In this document: positions 1 to 42,048 of the stretch, piece after piece
Position numbering within the stretch: position 1 is the stretch's first letter
Layout of the letters: every line of letters starts with the position of its first letter
Origin: a virus
Strand: one strand, 5' to 3'
Length of the DNA: 42,048 nucleotides
IMG/VR virus record: IMGVR_UViG_3300009002_000011
Coordinates: 1-42,048 of that record
Translations under genes and position numbers: made by a program
The notes under the pieces: model-generated
Seen by the model: the letters and a program-made list of their open reading frames with translations, nothing else
The model's database searches: none
Told to the model about the DNA's origin: nothing

Positions 1-3000
1 ATTCATATAAACTTAAGCAAAGCAAAAAGAACTACAGCAGCTCACGAGGCTTTCCACGCATTATTACTTAATGCAGTTAAGAACAATGATGCAGCAGCTA
101 AGAGGTTGGCAGATAAGTTTATGGTAGCTATTCGTAAAGTAGCTAGTGGTAAATTGTTGGCTGAGTTAGATGCACACGCAGCGAAGTACAAAGATACAAG
201 TCTTCAAACAGAAGAGCAGGTTGCTGAACTTATTGGTATACTGTCGGCTAACTACGGTCAGATGAGTAAACCATCTAAGAATAAAGTTATTGCATTCTTG
301 AGAGCATTAGGTAAGTCGTTGGGCATTCCTAGAATGGAAGAGCTAACAAAAAGCGAAGAGGATGTTGTTGACTTGCTTAATACATTGTCAAGCAGGTTGG
401 CTGCGGGGATTGAACTACAAGCCGAAGATGTTTCTTTATTGGAGGAACTAGACAACGGAACTAACCCTATAGGTACACCAACAGAAATAGTTCTGCCAAA
501 AACTAGAGAAAGTAGATTGGAGTTTAAGGATAGCTATGAGAACTCATTAGTTACTCCTGAAAAACAATTTGATATAACATCATTAATAAAAGATATTGTA
601 GCCAAGAAACAAAAGGTTTGGTTTTGGGTAGCTGACCAATTGGGTATTAATGAAACCATTGATGGTGGTCCTAGTTTTGCTCATCAAGTAGAAGGAGATA
701 TTTGGGCAAGTAGTGTTAGTACTAAAACTATAGAAAAGAACTCTAAGGAAGCTGATTACTTATTTATAATAAGTGGTTCTCCTGAAGTTAGTAAGCTTTT
801 TAATAAAAAAGTTTATGATGTAATGACATCTAAATTAGGTGACTTTAATACTTTTAAAAAGAAAGCATTAGAAGCAAAACCTATAAAGGTAATTAAAGAT
901 ACTTTAAACGAATACAACTCATGGGAAGAGCTGAAAGATACTACAGATAGAAAGCCTTTCTTAATAGCGTTGAATAAGTCTAAGAACACCCCGAACACTG
1001 CATTTACAAAGTTTGTAAACTCTATTGATGGGTATACAGATATAGATGCATTAAGAGATGGGTTTTATAGAGAGAATGATTTCAAGCAAAATGATATTAT
1101 GTTGGTGCTAAAACCAACAGGAGCTAGACAAGGTTCTAATCATTCAACTTATAACAATACAGTAGAAGGAGAAGTTATAGGTGTTCCGGACAGAAAAATA
1201 GATGCTCTTCAGCTTATGCCAAAAGAGATGAGAGAGAAGTATGAAGGCAAGAGAGCAATGGCTTCTCAGGCAATAGCCCCTTATGGTTCAGGTAAAAAAG
1301 TCATCAGCCCTGAAGCGGGTGCTGAGTTCGACAAACTTACAACTGAAGAAAAGTCTAAGGCTAGACAGCAGTTGATAGGAGAGAACGCTCTTATGCAACA
1401 AGGGGTTAGAGTAAACTACACACTAGCTAAAGAGATGACTAGACAAGGCAAGAGCCCTTTAGTTATAAAAAGAGCTACAGGATGGGAACTTGGTAAAGAT
1501 AATATGTGGAAGTACGAAACTGAAGACACTAAACTAGTGGATTCGTTTTGGAAGAAAACACCTTTTACTTTTGACAAGACTTTAGATAATGCAATTAAAG
1601 GTGCTTCATACTCATTAAAAGATATTGTAAAGACTGACATAGTTAAGCAGTACCCTAAGATAGGTGAGGCAAAACTATACGTGACCAATACATTTAAAGA
1701 TGGCTTTAATGAATTGATGACAAAAGGTTCGTTAGGATTCTATGACGCTGAGAACAATCAAATTGTTATAAACTCTGATATCTTTAAAGGAGACAAAACA
1801 AAAGCTATTCAGAAGTTTGAAAGTGTTTTGAACCACGAGCTTCAACACGCTATACAATTTATAGAAGGTTTTACCGTAGGTAGTAACAAAGATATTAGTA
1901 TGCAGCAAGCGTTGAATCTTATTGACGCTCTTACTATAGAGTACAAGCAAAATGGTAAAGAAGAAATATTTAACGATATCTCTGAATTAAGAAGTCTTGT
2001 TAAGGCTTTAGAAGAGCTAGACAATGGTGACACGCAAGCCTACTTAAGAATAGGTGGTGAGGTTGAGTCTAGAAATGTTCAGAAAAGAATGGAGATGACA
2101 GACAAGCAAAAAAGAGAAAGCTTGTTGGAGTCAACAGAAGACGTTAGACCTGAAGATATTATATATGTATTTGACGACTACCAAAGAACTAGATTCACTC
2201 CTAAGAAAGCAAAAACTAGACAGCAACTAGACACCTATCCAATGGAAACAGAAGGACAGTGGTATGGTGAAGGTGACTTTAAAGCTAGAGGCGGTGTACT
2301 TACTATGATGTCTCCTCAAGATTTCTTGAGCAAAGCCAAGAATCTAGAGATAGATGAAGAGACAAGAGAGAATGTAGATGATTTGAAGAAGCACATTCAA
2401 GATGGTAAAAAATTAGACCCTCTAACTTTGTACTCTTTAGACGCTACTGATGTACGTAATAGTGATGGTAGACATAGAGCAATTGCATCTCAAGAACTTG
2501 GCATACAAGAAGTTCCTGTAGTTGATTACACGCAGGTAAAAACTAGAAACCAATTAGAAACAGTAGAATACATAAACGAAGCTAGGGATAATAACTTTAC
2601 TGATGCCGCTATTAAAGATTTCTTGGTTAGAAGAAAAGGTATGTCGGCTACAGAGGTAGATGAGTTATTAGCTATGAAAGTAGACAAGCTTACTACCCTA
2701 CCTAAGAGTTTTGGTAACGTAAAAGGTGGTGCAAAAGTTGGTCTTAGATTATTCGAAAGAGTAAAACAGTTTCAGAAAAAAGAAACAGCTAGAAACAAAA
2801 AAAGAAAGAACCCTATTAGTCAAGCACAGATAATGGACAAGACTATTGAGTTCTTAGAAGCACAGCCTGAGTATAAGAAAGAGGCTGAGGCTTACGTAGA
2901 AAAAGGAGTTACTAAGTACAAAAAAGGTTTATCTGTTCAGCAAGCAAAAATGCAGTCTGAGTTACAGAAGAGCACAGGGCAGAGACCTACGCAAAATATG

Positions 3001-6000
3001 GGTCAGAAGCTACGTGCTGCACGTTTACTTGTTAGACAATCTCTTAGAGCTAAGAAGAACTTACAAGCTCTTAAACGTGAGCTTAGAAACTTTATGAGAA
3101 AGGCTTTGCCTAAAGATTTGTATACCAAGTCTGAGACAATGAAGCTGATTAATAAAATTACTATAGCAGATGAGAACAATATAGAGAACTTGATGGATGA
3201 GATTATAGAGTTTGCAGCATCTAAAAATGTAGCTGCTCTTAAGAATCAAATTAATTCATTCTTGAAAGGTAAGTACACAGACCTACAAGGTAACAGAGTC
3301 AAAGGGTATAAGATTGATGTAGCTACAAAAGAAGCTATTGATAGAATCAAAAAATTTATACTCCCGGAAACAGCAACATCTGAAGAGATACTATCAGCTA
3401 ATGAAAAGCTATTGACTCAGTACAATAAGTTAGATGCAGACCCTGAGCAAACCTCAGAGATAGTAGAGCAGATGACTGAGTTGATGATAGCTATGAACAT
3501 AAACAACAGCTACTTAATGGAAGACACCAATATTGATAAGGTGGCTGCGTTAGATGCTGTGTCTCAGTTCATATCAGATTTAGTTACAGAAGGTAAGACT
3601 AGGTTAAAAGCAGAGATGGCTGCTCAGTCTGAAGAGTACAAGAGACAATTTGCTGAATTGTATGAGGATGTTACAGGGGATAAGGTTGATTTGAAAGACA
3701 GTTCTTGGATAGAAAAACTTAAGTCTAAGCAGAGAGTAAGAGGTCTTGAAACCAAAAGAAACAAAGTAGAAGGTAGATTAAAAAACCTTCAAAGAAAAAT
3801 GGCTAATGCAATAACATCTAACCTTATAAACACAGCAGAAGCTTTGGATGGATTGATGGATATGATATCCAAAATGCCGGGTGAAATGTTTGGAGGAAAG
3901 AGTCAAGAGTTAGTAACCGAGCGTATTGATGCGTCATCAAGAGTTTTTAAAGCTAGAAGAATGCTTATTGAGACTATGCTTAGAGAGACTATGCAAAAAT
4001 ACTACGGTAAAAATTGGAAAAAGAAATCTAGAGAGTTTAGAAAAACAAAGGTAACAGGTATCTACATAAATAAAAATGAGGTTCAAGAAGCTCAAGACGA
4101 GTACAACAAAAACAGAACCACAGAAAACAAACAGAAACTAGAGAAAGCTATACGAGAGAATGAGCTAATTCTTAGTCAAAACCAAATGTACTATTACTAT
4201 AATCAGTACAAAGACTCTGCTAACCATCCTGCATTTCAAAATATGTATGGTGTTAACTACGCTAGAGTTATGGAGGATATGACCAATGCTCTTGAGCCGG
4301 AGGTAAAAGAGTTTGCAGATTGGCAAGTTGAGGTTTTATTCCCTGCATTGTACAACCATTATAATGCTACATATAGAAAAATATATCGAACCAATATGCC
4401 TCAGCATGAAAACTATGCGGGTAAGATTTACAGGGAAGGTGTTATAACTGAACCAATGGATTTGATTTCAGGTGTTGGAGCTCCTTTTAATAACACTGTA
4501 GGTGCTGCATCTACAAAAGTTAGAGAGGAAACAAATGCCAAAATTGCGGAGACAGATGGTAGTGATGCTTTGTTTACTTATCTATATGATATGGAATACT
4601 TTGCAGCATACGCTGAAGCTGTTAGAGATATAAATAAATTGTTTACTAATGAGTATATAAAGAAGGCTATTGAAGATGTTCACGGTAAGTACACTATGAG
4701 CTTGATAACAACAGCTATTCAAAAACTAGCAAACAAGGGAACTAGAACAGGTCTTACAGCTAAGTGGATAAATGGTATGAACAATGTATTCATCACATCT
4801 AGATTAGGTCTTAACCCTGTAGTAATGATTAAGCAGTTGACTTCATTTGTGACATACGCAAATGATATTGGATTTGCTAATTGGGCTAAGTATGCGTTTA
4901 CAAATATGAGCGAGCTTAAGAAACTATACAAAGAGGTTAGAGACAATTCTGTATATATGCAAGACAGAAAGTTCGATGGTATTATGAGAGCTATTGAAAG
5001 TTATGCAGATTCTACTGAACTTAAAAGTTTCTTACCTAATGAGACTAAAGACTTTATGAATAACTTCTTGCTATTCACAACTAAGTTTGGAGACAGGGCA
5101 GCGATATATCTTGGAGGTCTTCCTAACTACAGCTACTATAAAGCTGAGTTTAAAAAGAAGAATCCAAATGCAACAGAGCAGGAGGCTATTGACCATGCGG
5201 TTATTAAGTTTGAAAGAGATACCAAGAGAACACAGCAGTCAGGAGACTTGCAGGATAAGGATTTATTCCAAACCTCAGACCCTATAAGCAGAGCTTTGAA
5301 TATGTTCCTTACAACACCTAAGCAATACTTAAGAAAAGAGATACAATCTAGTAGGTCTTTATGGAGAAAGCTAAAGGCTTGGGATAAGTCAGCAGGAAAA
5401 GGAACTGTTACTCAGAACATTAGAACAATGTTTACCTATCACATTATGATGCCTGTATTTTTTCAGTGGATAGCAATGGGATTACCGGGAGCTCTTAGAG
5501 ATTGGAGAGATGATGAGGAAGAAGATTTGTTAAGAGCTGCAATCATTGGTAACTTGAACGCATTCTTTATATTAGGAGAGATGGTGAATATGGCAGGAGA
5601 CTTTTTCACAGCAAAGCCTTGGGCGGGAGGCATAAAAACTGCAGGTATATTAAATCAATCACGATTAATAACAGAGTCTGCTGTAAGGGCATCTAAAATA
5701 AAAGACCCTGAAAAAGCTGCAGCGGCTTGGAGAAAGTTCCAATTAGAATTGGTTAGTATGACAGGATTGCCCGCATCCAACGTAAATAAAATGTCAGGAA
5801 ATATTCAGAAGCTTGTTGAAGGTGGTCTTGACCCCGGAGAAGCTATACTTAGAATATTGAATTTCTCTGAGTATCAAATAAAAGGAATGAAGAAAAAGAA
5901 GCCTAGTAAGAAAGAAATGAAACTTACTAAGAAGGAGATGAAGAAATACTTTCCCGAACTCTATGATGAAATGGAAGACCTTAGAGACCTAGAGTATGAA

Positions 6001-6078
6001 GAGGAGATGAAGGAACTCAAAGCACAGCAGAGAGAAGAAAGAGAAAGAATGTTAGAAGAAATGTATAACGATTATTAA
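1..6078 (+). CDS. Giant polyvalent virion protein, 5'-truncated by window
   Basis: The reading frame is open from base 1, so the start lies outside the window; at least 2025 codons are visible. Seen: an HExxH zinc-protease-type motif (HEAFH, bases 43-57), a second one (HELQH, 1834-1848) in a context like that of phage polyvalent-protein peptidase-like domains, and a ParB-like segment with DGRHR at 2464-2478. Long helical, Lys/Glu-rich stretches follow (about 2750-4200), then a region with hydrophobic helices (4780-5650) and a highly charged tail. Known: such multi-domain giant phage proteins are often packaged and injected with DNA. Inferred: an internal or ejected virion protein with protease and DNA-interacting modules. 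It ends 7 nt before the next gene on the same strand. The exact domain family names cannot be fixed by eye. Confidence 0.85.
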   Translation: MHINLSKAKRTTAAHEAFHALLLNAVKNNDAAAKRLADKFMVAIRKVASGKLLAELDAHAAKYKDTSLQTEEQVAELIGILSANYGQMSKPSKNKVIAFLRALGKSLGIPRMEELTKSEEDVVDLLNTLSSRLAAGIELQAEDVSLLEELDNGTNPIGTPTEIVLPKTRESRLEFKDSYENSLVTPEKQFDITSLIKDIVAKKQKVWFWVADQLGINETIDGGPSFAHQVEGDIWASSVSTKTIEKNSKEADYLFIISGSPEVSKLFNKKVYDVMTSKLGDFNTFKKKALEAKPIKVIKDTLNEYNSWEELKDTTDRKPFLIALNKSKNTPNTAFTKFVNSIDGYTDIDALRDGFYRENDFKQNDIMLVLKPTGARQGSNHSTYNNTVEGEVIGVPDRKIDALQLMPKEMREKYEGKRAMASQAIAPYGSGKKVISPEAGAEFDKLTTEEKSKARQQLIGENALMQQGVRVNYTLAKEMTRQGKSPLVIKRATGWELGKDNMWKYETEDTKLVDSFWKKTPFTFDKTLDNAIKGASYSLKDIVKTDIVKQYPKIGEAKLYVTNTFKDGFNELMTKGSLGFYDAENNQIVINSDIFKGDKTKAIQKFESVLNHELQHAIQFIEGFTVGSNKDISMQQALNLIDALTIEYKQNGKEEIFNDISELRSLVKALEELDNGDTQAYLRIGGEVESRNVQKRMEMTDKQKRESLLESTEDVRPEDIIYVFDDYQRTRFTPKKAKTRQQLDTYPMETEGQWYGEGDFKARGGVLTMMSPQDFLSKAKNLEIDEETRENVDDLKKHIQDGKKLDPLTLYSLDATDVRNSDGRHRAIASQELGIQEVPVVDYTQVKTRNQLETVEYINEARDNNFTDAAIKDFLVRRKGMSATEVDELLAMKVDKLTTLPKSFGNVKGGAKVGLRLFERVKQFQKKETARNKKRKNPISQAQIMDKTIEFLEAQPEYKKEAEAYVEKGVTKYKKGLSVQQAKMQSELQKSTGQRPTQNMGQKLRAARLLVRQSLRAKKNLQALKRELRNFMRKALPKDLYTKSETMKLINKITIADENNIENLMDEIIEFAASKNVAALKNQINSFLKGKYTDLQGNRVKGYKIDVATKEAIDRIKKFILPETATSEEILSANEKLLTQYNKLDADPEQTSEIVEQMTELMIAMNINNSYLMEDTNIDKVAALDAVSQFISDLVTEGKTRLKAEMAAQSEEYKRQFAELYEDVTGDKVDLKDSSWIEKLKSKQRVRGLETKRNKVEGRLKNLQRKMANAITSNLINTAEALDGLMDMISKMPGEMFGGKSQELVTERIDASSRVFKARRMLIETMLRETMQKYYGKNWKKKSREFRKTKVTGIYINKNEVQEAQDEYNKNRTTENKQKLEKAIRENELILSQNQMYYYYNQYKDSANHPAFQNMYGVNYARVMEDMTNALEPEVKEFADWQVEVLFPALYNHYNATYRKIYRTNMPQHENYAGKIYREGVITEPMDLISGVGAPFNNTVGAASTKVREETNAKIAETDGSDALFTYLYDMEYFAAYAEAVRDINKLFTNEYIKKAIEDVHGKYTMSLITTAIQKLANKGTRTGLTAKWINGMNNVFITSRLGLNPVVMIKQLTSFVTYANDIGFANWAKYAFTNMSELKKLYKEVRDNSVYMQDRKFDGIMRAIESYADSTELKSFLPNETKDFMNNFLLFTTKFGDRAAIYLGGLPNYSYYKAEFKKKNPNATEQEAIDHAVIKFERDTKRTQQSGDLQDKDLFQTSDPISRALNMFLTTPKQYLRKEIQSSRSLWRKLKAWDKSAGKGTVTQNIRTMFTYHIMMPVFFQWIAMGLPGALRDWRDDEEEDLLRAAIIGNLNAFFILGEMVNMAGDFFTAKPWAGGIKTAGILNQSRLITESAVRASKIKDPEKAAAAWRKFQLELVSMTGLPASNVNKMSGNIQKLVEGGLDPGEAILRILNFSEYQIKGMKKKKPSKKEMKLTKKEMKKYFPELYDEMEDLRDLEYEEEMKELKAQQREERERMLEEMYNDY

Positions 6079-6085
6079 TATAGGT

Positions 6086-6253
6086 ATGCCATTTAAAAGC
6101 GAAGCACAAAGAAGATATATGCACAAGAACCTCCCGGAGATAGCAGCTCGATGGGAGGCTGAGTATGGTAGTAGCGATTTACCTAAGAGGATAAAACCTA
6201 AGACAAAACTTCAAGAGAAAAGAAGGAGAAGACGAAAGGGTAGAAGATACTAG
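6086..6253 (+). CDS. Small basic phage protein (MPFKSEAQRRYM family)
   Basis: 55 codons. It starts MPFKSEAQRRYMHKNLPEIA, an N-terminus common to small phage proteins of unknown function that sit near structural genes. The C-terminal third is almost all Arg and Lys, ending in RRRRRKGRRY, which suggests nucleic-acid or capsid-interior binding. It follows the giant virion protein by 7 nt, so the two are probably co-transcribed. The final G of its TAG stop is the first base of the 16-bp palindrome at 6253-6268, so translation ends exactly at the repeat. The gene converges on the minus-strand arm. Confidence 0.75.
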   Translation: MPFKSEAQRRYMHKNLPEIAARWEAEYGSSDLPKRIKPKTKLQEKRRRRRKGRRY

Positions 6254-6268
6254 TGTCTTCGAAGACAC
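6253..6268. repeat. 16-bp palindrome copy 1, convergent gene junction
   Basis: Exact GTGTCTTCGAAGACAC. It lies between two convergent genes: the plus gene's TAG uses its first base, and the minus gene's TAA (6274-6276) is 5 nt away. Either transcript could fold it into a 6-bp stem with a UCGA loop right after its stop codon. There is no T-run, so it is not a normal Rho-independent terminator. Confidence 0.9.
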
Positions 6269-6273
6269 AAAAA

Positions 6274-6429
6274 TTATTCGTATCTCATAGTAAGAAACAC
6301 CTGAAATATTCCTAAATATAAAACGTGGTCTACTTCATAGGCATCACCTACTGTAAACTCATAGTGTCTTACCCCTACAAGTAATCCTTTTACCATACCT
6401 ATACTTAATCCCCAATGTGTTAACTTCAT
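6274..6429 (-). CDS. Hypothetical 51-aa protein, last gene of minus arm
   Basis: Begins MKLTHWGLSIG and ends FLTMRYE. Its ATG overlaps the TGA of the upstream membrane-protein gene in an ATGA junction, the usual sign of translational coupling. It has mixed hydrophobic and charged composition and no motif that I recognise. It is the promoter-distal gene of a cluster that includes a holin-like protein, so a role near lysis is possible but unsupported. The palindrome 6253-6268 follows its stop. Confidence 0.6.
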   Translation of the reverse strand: MKLTHWGLSIGMVKGLLVGVRHYEFTVGDAYEVDHVLYLGIFQVFLTMRYE

Positions 6430-6671
6430 AATAATAAATGTACTAACCAAGCGATGAGCCCGTTTAAATTAAGAGCCACTAGATTCCATTGTTTTCTAGA
6501 ACTCGTTTGAACTATAACAAATACAAACCCTATAACATAAAGTACAGGGTCTATTCTCCATTGAGCAGCAATTAAAAATCCACTACCCATATAACCAACT
6601 CTTGATGCAAACTTTTGATATGATGTTAGCTTGTTGGTGTACCTAAGTTTTTTTAATATTTTATTTATCAT
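6426..6671 (-). CDS. Small membrane protein beside holin
   Basis: 81 codons from MINKILKKLRY. I chose the ATG at 6671 because it overlaps the TGA of the holin gene (ATGA); a longer GTG start at 6698 would overlap the holin gene by 31 nt. Two or three hydrophobic segments are visible (about residues 28-36, 42-55 and 68-81), with a Lys-rich N-terminus. No family is recognised. Its position between a holin-like gene and the end of the operon suggests a lysis or envelope accessory, which is inference. Confidence 0.7.
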   Translation of the reverse strand: MINKILKKLRYTNKLTSYQKFASRVGYMGSGFLIAAQWRIDPVLYVIGFVFVIVQTSSRKQWNLVALNLNGLIAWLVHLLL

Positions 6672-7057
6672 TTTGTAAGCCCTTGTTTTTTCTCCCACGT
6701 TCTCATTCCACCTAAACCTAACATACCAAATAGTATTGTAAACAACTCATCCATCTGCAAAGCAGGCAAGTCACTCCATTCAGGATGTGCGAAAATAATT
6801 AAGTCTCTTAGAATAAAATTATACAATAGAGCTACACCTATAACCCAACCAATAAAAGGTCTCCAACCCGCCACAAACATTGTTCTGTGACCTGCCTCAA
6901 CCTCGTTAATCTTTGTCTGTAATGCAACCAACCTTTCAGCAGTTTCAAGTTGCTTGTTTGGGTCTAACTCTTTTCCCTTGATAGCTTCACGAATGTCTTT
7001 CGCCAAGTCTCCAATGCCTTTTGTTCCTGTTCCTAATAACTTGCTTAACCAACTCAT
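6668..7057 (-). CDS. 3-TM phage holin (GTA/HP1-like holin family)
   Basis: 129 codons. An amphipathic N-terminal half (to about residue 60) is followed by the characteristic core of the 3-TM holin family: WRPFIGWVIG at about 66-75, a hydrophobic helix, an LRD loop, LPALQMDEL, then FGMLGLGGMRTWEK near the C-terminus. Known family role: a membrane pore that releases or triggers endolysin at the end of infection. It sits on the minus strand, whereas the only endolysin in view (32131-32538) is on the plus strand with its own small TM protein. This one could therefore have an accessory or earlier role. Confidence 0.85.
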   Translation of the reverse strand: MSWLSKLLGTGTKGIGDLAKDIREAIKGKELDPNKQLETAERLVALQTKINEVEAGHRTMFVAGWRPFIGWVIGVALLYNFILRDLIIFAHPEWSDLPALQMDELFTILFGMLGLGGMRTWEKKQGLTK

Positions 7058-7059
7058 TT

Positions 7060-7470
7060 TTAATATTTTAATTTTTTAAACTCTTTTGAATCATTAAAGT
7101 AAACCATAAGCTCTTGGTCATTGTGTGAACCCTCTCTAGGTTTTCGACCTCCCCACTTTATAGTTCCTTGTATATCTATTATCTTTCCATATATTATTCC
7201 ATCCTCACAAGCCCATATCACAACAGGATTCAACCTCTTAGAACTAAGCTTTACCAACTTGTACGCTGAGACAGGCAACGGAAAAGAGTCTTTAATCATC
7301 CTCTTTCTACCCTTCACCTCTACATAAGCTATTAGATTAGAGTCTTTATCAAAGACCTTAAAGTCTATGTCGTTAGGGTCTAGCTTTTTAAAGCTACCTC
7401 CAAATATATCTACAAAAAATCTAATAGCCTTATGCTCCCTATCTAAATCTTTTCTATTCTCAAACCTCAT
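7060..7470 (-). CDS. Probable PD-(D/E)XK-type nuclease, 136 aa
   Basis: I start it at MRFENRKDL (ATG at 7470). Extending upstream would add a hydrophobic stretch that lies over the zinc-ribbon gene in another frame. The pattern fits a small restriction-like nuclease: E12 in a first helix, D36 in DIDFKV, and E51-V-K53 in AYVEVKGR. Known: this fold includes phage resolvases and VRR-like or Vsr-like nucleases. It partners with no obvious methylase here. It overlaps the upstream gene by 11 nt and stops 2 nt before the holin gene start. The function beyond nuclease-like is not determined. Confidence 0.6.
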   Translation of the reverse strand: MRFENRKDLDREHKAIRFFVDIFGGSFKKLDPNDIDFKVFDKDSNLIAYVEVKGRKRMIKDSFPLPVSAYKLVKLSSKRLNPVVIWACEDGIIYGKIIDIQGTIKWGGRKPREGSHNDQELMVYFNDSKEFKKLKY

Positions 7471-7618
7471 TATTTGTATAAACCTCAACAGTCTTAACAG
7501 AGCAAGCAGGATTAACACAAGTGTTAACACTAACTATACCGCCTTCTTCCTGACCAAAGTCTTCAGAATCAAAATCTTGACCCCAAAGCAATTCTATACT
7601 ACACATAGGACAATTCAT
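7460..7618 (-). CDS. Zinc-ribbon mini-protein, 52 aa
   Basis: Begins MNCPMCSIELLWG. Two Cys pairs are visible: C3-x2-C6 near the start and C34-x4-C39 in TCVNPAC, as in small phage zinc ribbons. The middle is acidic (DSEDFGQEEGG). It lies in the stretch between the metallophosphoesterase gene and the nuclease-like gene, overlapping the latter by 11 nt in a different frame. Likely a metal-binding adaptor; partner unknown. Confidence 0.75.
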   Translation of the reverse strand: MNCPMCSIELLWGQDFDSEDFGQEEGGIVSVNTCVNPACSVKTVEVYTNNEV

Positions 7619-7634
7619 AATATATAATTTTAAT

Positions 7635-8720
7635 TTAAAAAAAATGAGTTAGCCTTGCTACTTGACCACTCTTCTTACTGTGTATAAATCCTTCAACAGC
7701 TTTAGGTGCTCCCGTGTAACCCTTTCTTGAGTGCCAACTATCAGCAGCAGAAGGGCTTCTCATATACTCAACTGTAACCCCTATAAAATCTTTTGCGTCT
7801 CTCCACTTGTGTTTTACTTTGTGGTGTAGATGATGTAAGTACCAATACCTGTGGCTTGTTGATGCCCAACGCTTAGGACATTCTTGAGCCATAAGCAAAG
7901 GAAGGCTATCTAGTTTTGCTCCATCACCGTGCTCGATTCCTATTAGATTTGTTCCGTACTTATAATACTTTCTATAAGAAACACTGATATCAAACCTAAT
8001 ATCTTCTGCTTTTCTGAACCAACTTTTTAATGTGTGTGCTAGGTGAAAACCTGATTGGTAGTCGTGGTTACTCATACTGTGAACCACATCAACAGGTGCA
8101 ACCTGTCTTAACATTTCAATACACTTTACATATAACTGAAGTGCAATTTCGTAATGCTCCCACCACTTGCCATCAGCGTCTTGTGGTGTACCCTTTGTAG
8201 TTGTATTGTATACATTATCTACGTGAAGAATATCGTTTCCGATACAGAATAAAATTTTATCTATCTCAAAACCACTTGCTTGTTTTAGCAAACCTCCGAC
8301 ACCTTCTATAACTCTATTGACAGCTATCTCGCAGTCATAATCCTCACCTGTCTCCTCGGAGTTTGCATACTTACCTATGTGTATGTCTGCAGGATTTATA
8401 ACTAATAAGTTCTTATTTTGCTTCTTCTTTATTTCAGGGAATGAGTATTCGGGAGCGTGGCTAGAAACCAATTCATTTATCCTACCAAACAAATCTTCGT
8501 GGTTTAATCCTATATCTTCTTTGGTTACAATAGAAAATCTATACTCACCGCTTGCACTTTGCCAATGCTTAACACTGACTACATCTTTCTTATCTATACC
8601 TCTTTCTTGTAAGTGTATATCTAATGAAGTGTTATCATTGACGTTCTCTAGATTAGAAGCTCTCTTTTCGTTTACTAAGTCAAACTCTTCGGGAGTTAAT
8701 CTTATTCTTTTATTAGCCAT
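7635..8720 (-). CDS. Calcineurin-like metallophosphoesterase
   Basis: 361 codons. Metal-binding motifs of the family appear in order: D112-I-H114, G161-N-D163, S-N218-H219-D220, H264-G-D, and a His-rich HHLHH segment at 296-300. About 100 N-terminal residues precede the catalytic domain and resemble a short DNA-binding or adaptor region (RLTPEEFDLV). Known: phage members are often annotated as DNA repair exonucleases or phosphodiesterases. It lies in the arm with helicase, primase and nuclease genes, so a role in phage DNA processing is the best inference; the substrate is not shown by sequence. Confidence 0.85.
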   Translation of the reverse strand: MANKRIRLTPEEFDLVNEKRASNLENVNDNTSLDIHLQERGIDKKDVVSVKHWQSASGEYRFSIVTKEDIGLNHEDLFGRINELVSSHAPEYSFPEIKKKQNKNLLVINPADIHIGKYANSEETGEDYDCEIAVNRVIEGVGGLLKQASGFEIDKILFCIGNDILHVDNVYNTTTKGTPQDADGKWWEHYEIALQLYVKCIEMLRQVAPVDVVHSMSNHDYQSGFHLAHTLKSWFRKAEDIRFDISVSYRKYYKYGTNLIGIEHGDGAKLDSLPLLMAQECPKRWASTSHRYWYLHHLHHKVKHKWRDAKDFIGVTVEYMRSPSAADSWHSRKGYTGAPKAVEGFIHSKKSGQVARLTHFF

Positions 8721-8725
8721 AATTT

Positions 8726-8908
8726 TTAAAGTTTATCATCAAAAGATTCTTGTATCTCTTCTATTTTATTAATCATATCCTTTAGATTCAAATCTAATTG
8801 AGCATAGTCTTCATCAATCATGTCCTCATATATAGAGTTAAGGCATGAGTGCAACTCATCCATCAAATGATTTACATAACTCAGCCTTTCTGTTTTAACT
8901 CTATACAT
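8726..8908 (-). CDS. Hypothetical helical acidic protein, 60 aa
   Basis: Start chosen at MYRVKTERLS (ATG at 8908), leaving a 10-nt gap after the upstream stop. A longer frame back to 8968 would overlap that gene by 50 nt. The protein is predicted to be helical and acidic, with heptad-like Leu/Ile spacing in the second half (LNLKDMINKIEEIQ). No family is recognised. It precedes the metallophosphoesterase by 5 nt and is likely co-translated. Confidence 0.6.
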   Translation of the reverse strand: MYRVKTERLSYVNHLMDELHSCLNSIYEDMIDEDYAQLDLNLKDMINKIEEIQESFDDKL

Positions 8909-8918
8909 ACTTCTACTA

Positions 8919-9155
8919 CTACTTACTATCCATTGCAAACAAAAGTGTCTTTCCTGTTTTTTCATCAATCTTTTTGATTGCTGAATATATTTTTCTAGAC
9001 TTTGCTTTTACATCTTGCTTTTCTTTTTTTGTTGAGTCAGTACCTAAGTTACAGTACATATCAGAATCTATTCTGTACAACTCATCTAGCTTTTGCTTTA
9101 GACTCCAAGAAGAGAATCCAATAATTTTATCTACGTCTTCAAATTTATAATCCAT
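8919..9155 (-). CDS. Hypothetical 78-aa protein
   Basis: Begins MDYKFEDVDKIIGFSS. Mostly charged and helical, with a Lys-rich centre (TKKEKQDVKAKSRK). Its first 11 nt overlap the end of the DnaA-like gene. No motif is recognised. The spacing and strand place it in the same transcript as the replication genes. Confidence 0.6.
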   Translation of the reverse strand: MDYKFEDVDKIIGFSSWSLKQKLDELYRIDSDMYCNLGTDSTKKEKQDVKAKSRKIYSAIKKIDEKTGKTLLFAMDSK

Positions 9156-9675
9156 TGTATATCGTATTAAGTTTTCTGTATATTACCGGGATATCCTTAT
9201 CTTTTGTTCTTTCAGTTATCAATTCAAACAAAGATGAGAACCTTCCTTCTCTCTCTCTGAACGATTTACATTCATCTTTTAGACTAGCATTGTCCAAATT
9301 TAACATTTTTATTTGATTATTTGCAAGAATTAATAGGTTTTTTAATTGCAAACTACTTTTATGCTCAAGCAACATATCGTGTGAATTGTAAACTTCTTTT
9401 ACTATATGGTACTTTGATATAAAAGATTTTTCATTTTTAAGCATCCAATCTAATGACTTTAAACAATGAATAATTGTTGCGTGATTCTTACCTATCATTC
9501 TTCCAATAGCAGTATACCCATAGCCTTCATCATACATTATACTCATAAATGTTAACCGAGCATCTGTATACTCCCTCCTTCTGCATTTATCCATAAGGTC
9601 TAGCTCGTAAACTGAATTTACAATGTTCTTTAAAGTAATAGCTTGTGTTTTTCTATGTGTTTCTAATTTATTCAT
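9145..9675 (-). CDS. DnaA domain-IV-like DNA-binding protein (176 aa)
   Basis: Residues 32-80 match the pattern of the C-terminal DNA-binding domain of DnaA: an RRREYTDAR helix (compare KREIVLAR in DnaA), a helix ending in YTAIGRMIG, and the signature HATIIH at 65-70 (DnaA: DHTTVLH). There is no AAA+ domain. The C-terminal half is a long helical, probably coiled-coil region. Inferred: recognises DnaA-box-like DNA without ATP-driven melting, either as a phage origin binder or by interfering with host initiation. A second such gene lies at 16443-16757. It overlaps its upstream neighbour by 8 nt. Confidence 0.75.
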   Translation of the reverse strand: MNKLETHRKTQAITLKNIVNSVYELDLMDKCRRREYTDARLTFMSIMYDEGYGYTAIGRMIGKNHATIIHCLKSLDWMLKNEKSFISKYHIVKEVYNSHDMLLEHKSSLQLKNLLILANNQIKMLNLDNASLKDECKSFREREGRFSSLFELITERTKDKDIPVIYRKLNTIYNGL

Positions 9676-9997
9676 AAGTTTTAAGTGTTTGTTTGTTTGT
9701 TATATAATCTAAGTATGTATCAACATCTATTGGCTGAATGTCTAAAAATATTGGAACTGTTCCCATCTCATTAAGAAATTCAATCTCAAAGAAATAAGGA
9801 TTCTTCCCTTTGACTACACCTCCAATATACTGAGACCAACCGTTTACTTTTTTAAGGTCTAAGTAGTTGTCTTCTATTTGAGCTTGTATATTTTTTGCAA
9901 CGTCACTAGATAGTGATTGCAGAATATCCATAACCCAAAAATCAACTTCGTAACCTATGTATTCATTATCCTCTGTAAACCTCTGTGTTGAATCCAT
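9668..9997 (-). CDS. Hypothetical 109-aa protein
   Basis: Begins MDSTQRFTEDNEYIGYEVD. An acidic alpha/beta-looking protein with a central QAQIEDNYLDLKKVNGWSQ and no motif that I know. It overlaps the VRR-NUC gene by 32 nt upstream and the DnaA-like gene by 8 nt downstream, so it is tightly embedded in the replication operon. Confidence 0.65.
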   Translation of the reverse strand: MDSTQRFTEDNEYIGYEVDFWVMDILQSLSSDVAKNIQAQIEDNYLDLKKVNGWSQYIGGVVKGKNPYFFEIEFLNEMGTVPIFLDIQPIDVDTYLDYITNKQTLKTYE

Positions 9998-10202
9998 ACT
10001 TTTCTAATTCTTTTAATCTATATTCTTGCAATTTTGACAACCTACCTTCAGGTCTCTTGACTTCTATAAAAAGAACTTCGCTTTCTTTTAGTGCCAATAA
10101 ATCGGGAATACCGTTCTTGTTTGTCTTAACCAACTTTAATACGTAGTACCCCTCAGCCTCAAGTTGTTTTATTCTTTTAGATTGTATCTGCTGCTCTGTC
10201 AT
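9966..10202 (-). CDS. VRR-NUC domain nuclease
   Basis: 78 codons, a complete minimal VRR-NUC domain. The catalytic pattern is G31-I-P-D34, then IE47VK49RPEG, then a helix SKLQEYRLKELEKYGF. Known: stand-alone VRR-NUC proteins are structure-specific nucleases and in phages are very often encoded next to an SNF2-type helicase. That is the arrangement here, with the helicase gene ending 2 nt upstream of this start. Confidence 0.9.
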   Translation of the reverse strand: MTEQQIQSKRIKQLEAEGYYVLKLVKTNKNGIPDLLALKESEVLFIEVKRPEGRLSKLQEYRLKELEKYGFNTEVYRG

Positions 10203-10204
10203 AA

Positions 10205-11437
10205 TTACAAACTTAGTAAATCTTTCTTGAAATGTCTAAGTGTATAATCTTTTTTTTGCTGAACAGACTTATATATGTCGTGCTCAATACCGTTCTTTGC
10301 GAACACCCAATACACTTCGTTGTTACTTCTGTCTTTGGTAGTCATCCTATCCCTGCTCTGCCAATAACTTGTTGCACTGAAATCAATATTGTAGTACACT
10401 AAATACTTGGCTTGCTTTAGAGAGATACCTTCCCTTCCCGAAACAATCTGAAGAGCTATACTCTTATCTGTGTCTTCGAAGACACTAAGTTCTGTGGTTA
10501 GTTGGTCTCCGTAAACTTCCTTAAGAGCCTTCAACTCTTCCTTGAACTTATAGAATATTCCTATCTTGTTGGTGCAAAAGTTGTCATAGATAAACTGAGC
10601 CTTGCTCAAGTCTATTATCTTTGAATTTCCCGACTCAAACTTAATAGTTCCCGAATACAATTGATGCAACTTCATCATCAACTTCACGGGAGTATCTGCC
10701 AAAATAACTTCATCACTTCCTTCTATAACTAAATCCTTCTTCAACTTCGCTGCCAACTTGTACGTCATGTCACTCATCTCAACTTCAAGAATCTTTTCTT
10801 TTATCTTAACCTTGAAGCCTGCTTCTGCTTGCGAGTAGTTAATCGTGAATGGTTTTACCGCATCTATTATGGTTTCTAGACCTGTAGAGTAGTCACGTAT
10901 GTTAAGACCTCCTATAGGTCTTGTTTTAACTTTAACATAATCATCAGAGAATCTGTAAAAGTTTTTGTAACTGCTAAAAGGATTGCCTTTTATACCGTAC
11001 ACTTGATGATACATCTGACTGTACGATTCGGGTGTTGGTGTTCCCGAAAGAAATATAACCTTACTGTTGTTCTTCTGAATAAGCTCCTTCACTTGCTTTG
11101 CTCTCTTGCTTGGTTTAGGATAAGCTCCCATTGAATGAGACTCATCACACACAATAATATCCCACTTTACATTGGGTAGTTTATGAATGCTTTCATAGTT
11201 CATTACAAACATAACAAAAGATGCGGGGCAAATCAAATCATAATCCCTACTAATTGATAACATTGCTTTCTTTTTTGTTAAGAACAAAACATTTTCAACA
11301 CCCATCTTATCACATATCCCTAAACTAGTCAAGGTCTTACCTGTTCTAACCTCCATAGCTAGGTAGACAAAATTACTTGTACGTAAAATATCCGTACCTT
11401 TTTTTATAATCTCTGTTTGATAGTCTCTAAATTCCAT
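10205..11437 (-). CDS. SNF2-family/SF2 DNA helicase
   Basis: 410 codons. Motifs in order: Q-motif-like FRDYQ near the N-terminus, Walker A EVRTGKT (29-35), DESH motif II (98-101), SGTPTP motif III (131-136), and a C-terminal REGISLKQAKY/QSRDRM region that corresponds to motifs V and VI. It is shorter than cellular SNF2 proteins and typical of phage helicases paired with VRR-NUC. It probably acts in phage DNA replication or recombination with the adjacent nuclease. Its coding sequence contains one exact copy of the 16-bp palindrome (10470-10485), which encodes VFEDT in frame. Confidence 0.9.
   Translation of the reverse strand: MEFRDYQTEIIKKGTDILRTSNFVYLAMEVRTGKTLTSLGICDKMGVENVLFLTKKKAMLSISRDYDLICPASFVMFVMNYESIHKLPNVKWDIIVCDESHSMGAYPKPSKRAKQVKELIQKNNSKVIFLSGTPTPESYSQMYHQVYGIKGNPFSSYKNFYRFSDDYVKVKTRPIGGLNIRDYSTGLETIIDAVKPFTINYSQAEAGFKVKIKEKILEVEMSDMTYKLAAKLKKDLVIEGSDEVILADTPVKLMMKLHQLYSGTIKFESGNSKIIDLSKAQFIYDNFCTNKIGIFYKFKEELKALKEVYGDQLTTELSVFEDTDKSIALQIVSGREGISLKQAKYLVYYNIDFSATSYWQSRDRMTTKDRSNNEVYWVFAKNGIEHDIYKSVQQKKDYTLRHFKKDLLSL
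10470..10485. repeat. 16-bp palindrome copy 2, inside helicase gene
   Basis: Exact GTGTCTTCGAAGACAC within coding sequence, read as VFEDT on the minus strand. Adjacent bases on both sides are A and A, so the stem does not extend. Being inside a gene, it argues against a simple gene-end role for every copy. Confidence 0.9.
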
Positions 11438-11448
11438 TTGATTTTTTT

Positions 11449-11661
11449 TTATGGTATGTCATACCAATTAATACTTCGCTCAATCCTAGCACGAACATCA
11501 TCATCTCCTTCGCACCTGTATTTAAACTCCTTAACAACCTTTACGTTTCTACCTCTTCCCGTTTTTACATCTACCTTTTGAAACATAACTCTGTGTAGCA
11601 ACCTACATTGATTAAGCATTTTCTCATTACTAAATCCGTACTTGTTTTCTATTACATCCAT
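11449..11661 (-). CDS. Hypothetical 70-aa protein
   Basis: Begins MDVIENKYGFSNEKML. Basic centre (KTGRGRNVKVVKEFKYR) and acidic end (EGDDDVRARIE). It lies between the primase-helicase (2 nt gap) and the SNF2 helicase (11 nt gap), suggesting an accessory role in replication. No family is recognised. Confidence 0.6.
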   Translation of the reverse strand: MDVIENKYGFSNEKMLNQCRLLHRVMFQKVDVKTGRGRNVKVVKEFKYRCEGDDDVRARIERSINWYDIP

Positions 11662-11663
11662 AA

Positions 11664-14069
11664 TTAAAAATCTGATACATACTCAGCGTCTCTCTCTCTT
11701 AGTATCATCCAATTCCCCGAAGAGTCTCTACCCTTTTCAAACTCAATCCCATCTTTAAAATCAGCATAAGCTTGTAAGAACTTATAGAATTTAGTACGTG
11801 ATATACTCATTCTAGTTCTAGGTGCATAGTCAGGATAGTCTTCTATAAAGTCACTGTAAAGAACTTGCATATAGATTCTCTTGTTGGTTTTAAGTTTTGG
11901 ATTTTGAGTTCCATCAATTATACCACACCACTCTATGAACTCGTGGTTAGTCTTAGCGGATAAATGTCTAACCTCAAGATTTACAAAGTTACTTTTTATT
12001 AATCCCTTATCTAGATAAGACTGTAAGCATTCAATCATATAGTTGTCAAAGCTACACCACTCATCATCATCCCAATCTCCAAACATCAACCTTCCAAACT
12101 CATCCAATGGAGTAAAGTTTTTGTTGTAGTGTTGGTGCAACTCTAGTTCCCACTTTCTTCTAGCGAATGAATTACCACTACCCTTTATGGCATAGTTAGT
12201 TGTGATTGCTATCTTAGGTGACTTACTAAATGGTATCTTGATTGCATCCTTGTTCTTCTTCTCCAAGGTCAACCCTTCTGTTACAACGCTAAACAACCTT
12301 TCAAAATCAAAGTGTTTCTTTACATCATCAAAGCAAAGTATCTGCGTATCTGCCGACACTAACTGATATGCGAACGAACGTTCAAAGGTAAAAGACTTAC
12401 CATCAATAACAACTAACTTCTTCATATTAGATAGTGCATTCATAAACAATCCTTTACCTGTACCTCCTTCGGGATTGTCAGATATAACTTCGTCATTAAG
12501 AATTACTGCGGGAGAATATGATAAATTTTTGTGTGCGTGCATAAGAAATCCTACTGTACTCTCCATAGACTTCAACCTTGAAGCATCATCACCACTAATT
12601 CTTGACAAGAACTTTTGGTAGTCGCAACCATCACCACTACATAGATTAAAAGTTCTATCAATTACGTGGTCTTTCCAAACGTATCCACCTAAATCCATAT
12701 AGTCAATAGGAAGAATCTCATTCTTTGTAATCTTAACAGCACAGTTTGTGTAGTACAAGTATGCTGTATCTTTTGTATCTTCTATAAAGTAGATGTCTAC
12801 TGTTGAAAGAAGAGTCAAGAACTCCTCTCTAAAGTACCTTGTATTCTCTGCAAAGTAATTATACACTGACAAGTCATCAAGAGTAATCAATGTGTTCAGT
12901 ATAAAGTCTTTTATCTCCTTCTCTGATGTATGGTCTATAAGGTTATTCTCTACCCTTACAAACACATAGTTACGACCTCCTTCGGGGCAATACTTATAGA
13001 AGCCATTGTCTTCTAAGAACTGCTTAAACAAAACGTGCACTATCTTAATAACTCCCTTGTCTGATTTTGTCCAAAATACTTTTGACTTGTTCTCCTCTTC
13101 AGCACGATTCAAAACAGACTCGATAACATCGCCATCAATCTGTGCTTCCTCCAACTGATGACGAACCTCCTTTTTTGAGACACCTCTTCTAAGCTTTGCT
13201 TTGATTTGGTTTATTCTCTCTTCATCCTCGTAGTACTTAGTTCCAAAGTTTTGACTGTTGCTGTACGCACTGTCAACAGTTCTTTGAACTTCTTGAGCAG
13301 TGAACCCTTGAGTTGTGAATTGATTCATCACATACATTGCCAAACTCTTGTTGATTCCATAATCATTCAATGCCATTGCAAGAATGTATGTGTTTTGATT
13401 TCGTTGACCTTCAACCATTGGGTACTTCTTAAGCCACCACTTCATTAGAATCTCAACAACCTTGTTCTCATCTGTGATTGGTATCGTAGGAGCATCTTGA
13501 TGAACAACAACCTCTCTGTATTCAGTCTCTTCAATCTTATCCCATACACTTGAATTTTCATTCACATAAATTAATGGGTCGTAAGACTCGTAACAAACTC
13601 TGCTCAAGTTCTTACAAGTTTTATCAAAGTACTTGCTGCTGAATCGTTTCTCAAGAGAGTTGAAATACTTAACGTGATTCTCTTCGTCTTGTGGTATCTT
13701 GACAAGAACCTTAAGACCGTTACCCGATGGTGAAATAAACACAGAGAATGTGTGCTTGTCTTTGGATATAACTTCCTTGTCTTGTAACAAATCCTTTTTG
13801 GATTCATACCCATCAAAGTCTAAGCATATTAATCCACTGTGCTCTAGTAGTGATGAGTCATTTCTTTTGGTGAACTTACCCGAAAAACATATTGATGGTA
13901 ATGCTTTCTTAAGTTCGTTACGTTGTGACTTGTCTTTCTCAAGTCTAATTTTCTTAACTACTTCCTTAGTTGCTCCATCTTTTATTCTCTTAAGAATACC
14001 ATCCACATTTCTGTGGAACGGTGTAGATGTATCGTGTATGTTTCGGAAGATTGTGATGATGTGTGACAT
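11664..14069 (-). CDS. Primase-helicase (BT4734/VirE-N-like primase plus SF3-like helicase)
   Basis: 801 codons. N-terminal part: CLDFDG at 82-87 and SPSGNGLK at 113-120 resemble the catalytic and substrate-binding segments of the BT4734/VirE-N archaeo-eukaryotic primase-type domain found in Bacteroidota elements. C-terminal part: Walker A GGTGKG (535-540), Walker B ILCFDDV (577-583), then a sensor-like IAITTNY segment, as in phage SF3/D5-like helicases. Inferred role: primer synthesis and fork unwinding for phage replication. No DNA polymerase gene is in view. It is the first gene of its transcript segment, starting just left of a 220-bp non-coding region. Confidence 0.88.
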   Translation of the reverse strand: MSHIITIFRNIHDTSTPFHRNVDGILKRIKDGATKEVVKKIRLEKDKSQRNELKKALPSICFSGKFTKRNDSSLLEHSGLICLDFDGYESKKDLLQDKEVISKDKHTFSVFISPSGNGLKVLVKIPQDEENHVKYFNSLEKRFSSKYFDKTCKNLSRVCYESYDPLIYVNENSSVWDKIEETEYREVVVHQDAPTIPITDENKVVEILMKWWLKKYPMVEGQRNQNTYILAMALNDYGINKSLAMYVMNQFTTQGFTAQEVQRTVDSAYSNSQNFGTKYYEDEERINQIKAKLRRGVSKKEVRHQLEEAQIDGDVIESVLNRAEEENKSKVFWTKSDKGVIKIVHVLFKQFLEDNGFYKYCPEGGRNYVFVRVENNLIDHTSEKEIKDFILNTLITLDDLSVYNYFAENTRYFREEFLTLLSTVDIYFIEDTKDTAYLYYTNCAVKITKNEILPIDYMDLGGYVWKDHVIDRTFNLCSGDGCDYQKFLSRISGDDASRLKSMESTVGFLMHAHKNLSYSPAVILNDEVISDNPEGGTGKGLFMNALSNMKKLVVIDGKSFTFERSFAYQLVSADTQILCFDDVKKHFDFERLFSVVTEGLTLEKKNKDAIKIPFSKSPKIAITTNYAIKGSGNSFARRKWELELHQHYNKNFTPLDEFGRLMFGDWDDDEWCSFDNYMIECLQSYLDKGLIKSNFVNLEVRHLSAKTNHEFIEWCGIIDGTQNPKLKTNKRIYMQVLYSDFIEDYPDYAPRTRMSISRTKFYKFLQAYADFKDGIEFEKGRDSSGNWMILRERDAEYVSDF

Positions 14070-14070
14070 A

Positions 14071-14180
14071 GTAGTGTAGATTTAATGTTAAATTTAATTA
14101 GTTAACTAACTGATTCTCAATAACAGTGTTGAAAATGTTAATTTTAAAAACGATAGTACGAATATAAAATAAATATATAA
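14071..14180 (+). repeat. Non-coding repeat copy 1 (about 105 bp, direct)
   Basis: Aligns by eye with 25958-26065. Shared blocks are TAGTGTAGATT, then AACTA...GATT.TCA.TA..AGTGTTGAAAATGT, then TTAAAA, with a similar AT-rich tail. The strongest shared stretch is AGTGTTGAAAATGT. Both copies have the same orientation and lie at the edges of non-coding control regions. Confidence 0.6.
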
Positions 14181-14240
14181 TTAAAAAAAATATATACAGT
14201 ATATAATAGTAATTATTTTGCATACCTAACATTAGGGGTC

Positions 14241-14264
14241 AAAAAAAGGGTATCAATGATACCC
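14241..14264 (-). terminator. Rho-independent terminator, minus strand
   Basis: Read on the minus strand: GGGTATC, loop ATT, GATACCC, then seven T. The 7-bp stem occupies 14248-14254 and 14258-14264, and the T-run is complementary to 14241-14247. It lies 24 nt after the stop of the 81-aa gene and separates the accessory/recombination genes from the primase operon. Confidence 0.85.
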
Positions 14265-14288
14265 CTTAACTGACTGATTGTTAGTTTA

Positions 14289-14534
14289 TTAGAAGTCTAC
14301 ACCATCTGATACCTCTTCTTTTTTCTTTGGTTCGAATGTATCTAACTCTACATATAGTTTTCCACTACGTGCTTTGTTTACATTAAGATTCACCCAACCA
14401 TTCTTTTGGTTTTCTTTCAAGAAGACAATAGCTTCGTCAACCTTGATTGACTGTTGTCCAATTACAAAATCGGGAGCACCCTCTCTTCTCTTGAATGAAA
14501 ATCCGTTTGCGAATACTTTCTCTGTGTTACTCAT
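14289..14534 (-). CDS. Conserved phage protein, 81 aa, possibly ssDNA-associated
   Basis: Begins MSNTEKVFANGFSFKRREG. It has a compact beta-rich look (PDFVIGQQSIKVDEAIVFL, GWVNLNVNKARSGKLYVEL) and an acidic tail EVSDGVDF. The acidic C-terminal tip and its position beside recombination genes would suit a small single-strand-binding accessory, but I cannot confirm that. It is the last gene before the terminator, and its start overlaps the stop of the 36-aa ORF upstream. Confidence 0.65.
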   Translation of the reverse strand: MSNTEKVFANGFSFKRREGAPDFVIGQQSIKVDEAIVFLKENQKNGWVNLNVNKARSGKLYVELDTFEPKKKEEVSDGVDF

Positions 14535-14637
14535 AACTAATAATGTTTATTTGTTCTTCCAATGTGTTTATAGTTTGAAGGATAACTTCTTGTTTCTCTT
14601 CTCGTGTAATGCAATCCATTGGAATTTGAAACCACAT
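14527..14637 (-). CDS. Small ORF, 36 aa
   Basis: Begins MWFQIPMDCITREEK and continues as an acidic helix. Its TAA overlaps the ATG of the following gene by 8 nt, consistent with translational coupling. The same frame is open upstream through the palindrome (read as VSSKTQ), so the true start could be earlier. Support is only position and coupling. Confidence 0.4.
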   Translation of the reverse strand: MWFQIPMDCITREEKQEVILQTINTLEEQINIISYE

Positions 14638-14651
14638 TACCCGTTTTTTTT

Positions 14652-14667
14652 GTGTCTTCGAAGACAC
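14652..14667. repeat. 16-bp palindrome copy 3, after exonuclease stop
   Basis: Exact GTGTCTTCGAAGACAC, starting 7 nt after the TAG-region stop of the PD-(D/E)XK gene at 14675. On the minus strand it is followed by a run of A, not T, so it is not an intrinsic terminator in the direction of transcription. Confidence 0.9.
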
Positions 14668-14674
14668 TAGTCTT

Positions 14675-15406
14675 CTAAAGATATTCATCTATGAAATAGC
14701 TTGACAGTTCTTCCTTGGGAGTATCCCCAAAGAAGGTGTTATATACCTCAACCGCTCTCTTTACCTTCTCTTCGCCGCCCATAATAAACTCCTCAGTAGG
14801 TCTGAATACACCCATCTGATGCGATGTCTTGTCTATTACAAAGAATATCAAAGGCTTGTTAAATAGTTGTTGGTATATGTATGCTTGACTATCGTAGTTG
14901 TACTTCTTAGCACTCCACTTAAAGTCAGCTAGCTTGCTTGTTGTCTTTAAATCAATAAGCATATCATCACATACGATGTCCACTTTACCTTTCCACATAA
15001 GACCCATTATCTCTTTGACAGCGGGTTCTTCATAGATGTTTCCATCCTTGTATATGTTATCAAAAAAGTATAGGTTATTCTTCATGGTATCAGTTAAATT
15101 AACAACCTCCTCAGCCTCTTTAGTTAGTAAAGCAACCTCTACACCCATCTCAGCAATAGCTTCCTTGTAAAGCTTTGTATTACGTGATGATGAATCTATA
15201 GTTACGACTTCACTAGCCTTGTCGGGTTCTATTAATAACTGATGAAAATATCTACCTTTTGCAAAGTTTTGATTATCGGGTCTACTAACTCCGAACTCCC
15301 TCGGATTAGTAAGAAGAGTACCTATATCACTATTAGAGAGGAATTTTTTACCTCCCTCTCCATAGTAATACTTGTCATCTTTTAGCTTCTCTATCACATC
15401 TTTCAT
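14675..15406 (-). CDS. PD-(D/E)XK exonuclease (RecB/exoVIII-like, DUF3799-type)
   Basis: 243 codons. Visible features: SNSDIGTLLTNP (24-35), GRYFHQLLIEP (51-61, the conserved G..H element), the catalytic core KVD143IV...ID152LK154TTS, and YDSQAYIYQ (171-179), the QxxxY-type motif of RecB-like nucleases. Known: such enzymes resect 5' strands for phage recombination. The partner gene 15406-16059 upstream, with which it shares one base, encodes a DUF1071 annealing-type protein, so the pair probably forms a Red-like recombination module. Confidence 0.85.
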   Translation of the reverse strand: MKDVIEKLKDDKYYYGEGGKKFLSNSDIGTLLTNPREFGVSRPDNQNFAKGRYFHQLLIEPDKASEVVTIDSSSRNTKLYKEAIAEMGVEVALLTKEAEEVVNLTDTMKNNLYFFDNIYKDGNIYEEPAVKEIMGLMWKGKVDIVCDDMLIDLKTTSKLADFKWSAKKYNYDSQAYIYQQLFNKPLIFFVIDKTSHQMGVFRPTEEFIMGGEEKVKRAVEVYNTFFGDTPKEELSSYFIDEYL

Positions 15407-16059
15407 TATGCGATAGCCTTTTGAATCTCTTTCTCAATAGTAGCTGTGAATCCGTACTTAGTCTTGAGTTGAGAAATTAATTTATCAGCACCCGCAGACT
15501 TGTTAGCTACCACGTACTTCAATACCTTATCCCAATTCGCATCACCCTTTGATAGTTTGATTGTTTTTACTTCCTTCTTAGGGGCTACTGTAACCTTTGG
15601 AGTTTCACTCTCTGTTTCGGGTAAGTCTTCACCCGCATAAATGTAGTGACCTAATCCAAACATTGCTAGGTTCTTAACTAGACAACGCATAAGAGTCTTG
15701 TTTATATCGAACATAGTTGCACCCGCAACCTTCTTAGTTCCATACCTTGTTTCGAACTCATAAGCTTCAGCCTTCATAGATTTGTTAGCACCATCCATAA
15801 CGGGTAGCCACATACCTAGCGTCTCCCCTTCTATTGTAACGATAGTTCTACACATATACCCAAGACTCTCATCGTATACGTATGGTAAGTCTGAATCGCC
15901 GCACTGAACTTCATACGTTGCACTAGGATAATGTTTCTTAACTTCTCCCCAAGCCCAAGCCCAAGATAAGTAAGTTAGATTGTTCTTCTTTTCAACCTTA
16001 TCATTTACGTTAATGGCTGACAGTGTTTCAAACACTGATTTTGTTTTTGAATTTGACAT
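15406..16059 (-). CDS. DUF1071 single-strand annealing-type recombination protein
   Basis: 217 codons. Residues 28-40, LTYLSWAWAWGEV, followed by a KHYPSATYEV strand, are the hallmark of DUF1071/Sak-type phage annealing proteins. A conserved MGDxx-like central part is followed by a Lys/Thr-rich linker near residue 165 and a small C-terminal domain. It works with the overlapping exonuclease gene. A normal RBS is not obvious, as elsewhere in this genome. Confidence 0.8.
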   Translation of the reverse strand: MSNSKTKSVFETLSAINVNDKVEKKNNLTYLSWAWAWGEVKKHYPSATYEVQCGDSDLPYVYDESLGYMCRTIVTIEGETLGMWLPVMDGANKSMKAEAYEFETRYGTKKVAGATMFDINKTLMRCLVKNLAMFGLGHYIYAGEDLPETESETPKVTVAPKKEVKTIKLSKGDANWDKVLKYVVANKSAGADKLISQLKTKYGFTATIEKEIQKAIA

Positions 16060-16066
16060 AGTTTAT

Positions 16067-16471
16067 TTAATTTAATTGATTGATAATCTTACTTGATTCG
16101 GAAAACTTTAGTAGGTAATGCTCTCTCATATCCTTGAGACCCATTATGTATCTTCCATTTTTTCTTGTGTTAATTTCAGCTCTTATTCTCTCCTCAATAA
16201 CGTCAAGTTTTCTACGGTAGTTAGACAAAGATACGACATATTTTCCATAAACCCAACCTTTTTCTTCAAAAAAAAGATACTCATTACTCTCTATTTCCCT
16301 ATAGAAATCACCGCCTAGATGGGTATTGTATATAACTATTTCACCCGTTTGAATATCTCTTTCTATCTTAACTCCTTTTGAGATTACAGAGTTACAACAT
16401 TTAGAATCTATCTTAGCTATGTTGTTGTCAGAATTAGCTTGATTATATATATCTTGTAGAGTGTAACTCAT
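16067..16471 (-). CDS. Hypothetical 134-aa protein
   Basis: Begins MSYTLQDIYNQANSDN. It has a beta-rich middle (GEIVIYNTHLGGDFYREI, GWVYGKYVVSLSNYR) and a helical C-terminal half rich in Arg. No family is recognised. Its 5' end overlaps the second DnaA-like gene by 29 nt, so it is probably translated from the same message. Confidence 0.6.
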   Translation of the reverse strand: MSYTLQDIYNQANSDNNIAKIDSKCCNSVISKGVKIERDIQTGEIVIYNTHLGGDFYREIESNEYLFFEEKGWVYGKYVVSLSNYRRKLDVIEERIRAEINTRKNGRYIMGLKDMREHYLLKFSESSKIINQLN

Positions 16472-16757
16472 TGTTAAAGTTTTTTATAAAGGTTCTGTAG
16501 TCTTTGTCACACAAAGAGTTTTCCTTGACTACGTTTATTCCGTGAATAATACTTGAATGAGATATGCTATAGCCTTGCTCCTCCATAAAAGATTGTATCT
16601 GAATTACCTTCATACTTCTTTCTTTGCATAAGTAATATAACATATACCTAGCGTCTACTATCTCTCTACTTTTATTCTTTTGGAATAATGATTCCAACTC
16701 TACATCGTATAAAGCTGAAATCTTATCTGCGTAACTTTTAAAAATTTGTTTCTTCAT
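16443..16757 (-). CDS. DnaA domain-IV-like DNA-binding protein (104 aa)
   Basis: Start chosen at MKKQIFKSYAD (ATG at 16757). An upstream in-frame extension runs through the palindrome and overlaps the 52-aa ORF. Residues 30-37 SREIVDAR and 67-73 HSSIIHG match the DnaA domain IV pattern very closely (REIV.AR and H(T/S)xxxH). No AAA+ domain is present. It probably binds DnaA-box-like sites. It is one of two such proteins in the window, the other being 9145-9675. Confidence 0.75.
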   Translation of the reverse strand: MKKQIFKSYADKISALYDVELESLFQKNKSREIVDARYMLYYLCKERSMKVIQIQSFMEEQGYSISHSSIIHGINVVKENSLCDKDYRTFIKNFNNELHSTRYI

Positions 16758-16896
16758 CTTTGTATGTTTGTTTTTGTGAAAAAATTTCTCCAAAATACTT
16801 AAACAAATCCTCCATTTGTGTCTTCGAAGACACAAGGTATGGATTAGTAGGCTCTTGTTCTCTTTGTCTCATAAATTCTTCGCTTGATTTTCCCAT
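16738..16896 (-). CDS. Small ORF, 52 aa, palindrome in frame
   Basis: Begins MGKSSEEFMRQREQE. The palindrome 16818-16833 is in frame and reads VSSKT. Its end overlaps the start of the DnaA-like gene by 20 nt, and its start follows the upstream stop (16898) within 2 nt, which is typical spacing here. The protein is charged, with an aromatic stretch LFKYFGEIF. Function unknown. Confidence 0.5.
   Translation of the reverse strand: MGKSSEEFMRQREQEPTNPYLVSSKTQMEDLFKYFGEIFSQKQTYKDEETNF
16816..16835. repeat. Palindrome copy 4, extended to 20 bp
   Basis: The exact 16-mer occupies 16818-16833. Flanking TT/AA extend perfect symmetry to 20 bp. It lies inside the 52-aa ORF. Confidence 0.9.
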
Positions 16897-16897
16897 C

Positions 16898-17302
16898 TTA
16901 AATAAATTCTTTTACACTGTTATACAATATATCTTCGCACTCTGCGACTGATTTTTTTTGAAATACTTTTTTCTGTATTCCGTGTTCGTTCTGTGTTACT
17001 GTAACAGCCATGCATAAATCACTGTCCAATAACTGCACTATCATACCTCCTCCGTACCTCATAATATCTTTGCAGTTGCTTGAAATATTGAAATCGTTGT
17101 ATGATATTTTAGAATCTTCGGTAAGGTAGTTTTTTTCATAATCCTTTCGACTCATTAATCTACCCGTATCCAACCAAGCAAACTTCTTTTCTTTTTTGCT
17201 TGCATCTTTTAATAGGTCTAACCTTGTTAGGTAATGTTTGTCGGGCTTTTCTTGAGCGGTCTCTATTCCCGCATCAAAGTCTATAATATTTAGTCTTTCC
17301 AT
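16898..17302 (-). CDS. Hypothetical 134-aa protein
   Basis: Begins MERLNIIDFDAGIETAQ. An N-terminal segment HYLTRLDLLKDASKK is followed by a GRLMSRKDYEKNYL helix and a C-terminal beta-rich part (GGGMIVQLLDSDLCMAVTVTQ). No family is recognised. It is the first gene after a recognisable minus-strand promoter (17332-17363), so it may lead a middle transcript covering the recombination genes. Confidence 0.6.
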   Translation of the reverse strand: MERLNIIDFDAGIETAQEKPDKHYLTRLDLLKDASKKEKKFAWLDTGRLMSRKDYEKNYLTEDSKISYNDFNISSNCKDIMRYGGGMIVQLLDSDLCMAVTVTQNEHGIQKKVFQKKSVAECEDILYNSVKEFI

Positions 17303-17331
17303 TGTAAATAAATTAAAGTTTAATAATTGTT

Positions 17332-17363
17332 CAAATATAGTATAATTCTAGTGTACTACCAAA
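17332..17363 (-). promoter_or_regulatory. Bacteroidota-type promoter, minus strand
   Basis: On the minus strand there is TTTG (complement of 17360-17363), 20 nt, then TATATTTG (complement of 17332-17339). This matches the -33 TTTG and -7 TAnnTTTG consensus with the expected spacing. It lies in the only gap of note in this stretch and points at the gene starting at 17302. Confidence 0.7.
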
Positions 17364-17367
17364 TATT

Positions 17368-17652
17368 TTACTTAGAAATATCTGATATTCTTACGTACCA
17401 ATAATTATCTATTAGTTTTTTCTCGCTGTTGTTCCAAGAGCAAGCATCCGTGTATTTTTTTGGAAGCTTTCCAACTTCAATACATATAGGTATGTTGTTC
17501 TCGCCGCAGAAATTAATCTCCTCTTCAGATTCTAATAAGCTTTCTGATTCATCGTGGTGAACTGCAAATAGTTCTACTGCGTTAGCTCTAAATAAATCTA
17601 TTGCTGAGTGAGAAACTTCTTTCCATATAAAATTGTCCTTTGTAATAATCAT
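17368..17652 (-). CDS. Hypothetical acidic protein, 94 aa
   Basis: Begins MIITKDNFIWKEVSHSAID. Very acidic in the middle (DESESLLESEEEINF). It ends WYVRISDISK just upstream of the promoter at 17332-17363. It overlaps the upstream gene by 4 nt. No family is recognised. Confidence 0.6.
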   Translation of the reverse strand: MIITKDNFIWKEVSHSAIDLFRANAVELFAVHHDESESLLESEEEINFCGENNIPICIEVGKLPKKYTDACSWNNSEKKLIDNYWYVRISDISK

Positions 17653-17849
17653 ACTCTTAGTTTTTTAAATATTGATTGCTTATGCATTTCCCCTAACTTA
17701 TCACAGAAACTCCTTAGTTCTTCTACGGGTATCCTATGTTTTGCTCTAAAGTTTTCTACGAAGGTAGCGTAAGGATACTTCCCTTCTTTGTAAAAATTCT
17801 TTTCGTAATCTACTACTCCCGATACTGTGCATTTTTTTAATCCGTTCAT
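17649..17849 (-). CDS. Hypothetical 66-aa protein
   Basis: Start placed at MNGLKKCTVSG (ATG at 17849), which overlaps the upstream stop by 4 nt. A longer frame to 17918 would run deep into the MazG-like gene. It has a basic C-terminus (HKQSIFKKLRV) and an HTH-like segment PVEELRSFCDKLG, which is weak evidence for DNA binding. Confidence 0.55.
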   Translation of the reverse strand: MNGLKKCTVSGVVDYEKNFYKEGKYPYATFVENFRAKHRIPVEELRSFCDKLGEMHKQSIFKKLRV

Positions 17850-18076
17850 AATTTGTTTTTTAAAGTTTCTATATATAATGTTGCATCCATCAACTCCTCT
17901 TGTAGGTGTTGTAGCCATTGTAAAGGAGTTAAATCTCCTCGGTCTAGTGTAGTTCCATATTTTTCAATACCTACTCTTGAGCGTTCTCTGTAAGCGTCTA
18001 TTACTTTGCTTACCACCTTGTCTTCAGTACCCTCTGATAGGTAATGTATTCCCGTGTCTAAATCTAATTTCCCCAT
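17846..18076 (-). CDS. MazG-like/DUF5664-type small protein
   Basis: Start chosen at MGKLDLDTGIHYL. The segment RSRVGIEKYGTTLDRGDL, then WLQHLQEELMDATLYIE, is the typical pattern of small phage all-alpha NTP-pyrophosphatase-like proteins (KYGxTL...H..EE.xDA..Y). Those proteins may hydrolyse nucleotides. At 76 aa it is a minimal version, and catalytic competence is uncertain. Confidence 0.65.
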   Translation of the reverse strand: MGKLDLDTGIHYLSEGTEDKVVSKVIDAYRERSRVGIEKYGTTLDRGDLTPLQWLQHLQEELMDATLYIETLKNKL

Positions 18077-18183
18077 ATCTCTATAGCTGATTGGCAAGTG
18101 ATAGAAAGTATTGCTACCATTGATAGTATAACAATAACTACAACTAGATAAGAAAGAAATCTTTCTGTGCGTTCTGTCTTCAT
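18064..18183 (-). CDS. Single-pass membrane peptide, 39 aa
   Basis: Begins MKTERTERFLSYL, followed by one strong transmembrane helix (VVVIVILSMVAILSI). The charged N-terminus suggests N-in topology. Its start overlaps the upstream stop in an ATGA junction, and its end overlaps the MazG-like gene start. Function unknown. Confidence 0.6.
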   Translation of the reverse strand: MKTERTERFLSYLVVVIVILSMVAILSITCQSAIEIWGN

Positions 18184-18314
18184 AATTTTACATCTATTCG
18201 ATTAATAATTTTTTGTTCCAAATCCTCAAGAGTTTTGCGTAAAAGGATATTATCCTCCTTGCTGTCTTTAGAAATAAAAGAAAGAATCTCTTGTATTCTG
18301 TCTAGTGTTGTCAT
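18180..18314 (-). CDS. Small helical protein, 44 aa
   Basis: Begins MTTLDRIQEILSFISKD and has a heptad-like Leu/Ile pattern throughout, so it is probably a short coiled coil. It is the first gene downstream of hammerhead A: after cleavage, the new 5' end would lie about 64 nt upstream of this ATG. It ends in an ATGA overlap with the membrane peptide gene. Confidence 0.6.
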   Translation of the reverse strand: MTTLDRIQEILSFISKDSKEDNILLRKTLEDLEQKIINRIDVKL

Positions 18315-18334
18315 ACATCTGTTTTTAAAGGTTT

Positions 18335-18383
18335 CCGTTTCATCCTTTAGGAATCATCAGTGCAAGTACTCACTTGCATACGG
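18335..18383 (-). ncRNA. Hammerhead ribozyme A (type III)
   Basis: All core elements are seen on the minus strand. Stem III 5' side is CCGU; cleavage triplet is GUA, with the cut after 18379; stem I is TGCAAGT/ACTTGCA (7 bp) with a GAGT loop; then CTGATGA (18360-18354), stem II UCC/GGA with a UAAA loop, GAAA (18341-18338) and stem III 3' side CGG. The open end is at stem III, so it is type III. Weak points are a U-U at the 10.1/11.1 position, normally G-C, and a stem III of only 4 bp. It lies between two minus-strand genes, directly downstream of a hairpin. Confidence 0.85.
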
Positions 18384-18385
18384 TA

Positions 18386-18411
18386 AAGGAGTGTCTTCGA
18401 AGACACCCCTT
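18386..18411 (-). repeat. Stem-loop with palindrome copy 5, 5' of ribozyme A
   Basis: The exact 16-mer occupies 18391-18406. On the minus-strand RNA, AAGG/CCTT flanks plus one G-U wobble lengthen the stem to 11 bp with a UCGA loop; on the plus strand the wobble would be an A-C mismatch. It starts 4 nt after a stop codon and ends 6 nt before the cleavage site. Confidence 0.85.
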
Positions 18412-18415
18412 GTTC

Positions 18416-18526
18416 TTACTTTCCAAAGTACCCCGCCTTGTGATAAGGGTCGGCACACATTTCAGAAAGCAAGATAACTATTATCATAATGATATACAAA
18501 ATTATTTTGCCTTGTCTGTCTGTCAT
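18416..18526 (-). CDS. Membrane peptide, 36 aa
   Basis: Begins MTDRQGKIILYII, then a strong TM helix (IILYIIMIIVILL), then SEMCADPYHKAGYFGK. Its stop is 4 nt before the hairpin of ribozyme A, so the mature message would end just after this gene. Function unknown. Confidence 0.5.
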   Translation of the reverse strand: MTDRQGKIILYIIMIIVILLSEMCADPYHKAGYFGK

Positions 18527-18535
18527 ATCGTTTGT

Positions 18536-18826
18536 TTATAAATGTCCTCCATCGTTTGTTTCTTCACAATCGAAACGAGTTTCAGCATCACAACCTTCTT
18601 GATTAAATCCATTTTCAAAACATCCACTACCGAACTCAAGTTCTGATTTATCAGTAGCATTATCTATTTGCTCAGACCACAAATCCTCGTTCTCCAATAA
18701 ATAATCATCTAAAGAATGATAGCCTTTATTATCTATTAAGTATTTCTCATAATCCTTCTTATTTATTTCTATTTCTACTGTACCCACTTTGTGGTAAACA
18801 AACCTTTGGCTAATTGTTACTTTCAT
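18536..18826 (-). CDS. Hypothetical acidic protein, 96 aa
   Basis: Begins MKVTISQRFVYHKVGTVEI. It has a beta-like N-terminus, a KKDYEKYLIDNKGYHSLDDYL helix and a very acidic Cys-containing tail (GCDAETRFDCEETNDGG). Similar acidic small proteins are common in flavophage accessory regions. No function is assigned. Confidence 0.65.
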   Translation of the reverse strand: MKVTISQRFVYHKVGTVEIEINKKDYEKYLIDNKGYHSLDDYLLENEDLWSEQIDNATDKSELEFGSGCFENGFNQEGCDAETRFDCEETNDGGHL

Positions 18827-18868
18827 ATTATTTAATTTTAGTTGTTTATTTAATTTAATTGATTGGTT

Positions 18869-19048
18869 TTATTTAGAGAGAATTTTAGAAAATATTACCA
18901 TCATATTCTCTAAGTAGTCCGTATCAAATCTATTCCAATAAGACCTATCGGGAATGTTCAACGATAGAGTCTCGTGCTGACTGCTTAGTACATCGATGAG
19001 TAGATTTCTGTAACTTGTTGGTTCGTAATACGCAGATTTGTATAACAT
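18869..19048 (-). CDS. Hypothetical 59-aa protein
   Basis: Begins MLYKSAYYEPTSYRNLL. A complete frame with AT-rich leaders on both sides like those of its neighbours. Helical, with a hydrophobic C-terminus (MMVIFSKILSK). No family is recognised. Confidence 0.6.
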   Translation of the reverse strand: MLYKSAYYEPTSYRNLLIDVLSSQHETLSLNIPDRSYWNRFDTDYLENMMVIFSKILSK

Positions 19049-19066
19049 AATATATAGTTTTAATTA

Positions 19067-19303
19067 TTAGTACTCATCTAATGGATACATATCTTCCCAA
19101 CCATCTACTGCGTTAGGATTGGCATAAGTTCTCTCTACGTGAGTGTAAGCCTCAACATAGTATACCTCATCAATAAAGTCATCTGATAGTTCTTCAAAAT
19201 ACTTTTCTGCTTCATCGAATGTGCTGAACCCATCAGCGTTCACCTCTCCGCCTCCTTGTGGACTAACCCACATTACTCTGTACATTTTTGTTTCTGTTAT
19301 CAT
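19067..19303 (-). CDS. Hypothetical 78-aa protein
   Basis: Begins MITETKMYRVMWVSPQGGG; an alternative start is MYRVMWV. Pattern: a strand, an FSTFDEAEKYFEEL helix and an acidic end (WEDMYPLDEY). It looks like a small alpha/beta adaptor of unknown role. It sits 1 nt downstream of the next upstream gene, so co-translation is likely. Confidence 0.6.
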   Translation of the reverse strand: MITETKMYRVMWVSPQGGGEVNADGFSTFDEAEKYFEELSDDFIDEVYYVEAYTHVERTYANPNAVDGWEDMYPLDEY

Positions 19304-19304
19304 C

Positions 19305-19871
19305 TTATATAGTTTTATAGTTTTTAAGTTCTTTTAATCCATATTCATCTGCGTGAAATCGTACAGCAAACCAAATTTGATTCATAGTTTCTTCATTAGT
19401 TAATGCAGAATCCAACACATCTTGTGCTTCATCATCGTCACACTTAAATATACCTTTGACATCTTCAACTTGCCATAAATTACCCGTATAAAATCCTCTG
19501 TTTGTCAACAACTCTTTTAGTTCATTAGTAGAAAGTTCCCAATTATCAGACTCTCTTACTACATTTAGGTTATGCATTTTTATAAATTCTACTACTGCTT
19601 TGTATGTGGTGTCAATTTTATGAGAACCTCCAAGTATTTCAATGTCAGTTCCTTCAATATGAGCATTACACATATCAATAGTGAATCTGTAAGCATTGCC
19701 ATTCTCATCTCTAAGACCCTCTATCTTCTCAACTACAGTCATTAGCCAATCCCAAGATGTTTGAAATAAACACAGAGAATGAATCGAATGTGTCCATTCC
19801 CCATCATTAAAACTTCTTTCGTCTGAATATTTCATTCCCATAAATTCTGCTATAAGTTTATTGTCTTTCAT
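19305..19871 (-). CDS. Two-module phage protein (NKLIAEFMG module then LWxVxDV module)
   Basis: 188 codons. Module 1 (residues 1 to about 95) begins MKDNKLIAEFMGMK and contains TSWDWLMTVVEKIE, a combination frequent in Bacteroidota phage and element proteins of unknown function. Module 2 (about 105-188) has ELLTNRGFYTGNLWQVEDV and DEAQDVLDSALTNEETMNQIWF. The upstream neighbour contains both modules in the opposite order. No enzyme motif is seen. Confidence 0.75.
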   Translation of the reverse strand: MKDNKLIAEFMGMKYSDERSFNDGEWTHSIHSLCLFQTSWDWLMTVVEKIEGLRDENGNAYRFTIDMCNAHIEGTDIEILGGSHKIDTTYKAVVEFIKMHNLNVVRESDNWELSTNELKELLTNRGFYTGNLWQVEDVKGIFKCDDDEAQDVLDSALTNEETMNQIWFAVRFHADEYGLKELKNYKTI

Positions 19872-19872
19872 A

Positions 19873-20373
19873 TTATATAGTTTTATTGTATTGATTAATA
19901 AATAGTACTACTTCATCAAAGACATCTTCAATACGACCATAAGGAACTACATCCAATAGGTTCTCTCTGTAATCATTGTCAAGAAACTTTTCATCTCGCC
20001 TTATTTTTCCTACTACAGGCATCAGCCAATCCCAAGAAGTGTCGTATTTCAAGTAAGAAAAATCTCCTTCATTACCTAAATCGGGATAACCCATAAATTC
20101 TGCGATAAGTTTATTGTCTTTCATCTTGTTTGTTTTTTTAATTAGTGCAACCTCGTAATCTATCTGTTCGAAGATACTCTCCATTACTCCTTCATTGTTA
20201 AGAGCGTTCTCAAGAACCTCTTCTGCTTCTACTACAGTTAGCTCTTCATAGATTTGAAGCACATCTTGAACGTGCCATAGGTTACTCAAGACATATCCTT
20301 GTCTTGCTAACTGCTGTTTTGAATACTCTGTGTTTCTAGCAGACATACTGTCGTTTTGATTTGTTTGTTTCAT
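19873..20373 (-). CDS. Two-module phage protein, permuted paralog
   Basis: 166 codons. The first module (about 15-80) has QQLARQGYVLSNLWHVQDV and VEAEEVLENALNNEGVMESIF, matching module 2 of the neighbour. The second module begins at residue 83 with MKDNKLIAEFMGY and contains DTSWDWLMPVVGKI, matching module 1. The internal Met at 83 could also be a separate start. It is the first gene downstream of ribozyme B; the cut at 20437 would leave about 63 nt of 5' leader. Confidence 0.75.
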   Translation of the reverse strand: MKQTNQNDSMSARNTEYSKQQLARQGYVLSNLWHVQDVLQIYEELTVVEAEEVLENALNNEGVMESIFEQIDYEVALIKKTNKMKDNKLIAEFMGYPDLGNEGDFSYLKYDTSWDWLMPVVGKIRRDEKFLDNDYRENLLDVVPYGRIEDVFDEVVLFINQYNKTI

Positions 20374-20391
20374 AATAAATAAATTAAGATT

Positions 20392-20442
20392 TCGGTTTCA
20401 TCCTTTTGGAATCATCAGCACGGACACTCATCCGTGTACCGA
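20392..20442 (-). ncRNA. Hammerhead ribozyme B (type III)
   Basis: Minus strand: stem III UCGGU/ACCGA (5 bp), triplet GUA with the cut after 20437, stem I CACGGA/TCCGTG (6 bp, 6-nt loop), CTGATGA (20418-20412), stem II UCC/GGA with an AAAA loop, and GAAA (20399-20396). It differs from copy A in both arms of stems I and III while pairing is kept, which is strong evidence for the fold. As in A, position 10.1/11.1 is U-U. It lies between the amidotransferase fusion and the permuted paralog gene. Confidence 0.88.
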
Positions 20443-20464
20443 GAGTGTCTTCGAAGACACCCTC
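20441..20464 (-). repeat. Stem-loop with palindrome copy 6, 5' of ribozyme B
   Basis: The exact 16-mer occupies 20445-20460. Flanks extend the stem to 10 bp on the minus RNA with a G-U wobble at the same place as in copy 5. Its last bases abut stem III of the ribozyme and overlap it by 2 nt. It begins 23 nt after the stop of the upstream gene. Confidence 0.85.
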
Positions 20465-20487
20465 TCTTTCTACTACTACATAGAAAA

Positions 20488-21567
20488 CTAAAGGTTAACT
20501 ACAACCTCTTGTTCTGTAAAACTCTCATTGCATTGAGGACAATGGTATGAGGAGTTTGATATCTCATGCTCATCAACAACTAAGTCTGAATAGCAATTGA
20601 CACACATCGGTGATTCGTTCAACACATCAAAGTCATCTTCAACTTTGAAAGCGTCATCCCAAATCATCTGCTGTGTGCATTCAACTTGGTCTCTGAATGT
20701 GTACGTGCTAGGCTTGTACACTTGCTGTGTGTATCTTTGATGCATTTGCTCCCCAAGTGGTAACTCTTTCAAGTTAAAGTAAACCCAACAGTTTACTGTC
20801 TTACCGCTGTTCAACTTGATTGGCACTTGCTTTCTTCTGTACCAATTCGGATGACCCTCTAGCCTATCCAAGTCTAGTAGCTTGCTGTCGTCAACCTTGA
20901 AGATGTCAATCTCTACGTTGTGACCTACACCTTTCTCCTCAATCAAGTATGGCAACCCTTGTATAAGTAATGGGTACTTGTCAACAGTCTTACCTCTGCC
21001 TAGGTACTTGCTTGACCGCAAGTATCTGTTGTAGTTAGAGTAGTTCTTCTTTAGCGTTCCGTACACACCAATAACGTGGTCTTCTAATACGTTAGCCTTT
21101 GAATACCAAACACCATCTCTCTTGAAGTAAGCATCTCTGTTGTATATCTGAAATGTTCTTGTTCTTCTGTTAATACTAACGAACCTAGCTTCGTGCTGTT
21201 CCAACTCTGCTCTCCATTCGCTTCTTGGCATATCACCTAGCATACGTGCTTGAACCTTGGTGTCGCAAGTCTCTGCATCACCCAACCCTCTGATTGTTCC
21301 GTTCATCATAAGCAACTCATCTCTGTTCTTGCCACATACAAATGGATGCATATTCTCTCTGTTGATTTTACCCACAGTAGCATAACGGAAGTGAGCGATG
21401 AATGGTCTGTCAGTGTGCAACTGAGCGTAGTCTTTAGATTCTTGGTATGTCAACTCAAAAGTGTCTAGCCATACAATCCCCAATCCGTGAGGATTGATTC
21501 GTGCTGAAGTCTTGAGTCTCTCCATTGGAATCTTTTCTGATTTCTGTTTGATAATAATAATACACAT
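20488..21567 (-). CDS. Class II glutamine amidotransferase - gamma-glutamyl cyclotransferase - zinc ribbon fusion
   Basis: 359 codons from MCIIII. I chose this start because class II amidotransferases need Cys2 exposed as the nucleophile. GAT-II part: C2, HGLGIVW (27-33), AHFRYAT (58-64), HPF (74-76) and MNGTI (88-92). Cyclotransferase (GGCT/AIG2-like) part: VYGTLKKN (168-175) and LDRLEGHPNWYRR (232-244). C-terminal zinc ribbon: C322-x2-C325 and C343-x2-C346. Inferred activities are glutamine-amide hydrolysis or transfer and release of gamma-glutamyl groups as 5-oxoproline. It lies in one strand unit with an amidoligase and a papain-like peptidase. The palindrome at 21591-21606 is in its 5' leader, and hammerhead D lies upstream. 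Confidence 0.85.
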   Translation of the reverse strand: MCIIIIKQKSEKIPMERLKTSARINPHGLGIVWLDTFELTYQESKDYAQLHTDRPFIAHFRYATVGKINRENMHPFVCGKNRDELLMMNGTIRGLGDAETCDTKVQARMLGDMPRSEWRAELEQHEARFVSINRRTRTFQIYNRDAYFKRDGVWYSKANVLEDHVIGVYGTLKKNYSNYNRYLRSSKYLGRGKTVDKYPLLIQGLPYLIEEKGVGHNVEIDIFKVDDSKLLDLDRLEGHPNWYRRKQVPIKLNSGKTVNCWVYFNLKELPLGEQMHQRYTQQVYKPSTYTFRDQVECTQQMIWDDAFKVEDDFDVLNESPMCVNCYSDLVVDEHEISNSSYHCPQCNESFTEQEVVVNL

Positions 21568-21590
21568 AGTAAGTAATAAATTTGTGAGTA

Positions 21591-21606
21591 GTGTCTTCGA
21601 AGACAC
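21591..21606. repeat. 16-bp palindrome copy 7, in 5' leader
   Basis: Exact 16-mer, 24 nt upstream of the amidotransferase fusion ATG and 12 nt downstream of ribozyme D. After cleavage by D it would form a hairpin near the 5' end of the downstream RNA. Confidence 0.9.
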
Positions 21607-21618
21607 AGAACTCGGTTT

Positions 21619-21673
21619 GTATAAGACACGGAATGAATCCGTGTTTCGACTATTTAAGTCTCATCAGTTATAC
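21619..21673 (-). ncRNA. Hammerhead ribozyme D (type I)
   Basis: Minus strand: stem I GTATAA/TTATAC (6 bp) is the open end, so it is type I. CTGATGA lies at 21667-21661, stem II is GACT/AGTC with a 5-nt loop, GAAA lies at 21647-21644, and stem III is 7 bp (CACGGA side) closed by a 5-nt loop. The cleavage triplet is GUC, with the cut after 21625. The canonical G-C at 10.1/11.1 is present. Stem I begins at the base right after the stop codon of the 103-aa gene. Confidence 0.9.
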
Positions 21674-21985
21674 TTACTTTCTACGCATCTCTTCTGCGTA
21701 CTCCTTGGCTTGCTGTTCTCTGAGCATCTCAATGTGATTGAATAGCTTCATAAAGTTCTCTAGCAATACCTTCTTGTTCCCCTTGATGCCGAAGTAAGTC
21801 TTGACATCTCGAACCCTCCAATTGCTATGTGGCTTCATCCCTATCGCATTTAATCCGATGTCTCTCTTGCTTACGTACAGATTGTACATTGCTCTTTGCA
21901 TTGCTTTTCCGTTGAATTGGAAGTAAGCATCCTCGTCTGTTAACTCTTTGTAAAATGGTGTTGTAGTATCTAGTTTGTAACTCAT
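21674..21985 (-). CDS. Hypothetical 103-aa protein
   Basis: Begins MSYKLDTTTPFYKELTDED. Helical, with WRVRDVKTYFGIKGNKKVLLENFMKLFNHIEML and an acidic/basic tail. The segment RDVKTYFGIKGN could be a helix-turn-helix, which is weak. Its TAA (21674-21676) is immediately followed by hammerhead D. Confidence 0.6.
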   Translation of the reverse strand: MSYKLDTTTPFYKELTDEDAYFQFNGKAMQRAMYNLYVSKRDIGLNAIGMKPHSNWRVRDVKTYFGIKGNKKVLLENFMKLFNHIEMLREQQAKEYAEEMRRK

Positions 21986-22053
21986 AATATAAAATGTTTA
22001 AATGTTGTCTATCACTTTTACAATGATAGTCTAATTAATTGATAATTCCTAAT

Positions 22054-22215
22054 TTATTTTAATATTCTTTTAAATTCACTAGGATTAACCGTTCCGTACT
22101 TGTGATGGAACTTGCATAGGTAGTCTCCCGCATCGTGAAATTCCTCTAATGAATAGATTCCATCGGTCGAATTGTAAATCTTATTTGCTCTGATTAATTT
22201 TTGTAGTTCGTTCAT
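22054..22215 (-). CDS. Hypothetical 53-aa protein
   Basis: Begins MNELQKLIRANKIYNS. Mixed alpha/beta, with FHDAGDYLCKFHHKYG. Its start overlaps the upstream stop by 4 nt. The 68 bp between it and the next gene are AT-rich and show nothing else. No family is recognised. Confidence 0.55.
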   Translation of the reverse strand: MNELQKLIRANKIYNSTDGIYSLEEFHDAGDYLCKFHHKYGTVNPSEFKRILK

Positions 22216-22493
22216 AATACTTTAACGTTTTCGTTTTTTATAAATGTTTCAACTCTCCCATATCCTTGCTTAAACTCAGCACCGTTTTCTAGTTTAAAGT
22301 AGCACACATCCCAATCATTACCTCTGTCAAATTTAAACTTCTCTCCTTTTTTTATAGTGTAGTAGCATCCTTTCCAACCGATTCTGATTCGTCTTTTTTG
22401 TGGTATAAATCCAACTTGTGTTTTCTCTAATGGTGTATTGTACCATTTTGCATCAATAAATACTTCAATTTCTTCTGTTGCTTGTAAATTCAT
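22212..22493 (-). CDS. Hypothetical beta-rich protein, 93 aa
   Basis: Begins MNLQATEEIEVFIDAKW. Alternating hydrophobic strands (RRIRIGWKGCYYTIKKGEKFKF) suggest a small beta-barrel. No catalytic motif and no known family. Confidence 0.6.
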   Translation of the reverse strand: MNLQATEEIEVFIDAKWYNTPLEKTQVGFIPQKRRIRIGWKGCYYTIKKGEKFKFDRGNDWDVCYFKLENGAEFKQGYGRVETFIKNENVKVL

Positions 22494-22504
22494 AATGTTT
22501 GTTT

Positions 22505-22720
22505 TTAAAGGTTAATAAATTTGGTTAAACAATAAGTTACAGACGCAATGTATATCACTAGTATCACTGCTGCCGCAACTTGCTTTCTTACATCTTTCTT
22601 TCGTTGATTGATTGCTTCAATCTCTTGCTTGGTGTATACATCTACACGCATCACTTCTCTGCCTTTTATTTTTACTCCCGTACCTTTTTCTACATAGGTT
22701 AATCCGTTTTTTGTTTTCAT
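22505..22720 (-). CDS. Tail-anchored membrane protein, 71 aa
   Basis: Begins MKTKNGLTYVEKGTGVKIKG. A charged helix (EIEAINQRKKDVRKQ) is followed by one C-terminal TM segment (AAAVILVIYIASVTYCL) and only a few residues after it. Probably anchored in the inner membrane with the N-terminus in the cytoplasm. Function unknown. Confidence 0.6.
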   Translation of the reverse strand: MKTKNGLTYVEKGTGVKIKGREVMRVDVYTKQEIEAINQRKKDVRKQVAAAVILVIYIASVTYCLTKFINL

Positions 22721-22724
22721 AATG

Positions 22725-22799
22725 TTATCTGTTTATTGAGTGAAATGCCTTAGCATATTGTTTTAATTTGTTTATTACTTTTTTAATTGTTGCTTTCAT
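22725..22799 (-). CDS. Possible basic peptide, 24 aa
   Basis: MKATIKKVINKLKQYAKAF and a few more residues, an amphipathic basic helix. It has the same type of AT-rich leader as neighbouring genes. It is too short to be sure it is translated. Confidence 0.3.
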   Translation of the reverse strand: MKATIKKVINKLKQYAKAFHSINR

Positions 22800-22809
22800 A
22801 ATGTTTAAT

Positions 22810-23214
22810 TTATATTTCGTAATATGAGTTTGCTCTGTAAGAACCACAATTCCAAGTATCAAGATGTTCACCATCTACGATAGCTGTTAAATGACTTCTT
22901 GTAAGTACAATGTATCTCTTGCCTTCGCTTGTTGGGAAGTTCTTAACGGAATACGTCTTGCCTTTGCTGTTCTTTTTAGGCTTGTGCTTAGTGAATCCTA
23001 AATCGTACAAGTAATCCTCGTACACCTCTCTAAAGTTTATTGGCATACACGATGGATGATGCAGTGCATACTCGGTTAACTCTTTAAACACTTCCTTGTA
23101 CCCTTTGTCTGTAGCGTGAACAATTGCTCTCACTACACAGTCTCCAACTACCAATTCTTTTCTTGTGCCATTGGGCATAATCTGTTTCCTTGGATTTGAT
23201 TTTTTGAACTTCAT
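22810..23214 (-). CDS. Papain-like cysteine peptidase, phage type
   Basis: 134 codons. GDC26VVRAI carries the expected nucleophile Cys; SH108LTAIVDG the His; LD119TWN122C the acidic/Asn position. This Cys-His-Asp order and spacing matches small papain-fold (C39/peptidase-like) proteins common in phages. Substrate unknown. It lies between the amidoligase (23693-24652) and the GAT-II/cyclotransferase fusion, which makes a role in making or removing peptide-type amide bonds plausible (inference). Confidence 0.7.
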   Translation of the reverse strand: MKFKKSNPRKQIMPNGTRKELVVGDCVVRAIVHATDKGYKEVFKELTEYALHHPSCMPINFREVYEDYLYDLGFTKHKPKKNSKGKTYSVKNFPTSEGKRYIVLTRSHLTAIVDGEHLDTWNCGSYRANSYYEI

Positions 23215-23233
23215 AATATTTGTTTTTAATTGT

Positions 23234-23428
23234 TTATATTTTCAACTTTAACCTTAACTGTTTTCTGTCTATTTTACCATTGTAGAAATCACACCATATA
23301 TTTGCATAGTCTACTCTACCAAATAAACCTACTACTTTAATACCTTGTTCTTTTAGTGTTCTGTGTGTTTCTTTTGTTGTTTCGAGTATTGAAACTTTTT
23401 CGTCTTCTTCTGTTAAAAAATACTTCAT
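23234..23428 (-). CDS. Hypothetical 64-aa protein
   Basis: Begins MKYFLTEEDEKVSILETT. Alpha/beta pattern with GIKVVGLFGRVDYANIW and a basic end (RKQLRLKLKI). It starts 12 nt after the small palindrome-bearing gene. No family is recognised. Confidence 0.55.
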   Translation of the reverse strand: MKYFLTEEDEKVSILETTKETHRTLKEQGIKVVGLFGRVDYANIWCDFYNGKIDRKQLRLKLKI

Positions 23429-23439
23429 AATATTTGTTT

Positions 23440-23595
23440 TTAATTATTTGTGTCTTCGAAGACACCTATTACTTTTCCGTATTTACATACACTGTCGTAC
23501 CAATTACTAAAGTGTTTTTCGCTCTTGAACTCAATAGGATAAGAAGAATACTTACCCTCGTGAGATTTTACTGATGCAATACATTTGCCTATCAT
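23440..23595 (-). CDS. Small ORF, 51 aa, ends in palindrome-encoded VFEDT
   Basis: Begins MIGKCIASVKSHEGKYSS and ends GVFEDTNN. The palindrome at 23450-23465 is in frame as VFEDT three codons from the stop. It is the first ORF downstream of ribozyme C (the cut at 23661 leaves a leader of about 65 nt). Composition looks coding, but no family is known. Confidence 0.6.
   Translation of the reverse strand: MIGKCIASVKSHEGKYSSYPIEFKSEKHFSNWYDSVCKYGKVIGVFEDTNN
23450..23465. repeat. 16-bp palindrome copy 8, 3' end of small ORF
   Basis: Exact 16-mer within the last codons of the 51-aa ORF and 22 nt upstream of the next gene's ATG. Flanks do not extend the stem. Confidence 0.9.
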
Positions 23596-23615
23596 ATAAG
23601 AATAAATTTAAGTTA

Positions 23616-23666
23616 GCTGTTTCGACCTTTTGGTCTCGTCAGTACAGATACACATCTGTAGACAGC
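23616..23666 (-). ncRNA. Hammerhead ribozyme C (type III)
   Basis: Minus strand: stem III GCUGU/ACAGC (5 bp), triplet GUC with the cut after 23661, stem I TACAGAT/ATCTGTA (7 bp, GTGT loop), CTGACGA (23642-23636, fitting CUGANGA), stem II GACC/GGTC with an AAAA loop, and GAAA (23623-23620). All canonical core positions are present. It lies between the amidoligase gene and a small ORF, directly downstream of a 7-bp hairpin. Confidence 0.92.
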
Positions 23667-23684
23667 GGGAGTATCTCTACTCCC
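23667..23684 (-). other. Stem-loop 5' of ribozyme C
   Basis: GGGAGTA/TACTCCC, 7 bp with a 4-nt loop. It begins 8 nt after the amidoligase stop and ends at the first base of ribozyme stem III. It replaces the palindrome-type hairpin seen before ribozymes A and B: a different sequence in the same position, which points to a structural role. Confidence 0.85.
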
Positions 23685-23692
23685 ATTTGCTG

Positions 23693-24652
23693 TTAGTATT
23701 GCCTTACGCAATCTCTATCCCAAAAATCACGCATTGTGTTTGTTGGGTCAATCCATCTTTGGGTCTTTGGATTGATTTTGTTGGACACAATTGTCTTGCG
23801 GAATGCTTCTGCCAATTCCATCATCTCTAACACCTTGGTCTCATCTTGTTCGTACATAGACATCAAGATTGGCTTTAGCTTGTTTAGAAGCGATTTGTGG
23901 CTTCCTCTCGGTGAGTTGATACTATGGTCAACTATCACATACATCATCTCATAACGTCTCATCATCTGCTTCACAGATTGGAATCGTGATGGTAATCTAA
24001 ACTCAAGAGCGTGTCTCATTGGTTTAGCTACTGTGTATTTGTGGTGTCTTCCACCCATCATTTTAACTAGTCTTCTTCTAGTGTTTTGGTCGTGTCTCAT
24101 CGTGATGTTCTTGTTGCAATATCCATTGCCTAATCTGTGACGAAACAATGCAAGCAGAATACCGCAGTTTTTACGCATTGCATCCATCACCTCGTAGCCA
24201 TCCATCCCATCTACAGAGACAGTGATATGTCCACCGCATTTGGTATTTGATGGTGAAAACTCATCTTCAATAATCGTTCTAGCTTGGTGCATCATATTGA
24301 AAACTTTGTTTCTCCATTTACCTCTAGGTAGCAAAGGTAAGATGTTTGTCACTGCTTCATAACCGCAAGATGAATCACGTTCAAATCCTGCAAATAGAGT
24401 GTACTCTTGTACAGCTCCTCGGTGAAATCTAGTCTTTTCAACTTCGAAACCTATAGCAAATCTGCTCTTAAAATCACCTTGGTTTTGCTCGTCTTCTAGG
24501 ATATTACGTCTATCATTCCATTTCAGTGTAGCAATGTCACTGCTCTTTGCACCCTTGTGATGCTCTAGGGATGCATCGCATCCATGGTATCTGTTTACTC
24601 TCGCTCTCGCTGAGTTTCCTGTTACTGTGTAGTTAATCTCGTTTGTATTCAT
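23693..24652 (-). CDS. Amidoligase (COOH-NH2 ligase, glutamine-synthetase-like fold)
   Basis: 319 codons from MNTNEINYTV. The alternative GTG within the palindrome at 24682 is less likely. Family features: a GFEVEK strand (68-73, the GxExE-type start), an ERDSSCGYEAVT segment (91-102), CGGHITVSV (139-147, the conserved CG.H.H-like turn) and HALEFRLPS (214-222). Known: amidoligases join amino groups to carboxylates with ATP and recur with GAT-II and gamma-glutamyl cyclotransferase genes. That genomic link is seen here 2.1 kb downstream. Substrate unknown. Confidence 0.75.
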   Translation of the reverse strand: MNTNEINYTVTGNSARARVNRYHGCDASLEHHKGAKSSDIATLKWNDRRNILEDEQNQGDFKSRFAIGFEVEKTRFHRGAVQEYTLFAGFERDSSCGYEAVTNILPLLPRGKWRNKVFNMMHQARTIIEDEFSPSNTKCGGHITVSVDGMDGYEVMDAMRKNCGILLALFRHRLGNGYCNKNITMRHDQNTRRRLVKMMGGRHHKYTVAKPMRHALEFRLPSRFQSVKQMMRRYEMMYVIVDHSINSPRGSHKSLLNKLKPILMSMYEQDETKVLEMMELAEAFRKTIVSNKINPKTQRWIDPTNTMRDFWDRDCVRQY

Positions 24653-24666
24653 AGTAGTAGTATTTT

Positions 24667-24682
24667 GTGTCTTCGAAGACAC
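24667..24682. repeat. 16-bp palindrome copy 9, between two genes
   Basis: Exact 16-mer, 3 nt after the stop at 24686 and 14 nt before the amidoligase ATG at 24652. Right flank CT and left flank TT do not extend the stem. Confidence 0.9.
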
Positions 24683-24685
24683 TGA

Positions 24686-25282
24686 TTAGGATAATTTAGA
24701 TGCTAAAAATTCGATTGCTTTTGCGATGTCCTCTGCGCCGTTCGTAGTAATTACTTTGCCTTGGTCATCAATTCGTACAGATACTGTGGTTTCACCTTTG
24801 AATGTCATCGTGAATACTGTTGATGTTCTCTCTGCTGATGCAGTTTCTGTGGTTTCACCGCCATTACTAGCGAACTTCAATAGGGATGCTACTGACATAG
24901 ATGCAGAATCACCGTTTGCATCTGCTTCAGCTACAGCAGATTTGAATTGTGCTACTACTTCGGGCTGTTCGTTCTGTAGCTTACCTACCTTCAGCATTTT
25001 GTAGAAAAATGACTTCTTCCATCCGTACAATTTGGTGTAGAAATCTTCCTTTGTCCAAGTTACACCGTAGTCATCCATCTGTGCTTTTCCTTGTGCTGAG
25101 TTGAACCAACCCCAAGATTTAACTACAATCTCACTTAGCTGTAGTGATTTCTCAAATTTCACTTTCTTGGCATCAGCTACACCGCTAATTAGAGACTCGA
25201 TGTCTCTTAGGCTTCCACCTATCTGATTTGCTACAGATACTTCGTTGAACAATGCACTTTCAATACTTAATAAATTTCTCAT
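24686..25282 (-). CDS. Uncharacterised phage protein, 198 aa, first in early arm
   Basis: Start placed at MRNLLSIESALFNEV (ATG at 25282). A longer frame to 25345 is open but overlaps a small leader-like ORF. Three parts are visible: a helical N-terminus, a central aromatic-rich segment KSWGWFNSAQG/DFYTKLYGWKKSFFYKML, and after an Ala/Ser/Thr linker a beta-type C-terminus (FTMTFKGETTVSVRID). Similar proteins occur first in flavophage early operons. The arrangement suggests a DNA-associated or regulatory role, but I do not recognise the family. Confidence 0.7.
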   Translation of the reverse strand: MRNLLSIESALFNEVSVANQIGGSLRDIESLISGVADAKKVKFEKSLQLSEIVVKSWGWFNSAQGKAQMDDYGVTWTKEDFYTKLYGWKKSFFYKMLKVGKLQNEQPEVVAQFKSAVAEADANGDSASMSVASLLKFASNGGETTETASAERTSTVFTMTFKGETTVSVRIDDQGKVITTNGAEDIAKAIEFLASKLS

Positions 25283-25301
25283 CTTGTTGGTTTTTAGATG
25301 A

Positions 25302-25409
25302 TTAGATGGCAATATTGCCGATATGACTAGAACTTTGCACTTCATTGCTGTGTAAAACGCTGATTGTCAGCGAGTTAGCGTATTTGTTGATGTGACATAG
25401 TCTATCCAT
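25302..25409 (-). CDS. Possible leader peptide, 35 aa
   Basis: Begins MDRLCHINKYANSLT and stops 19 nt before the ATG of the first large early gene. A hairpin CGCTGA-TTG-TCAGCG (25359-25373) lies inside it. The position fits an upstream regulatory ORF, but coding potential is weak. Confidence 0.35.
   Translation of the reverse strand: MDRLCHINKYANSLTISVLHSNEVQSSSHIGNIAI
25359..25373. other. Hairpin in early leader
   Basis: 6-bp perfect stem CGCTGA/TCAGCG with a 3-nt loop TTG. No T-run. It lies 77 nt upstream of the first large early gene start and could be an attenuator or an operator half-site pair. Confidence 0.5.
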
Positions 25410-25602
25410 GGTGTAAAAATAGTCTATTTCTACGTTCTGTGCAAGTTTTGAATACGTTTTCTGTCGTTGTATTGTGCATTTGCTGTCTATTTCTTTGCAG
25501 TCAAGGGATTGCGTAATGTCTGCTCACGTACATTTGTTTAGGTAAAATGTCTATGGGGTAGGGGCTATGCTTTGTCTCTACTTGTCTGTAGAGTTTTACA
25601 AT

Positions 25603-25618
25603 GTGTCTTCAAAGACAC
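25603..25618. repeat. Palindrome variant (GTGTCTTCAAAGACAC)
   Basis: One base differs from the exact 16-mer, in the four central bases (TCGA to TCAA). The arms GTGTCT/AGACAC are intact, so a 6-bp stem-loop remains possible. It lies in the divergent control region. Confidence 0.85.
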
Positions 25619-25895
25619 AACAACAGCATTATAAGGGAAACTTCACCGTATAACGTGATACGTAGCACAGCTACAGCTACAGTGTGCTGTGGTGGGCTGT
25701 GGAAAAAAGCTAAAAAAATTGGGATGCACCGATTGAAAAAGCAAAATCGCTCGCAAAAAAAAATCGTTTTCGGATTGGGGTGTCGTCACGTGCAGCGGTA
25801 TATAACCCAAATACTACATATATCTAATAAATATTTTTGACTTACATTTATTTTTTATATATTTGTTCTTTCATATAGTTTGTTTGATAGTTAGG

Positions 25896-25924
25896 AAAAG
25901 GGTTTGATTTAGGTCAGCCCTTTT
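25896..25924 (+). terminator. Terminator-like hairpin in control region
   Basis: AAAAGGG (25896-25902) and CCCTTTT (25918-25924) with an inner TGA/TCA pairing, followed by more T (to 25927). It would end a plus-strand transcript entering from the left or, less well, a minus one. No gene upstream is identified, so an unknown short RNA is possible. Confidence 0.5.
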
Positions 25925-25957
25925 TTTATGCAGTAAATATTCCTATTGTGTAGACTT

Positions 25958-26065
25958 AGTGTAGATTCTATGTAGATTTTTTATAGCTAACTATTTGATT
26001 ATCAGTATTAGTGTTGAAAATGTAGATATTAAAAGAGAATTATACAGTAAGAAATATATAAATAG
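25958..26065 (+). repeat. Non-coding repeat copy 2 (about 105 bp, direct)
   Basis: Pairs with 14071-14180, with shared blocks TAGTGTAGATT, AACTA, GATT.TCA.TA, AGTGTTGAAAATGT and TTAAAA in the same order and spacing. It lies between a terminator-like hairpin and the groEL promoter. Confidence 0.6.
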
Positions 26066-26114
26066 AGTTTCTCTCTCTCTCTCTATAGGAGATGTTATTT
26101 TGTGCATTATTACA

Positions 26115-26146
26115 TTTGATGTATTAAATAAAAAATACTATCTTTG
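26115..26146 (+). promoter_or_regulatory. Promoter of groEL operon
   Basis: TTTG (26115-26118), 20 nt, TATCTTTG (26139-26146), a full match to the Bacteroidota -33/-7 consensus. Transcription would start about 7 nt later, some 15-20 nt before the groEL ATG. Confidence 0.8.
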
Positions 26147-26170
26147 TCAAATAAATCAAATCTAATACTT

Positions 26171-27778
26171 ATGAATAATCAAATGGGGTTCACCCCTAAA
26201 GACTTAAAGTTCGGTGAAGATGGTAGAGTTAAACTAAAAGCCGGAATCGAAAAGATTGCTAACGCAGTAAAGAGCACCCTCGGTCCTAGAGGTAATACAG
26301 TTCTTATTGAATCACAACATCATACAGGAGGAATCACGGTAACTAAGGATGGAGTTACGGTCGCTAAGGCGGTTGACTTGTTAGACCCGGTTGAGAATCT
26401 TGCGGTACGTATTATGAAAGAGGCTGCTGATAGAACAGCTAGCTCTGCCGGTGATGGAACGACTACAGCTATTGTGCTTACCGAGGCTCTTGTCGAGCAG
26501 GGTCACATTCATCTTGGTGATGGTGTAAACAACACGCAGGTTCTACGTGAGCTTGTTAGTGAGACTGAGCAGGTCGTAAAGACATTGAAAAAGAAAAGCA
26601 AGAGTGTAACTGACTCAAAGTTACTTGACGTTGCGACTATCTCTGCGAACAATGACGCTAAGGTAGGTCGTATTATATCTGACGTATACAAGTCGGTCGG
26701 TAAGGATGGGATTGTAACGGTAGAGAAATCTGACAGTTCAGAGACAACTTACACCACAACCAAAGGACTTATGGTAGAGAGAGGTTACTCTTCTCCTTTG
26801 TTCATTAACAACCAAAAGAAAGACGAGTGTATCTTAGAGGATGTTCATATCTTGGTATCTGATGCTGAGATAACAAACATACTTCAGATTGAGAATGTAC
26901 TTAAACCAATCATTGCTGAGAACAAGAAGCTTCTTCTTATTGCACCGTGTGCAACTAATGTGCTAAACACATTGGCGGCTAACGTTATGAAAAACAACTT
27001 GAAGATATGTAGTATAACTCCCCCGCAGTTCGGATATAAACAACACGAATTAATGCAAGATATCGCCATCTCGGTAGGAGCTACATACTTTTCAGAAAAG
27101 ACAGGTGATGATTTGTCACTAATGGGGTTTGATGATTTAGGTCACGCACCAAAGGTTATTGTAGAAAAGTCACAGACTGTGATTTTAAAAGACGACAATC
27201 ACTCAGATGAGATTGACGAGAGAGTAAAACAACTATGGGATAGCTACGAGAACACAAGTAGAGTTGCTGACAAAGAGTTTATCTTGTCACGTATCGCTTC
27301 ATTGACAGGTGGTGTTGGTGTAATTAAAGTTGGTGGTCAGACAGACCTAGAGCAGAAAGAGTTGTTTGACAGGATTGACGATGCTGTGTGTGCAGTACGT
27401 TCTGCAATGCAAGAAGGTATACTTCCGGGAGGAGGTGTGTCGCTAATGTATATCGGTCAAGAGATTCTGAAAAAACAAACTGACGATAAAAATAAAAAAA
27501 TTGCTTACGCAATTTTAGGTAACGCATTGCAAGCACCTGTTATGCAGATTCTTGATAATGCGGGATATCACATTAATGATGTGTACCCTGAGTGGGATAT
27601 AAAGTTTGGAGAAGGATACAATGTTGCTAGTGAGAAGTTTGGTAACATGATAAGGATGGGTGTGATAGACCCAATGAAAGTTACAAAGAGTGCACTACAA
27701 AATGCAGTATCTGTAGCGGTTACATTACTTAGTACGAATGCTATTATTACAATGGCACGAACTTATGACACTGAGTAG
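26171..27778 (+). CDS. groEL: Phage-encoded chaperonin GroEL
   Basis: 535 codons from MNNQMGFTPKDLKFG. An earlier TTG in frame at 26144 lies inside the promoter and is rejected. Family motifs: TLGPRGNTVLI (36-46), TKDGVTVAK (58-66), GDGTTTA (94-100, ATP/Mg site), LPGGGVSL and GYNVASEKFGNMIRMGVIDP near the end, which matches the conserved C-terminal ATPase segment. It is near full length but lacks the Gly-Met-rich tail and ends ARTYDTE. It probably folds capsid or other phage proteins with the GroES-like protein encoded 279 bp downstream. Confidence 0.97.
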   Translation: MNNQMGFTPKDLKFGEDGRVKLKAGIEKIANAVKSTLGPRGNTVLIESQHHTGGITVTKDGVTVAKAVDLLDPVENLAVRIMKEAADRTASSAGDGTTTAIVLTEALVEQGHIHLGDGVNNTQVLRELVSETEQVVKTLKKKSKSVTDSKLLDVATISANNDAKVGRIISDVYKSVGKDGIVTVEKSDSSETTYTTTKGLMVERGYSSPLFINNQKKDECILEDVHILVSDAEITNILQIENVLKPIIAENKKLLLIAPCATNVLNTLAANVMKNNLKICSITPPQFGYKQHELMQDIAISVGATYFSEKTGDDLSLMGFDDLGHAPKVIVEKSQTVILKDDNHSDEIDERVKQLWDSYENTSRVADKEFILSRIASLTGGVGVIKVGGQTDLEQKELFDRIDDAVCAVRSAMQEGILPGGGVSLMYIGQEILKKQTDDKNKKIAYAILGNALQAPVMQILDNAGYHINDVYPEWDIKFGEGYNVASEKFGNMIRMGVIDPMKVTKSALQNAVSVAVTLLSTNAIITMARTYDTE

Positions 27779-27780
27779 TT

Positions 27781-28056
27781 ATGATAGTAAAAGAAGATTT
27801 AATAAATCAAATAGATAAAAAAATGGGAGAATTTACAAAAGGATTAAAAAAAGGATTTTGGGCAGGACTACTTGCTTTTATTTTGGCAAAAATTTGTCAC
27901 GTACTAATATCATTTGCAATTGGATTTACAATTGGTTCAATGTTTGGCTTAACTAAAAATGTTATTGCTTTCTGCAAAATTATTGACAGCCCTATTATTG
28001 GATTATTGTTTTTAGTATTTGCAACTAGATTTATATATATAAAAATTGTAAAGTAA
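27781..28056 (+). CDS. Membrane protein between groEL and groES
   Basis: 91 codons, starting 2 nt after the groEL stop and ending 1 nt before the groES ATG. A charged N-terminus (MIVKEDLINQIDKKMGEF) and Lys-rich stretch precede two or three hydrophobic helices (about 27-54 and 69-86). No family is recognised. An inserted membrane-protein gene inside a chaperonin operon is unusual and suggests a linked role, for example membrane recruitment, which is inference. Confidence 0.75.
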   Translation: MIVKEDLINQIDKKMGEFTKGLKKGFWAGLLAFILAKICHVLISFAIGFTIGSMFGLTKNVIAFCKIIDSPIIGLLFLVFATRFIYIKIVK

Positions 28057-28057
28057 T

Positions 28058-28315
28058 ATGAAACCAATTAATAAATATATTGCAATCAAGACAATCGAGG
28101 AGGAGGTAAAGACTTCCTCCGGATTGTTATTATCCGCAGCCGATGTTGGTGAGATGAGATACAAGAAAGGTAAGGTAGTAAAACCCGGTACTGAGGTTTC
28201 AGTAATCAAAGAAGGTGACGTAATCTATTACGATGCACACGCAGGATTTACTATGATACTAAATGATGAGCAGCACACGATTATTCTTGAGAGAGATGTC
28301 GTTGTTGTTTTATAA
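28058..28315 (+). CDS. groES: Phage GroES-like co-chaperonin
   Basis: 85 codons. Pattern of GroES: N-terminal strand KPINKYIAIKTIEEE, mobile-loop-like TSSGLLLSAADVGEM, then RYKKGKVVKPG, IKEGDVIYYD and a C-terminal LERDVVVVL. It is slightly shorter than the usual 95-97 aa, and a shorter roof loop is likely. It is the last gene of the chaperonin operon and converges with the minus-strand gene, with which it overlaps by 35 nt at the 3' ends. Confidence 0.92.
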   Translation: MKPINKYIAIKTIEEEVKTSSGLLLSAADVGEMRYKKGKVVKPGTEVSVIKEGDVIYYDAHAGFTMILNDEQHTIILERDVVVVL

Positions 28316-28739
28316 ACTTATTCATTTCTATAATCATATTCTTATATACTTTATCTGTATAGGATACGTTCTTTAAGAATATAGGGTTTGCACTAGGACT
28401 CTCAGGGATTTCTTCCCCACTTAATTTTTTATACATAGAGCCAATCATACGCTTTGTTTTGTAAGACAAAGTGTATATGGCTTTTTTCTTTCTCTTATAA
28501 TCTCTTGGTCGAAAGACCTCAATCCAACCTTTTGCTTTTAGTTCGTCAAAACGCTTTTCGTTCCAACTAAAAATCTCATTGTACTCTGAGAATTTATCTT
28601 TATCAAAATAGTTTTCCGAGTAAAGGAATAACAGCATATCAAGCTCTCCTGTTGAAACCTTGTACTTAGCCTTTATAAAGTAACGGATTACTTTCCAATA
28701 CTTCAAATAATCTGAAGAGGGTGTATGTTTATATAACAT
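28281..28739 (-). CDS. Winged-helix-like DNA-binding protein, lone minus gene in late arm
   Basis: 152 codons. Residues about 28-110 follow a MarR-like winged-helix pattern: STGELDMLLFLYSENYF helix, FSWNEKRFDELKAKGWIEVFRP recognition helix and wing, then KKKAIYTLSYKTKRMI. A basic-to-hydrophobic tail follows. It is the only minus gene between 26 and 42 kb. It is divergent from the 28785 operon and tail-to-tail with groES, so it is a candidate regulator of the late genes. No direct operator is seen. Confidence 0.7.
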   Translation of the reverse strand: MLYKHTPSSDYLKYWKVIRYFIKAKYKVSTGELDMLLFLYSENYFDKDKFSEYNEIFSWNEKRFDELKAKGWIEVFRPRDYKRKKKAIYTLSYKTKRMIGSMYKKLSGEEIPESPSANPIFLKNVSYTDKVYKNMIIEMNKFIKQQRHLSQE

Positions 28740-28752
28740 TAAATTAAATTTG

Positions 28753-28760
28753 TATCTTTG
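28753..28760 (+). promoter_or_regulatory. Promoter -7 element of small virion gene cluster
   Basis: TATCTTTG, exact to TAnnTTTG, 25 nt before the ATG of the first gene of the cluster. The -33 element is imperfect (GTTT region at about 28727-28730). It lies just outside the start of the divergent winged-helix gene, so autoregulation is possible. Confidence 0.65.
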
Positions 28761-28784
28761 TACAAAAGTACTAAATATTTTAAG

Positions 28785-28964
28785 ATGAAAAATATGGACA
28801 AAGAAAAAATCCCTATGAAGAATAAGGATATTGAAAAACTTATTAAAGCTGCTAAAAAGAAAAATCAGAAAGTTGCTGAGGTAAAAATAGCAGGTTTGGC
28901 AGGTTTGGCAGGTTTGGCAACGGGTTTAGGAAATCAATTCAATGAAAAGAAAAAAAAGCAATAA
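28785..28964 (+). CDS. Small Lys-rich protein with AGL repeats, 59 aa
   Basis: Start chosen at MKNMDKEKIPMKNKD. Very basic, with a tandem AGLAGLAGLATGLG segment encoded by three 9-bp repeats (at about 28891-28917), which gives a short hydrophobic helix or Gly-rich linker. It ends with NEKKKKQ and overlaps the next gene by 23 nt. Likely a minor capsid-interior peptide by company, but this is inference. Confidence 0.6.
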   Translation: MKNMDKEKIPMKNKDIEKLIKAAKKKNQKVAEVKIAGLAGLAGLATGLGNQFNEKKKKQ

Positions 28965-29067
28965 AGATTCTTGTTACTACAAGGTGAAGAAATCGTATAA
29001 AGTTTTTCCATCAGCTTATGCTAGTGGAGCTATTGCCAAGTGCAGAAAAGCTAAATCCAAAAAGTAA
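28942..29067 (+). CDS. Small basic phage protein, DUF5872-like, 41 aa
   Basis: MKRKKSNKDSCYYKVKKSYK and then FPSAYASGAIAKCRK. The pattern CYYKVKK...FPSAYASGA..KCRK recurs in phages and large DNA viruses and often marks packaged basic proteins. Its TAA shares a base with the next ATG (TAATG), so translation is coupled. Confidence 0.75.
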   Translation: MKRKKSNKDSCYYKVKKSYKVFPSAYASGAIAKCRKAKSKK

Positions 29068-29321
29068 TGGCTGTAAGAAAAACAAAACAAGGAGCTAACC
29101 TTAAGCGTTGGTTCAAAGAGAAATGGACAGACGAAAAAGGGAATCCTTGCGGTTCTTCTAAAAACAAGTCAGTTAAAAAGTGTAGACCTAGCAAAAGAGT
29201 TAGTGGTGGTACTCCTAAGACTTGGAAGGAAATGTCATCTTCTGAAAAGAAGAAAGCGGTAGCCGAAAAGAAAAGAGTCGGCATGGGTAAAAAAACATCA
29301 TCATTAAAACGTAATAAATAA
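29067..29321 (+). CDS. Basic DUF5872-type virion-associated protein, 84 aa
   Basis: Begins MAVRKTKQGANLKRWFKEKW; then DEKGNPCGSSK...KCRPSKRV, TPKTWKEMSSSEKKKAVAEK. The KW..EKGNPCG and CRPS.RV blocks are characteristic of a family shared by phages and giant viruses. Highly basic, it probably binds DNA in the capsid or is packaged. It is coupled to the gene before it. Confidence 0.75.
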   Translation: MAVRKTKQGANLKRWFKEKWTDEKGNPCGSSKNKSVKKCRPSKRVSGGTPKTWKEMSSSEKKKAVAEKKRVGMGKKTSSLKRNK

Positions 29322-29325
29322 TATT

Positions 29326-29436
29326 ATGCCAACAGTAGGAAAAAAGAAATTCTCTTATACAGAAAAAGGAAAAAAAGCAGCAAAAGCTTACGCTAAGAAA
29401 ATAGGTAAGAAAGTAGTTAAAAAGAAAATGTATTAA
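29326..29436 (+). CDS. Lys-rich peptide, 36 aa
   Basis: MPTVGKKKFSYTEKGKKAA and more; about 40 percent Lys. The KKFxYTxxGKKAA..YAKK pattern is common in small phage proteins that accompany capsid proteins. It starts 4 nt after one stop and ends 1 nt before the next ATG. Confidence 0.7.
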   Translation: MPTVGKKKFSYTEKGKKAAKAYAKKIGKKVVKKKMY

Positions 29437-29437
29437 T

Positions 29438-29728
29438 ATGGCAGACAAGTCTAGAATGAAATGCAATGTTGTAAAAAAAAGCGACAGAGCAGGAAAGAAA
29501 AAAATGGTTAAAGCTTGTAGTGGTGGTAAAGAAAAGCTAATACACTTTGGTGCGTCAGGTTATGGGCACAACTACAGTGCTGCTGCACGTAAATCTTTTA
29601 AGGCTAGACATAAGTGTGATACAGCTACTAACAAGTTAAGTGCACGTTATTGGTCATGTAAAAAACTATGGGCAGGTAAGGGTGGTTCTACTAAAAGTTC
29701 CCCTGCAAGTAAAAGAGGGAAGTATTAA
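29438..29728 (+). CDS. DUF5754-type basic Cys-containing protein, 96 aa
   Basis: Features: MKCNVVKKSDRAGKKKMVK, ACSGGKEKLIHFGASGYGHN, then RKSFKARHKCDTATNKLSA, YWSCKKLWAGKGGS. These blocks define a family shared by phages and nucleocytoplasmic large DNA viruses, thought to be virion-associated. Four Cys and several His suggest a metal-binding core. It is the last gene before an internal promoter. Confidence 0.8.
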   Translation: MADKSRMKCNVVKKSDRAGKKKMVKACSGGKEKLIHFGASGYGHNYSAAARKSFKARHKCDTATNKLSARYWSCKKLWAGKGGSTKSSPASKRGKY

Positions 29729-29740
29729 AAAATATATTAT

Positions 29741-29748
29741 TATCTTTG
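29741..29748 (+). promoter_or_regulatory. Internal promoter -7 element
   Basis: TATCTTTG, 9 nt before the next ATG. The 18 bases TATCTTTGTAGAAAAATA recur exactly at 42031-42048, where the window ends. The -33 box is weak. Confidence 0.65.
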
Positions 29749-29757
29749 TAGAAAAAT

Positions 29758-29913
29758 ATGGGAAAATTGTTTATTGAATTAGGGAAAAAAATTATTAAAT
29801 TTAACATATCTAATTCTAAAAAATGGAACGGTTTACTAGACAGATTGAAAGTAAACATTTCAAATAAGATTTGTGATTGTAGTTTAAAAACTTGTAATTG
29901 TAAAATAAAATAA
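29758..29913 (+). CDS. Small protein with Cys-rich tail, 51 aa
   Basis: Begins MGKLFIELGKKIIKFNIS and ends with CDCSLKTCNC, four Cys in ten residues, suited to metal binding or disulfides. The next gene is 1 nt downstream. No known family. Confidence 0.55.
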   Translation: MGKLFIELGKKIIKFNISNSKKWNGLLDRLKVNISNKICDCSLKTCNCKIK

Positions 29914-29914
29914 A

Positions 29915-30085
29915 ATGGGAACGGTAAAGAAATCTAGAGGTCTAGGAGACACAATTGAAAAAATAACAAAGGCGACAGGTGTAAAAGCTGTTGTTGAAAA
30001 GGTTGCAGAGGTTACAGGAAAGTCCTGTGGATGTGCAGCTAGAAGAGACTCTCTTAACAGAAAGTTTCCATACTTAAAAGAATAA
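29915..30085 (+). CDS. Small phage protein with CGC motif, 56 aa
   Basis: GLGDTIEKITKATGVKAVVE, then CGCAARRDSLNRKFPYL. The GLGDTI..IT...GIK and CGC..RR..LN pattern is common in Bacteroidota and other tailed phages next to tail or structural genes. Function unknown; possibly a metal-binding minor virion protein. Confidence 0.75.
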   Translation: MGTVKKSRGLGDTIEKITKATGVKAVVEKVAEVTGKSCGCAARRDSLNRKFPYLKE

Positions 30086-30095
30086 AACAAAAAAA

Positions 30096-30680
30096 ATGGC
30101 AATAAATTTAACAGACAAAATTCACGTTGTAAGTGACAATATCCCAACAAAAAACTTGGGGTCAGCCTTAGCTAACTCAGGAAGAGACGCTGTAAGTGTT
30201 CAAGAGATTATAGATTTAGTACCTGCACCTGCAGGACCTGAGTCAGGATTTTTTACTCCTGAGCTGAGTTTGTCGGGAATGGGTTCTTTTTCTTCTATAA
30301 CTTATGGTACTCGTTGGGGATATTATACCGTAATTAACAATATTGTAACCGTTAGTTATAGTATAAAAATAAGTACTTGGAGTATAAGTAAAGCTCCGGG
30401 AGCAACATTAATCCCCTATATCACACTACCTTTTAGTTTTCCTTCTGTTTTAAGTCCAAATTATCCATACGTTCATTCAATTGGTTATAACAGAAACATT
30501 TCGAAGACTAATAACTTAAATGGGGGAGAGACAGTTGGAAGTAATGGGACTGCTTGGTCCTACAGGCAAACATCAGGTGCTCCACCTACCACACTCCCTA
30601 TTACGGATACTGACATCTCAAGCTACGCAGCATTATTTTTAGTATCAGGAACGGTTACATACGTAAGACAAAGCAGTTAA
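30096..30680 (+). CDS. Putative tail/receptor-binding type structural protein, 194 aa
   Basis: The short N-terminal segment MAINLTDKIHVVSDNIPTKN is followed by a linker VPAPAGPESGFF and a long Ser/Thr/Gly/Tyr-rich beta region without Lys-rich stretches, as in phage fibre or spike tips. The early VxD..LV.AP linker resembles attachment modules of fibres. Location in the structural arm supports this. The exact role is inferred. Confidence 0.55.
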   Translation: MAINLTDKIHVVSDNIPTKNLGSALANSGRDAVSVQEIIDLVPAPAGPESGFFTPELSLSGMGSFSSITYGTRWGYYTVINNIVTVSYSIKISTWSISKAPGATLIPYITLPFSFPSVLSPNYPYVHSIGYNRNISKTNNLNGGETVGSNGTAWSYRQTSGAPPTTLPITDTDISSYAALFLVSGTVTYVRQSS

Positions 30681-30697
30681 AAAACAAAATACAAAAA

Positions 30698-30952
30698 ATG
30701 GCAAAGACAATAAAAGTAAACGTATTAAAAGACAGCTATAATATATTAGAGGTTCTTGAAGTAGAAAATGGAAAAAACTTTCGTTATGTTGCAACCCCTG
30801 ATAAGGACATTGATTCATTAGAAGGTATTGTTGCAGATATAGCAAAAGAACTTTGGACAGAAGAATTAAAAGAAGCTTATGGAGTTTTTTTAGAAGCTGA
30901 ACATGAAAGACTAATGAAACAATTTGAAACTCCGGAAGAAACTAACGAATAA
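30698..30952 (+). CDS. Hypothetical acidic protein, 84 aa
   Basis: Begins MAKTIKVNVLKDSYNI; a beta-beta N-terminus, then acidic helices (IAKELWTEELKEAYGVFLEAEHE). It is one of the small structural-arm proteins. No family is recognised. Confidence 0.6.
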   Translation: MAKTIKVNVLKDSYNILEVLEVENGKNFRYVATPDKDIDSLEGIVADIAKELWTEELKEAYGVFLEAEHERLMKQFETPEETNE

Positions 30953-30964
30953 AAATATACAATA

Positions 30965-31231
30965 ATGGCATATCAAAAATTACAAACTAGTAGAGCTGCA
31001 GATGTAACTCCTAGTGACACACTAGAGATTCCAAGTATCTCTTCTGAAAATGGAAGAGGTAACAATGGATGTATACTGTACATAGGTCTTGCAGGAAACT
31101 TAAAGGTAAAAACAGCAGGTGGAGACACAGTTGTGTTTACAGGAGTTCCAACAGGAACTTTTTTGCCTGTTCAAGTATTACAAGTTTACGCAACAGGAAC
31201 TACAGCAGGTTCTATTATAGCTCTTTGGTAA
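30965..31231 (+). CDS. Small virion decoration-like protein, 88 aa
   Basis: Residues about 40-88 follow a pattern common in small phage head or spike proteins: YIGLAGNLKVKTAGGDTVVF, GVPTGTFLPVQVLQV, then ATGTTAGSIIALW. Beta-rich with few charges. Its position upstream of another structural gene supports a virion role, but which part is unknown. Confidence 0.65.
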   Translation: MAYQKLQTSRAADVTPSDTLEIPSISSENGRGNNGCILYIGLAGNLKVKTAGGDTVVFTGVPTGTFLPVQVLQVYATGTTAGSIIALW

Positions 31232-31232
31232 T

Positions 31233-31910
31233 ATGTCAGCAGGTGTAGGAACAGGTGCAGGTATTGGATTAAACTCGAACACTTGGTCGATAGGTGAAGA
31301 GATGTTTAAGAACGATTACTATGTTTACATCTTAGAGCAAATGGGTGGTGACTTTCTTAGAGGAAGAATTGATGGAGAGTTTTGGCTGAATGATAGTACT
31401 AGAGTTTTAAATTTTTTTCAAAAATTAACTAGTTATACTCCGCCTGCAGGCTCAAGAAGTTTTTATGGAACTTCTGAATCAGGTTGGTTGACATTTCAAA
31501 CAACATCTAATCTAAACGATTGGTGGGGATTAGGTATGTATGTATCGGGTGAATCTCTAAGTTTTGGTCCATCAGGTAATAGTGTTTTTCACATGGCTCT
31601 AAGGATTCAAGAAACACAACCATCAGCAAATAGATTTACAGTTGGTGTTGGAGGTATTAATTCTTCAGAAGGTCAATTTACAGTTAAAGATGTAAACTCT
31701 CCGGGGTCTGCAGATTTTAATATTGAATTTGGAACAAGTGAATGGCAAGTTATTGAAGTGCCACTGTCTCTTTTACTTTCAAGAGGAATGGGAAGATATG
31801 GAAGTATGCAAAACCAAAACTATTTAACAATCACAGGTGGAGCTTCGGATGCTATTAAACTAGAAGTTGATGCAGTTTATTTTTATAACCAAAGTGGAAT
31901 AATGCCTTAA
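31233..31910 (+). CDS. Probable virion beta-structured protein, 225 aa
   Basis: Starts MSAGVGTGAGIGLNSNTW, 1 nt after the previous stop. A Gly/Ser/aromatic-rich protein with many short strands (WWGLGMYVSGESLSFG, FHMALRIQETQ, WQVIEVPLSLLLSRG) that resembles a jelly-roll or carbohydrate-binding-like fold. This suits a fibre, spike or decoration protein. No catalytic motif seen. Confidence 0.6.
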   Translation: MSAGVGTGAGIGLNSNTWSIGEEMFKNDYYVYILEQMGGDFLRGRIDGEFWLNDSTRVLNFFQKLTSYTPPAGSRSFYGTSESGWLTFQTTSNLNDWWGLGMYVSGESLSFGPSGNSVFHMALRIQETQPSANRFTVGVGGINSSEGQFTVKDVNSPGSADFNIEFGTSEWQVIEVPLSLLLSRGMGRYGSMQNQNYLTITGGASDAIKLEVDAVYFYNQSGIMP

Positions 31911-31911
31911 T

Positions 31912-31980
31912 ATGAAATATACACAAAACAACACTTGGAACGACTCTTTAATTATTAATTATATAAGTAGTAATGATTGA
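31912..31980 (+). CDS. Possible 22-aa peptide
   Basis: MKYTQNNTWNDSLIINYIS and a few residues. It starts 1 nt after the previous stop, and its end overlaps the next ATG. It may be only a spacer that couples translation. Confidence 0.25.
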   Translation: MKYTQNNTWNDSLIINYISSND

Positions 31981-32128
31981 TATGGGAGACATAAAATTAT
32001 ATAGTTTGAGTTTAGCGGGTTTTGCTATGTCTCTTACAAATATTGATGTAATATTAAAAATATTATTATTAGCAGTAACCATTGGGTATACAATTCAAAA
32101 ATGGTACTTGTTAAATAAAGACAAATAG
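31973..32128 (+). CDS. Small membrane protein before endolysin (holin candidate)
   Basis: 51 codons from MIDMGDIKLYSLSLAG; an alternative ATG at 31982 gives 48. One or two hydrophobic stretches (LSLAGFAMSLTN; VILKILLLAVTIGYTI), then a charged C-terminus WYLLNKDK. Small TM proteins directly before an endolysin are commonly holins. The gene overlaps or abuts the amidase frame. Confidence 0.6.
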   Translation: MIDMGDIKLYSLSLAGFAMSLTNIDVILKILLLAVTIGYTIQKWYLLNKDK

Positions 32129-32130
32129 CC

Positions 32131-32538
32131 ATTAGGGATATAGATAAAATAATAGTTCATTGCACTGATACTCCTGAAGGGAGAGATGTCTCAGTAGATG
32201 AGATAAGAAGATGGCACGTTAAAGAAAGAGGTTGGTCAGATATTGGATACCATATAGTAATTTCACTAGATGGAAGCGTTCACGAAGGAAGACCTATTGA
32301 AAAAGTAGGAGCACATTGCAAAGGTCATAACAAAAATTCTATAGGAATAGCCTATGTAGGTGGGAAAGATGGAGACACTAGAACAGATGAACAAAAATCT
32401 GCTTTAGTAGATATGTTGGAGTTTTATAAAATAAGATATCCATCAATAGAAATATACGGTCATAGAGATTTTTCAAATAAAGACTGTCCTAGCTTTAATG
32501 CTAGAAAAGAGTACGAGAACATAAGTTCAATGTGGTAA
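32131..32538 (+). CDS. N-acetylmuramoyl-L-alanine amidase (T7-lysozyme-like endolysin), non-AUG start
   Basis: 135 codons if initiated at AUU 32131 (MRDIDKIIVHC). Catalytic and zinc residues of T7 lysozyme are all present: H10 (HC), Y40, H111, K117 and C119, with GAHCKGHNKNSIGIAYVGG between. The frame has a stop at 32116-32118 and contains no ATG, GTG or TTG before the essential HCTDTP segment. Candidate starts are AUU at 32131 or AUA at 32125, which overlaps the upstream stop. Role: peptidoglycan amide hydrolysis at lysis. Confidence 0.85.
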   Translation: MRDIDKIIVHCTDTPEGRDVSVDEIRRWHVKERGWSDIGYHIVISLDGSVHEGRPIEKVGAHCKGHNKNSIGIAYVGGKDGDTRTDEQKSALVDMLEFYKIRYPSIEIYGHRDFSNKDCPSFNARKEYENISSMW

Positions 32539-32554
32539 TCAAATAACAATCAAA

Positions 32555-32782
32555 ATGAAATTAGGTAAAGAAGAATTAGAAAACATCAGAGCTATTAACA
32601 CTAAGTTTTTAAAATTAAAAAACGAAATAGCTGATATAGAGATTATAAAGTACGGATTACTTCAAAAGTTAGACGAGCATAAATCTTCACTAAGTAAAGT
32701 AGAGTCAGACTTAATTGAGAAATACGGAGTGGATGCTGTTATAGATATAAAGACAGGAGACGTTACGATTCCAAAAAAATAA
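32555..32782 (+). CDS. Coiled-coil protein, 75 aa
   Basis: MKLGKEELENIRAINTKF then heptad-patterned helix (LKLKNEIADIEIIKYGLLQKL) and a C-terminal IDIKTGDVTIPKK. This pattern recurs in flavophage gene clusters before terminase. Function unknown; probably an oligomer. Confidence 0.65.
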   Translation: MKLGKEELENIRAINTKFLKLKNEIADIEIIKYGLLQKLDEHKSSLSKVESDLIEKYGVDAVIDIKTGDVTIPKK

Positions 32783-32788
32783 AATATA

Positions 32789-33019
32789 ATGGATATTAGA
32801 AAAATTTCAGTAGGTCCTGATTATAAATCAGGAGCGATGCATTATTTAATTAATCAAGTAGTATTAGGTGGTAACTATACAATTCACCGAATAACACAAG
32901 ATTCAAATAATAATAATTTTCTAATATACATAGAGAATGAAGACGAAGAAGTTTTTCTTTGGAAGTCTTTTAGCAGCACAGTTCCTGTGTCAATCGAATA
33001 TAATATAAATTTTATTTAA
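32789..33019 (+). CDS. Hypothetical 76-aa protein
   Basis: Begins MDIRKISVGPDYKSGAMHY. Beta-rich, with NYTIHRITQD and FLIYIENEDEEVFLWKSF. Its TAA shares the A with the next ATG (TAATG). No family is recognised. The location before the packaging genes is constant with the neighbours. Confidence 0.6.
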   Translation: MDIRKISVGPDYKSGAMHYLINQVVLGGNYTIHRITQDSNNNNFLIYIENEDEEVFLWKSFSSTVPVSIEYNINFI

Positions 33020-33582
33020 TGAAATCACCAACGGATTTTATAGTTCGTGCAGTCAATGGTAAAAGGTATAACAATACAAAAGACATTGCCGGATTAGAAA
33101 TAATAATTAATACTTCAGAAGAAAACCACAAAGCATCTAATAGAGAAGCAGAGGTTGTTGAAACACCTATAGGCTATAATGGTCCTATTGAAAAAGGAGA
33201 TATACTTTTAGTTCACCACAACGTATTTAAGTTTTACAATGATATGCGTGGTAGAAGAAAAAGTGGTAAAAGTTTTTTTAAGGATGATTTATTTTTTATA
33301 GATGACCAACAATTTTATATGTATAAAAATAAAGATGGTTGGAACTCTGTAGGAAAGTATTGTTTTGTTGAACCTACTAGCGTTAAAGATTCCTATCTTT
33401 ATAAAGGAATAAAAGAAGAGCCTCTTCATGGGGTGATAAAATATTCCAATAGTCAACTTGAAAGTATTGGGATTAATACAGGGTGTGAAATTATATTTCA
33501 GCCTGAAAGCGAGTATGAGTTTACGGTAGATGGTGAGAAGTTATTTAGAATGTTTACTAATAATATAGTTGCTGTATTATGA
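33019..33582 (+). CDS. Second GroES-like/gp31-like protein, 187 aa
   Basis: The N-terminal half fits a GroES layout: DFIVRAVNGKRY strand, TKDIAGLEIIINTS like a mobile loop, REAEVVETPIG, then EKGDILLVHHNVFKF like the GD-(I/V) strand. The C-terminal part (GVIKYSN...GCEIIFQPESEYEF, EKLFRMFTNNIVAV) resembles another GroES-type end. It may thus be a long co-chaperonin such as T4 gp31 or a double-barrel variant. It immediately precedes the packaging genes, where a capsid-folding role makes sense. The assignment is by eye only. Confidence 0.5.
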   Translation: MKSPTDFIVRAVNGKRYNNTKDIAGLEIIINTSEENHKASNREAEVVETPIGYNGPIEKGDILLVHHNVFKFYNDMRGRRKSGKSFFKDDLFFIDDQQFYMYKNKDGWNSVGKYCFVEPTSVKDSYLYKGIKEEPLHGVIKYSNSQLESIGINTGCEIIFQPESEYEFTVDGEKLFRMFTNNIVAVL

Positions 33583-33860
33583 CATCAAACGAATTAAAGA
33601 AACAAATTATAGAAGCAGGTATGCGTGCTGTAAAGCAACTAATTAAAGTTGCAAAAGAAGATATCATTAAGCTTGACACTGACGATGAGTTGGCTGCTGA
33701 TAGATTAAAGAATGCAGCAGCAACTAAGAAGCTTGCTATATTTGATGCATTTGAAATACTTAATAGAATAGAAAGTGAGAAAGAAGCTTTAGAGTTATTA
33801 GAAAAAGGAGGCAATATAAAACATACAAACCAAGGATTTGCAGAACGTAGGTCAAAATAA
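33579..33860 (+). CDS. Candidate small terminase subunit, 93 aa
   Basis: ATGA overlap with the previous gene. Helical throughout: MTSNELKKQIIEAGMRAV, EDIIKLDTDDELAADRLKN, AAATKKLAIFDAFEILNRIE. This ADxLKNAAATKKLA.FDAFEIL pattern is found directly before the large terminase in flavophages. Position and helical nature support a small-terminase or packaging-adaptor role. DNA binding is not proved. Confidence 0.6.
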   Translation: MTSNELKKQIIEAGMRAVKQLIKVAKEDIIKLDTDDELAADRLKNAAATKKLAIFDAFEILNRIESEKEALELLEKGGNIKHTNQGFAERRSK

Positions 33861-36087
33861 ATTATACAGGGTAGTACCTAATTATGTTCCTAAGAATGTT
33901 ATTACTAACAAGAATAGGAATAGTAGTTGGGTGTATGGCTATAATGAAAAGTATGATTTAGTTATTATATCTAAAACAGGAAAGCTTGGAGATGTTATAG
34001 AGATTTCCGGTTTAAAAATAGGTTTACCTCTTACTCCCAAAGAGTGTCTTCAAAGACACAAAGATAAACAACATCAGTATTGGGAAAGACATGAGATTCC
34101 AAAACAGCTTTCAAAAATAAAATCCATATTTCAATGGAATGAAATGCCTACTGCTTTTAAAGACAGGTGGGTGGATTATATTGAGAATGAATTTGATAGA
34201 AGAGAAGATGGGGTGTGGTTTATGAATAACGGAGTCAAAACCTACATTACAGGTTCTCACTATATATACCTTCAGTGGTCAAGTATAGATGTTGGATACC
34301 CTGACTTTAGGGAAGCCAATAGAATATTTTGGATTTTTTGGGAAGCGTGTAAGGCTGACAAGAGAAGTTTTGGAATGACTTACTTAAAGATTAGACGTTC
34401 CGGTTTTTCTTTTATGGGCTCTAATGAGTGTGCTAACACAGGAACATTAGCAAAAGATGCAAGGGTCGGAATACTTTCAAAGACAGGGTCGGATGCTAAA
34501 AAAATGTTTACAGACAAGGTAGTTCCAATATGTAACAGATTACCTTTCTTTTTTAAGCCTGTTCAAGATGGTATGGATAAGCCAAAAACAGAACTAGCAT
34601 TTAGAATACCTGCTTCTAAGATTACTAAAAAAAATATGCACGAGGTTGACTCTGAGGAAATGACAGGGTTGGATACAACTATTGATTGGAAGAATACAGA
34701 TGACAACTCTTATGATGGAGAAAAGTTATTGTTATTAGTGCATGATGAAAGTGGTAAGTGGGTAAAACCAAATAATATATTAAACAATTGGCGAGTTACT
34801 AAAACCTGTTTAAGATTAGGTAGTAAAATTATTGGAAAGTGCATGATGGGTTCAACATCAAATGCTTTAGAAAAAGGAGGAGGTAACTTTAAAAAGTTAT
34901 ATGAAGACTCCAATGTGGGAACAAGAAACTCAAATGGTCAAACTAAAAGCGGGTTATATTCACTTTTCATCCCTATGGAGCAAAACATGGAAGGCTTTAT
35001 AGATAGATATGGAATGCCCGTTTTAAATAAACCCAAGAAACATATACTAGGTGTAGATGGAGAAATGATTAATCAAGGGGCTGTAGATTATTGGGAAGCA
35101 GAAGTTGATTCTTTAAAAGATGACCCTGATGCTCTTAATGAATTTTATCGTCAGTTTCCTAGAACAGAGTCACACGCATTTAGAGATGAAAGTAAACAAT
35201 CTTTATTTAATCTAACTAAGATATATCAACAGATAGATTACAACGAAACTTTAATACAAGAACATCATGTAACTAGGGGTTCGTTTTATTGGAAGAACGG
35301 AATCAAAGATACTGAGGTTATGTTTAGACCTGACAAGCACGGTAGATTTAATATTGGTTGGAGACCAAAGAAAAATTTGCAGAACAGAACAATAACAAAG
35401 AATGGTATTAAATATCCCGGAAACGAACACATAGGTTCTTTCGGCTGTGATAGTTACGATATATCAGGAACAGTTGGAGGGGGAGGTTCTAACGGAGCAT
35501 TACACGGTGTGACTAAGTTTAATATGGATGATGCTCCTAGTAACGCTTTCTTTTTAGAATATGTAGCTAGACCTCAAACCGCAGAAATATTTTTTGAAGA
35601 AGTATTGATGGCTTGTGTTTTTTATGGTATGCCAATACTTTGTGAGAACAACAAGCCAAGACTACTCTATCATTTTAAAAATAGAGGATACAGGGGATTT
35701 AGTATGAATAGACCCGATAAAGCTTATAACAAGCTATCTAAGACAGAAAGAGAACTAGGGGGGATACCTAACTCATCTGAAGATGTAAAGCAGGCTCACG
35801 CAGCCGCTATCGAGTCGTATATAGAAAACCACATAGGATTAAATATAGATGAAAGCAACTCAGATAGCTTGGAAGCTGATATGGGTACAATGCCTTTTAT
35901 TAGAACTCTAGAAGATTGGGCAAAGTTTGATATTAGTAATAGAACAAAATTTGATGCAACTATAAGTTCAGGATTAGCTATAATGGCTAATCAAAAACAC
36001 TTATACACACCTCAAAAAAAAGAGTCAAAAATTAGTCTTAACTTTGCAAGATATAGTAACTCAGGAAGAACAAGTCAATTATTATAA
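33838..36087 (+). CDS. terL: Terminase large subunit
   Basis: 749 codons, with a TTG start at 33838; the next in-frame ATG is about 100 codons later. ATPase: Walker-A-like KIRRSGFSFMGS (184-195), Walker B LLLLVHDE (297-304), motif III MGSTSN (337-342). Nuclease: GCD538SYDISG and LCEN (E603) as first and second acidic residues. The large size and RRSGFS form match terminases of crAss-like and related Bacteroidota phages. It packages DNA through the portal encoded next. It contains a variant palindrome at 34044-34059. Confidence 0.93.
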   Translation: MQNVGQNKLYRVVPNYVPKNVITNKNRNSSWVYGYNEKYDLVIISKTGKLGDVIEISGLKIGLPLTPKECLQRHKDKQHQYWERHEIPKQLSKIKSIFQWNEMPTAFKDRWVDYIENEFDRREDGVWFMNNGVKTYITGSHYIYLQWSSIDVGYPDFREANRIFWIFWEACKADKRSFGMTYLKIRRSGFSFMGSNECANTGTLAKDARVGILSKTGSDAKKMFTDKVVPICNRLPFFFKPVQDGMDKPKTELAFRIPASKITKKNMHEVDSEEMTGLDTTIDWKNTDDNSYDGEKLLLLVHDESGKWVKPNNILNNWRVTKTCLRLGSKIIGKCMMGSTSNALEKGGGNFKKLYEDSNVGTRNSNGQTKSGLYSLFIPMEQNMEGFIDRYGMPVLNKPKKHILGVDGEMINQGAVDYWEAEVDSLKDDPDALNEFYRQFPRTESHAFRDESKQSLFNLTKIYQQIDYNETLIQEHHVTRGSFYWKNGIKDTEVMFRPDKHGRFNIGWRPKKNLQNRTITKNGIKYPGNEHIGSFGCDSYDISGTVGGGGSNGALHGVTKFNMDDAPSNAFFLEYVARPQTAEIFFEEVLMACVFYGMPILCENNKPRLLYHFKNRGYRGFSMNRPDKAYNKLSKTERELGGIPNSSEDVKQAHAAAIESYIENHIGLNIDESNSDSLEADMGTMPFIRTLEDWAKFDISNRTKFDATISSGLAIMANQKHLYTPQKKESKISLNFARYSNSGRTSQLL
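34044..34059. repeat. Palindrome variant inside terminase gene
   Basis: GTGTCTTCAAAGACAC, the same single central change as the copy at 25603-25618, with arms intact. It is read in frame as ECLQRH. It is the only copy in the late plus-strand arm. Confidence 0.85.
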
Positions 36088-36091
36088 ATAA

Positions 36092-38527
36092 ATGGAAGAT
36101 ATAAAAATAAATATTGATTCAGCAGGGTTTCCAAATCAGTTCGCTACAGATTCAGAAAAAGCAACTGACCAATATGGATTAATGGTGGGTCAAGCTATTC
36201 AATACGAATGGTTTAAAAAAGATGGTAGTCAATGTAGATTCTACAATCAGTGGGGTGAATTTAATCGGCTTAGGCTTTATGCTCGTGGAGAGCAATCAGT
36301 GGCTAAGTATAAAAATGAATTAGCTGTTGATGGAGATTTATCCTACATGAATTTAGATTGGACACCCGTTCCTATTATTCCAAAGTTTGTAGATATTGTT
36401 GTAAATGGAATGTCTGATAGATTGTTTAAAGTTGGGGCTTATGCACAAGATGCAATGTCTCAAGCTAAACGAAGTAAGTATCAGGATATGATTGAAGGTC
36501 AGATGGCTGCTAAAACTGAGTTGCTTAGTATCCAAGAAAAGTTTGGAGTAGACCCTTTTACAGTAGCACCGGACCAACTTCCTGCTAATGATGAAGAGTT
36601 ATCTTTATATATGCAGCTAAACTACAAACCTGCAATTGAAATAGCAGAGGAAGAGGCGATTAATACTTTGCTAGATGATAACCACTATATAGATTTAAGA
36701 AAAAGATATGACTACGATTTAAGTGTATTAGGTATTGCTATAGGTAAGCACGAGTTCCTTCAAGGAGATGGAGTTAAAGTTTCTTATGTAGACCCTGCAA
36801 ACGTAGTGTATAGTTACACAGAAGACCCAAATTTTAAAGATTGTTTTTATTGGGGTGAAATTAAAACTGTTGGAGTTACAGAGTTAATGAAGATAGACCA
36901 AAGTTTAACTAATTCTGATTTAGAAGAAATATCAAAGTATAGCCAATCATGGTATGACTATTTTAATGTTGCTGAACACTATCAAGATAGTTTGTTTTCT
37001 AGAGACACAGTTACTCTTTTGTACTTTAATTATAAAACTACCAAAACTTTTGTTTACAAAAAGAAAGTTACAGAAGGTGGTGGTTCTAAAGTAATTGAGA
37101 AAGATGATACTTTTAATCCTCCAACAGAAATGATGGAAGAAAACAATTTTGAAAAAGTATCTAAAACAATTGATGTTTGGTATGAAGGTATTATGGTTAT
37201 GGGAACAAACATTATCCTTAAGTGGGAAATGGCTGAGAACATGGTAAGACCTAAATCGGCAAGTCAACACGCAATGCCTAACTATGTTGCGGTTGCACCT
37301 AGAATGTATAAAGGAAATGTAGAATCTTTAGTTAGAAGAATGATTCCTTTTGCAGATTTAATTCAGATGACTCATCTGAAACTTCAGCAAGTTATATCTA
37401 GAACAGTACCGGATGGTGTATATATTGATGCAGATGGATTGAATGAAGTAGACTTGGGTACAGGTAACGCATACAATCCTGAAGACGCATTAAGACTTTA
37501 CTTCCAAACAGGTAGTGTTATTGGTAGAAGCTACACGGGAGATGGGGAATACAATCAAGGTAAAGTTCCTATTAAAGAACTAAACTCAAACTCAGGAGCA
37601 AGTAAGACTCAAATGCTTATCACTAATTATAATCATTACTTAAATATGATTAGGCAAGTGACAGGTCTTAATGAGGCTAGAGATGCTAGTACTCCTAACC
37701 CCGATGCTTTAGTTGGTGTTCAGAAGTTAGCAGCATTAAGTTCTAATACAGCAACTAGACACATACTAGATGCAAGTCTGTATATGTACAGAACAATGGC
37801 AGAAGCTTTAGCTCTTAGAGTTTCAGATATTCTTGAATACTCAGATTTCAAAGAAGAGTTTATAAACCAAATCGGAAAATATAATGTATCAATACTAAGT
37901 CAAATTAGTGATTTATATATTTATGATTTTGGAATTTTTATTGAAGTAGCTCCGGATGAAGAAGAAAGAGCACAGCTAGAGGCAAATATAAATATGGCTT
38001 TATCTAAAGGAGATATAAATCTAGAGGATGCTATAGATATTAGAGAGCTTCGAAATTTAAAAATGGCTAACCAACTTCTTAAAGTTAAAAGAATTAAGAA
38101 GCAGGAAAGAGATGAAAAGTTTCAAATGCAACAACAGGCTATGGCTTCTCAACAAGCACAGCAGTTACAACAAATGAAATCAGGTGCTGAAATGCAAAAG
38201 ATTGAAATGGAAACTCAGTCTAAAATGAAGATTAAACAAGCAGAGATAGCATTTGAAATTGAGAAGATGAACAATGAAGCTATGCTTAAAGCAAACTTAA
38301 TGAAACAAGAGTTTGCGTATAATCAAGAACTTAGAAATGTTAGCGAAAGTGCTTTAGAGTCTAGAGAAAAACAAAGAGAAAAAGCAAAATCAGATAGAAT
38401 TTCTCAAGCAAATACCGAACAGTCAAGTTTAATTAATCAAAGAAAAAATAATCTTCCACCTCAAAGGTTTGAGTCTAACGAAGATAGTTTAGATGGATTT
38501 GATTTAGCAGAATTTGAGCCTAGATAA
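36092..38527 (+). CDS. Portal protein
   Basis: 811 codons. The N-terminal region carries FNRLRLYARGEQ and DWTPVPIIPKFVDIVVNGM, typical of large portal proteins in crAss-like and flavophages. The middle is alpha/beta wing (YEGIMVMGTNIILKWE, PFADLIQMTHLKLQQ). The stem/crown is helical, and the C-terminus is a long Gln/Lys/Glu coiled coil (QQQAMASQQAQQLQQ). It forms the dodecameric DNA gate at one capsid vertex. It starts 4 nt after the terminase stop, and a new promoter follows its end. Confidence 0.9.
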   Translation: MEDIKINIDSAGFPNQFATDSEKATDQYGLMVGQAIQYEWFKKDGSQCRFYNQWGEFNRLRLYARGEQSVAKYKNELAVDGDLSYMNLDWTPVPIIPKFVDIVVNGMSDRLFKVGAYAQDAMSQAKRSKYQDMIEGQMAAKTELLSIQEKFGVDPFTVAPDQLPANDEELSLYMQLNYKPAIEIAEEEAINTLLDDNHYIDLRKRYDYDLSVLGIAIGKHEFLQGDGVKVSYVDPANVVYSYTEDPNFKDCFYWGEIKTVGVTELMKIDQSLTNSDLEEISKYSQSWYDYFNVAEHYQDSLFSRDTVTLLYFNYKTTKTFVYKKKVTEGGGSKVIEKDDTFNPPTEMMEENNFEKVSKTIDVWYEGIMVMGTNIILKWEMAENMVRPKSASQHAMPNYVAVAPRMYKGNVESLVRRMIPFADLIQMTHLKLQQVISRTVPDGVYIDADGLNEVDLGTGNAYNPEDALRLYFQTGSVIGRSYTGDGEYNQGKVPIKELNSNSGASKTQMLITNYNHYLNMIRQVTGLNEARDASTPNPDALVGVQKLAALSSNTATRHILDASLYMYRTMAEALALRVSDILEYSDFKEEFINQIGKYNVSILSQISDLYIYDFGIFIEVAPDEEERAQLEANINMALSKGDINLEDAIDIRELRNLKMANQLLKVKRIKKQERDEKFQMQQQAMASQQAQQLQQMKSGAEMQKIEMETQSKMKIKQAEIAFEIEKMNNEAMLKANLMKQEFAYNQELRNVSESALESREKQREKAKSDRISQANTEQSSLINQRKNNLPPQRFESNEDSLDGFDLAEFEPR

Positions 38528-38555
38528 TAGCTAAAAAAAATAATTAAATTAATAT

Positions 38556-38563
38556 TAACTTTG
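38556..38563 (+). promoter_or_regulatory. Promoter of scaffold-capsid genes
   Basis: TAACTTTG, a match to TAnnTTTG, 16 nt before the scaffold gene ATG in a short AT-rich gap. No good TTTG at -33 (AT-rich instead). It would give the capsid genes their own transcript. Confidence 0.6.
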
Positions 38564-38579
38564 TAAAAATTATAATCAA

Positions 38580-39680
38580 ATGGAATTTAAAGTAAAAGAA
38601 GTAAATCCTGTTGAGGTAAAAGGAGCTCAACAAGTAGAAAAAGAGTTGCTTGAAAAACATGAGCAACAATTTGAAAGTGATTCTGTTCAGGAAACTGTTC
38701 AGGAAAACAAACCTGAAGTTTTAGAAGAGACAAAAGAAAAACCATCTACTGAATTAGAAATAAATGAAGAAAGGGTTTTGTCTTTTATAAAAGATAAGTA
38801 TCAAAAAGAAATTGGTTCTTTTGAAGAGTTACTTGAAGAAAGAAAAGAGTCTGAAGAATTACCTGAAGATGTAAGTGCCTACTTTAAGTTTAAGAAAGAA
38901 ACAGGTAGAAGCATTAATGATTACGTTAAGCTTCAGAGAAATTTTGACGATATGCCCGAAGACGCATTACTGTCTGAATATTTTTTGGCTACAGATGAAG
39001 CCATTGATGCAGAAGACGTAGATGCTATAATGGATGACTACAAATATGATGAAGATTTAGATGACGAGTCAGATATTAAAAAGGCTAAATTAAAAAAGAA
39101 AAGAATTGTTGCCAAAGCTAAAAAGTTTTTCAACGAACAAAAGGAAACATATAAGCAACCTGTCGAGTCGACAAGGGAAGCTAGTTCTCCTGAAGTAGAT
39201 GAAAAATTAAAAGCTTACCAACAGTATTTAGATAATGCAAAAACGGTAGAAGATACTAACTTAAAAAAATCCGAGTGGTTTACTAGTAAAACTAACGAGG
39301 TTTTTTCTTCTGAGTTCAAAGGTTTTGAGTTCGAATTAGGAGAGAGTAATGTCACCTTTAATCCGGGAGATGCTGAGGAGTTAAAGAAATCAAACTCTAC
39401 ACCAATGAACTTTATAAATAAGTTTATGAATGAAGAAGGTTTGATGACTGATGCCGCAGGATACCATAAAGCATTGTCGGTAGCAATGAATCCTGACAAG
39501 TTTGCCAAGTTCTTTTATGAGCAAGGTAAATCAGATGCTATTGAAGGAGATGCTCGCAAGGCTAAAAACATAAACATGACCATGCGAAAAGCTCCCGAAA
39601 CAGTTAGTAAAGGTGGAATGCAAATTAAAGCTTTAAGCAATAACTCAGGTAAAGGCTTAAGGATTAGAAGTAAAAAATAA
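38580..39680 (+). CDS. Capsid scaffold-like acidic protein
   Basis: 366 codons. The first 100 residues are strongly acidic and Gln/Glu-rich (VQETVQENKPEVLEETKE). Helical charged segments follow (LPEDVSAYFKFKKETG; DEAIDAEDVDAIMDDY; KAKLKKKRIVAKAKKFF), and the C-terminus is basic (RKAPETVSKGGMQIKAL, RIRSKK). Acidic, helical, between portal and capsid genes: the typical place and composition of a scaffolding protein. No protease motif is seen. Confidence 0.75.
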   Translation: MEFKVKEVNPVEVKGAQQVEKELLEKHEQQFESDSVQETVQENKPEVLEETKEKPSTELEINEERVLSFIKDKYQKEIGSFEELLEERKESEELPEDVSAYFKFKKETGRSINDYVKLQRNFDDMPEDALLSEYFLATDEAIDAEDVDAIMDDYKYDEDLDDESDIKKAKLKKKRIVAKAKKFFNEQKETYKQPVESTREASSPEVDEKLKAYQQYLDNAKTVEDTNLKKSEWFTSKTNEVFSSEFKGFEFELGESNVTFNPGDAEELKKSNSTPMNFINKFMNEEGLMTDAAGYHKALSVAMNPDKFAKFFYEQGKSDAIEGDARKAKNINMTMRKAPETVSKGGMQIKALSNNSGKGLRIRSKK

Positions 39681-39699
39681 TTAATTAACAAAAAAAAGG

Positions 39700-39715
39700 T
39701 AGTGGCTTACCACTA
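39700..39715 (+). other. Hairpin in leader of capsid gene
   Basis: TAGTGG/CCACTA, 6 bp with a CTTA loop, ending 7 nt before the ATG and flanked by runs of A. It could protect or expose the start region of the most highly expressed gene. It is not a terminator because no T-run follows. Confidence 0.6.
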
Positions 39716-39722
39716 AAAAAAA

Positions 39723-41150
39723 ATGGCAGTATTAAATACACCGGGTTTCGACTTGCAGCCTTCAGCTCAACAAGTACCCTTATCAACAAATTACATCACT
39801 GACTTCAACTTCTTGAATCAGTATCTTCCTGATACTTATGAAAAAGAATTTGAGCGTTACGGAAACAGAAGCGTAAGTTCTTTCTTGCGTCTAGTAGGAG
39901 CAGAGCTTCCTTCTAACTCTGACCTTATCAAATGGGCAGAGCAAGGTCGTTTGCACACTAAATATGTAAACTGTACATCAGCTTCTGTAGCAGGAGCAGA
40001 TACAGCTACTATTACTGTAGCAGATACATTAGTTCCTGCAACTCAGCCTTCAGGCGGAGCAGGTCAAATTGCAATTAGAGTAGGTCAAACAGTAATGGTT
40101 TCTGACAACTCTATTAATTCTACAAACAGCAACAAAGGTATTGTTACTTCTGTAGATACAGCAAATGGAACTTTTGACGTAGCATACTACGAAGCAGGAG
40201 GACAAACTTTTGCAAACGCAGTAGTTGTTTCTGTATTCATTTATGGTTCTGAATTTAAGAAAGGAACTAACGGAATGGTAGGTTCTTTGGAAGCTGATGA
40301 TTTCATCTTCGAAAACTCTCCAATCATCATCAAAGATAAGTATGCAGTATCAGGTTCTGATATGGCTCAAATCGGATGGATTGAAGTAACAACTGAAAAT
40401 GGAGCAACAGGATTCTTATGGTACATAAAGTCTGAGCATGAAACAAGATTACGTTTTGACGATTATCTTGAGACTGCAATGGTTGAAGCAGTACCTGCTG
40501 AAGTAGGTTCAGGAGCTATCGCTGCAGGTGGTGACGTAGGGAACAAAGGTTCTGAAGGTATTTTCTACACTGTGAACAACAGAGGAAATGTATTTGGAGG
40601 TGGAAACCCAACAGCACTTTTAGATTTTGATGCTATTATCCAAAGACTAGATAAGCAAGGTTCTATCGAAGAGAATGTTATTTTTGTAAACCGTGAATTT
40701 TCATTTGACATTGACGATATGTTGGCTGCTCAAAACTCTTATGGAGCAGGTGGTACTTCTTATGGTCTTTTTGACAATGACGAAGATATGGCTTTGAACT
40801 TAGGATTTACAGGATTCCGTAGAGGATATGACTTCTACAAGTCAGATTGGAAATACTTGAACGACCCAACAATGCGTGGTGGAATTACAGGTGGAGCTAT
40901 CAACGGACTTTTAGTTCCTGCAGGTTCTACAACTGTATATGACCAAGTACTTGGAAAGAACGCTAAGAGACCATTCTTGCACGTTCGATACAGAGCTTCT
41001 GAGACTGAAGATAGACGTTACAAAACTTGGATTACAGGTTCTGCCGGAGCGGCAAGAAACTCTGATTTGGATGCAATGGAAGTACACTTCCTTTCTGAAA
41101 GAGCAGTATGTACTCTAGGTGCAAACAACTTCTTCTTATTCAAGAACTAG
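39723..41150 (+). CDS. Major capsid protein
   Basis: 475 codons. Begins MAVLNTPGFDLQPSAQQVPL. The HK97-like layout is suggested by an N-arm, a Ser/Thr/Gly-rich insertion (about residues 80-165), and long conserved stretches DYLETAMVEAVPAEVGSG and FFLFKN at the end. Size and N-terminus resemble capsid proteins of crAss-like and related flavophages. Codon use is the most regular in the window, as expected for a high-level protein. Followed by a strong terminator. Confidence 0.9.
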   Translation: MAVLNTPGFDLQPSAQQVPLSTNYITDFNFLNQYLPDTYEKEFERYGNRSVSSFLRLVGAELPSNSDLIKWAEQGRLHTKYVNCTSASVAGADTATITVADTLVPATQPSGGAGQIAIRVGQTVMVSDNSINSTNSNKGIVTSVDTANGTFDVAYYEAGGQTFANAVVVSVFIYGSEFKKGTNGMVGSLEADDFIFENSPIIIKDKYAVSGSDMAQIGWIEVTTENGATGFLWYIKSEHETRLRFDDYLETAMVEAVPAEVGSGAIAAGGDVGNKGSEGIFYTVNNRGNVFGGGNPTALLDFDAIIQRLDKQGSIEENVIFVNREFSFDIDDMLAAQNSYGAGGTSYGLFDNDEDMALNLGFTGFRRGYDFYKSDWKYLNDPTMRGGITGGAINGLLVPAGSTTVYDQVLGKNAKRPFLHVRYRASETEDRRYKTWITGSAGAARNSDLDAMEVHFLSERAVCTLGANNFFLFKN

Positions 41151-41164
41151 TAAGTAGTAAAACT

Positions 41165-41192
41165 AAAGGGAGGGTAACTCCTCCCTTTTTTA
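41165..41192 (+). terminator. Rho-independent terminator after capsid gene
   Basis: AAAGGGAGG (41165-41173), loop GTAACT, CCTCCCTTT (41180-41188), then T-rich sequence. A 9-bp stem located 15 nt after the stop. Very strong form. Confidence 0.92.
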
Positions 41193-41220
41193 TTTTAATT
41201 TTAATTTTAAATTTTATCTA

Positions 41221-41967
41221 ATGAAAAAAGTAAAAACACCCAAAGACAAATCGTATAAACTTAAAAAAGACGTAGCTCCTTTAAGTTATATGTTACCCTC
41301 AAGAAACAGCAGAAGAGTTCCATTATTGTATTTCGATACTGAAAGTGGAGTAAACAAACCTTTAAGATATGCTGTTAATCAAAAAACACCTTTTGAAGAT
41401 GAGCAAGATGGAAATGCAATTTTAGAACCTATTATTTTTGAAGATGGGTTTTTGTTTGTTCCTAAAAACAATCCTGTTCTTCAGGAGTTTCTTCACTATC
41501 ACCCTCAAAACGGAACTGTATTTGTTGAAGTTGATAATGAAAAAGATGCATCTAAAGAAGTTGAGATTTTAAATGTAGAAGTTGATGCTTTAATTGAAGC
41601 TAGAAAACTAAACATAGAACAAGTAGAAACATTATCTAGAGTTTTATTTGGACATGATATTAGTAAGTTTACAACTTCAGAACTTAAAAGAGATATTTTA
41701 ATTTTTGCAAAAAGAGACCCGCATTCTTTTATGAATGCAATTAATGACCCTATGTTGAAGCTTCAAGGCAAAGTAGCTTTGTTCTTTGACCAAAACATTT
41801 TGTCATTTAGAAATAATAGAAAGGATGTATTTTATAACACCTCTTCTAATAAAAAGAAAATGTTAACTGTTCCTTATGGAGAAGACCCTGTTTATATCGT
41901 ATCTTCTTTTTTGAAAAGCGATGATGGAATTGAAGCATTAAAAATGTTGGAATCAAAATTAGAGTAA
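41221..41967 (+). CDS. Conserved head/connector-region protein, 248 aa
   Basis: Begins MKKVKTPKDKSYKLKKDVAP. Blocks APLSYMLPSRNSRRVPLLYFD, FEDEQDGNAILEPIIFEDGF, VPKNNPVLQEFLHYHP and VLFGHDISKFTTSELKRD look well conserved among marine flavophages, next to the capsid gene. It contains no nuclease or ATPase motif. A head-completion or connector role is guessed from position. It is framed by terminators on both sides. Confidence 0.7.
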   Translation: MKKVKTPKDKSYKLKKDVAPLSYMLPSRNSRRVPLLYFDTESGVNKPLRYAVNQKTPFEDEQDGNAILEPIIFEDGFLFVPKNNPVLQEFLHYHPQNGTVFVEVDNEKDASKEVEILNVEVDALIEARKLNIEQVETLSRVLFGHDISKFTTSELKRDILIFAKRDPHSFMNAINDPMLKLQGKVALFFDQNILSFRNNRKDVFYNTSSNKKKMLTVPYGEDPVYIVSSFLKSDDGIEALKMLESKLE

Positions 41968-41986
41968 CAACAATAATTATTTATAT

Positions 41987-42030
41987 AAAGAGGCACTTTA
42001 GGAAACTGAGATGCCTCTTTTTTTTTTAGT
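41987..42030 (+). terminator. Rho-independent terminator
   Basis: AAAGAGGCA (41987-41995) pairs with TGCCTCTTT (42012-42020), 9 bp, followed by nine more T. It starts 19 nt after the last gene's stop. Confidence 0.92.
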
Positions 42031-42038
42031 TATCTTTG
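42031..42038 (+). promoter_or_regulatory. Promoter at right window edge
   Basis: TATCTTTG right after the terminator. The 18 bases to the window end are identical to those at 29741-29758, so another gene very probably starts just outside the window. Confidence 0.7.
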
Positions 42039-42048
42039 TAGAAAAATA

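Follow-up and report, generated by a model that had tools for sequence, protein, structure and literature searches.

Four folds resembling hammerhead ribozymes lie on the minus strand, between positions 18335 and 23666, of a viral DNA (IMGVR_UViG_3300009002_000011, positions 1 to 42,048; this whole 42,048-nt stretch is referred to as the window). The locus raises the question of whether these folds are genuine ribozymes and, if so, what they do for the phage, the function of prokaryotic hammerheads having been called an open question (PMC6155905). A strict descriptor (CUGANGA, stem II, GAA, closed stems I/III, NUH) applied over the window returned exactly four matches, of types III, I, III and III, and no others, whereas sixty dinucleotide shuffles gave a chance expectation of 0.017 matches per window on average. 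These were the same four folds, at the same coordinates, that a first-pass annotation had proposed from the sequence alone:

23616-23666, minus strand: hammerhead A, type III (stem III open); descriptor and sub-threshold RF00008 match
21619-21673, minus strand: hammerhead B, type I (stem I open); descriptor and sub-threshold RF00163 match
20392-20442, minus strand: hammerhead C, type III; descriptor and fold, absent from the Rfam E-value listing
18335-18383, minus strand: hammerhead D, type III; descriptor and sub-threshold RF00008 match

The core CUGANGA ... GAA, together with A15.1-U16.1 and H17 at the three-way junction, was present in all copies (4/4). Copies A, C and D met the criteria for type III (stem III open, stems I and II closed) and copy B those for type I (stem I open, stems II and III closed). 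The cleavage triplet was GUC in A and B and GUA in C and D, and the cut sites predicted by the annotation, after 23661 (A), 21625 (B), 20437 (C) and 18379 (D), agreed with the N17 positions. The standard 10.1-11.1 pair was found in A (G-C) and B, whereas C and D had a U.U mismatch there, so that the annotation's claim of a closed stem II in every copy failed for these two. A natural U.U variant at 10.1-11.1 has already been reported (PMC3088659), and the mismatch therefore marks a variant without excluding membership.

The Infernal search with Rfam models that the annotation had suggested gave no matches in the window at the gathering cut-offs, nor in eight relatives. In E-value mode, three of the four copies matched hammerhead models below the cut-off: region 23614-23668 (A) scored 40.3 bits (E 2.7e-6) against RF00008, whose gathering cut-off is 48.5; region 18332-18386 (D) scored 33.8 bits (E 1.9e-4) against the same model; B scored 32.7 bits against RF00163 (cut-off 34); and C was not listed. 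The weak or missing scores of C and D are partly due to the U.U at 10.1-11.1. The four elements are genuine hammerheads as folds, their Mg2+-dependent self-cleavage at N17 being inferred from sequence.

Comparison with relatives supplied 132 hammerhead elements from 111 related sequences; all but one of the elements (131) lay on the coding strand. In whole records the type III model found one to four per roughly 60-kb genome in 25/37. Four hammerheads per operon are normal in this phage family, whose members reach up to four; the annotation's view that such a number was unusual failed, clusters being routine in these relatives and published for prophages (PMC3088659). In a type III alignment of 58 diverse relatives, stem pairing held in 97.6% of cells, versus 71.6% after shuffling and 34-47% with the partners slid, and two-sided changes in the stems numbered 250 versus 67.5 in shuffles. 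This covariation shows that structure was kept rather than sequence, as the annotation had held; its hammerhead identification, mixture of types I and III and placement between genes stood as well. The core did not vary between diverse copies, and both loops, I and II, were conserved, with the loop I/II contact columns 12, 16, 36 and 38 at 91-100% in 100 uniform type III copies. A scan of bacterial and archaeal genomes with the hammerhead pattern yielded almost only chance matches.

That hammerheads can be clustered in phages has been known since 2011 (Perreault et al. 2011, PMC3088659): tandem copies from other phages were reported to be active both in vitro and within E. coli, every site being cut in a native-length transcript, and the proposal was made that long phage RNAs are cut into shorter mRNAs. 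As in those clusters, several type I and type III hammerheads here flank single genes or short blocks within one transcript; unlike them, the present copies belong to a large family of aquatic phages that probably infect Bacteroidota. The type III hammerhead of the sTRSV satellite RNA is, as general background, the basis of the RiboJ insulator. The phage copies share with it the core, the closed stem I, the open stem III and the type of contact between loops I and II, whereas they differ in being mRNA-borne, in having a hairpin on the upstream side and in often combining U10.1-U11.1 with A17.

As a separate observation, U10.1-U11.1 mismatches went together with A17. A tree-based test of this coupling had too few independent pairs, so the support for it comes from identity-reduced counts and from its presence in type I as well as type III copies. 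It may represent new biochemistry, and slow cutting by the U.U copies is a possibility.

The surroundings of the ribozymes held features that the annotation had overlooked, namely hairpins abutting the three type III copies and a palindrome, GTGTCTTCGAAGACAC, present in nine copies. The upstream-side hairpin or stop codon, which it did not see, is the feature that hints at function:

24667-24682, minus strand: GTGTCTTCGAAGACAC hairpin without ribozyme, after the cluster 12 gene (24686-25345)
23693-24652, minus strand: cluster 8 gene, 319 aa, function unknown; sole match a sub-threshold DUF72
23667-23684, minus strand: hairpin GGGAGTA GAGA TACTCCC, directly upstream of hammerhead A, after the stop codon at 23693
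21674-21985, minus strand: accessory gene, 103 aa, stop codon abutting hammerhead B
21591-21606, minus strand: GTGTCTTCGAAGACAC hairpin between hammerhead B and the cluster 7 start codon
20488-21567, minus strand: cluster 7 gene, 359 aa, GATase-like N-terminus and gamma-glutamyl cyclotransferase GGACT domain
20441-20464, minus strand: hairpin GAGG-GTGTCTTCGAAGACAC-TCTC upstream of hammerhead C, overlapping the outer two nucleotides of its stem III
18386-18411, minus strand: hairpin AAGGG-GTGTCTTCGAAGACAC-TCCTT upstream of hammerhead D

Hammerhead B begins directly after a TAA stop codon (21676-21674), its own stem III being the 3' hairpin. Across the family the type III unit begins with the stop codon and a strong hairpin, followed by the ribozyme and, about 22 nt further on, the start codon; median distances are 32.5 nt from stop to ribozyme and 22 nt (IQR 20-27) from ribozyme to start. 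For type I copies the distances are -1 nt, the stop codon falling at stem I or inside it, and 17 nt. The adjacency of hairpin and ribozyme is shown by the stems of at least 8 bp that abut 76/107 type III copies; the corresponding figure was 3.2% in shuffles, 2.4% at random places and 1/33 for type I copies. Moreover, GTGTC hairpins abutting a hammerhead had 4.5 extra lower-stem pairs, the surplus being 0.65 for those within genes and 1.4 for those behind other stops. In other phage groups a hairpin was found at just 54/100 type III copies, and many GTGTC palindromes have no adjoining cleavage element.

Phage intercistronic hairpins (e.g. T4 CUUCGG) and intrinsic terminators are generally known to place a message 3' hairpin after the stop codon; unlike these, the hairpin beside a hammerhead lacks a U-run and has a cleavage element behind it. 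No terminator-like site (hairpin then U-run) was found on the minus strand from 25,345 to 14,018, and ARAGORN found no tRNA in the window. Matches to sigma-70 promoters in the operon were fewer than in shuffles, and Bacteroidota-type promoter matches did not single out the ribozyme sites; those that were clear lay ahead of the plus-strand GroEL region. The host is likely to be a Bacteroidota bacterium. The hairpins might instead block translational re-initiation, as ribosome termination structures, with the hammerheads as inactive or neutral remnants. They do follow stop codons closely, and such structures have been described (PMC7518266); however, the invariance of the hammerhead core over diverse copies, the conservation of loops I and II and the lengthening of the hairpin lower stem specifically beside hammerheads make this very unlikely.

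The hammerheads are tied to the gene upstream of them. In relatives, they occurred at the 3' end of cluster 8 in 50/70 cases versus 10/60 at its 5' end, at the 3' end of cluster 7 in 32/70 versus 3/72, and at the 3' end of cluster 12 in 10/51 versus 0/49. The gene next after cluster 8 belonged to some 25 different families among 36 cases, and the subtype followed the upstream gene, copies behind cluster 8 being G-C (32/35) and those behind cluster 7 non-G-C (20/23). This shown association bears on the reading of the elements as 5'-end insulators, natural counterparts of RiboJ, in which the ribozyme would trim the downstream leader to a constant 5'-OH some 20 nt ahead of the start codon, making the expression of accessory genes independent of upstream context. 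In its favor are the tight distance from ribozyme to start codon (median 22 nt, IQR 20-27), the type III layout that the sTRSV hammerhead in RiboJ is generally known to share, and an Elemovirus copy that precedes the first gene of its operon. Against it, position and subtype track the upstream gene while the downstream genes vary, core genes rarely carry a hammerhead at the 5' end (3/72 and 10/60), the hairpin is on the upstream side, and replacement by a terminator, documented below, preserves a 3' end and creates no 5' end. We consider this reading unlikely.

The devices at a given gene end also interchange, as is shown by the 49 unique junctions at the 3' end of cluster 8, which included 32 type III and one type I hammerhead, five near-miss hammerheads, four tRNA-like elements and three terminators; the automatic labels under-call some tRNA-like cases (e.g. 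L146, L094, L196). At least 10 device changes were needed on the cluster 8 protein tree and at least 15 on that of cluster 7, for which 17/50 unique junctions had no such device. The tRNA-like elements, found in relatives and absent from the window, consist of an acceptor stem stacked on a T arm with a TTCRA loop. They were paired in 91.7% of cells versus 52% when shuffled, their GG and TTCRA loop were invariant or nearly so, and a strict descriptor matched 50 times versus 2 in shuffles. They were rejected as true tRNAs, ARAGORN calling none in the loci scanned; they are minihelices without an anticodon arm.

RNase P is generally known to accept minimal substrates made of an acceptor stem and T arm, which the acceptor and T stems and the TTCRA loop of the replacement elements resemble, and the minihelices are probably RNase P sites, cleavage being inferred from shape only. 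Among phage RNAs processed by RNase P, C4 of P1/P7 and CI of P4 offer a comparison; unlike these, the present elements are at protein-gene 3' ends and swap with hammerheads, the action of RNase P on them remaining an inference. The theta ribozymes of gut phages (PMC10879173) are likewise self-cleaving phage ribozymes with a processing role; they differ in being HDV-like and linked to suppressor tRNAs, not to mRNA 3' ends.

Two further explanations are very unlikely in the face of this interchange. In the first, the hammerhead and hairpin repeats would be cassette boundaries, serving mainly as short homologies for accessory-gene exchange by the phage's Sak-like annealing protein and exonuclease, with cutting incidental. 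Almost every genome has different genes behind the elements, the palindrome recurs as a repeat, and Sak-like and exonuclease VIII-like genes are encoded by the phage; yet pairing and core persist in ribozymes of diverse sequence, which DNA homology would not call for, and unrelated devices (type I, tRNA-like, terminator) interchange at one site. In the second, pairs of hammerheads would free RNA segments, which RtcB or a reversal of the ribozyme reaction would then join into circles or spliced messages. There are several sites per transcript, and 5'-OH and 2',3'-cyclic phosphate ends are generally known RtcB substrates; however, RtcB was not found in the 23 phage records searched, neither spliced nor circular products were seen for other tandem phage hammerheads (PMC3088659), and tRNA-like and terminator replacements could not serve ligation.

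The reading we prefer is that the four elements cut a long early minus-strand transcript and that their selected role is mRNA 3'-end formation, which is likely since a single gene end is served by unrelated devices that substitute for one another; cleavage in the cell is inferred. The splitting of the message into pieces, which the annotation had anticipated, is the likeliest outcome, the cleavage itself being only predicted. At a type III copy, the upstream message would end 4-7 nt after the hairpin with a 2',3'-cyclic phosphate, and the downstream message would carry a 5'-OH that lies within stem I and would reach its start codon about 20 nt past the ribozyme. At a type I copy, the ribozyme would stay on the upstream message, which would end 1 nt past its own stem III hairpin. 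In related phages a tRNA-like minihelix behind the same hairpin, or an intrinsic terminator, takes this place at the same gene ends, and because of this the common product is taken to be a hairpin-capped 3' end, whose protection is likewise inferred, separating core genes from changing accessory genes. The early operon being terminator-poor, the elements would supply message 3' ends there.

This interpretation has limits. Spacing on the downstream side, about 20 nt up to the start codon, equals that on the upstream side in regularity, which leaves room for a function of the newly made 5'-OH end. In Elemovirus elemoF the hammerhead precedes the opening gene of its leftward operon and has no upstream hairpin, an arrangement that fits a 5' role better than a 3' role. 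A bolder reading, for which the evidence falls a little short of an even case, is that the family has largely dropped terminators from the accessory stretch of the early operon. They would be replaced by a modular 3'-end unit of stop codon, protective hairpin and interchangeable cutter (type I, type III or tRNA-like RNase P substrate), and in a subset of units a coupled core change (U10.1-U11.1 with A17, A10.1-A11.1 with U17 or C17) would tune cutting. If true, phage hammerheads would thereby gain their first supported specific function.

The usual 3' hairpin upstream of each type III copy, the tie to the upstream gene and the replacement by tRNA-like elements or terminators set this family apart from the clusters of 2011, and are absent from the relevant sections of that report (PMC3088659); neither the hairpin-hammerhead unit nor the tRNA-like swap was reported in the open-access literature searched. 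What is new here is the evidence from about 110 related loci on hairpin adjacency, upstream-gene tie and device swaps, and this comparative evidence offers a specific, testable role, mRNA 3'-end formation. Elemovirus isolates on Flavobacterium sp. BAL314 bear a related hammerhead and are a potential laboratory system. If the role is confirmed, the units would provide natural hairpin-ribozyme parts for synthetic biology, and self-cleavage would be a routine alternative to termination in phages.

Rightward genes of this 42-kb virus record include those for GroEL, a terminase, a portal and virion proteins, and leftward genes those for a helicase, a primase-like protein, a Sak-like protein and an exonuclease. 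A host within Bacteroidota is inferred, since its cultured relatives have Flavobacterium, Polaribacter and Cellulophaga as hosts and the promoter-like motif TTTG-N20-TATCTTTG precedes the GroEL gene. The first-pass annotation had proposed four minus-strand hammerhead structures, each in a gap between leftward genes, and this held: a complete-core descriptor with closed stems matched only copies A to D across the whole window, with one match in total in 60 shuffles. The cleavage-site nucleotides it had named held as well, being identical to the predicted N17. The Rfam search it had suggested reported no hammerhead in the window at Rfam's own cut-offs; with an E-value threshold, sub-cut-off matches were obtained for copies A and D (RF00008) and B (RF00163), and copy C was absent even then. 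In copies C and D, U.U replaces G-C at the first stem II position (10.1-11.1), a natural variant already known (PMC3088659); in that study, candidates mispaired beside the core were dropped from the final alignments unless activity had been measured. The copies and adjoining hairpins are as follows.

23616-23666, minus strand: copy A, type III hammerhead
23667-23684, minus strand: hairpin of copy A
21619-21673, minus strand: copy B, type I hammerhead
20392-20442, minus strand: copy C, type III hammerhead
20441-20464, minus strand: hairpin of copy C
18335-18383, minus strand: copy D, type III hammerhead
18386-18411, minus strand: hairpin of copy D

Two protein queries, the primase-like protein (11664-14069) and the GATase-GGACT protein (20488-21567), yielded 111 virus loci, which together with the window contained 132 hammerheads by descriptor (108 distinct; 131 on the coding strand). 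In a gap-free alignment of 58 diverse type III copies, 97.6% of stem cells were paired and two-sided changes occurred in 250 cells versus 67.5 in shuffles, while pairing fell to 34-47% when partners were slid. A covariance model found type III copies in 25/37 whole records (1-4 each). Hammerheads were found only in the early operon and, within it, only in the accessory part; none was detected at 3' ends over several hundred junctions of the replication-gene clusters (0-6, 9-11). Hammerhead arrays were also observed in other IMG/VR phage groups (L244, L250, L273, L275, L302, L305, L323 and others), with other hairpins in some and none in some. The cultured Flavobacterium phage elemoF (L118, MT497071) has a single type III hammerhead (~17919-17866, minus strand), lacking the upstream hairpin, 14 nt downstream of which the first gene of the leftward operon begins. 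Three separate genomes (L078, L100, L220) showed a core with an apparent insertion (CTGATGATGA-CC...GGTCGAAAC) at the 3' end of cluster 8, a gene family described below.

Type III copies lie a median of 32.5 nt past the stop codon of the preceding gene and 22 nt before the next start, and a hairpin occupies the former gap. Type I copies begin at -1 nt from the stop codon, which stem I often includes (GGT-TAA), and the next start lies 17 nt beyond their end; copy B starts immediately past the stop codon. Adjoining stems of at least 8 bp were found at 76/107 type III and 1/33 type I copies (versus 3.2% in shuffled stretches and 2.4% in random ones). The apex of the type III hairpin is usually the repeated palindrome GTGTC(N6)GACAC, whose lower stem is extended by a mean of 4.5 pairs beside hammerheads, versus 0.65 at copies within genes and 1.4 where a stop has no cutting element after it, indicating that a long RNA hairpin is a specific feature of hammerhead sites. 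No minus-strand terminator-like site was found between 25,345 and 14,018 of the window.

GTGTC(N6)GACAC was the top 5-6-5 inverted repeat in the phage family (345 versus 50 for the runner-up), and nine exact copies of one 16-bp form occur in the window, versus 0.07 expected for the entire search.

6253, 10470, 14652, 16818, 18391, 20445, 21591, 23450, 24667: palindrome GTGTCTTCGAAGACAC, exact, 16 bp each
25603, 34044: palindrome GTGTCTTCGAAGACAC, one mismatch

Because some genomes have a uniform centre (GTTAAC in MW202828) and copies are found within genes too, the palindrome might also serve as a protein-binding site. At L049 2350-2409, L100 9299-9362 and L106 2236-2297 it forms stem III of type I hammerheads.

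The element is tied to the upstream gene, as three core gene families show. It was present at the 3' end of cluster 8 (window member 23693-24652) in 50/70 cases and at the 5' end in 10/60; the values were 32/70 and 3/72 for cluster 7 (20488-21567), and 10/51 and 0/49 for cluster 12 (24686-25345). Genes downstream of the cluster 8 element belonged to 25 families in 36 distinct cases, almost every genome differing, and ribozyme subtype tracked the upstream gene.

Where these genes lacked a hammerhead, some 3' ends carried intrinsic terminators with U-runs (L007, L008, L018) and some a hairpin with a tRNA-like minihelix behind it, composed of an acceptor stem, a short GG-containing linker and a T arm whose loop is TTCRA. 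Strict descriptors returned 50 tRNA-like candidates, true tRNAs included, versus 2 in one shuffle, and 34 minihelices versus 4; 20 tRNA-like elements showed covariation, with 91.7% of positions paired versus 52% when shuffled. They followed cluster 8 (L022, L050, L112, L113), cluster 7 (L038, L040, L055) and cluster 12 (L046, L196). The 49 distinct cluster 8 junctions comprised 32 type III and one type I hammerheads, five near-miss hammerheads, four tRNA-like elements, three terminators, one hairpin alone and three others, two of which are tRNA-like (L050 by the minihelix descriptor, L196 by eye). Protein trees required at least 10 device changes for cluster 8 and at least 15 for cluster 7. 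Larger tRNA-like elements, which include a part resembling a D arm and in some cases end in ACCA or GCCA, were seen at L055 1882, L075 9349, L080 901, L110 11296 and L033 2191; none was called as a tRNA in the loci scanned. In L045 and L097 another structured region (GTGGTCAG...CTAGACCACC), without an Rfam match at gathering, replaces the hammerhead at the cluster 7 3' end.

In a set of 271 distinct hammerheads drawn from virus contigs (L006-L352 and the window), A17 accompanied U10.1-U11.1 in 82/90 and G-C in 26/165, and U17 or C17 accompanied A10.1-A11.1 in 10/10. The association was kept after reduction to 75% identity, and that of U.U with A17 was seen in both types separately. A coupling in the hammerhead core between these mismatches and N17, perhaps unreported, is possible; the two gene trees provided too few independent pairs to bear on it. 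Elsewhere in the window, one long frame could encode a large polyvalent virion protein.

106-6078, plus strand: open frame of 1990 aa, matching only LPD23 and, weakly, DUF6782

Published work (PMC3088659) already covers hammerhead clusters in prophages, the proposal that long phage RNAs are cut by them, and cleavage in vitro and in E. coli, and a review treats the roles of prokaryotic hammerheads as an open question (PMC6155905). The open-access literature searched contained no description of the hairpin unit, the upstream-gene tie or the exchange with tRNA-like elements. Planned ligation by a phage enzyme is disfavoured, since RtcB was sought in 23 records and none encoded it.

We favour mRNA 3'-end formation. 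The sequence, structure, covariation, position and interchange of the elements are shown here; RNase P action and cutting in cells are not. Established hammerhead chemistry leads us to infer cleavage after N17, with a 5'-OH and a 2',3'-cyclic phosphate as the new ends. Also inferred are protection of the new 3' end by the hairpin and RNase P cleavage before the acceptor stem of the tRNA-like element. A hairpin-ended upstream message is thus the inferred common product of type I and type III hammerheads, RNase P sites and terminators, which have no 5' end in common, and it is mainly because these interchangeable devices share the former and not the latter that a role in forming the 3' ends of phage messages is preferred.

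Follow-up and report, generated by a model that had tools for sequence, protein, structure and literature searches.

Type I hammerhead ribozymes commonly overlap the upstream stop codon in viral genomes, and one may stand in for a promoter ahead of a phage amidotransferase gene

Comparison of viral hammerhead ribozymes revealed that the type I and type III permutations are placed differently with respect to the gene upstream. Among the non-redundant viral hammerheads listed that had a callable upstream gene, 121 of 194 type I ribozymes contained the stop codon of that gene, as compared to 0 of 126 type III ribozymes. Judged from sequence, as are the ribozyme fold, the hairpins and the missing promoter described below, this placement rule is general among type I hammerheads. 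The case examined here is hammerhead D in a 42-kb virus record (the window: IMG/VR record IMGVR_UViG_3300009002_000011 over its full 42,048 nt), which lies between a 103-aa gene and an amidotransferase gene. We consider it probable that D is a constitutive processing element that would replace a promoter, that is, self-cleaving punctuation in a polycistronic phage transcript. The features of the region are as follows.

21619 to 21673, minus strand: type I hammerhead D, recognized by its core, three stems, model scores and comparative fold support
Parts of D, minus strand: stem I, 21673-21668 with 21624-21619; CUGAUGA, 21667-21661; stem II and its loop, 21660-21648; GAA, 21647-21645; stem III and its loop, 21644-21626; C17, 21625
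Between 21625 and 21624, minus strand: predicted cleavage site of D (GUC/U), at the hammerhead consensus position
21674 to 21985, minus strand: upstream gene of 103 aa, an open reading frame with TAA stop at 21676-21674
21568 to 21624, minus strand: downstream leader of D, 57 nt, in which the hairpin 21613-21586 encloses the palindrome 21606-21591
20488 to 21567, minus strand: amidotransferase fusion gene with ATG at 21567, from domain profiles and leader alignment
20443 to 20462, minus strand: hairpin between the amidotransferase stop codon and the type III hammerhead that follows
20392 to 20442, minus strand: type III hammerhead, 66.6 bits, U.U at 10.1-11.1, GUA cleavage triplet
18391 to 18406, minus strand: palindromic hairpin just ahead of the hammerhead at 18384
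18334 to 18384, minus strand: type III hammerhead, U.U at 10.1-11.1, GUA cleavage triplet
23616 to 23666, minus strand: type III hammerhead with canonical core and the hairpin GGGAGTAGAGATACTCCC ahead of it

From 21673 to 21619 on the minus strand, D reads 5'-GUAUAA CUGAUGA GACU-UAAAU-AGUC GAA ACACGGA-UUCAU-UCCGUGU C/UUAUAC-3' (slash, predicted cut). Its core is canonical at all positions, stems I, II and III are all canonical, and the whole conforms to the type I hammerhead definition (CUGANGA ... GAAA ... UH, three stems, stem I open); stem I is the open end, which makes D a type I ribozyme. The original prediction of such a hammerhead on the minus strand at 21619-21673 was thus confirmed, as was its view of D as permuted relative to the other three ribozymes, which are type III and leave D alone with an open stem I. 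It had also placed the first base of stem I directly 3' of the TAA of the 103-aa gene, and this is correct since the stop of the open reading frame 21985-21674 occupies 21676-21674. In total, the window encodes four same-sense hammerheads within 5.3 kb, all on the minus strand (one type I and three type III), and thereby shows the arrangement of several same-sense hammerheads flanking genes that characterizes clustered phage hammerheads.

The Rfam model Hammerhead_1 (RF00163) scored D at 32.7 bits (E = 1.9e-4), narrowly missing the gathering score of 34, which is a curated cut-off and no defining property of hammerheads. A model built in this analysis scored D at 60.8 bits (E = 1.9e-15), partly by construction because the near-identical L006 copy is among its 43 training rows. 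An independent descriptor found about 0.05 such matches per shuffled window. The RAGATH-1 hammerhead (RF03152) was rejected as an assignment for D (32.0 bits, E = 0.14, versus a gathering score of 56.3).

An unbiased test of the stems used a pattern in which the core and loop II alone were fixed and stems I and III were left free. All 123 scorable non-redundant matches had a 4-bp stem II, and 120 of the 123 also had a stem I of at least 5 bp and a stem III of at least 4 bp, as compared to 9 of 2,460 flank-shuffled controls. This excludes a chance motif as a reading of D. In the type I alignment (A4), 100% of cells were paired and 12 of 14 pairs had changed on both sides, although the pairing is partly by construction since rows were picked by pairing. 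With regard to a putative tertiary contact of stem I with loop II, the A residues at -1 and +1 that flank stem I were conserved; loop II was UNWRU, as fixed by the search pattern.

The window derives from a virus of marine bacteria. Its terminase is ~46% identical to those of Flavobacterium phages and 75% identical to that of MW202828, and a blastn search at the DNA level with 4.2 kb of the window matched no phage record. The 16-base perfect palindrome GTGTCTTCGAAGACAC occurs nine times in the window and GTGTCTTCAAAGACAC twice, mostly in intergenic positions (6253, 10470, 14652, 16818, 18391, 20445, 21591, 23450, 24667, 25603, and 34044); the copy at 10470 is within a helicase-like open reading frame and that at 34044 within the terminase open reading frame. 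The window also encodes a GroEL-like chaperonin on the plus strand at 26144-27778 (Pfam 3.1e-62, PHROG 3.8e-137).

To evaluate placement, 228 type I and 142 type III non-redundant viral hammerheads were compiled from protein scans, two pattern scans of viral contigs (each with at least 120 matches), and one scan of genome contigs. Because protein and pattern scans were the sources, this set is no census but a sample, with a bias toward the loop sequences specified in the patterns. Duplicates were removed via identical 30-nt stretches, five viral type II matches and named-phage loci were excluded, and the descriptor used for the counts misses type III variants mismatched at 10.1-11.1. A callable upstream gene was defined as a same-strand open reading frame of at least 60 aa ending no more than 200 nt upstream of the ribozyme or inside it, with the longest one ending near the ribozyme being used; 34 of the 228 type I and 16 of the 142 type III hammerheads had no such gene and were dropped from the counts. 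At least 120 stretches in viral contigs matched the core and loop II pattern, and 29 matches to a pattern with one more fixed base were found in the bacterial and archaeal genome collection.

The difference between the two types persisted when each upstream protein family was given one vote (overlap in 102 of 161 type I and 0 of 53 type III) and within the 20 loci that encode both types (17 of 33 versus 0 of 21). Type I hammerheads on bacterial and archaeal genome contigs overlapped a stop codon in 8 of 16 cases. Exceptions comprised 73 of the 194 viral type I ribozymes, 28 of which were more than 60 nt from the nearest called gene end. The stops themselves were found at positions 0, +1, +6, +10, and +20. 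The commonest were a UAG that shares the first G of stem I (+1) and the UGA of the core CUGAUGA (+10), with 24 cases each, followed by a UAA within stem I at +6 (22 cases) and a UAA directly ahead of stem I, which is the state of D (15 cases); loop II also supplies stops. On the downstream side, start codons lay 15-24 nt after the type I ribozyme in 102 of 169 cases. None of 171 type I ribozymes had its predicted cut less than 20 nt from the stop codon; among 120 type III ribozymes, 5 did.

Type III hammerheads follow a different arrangement. The stop codon lay 21-60 nt ahead of the ribozyme in 108 of 126 cases, and the gap between them contained a stem of at least 6 bp in 105 of 114, as compared to 21 of 114 shuffled gaps and 192 of 723 other stops in the same loci. 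This hairpin adjoined the ribozyme in 77 of the 105, such that the usual order is stop codon, 5-9 nt, hairpin, 5-7 nt, and cleavage site. In the type III alignment, 97.2% of cells were paired and 12 of 16 pairs showed double changes, partly by construction since most rows were picked by pairing. A type I ribozyme needs no added hairpin because its stem III is itself a hairpin that ends one base before the cut; where the gene end was 18-75 nt upstream of a type I ribozyme, 7 of 10 cases likewise had a hairpin. Both types would therefore leave an upstream mRNA with a stop codon and a hairpin near its 3' end, as far as placement and predicted folds indicate. Hairpin-capped 3' ends in both arrangements suggest a reason for the permutation that is independent of any coupling to translation.

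The leader downstream of D was compared with those of relatives of the amidotransferase gene. The gene product combines class II glutamine-amidotransferase-like and GGCT/AIG2-like (Pfam GGACT, 7e-22) domains with C-terminal CxxC pairs. A GTG inside the hairpin, which would give a 372-aa open reading frame, was rejected as the start in favor of the ATG at 21567 (Met-Cys, as in relatives) because 29 leaders align to that Met-Cys ATG; this start sets the leader after cleavage at 57 nt. The earlier claim of a short downstream leader holding a palindrome hairpin held up: the hairpin is present and covaries in relatives, with 94.2% of cells paired and double changes in 9 of 10 pairs among 24 distinct leaders (25 of the 29 surveyed leaders were aligned; L008, L010, L030, and L034 were left out).

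The survey covered the 150 nt before the Met-Cys start in 29 of 31 relatives (L024 and L036 were left out). A -7 box of the TAnnTTTG kind was identified in 27 of the 29 leaders, where its start, as first matched, lay 62-101 nt upstream of the ATG, and the full two-box element TTNGG...TAnnTTHG in 21 of 29, as compared to 4 of 1,160 shuffles. We take the consensus of these boxes (-33 TTnGG / -7 TAnnTTTG) to be that of a Bacteroidota-type promoter. The -7 box was missing from two of the 29 leaders, those of L006, which represents this phage, and L028, and a hammerhead was found there instead. The L006 amidotransferase protein is 100% identical to that of the window and its leader carries hammerhead D, while the L028 leader has a type III hammerhead in place of the -7 box. 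In L032-L034 a hammerhead is located farther upstream and a promoter is retained between it and the gene. The same hairpin follows downstream of either the box or the ribozyme. Full boxes end 54-67 nt before the ATG in relatives, and the predicted cut of D is 57 nt before the ATG. Since both leaders that lack the -7 box have a hammerhead, D would most likely supply the 5' end for which relatives use the promoter. Counting against this, the exchange was seen in just two of 29 leaders. Moreover, MW202828, the nearest named genome by terminase, had no hammerhead, and the 130 nt inspected there lacked the full promoter box, which argues against a simple either-or between promoter and ribozyme.

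We infer from these patterns that D cleaves in the cell, that the resulting mRNA ends are protected, and that the ribozyme replaced a promoter as an evolutionary event. D would cut a polycistronic transcript between the gene for the 103-aa protein and that for the amidotransferase. Stop codon and ribozyme body would stay with the upstream mRNA, which would terminate in the hairpin of stem III and bear a 2',3'-cyclic phosphate there. The mRNA downstream of the cut would begin with a 5'-OH and the 57-nt leader, with a hairpin the same as that found just behind the promoter of relatives, whose place D would occupy in this phage lineage. A type I ribozyme can overlap the stop codon because its cut lies 40-50 nt downstream of its 5' edge and it supplies a 3'-terminal hairpin of its own. 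A type III ribozyme, which would cut near its own 5' edge, instead sits 21-60 nt downstream of the stop codon behind an added hairpin. In the loci of relatives, 79 of 79 model matches (E of at most 0.01) were on the sense strand of the amidotransferase gene. Counting against this mechanism, the predicted minimum-energy fold of a 345-nt precursor did not contain stem I of D (pair probability ~0.03); enforcing the ribozyme fold costs 1.9 kcal/mol in predictions that omit the tertiary contacts of hammerheads.

The overlap with stop codons invites an explanation based on translation. The original prediction had proposed that a ribosome at the TAA would cover stem I and perhaps CUGAUGA, such that cleavage could depend on translation of the 103-aa gene; the amidotransferase mRNA would then be released in a translation-dependent manner as well. 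The geometric part stands. With the leading edge of a ribosome assumed to be ~10 nt past the stop codon, a terminating ribosome would reach into 153 of 194 type I ribozymes but only 2 of 126 type III ribozymes, which makes this a property of type I hammerheads rather than a quirk of a single locus. The start-codon side, for which general values of ribosome distances were likewise used, is mostly kept clear by at least 15 nt. The dependence of cleavage on translation fared less well, and we regard it as unlikely. The stop position wanders over 20 nt, which speaks against tuning, and the same overlap is predicted by packing, since a type I ribozyme cuts ~45 nt past the stop codon and its own terminal hairpin stays on the upstream mRNA. 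Fast hammerheads cut within seconds and a stop codon is occupied only part of the time, so that any effect of translation should be modest. Its sign is also ambiguous in predicted folds. For 60 type I ribozymes, the median predicted pairing of stem I fell from 0.91 without upstream RNA to 0.06 with 200 nt of it, suggesting that naked upstream coding RNA competes with stem I and that a translating ribosome could help folding and not block it. Native and shuffled upstream sequences had about the same effect on ribozyme folding, with no selection visible. The broader notion that type I hammerheads sharing their 5' strand with a stop codon are termination-coupled switches in many phages, in which the finishing ribosome would time cut and release and type III would be the uncoupled form, appears just as doubtful.

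An improbable alternative is that the sequence of the ribozyme alone supplies the stops (through A(-1)-G1, the UAA-rich stem I, the core UGA, and loop II), such that any gene extending into it would stop there, and that the overlap has no meaning for either mRNA. In its favor, the commonest stops were UAG at +1, UGA at +10, and UAA at +6, and A at -1 was present in 85% of overlapping versus 77% of non-overlapping cases; yet the fixed spacing from hairpin to cleavage site in type III, the spacing to start codons, and the promoter exchange are left unexplained. We give still less credence to translational coupling without cleavage, whereby an 8-bp helix between the stop region (AGUAAGUA) and the leader before the ATG (UACUUACU) would hide the start codon until a ribosome reaches the stop. 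Folding of 21690-21560 and of 345 nt predicts such pairing, which partly accounts for the absence of stem I of D from the predicted 345-nt precursor, and the AUG is predicted to be unpaired at 0.04-0.14 in the short precursor versus 0.51-0.92 in the 3' product. However, the native short precursor was matched in folding by 14 of 500 flank shuffles, the longer precursor is predicted to leave the AUG unpaired at 0.6-0.9, the helix occurs in only one phage and hence has no covariation, and the ribozyme is transcribed ahead of the partner strand of the helix. The case for this long-range helix is weak. Least probable of all is that D is a relic or selfish element, an inactive ribozyme that chance has preserved or that recombination between gene cassettes bounded by hammerheads has spread. 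Gene neighbors do vary (the one relative of the 103-aa protein, in L038, is 52% identical over residues 4-74 and has no ribozyme), and U.U occupies 10.1-11.1 in two of the window's four ribozymes. Against this, D and 120 of 123 pattern matches have intact cores and covarying stems, and the strand and placement of hammerheads are strict. Collectively, a constitutive processing element remains the reading that we favor.

Hammerheads are widespread among relatives of this phage. Searches covered 28 of the 31 amidotransferase relatives (L024, L029, and L036 were left out), the record of the window, and four named phages. At least one hammerhead was identified in each of the 29 IMG/VR records searched, including that of the window; the type III model matched 26 of the 29 and the type I model 13, one of which (G004) is a cross-hit that overlaps its own type III match. 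Among named phages, elemoA_7-9A, cultivated on Flavobacterium sp. BAL314, encodes one type I (17347-17290) and one type III (19137-19085) hammerhead, the former starting on the UAG of a 22-codon open frame. An opposite-strand 'hypothetical protein' annotated in that record (L159, 17275-17382) covers the type I hammerhead and is probably a false gene call. A type I hammerhead is present in Cellulophaga phi18:3, and a model search found no hammerhead in phi38:1. Blastn of consensus hammerheads against named phages matched the elemoA phages and phi18:3; matches to Streptomyces and others (E ~1-4) were taken as chance. At Rfam gathering thresholds no hammerhead was found in nine loci (L006, L017, L145, L158, L039, L065, L069, L019, and L159), suggesting that such phage hammerheads may be missed by routine annotation.

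Two kinds of variants were observed. In many type III ribozymes, often the one that directly follows the amidotransferase gene, U.U or A.A replaces the G-C pair at 10.1-11.1, and the triplet before the cut is often GUA or GUU rather than GUC (window 20442-20392 and 18384-18334; L007, L009, L018, L020, L022-L025, L027, L028, L035, and others); these are perhaps slower ribozymes kept at one position. In several type I ribozymes an additional U separates stem II from CUGAUGA (or CUGACGA) (L008:2444-2516, L011:3058-3112, L011:4477-4544, and L030:2727-2780).

Among known systems, RAGATH-1 hammerheads (RF03152), which are linked to phages, share with D the hammerhead core and an open stem I, but their 5' hairpin would fall in the coding region here. 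Polycistronic mRNAs of T7- and T4-type phages are processed by RNase III and RNase E, and the resulting ends carry hairpins; hairpin-ended mRNAs are thus common to both systems, although a host enzyme acts there whereas the RNA would cut itself here. D also resembles clustered phage hammerheads, in that several hammerheads flank genes in one phage. Such clusters were described as flanking single genes or short blocks in phage and prophage genomes, they had been suggested to divide long transcripts of phages into mRNAs of gene length, and several of the hammerheads were shown to cleave (Perreault et al., 2011; PMC3088659). The passages of that paper on these clusters contain neither the rule relating permutation to the stop codon, nor the hairpin ahead of type III, nor the exchange of promoter and ribozyme, all of which were found here. 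The same source reports a hammerhead upstream of the helicase gene of the haloviruses HF1/HF2, with a mapped transcript end near the cleavage site. It resembles D in being close before a start codon, where it may make a 5' end, and differs in its variant core and archaeal host; overlap with a stop codon is not told in that passage (PMC3088659). The stop-codon rule, the hairpin rule, and the promoter exchange were not found in searches of open-licence papers. D is one more member of an established ribozyme class, and its setting, too, is of a known kind; the placement rule looks new. A 2017 review noted a tie of prokaryotic hammerheads to phages and described their role as open (PMC6155905). 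The placement rule gives them a concrete one, as punctuation that would give mRNAs a hairpin at the 3' end and a fixed leader at the 5' end; the permutation would set where the stop codon lies, and a ribozyme would substitute for a promoter.
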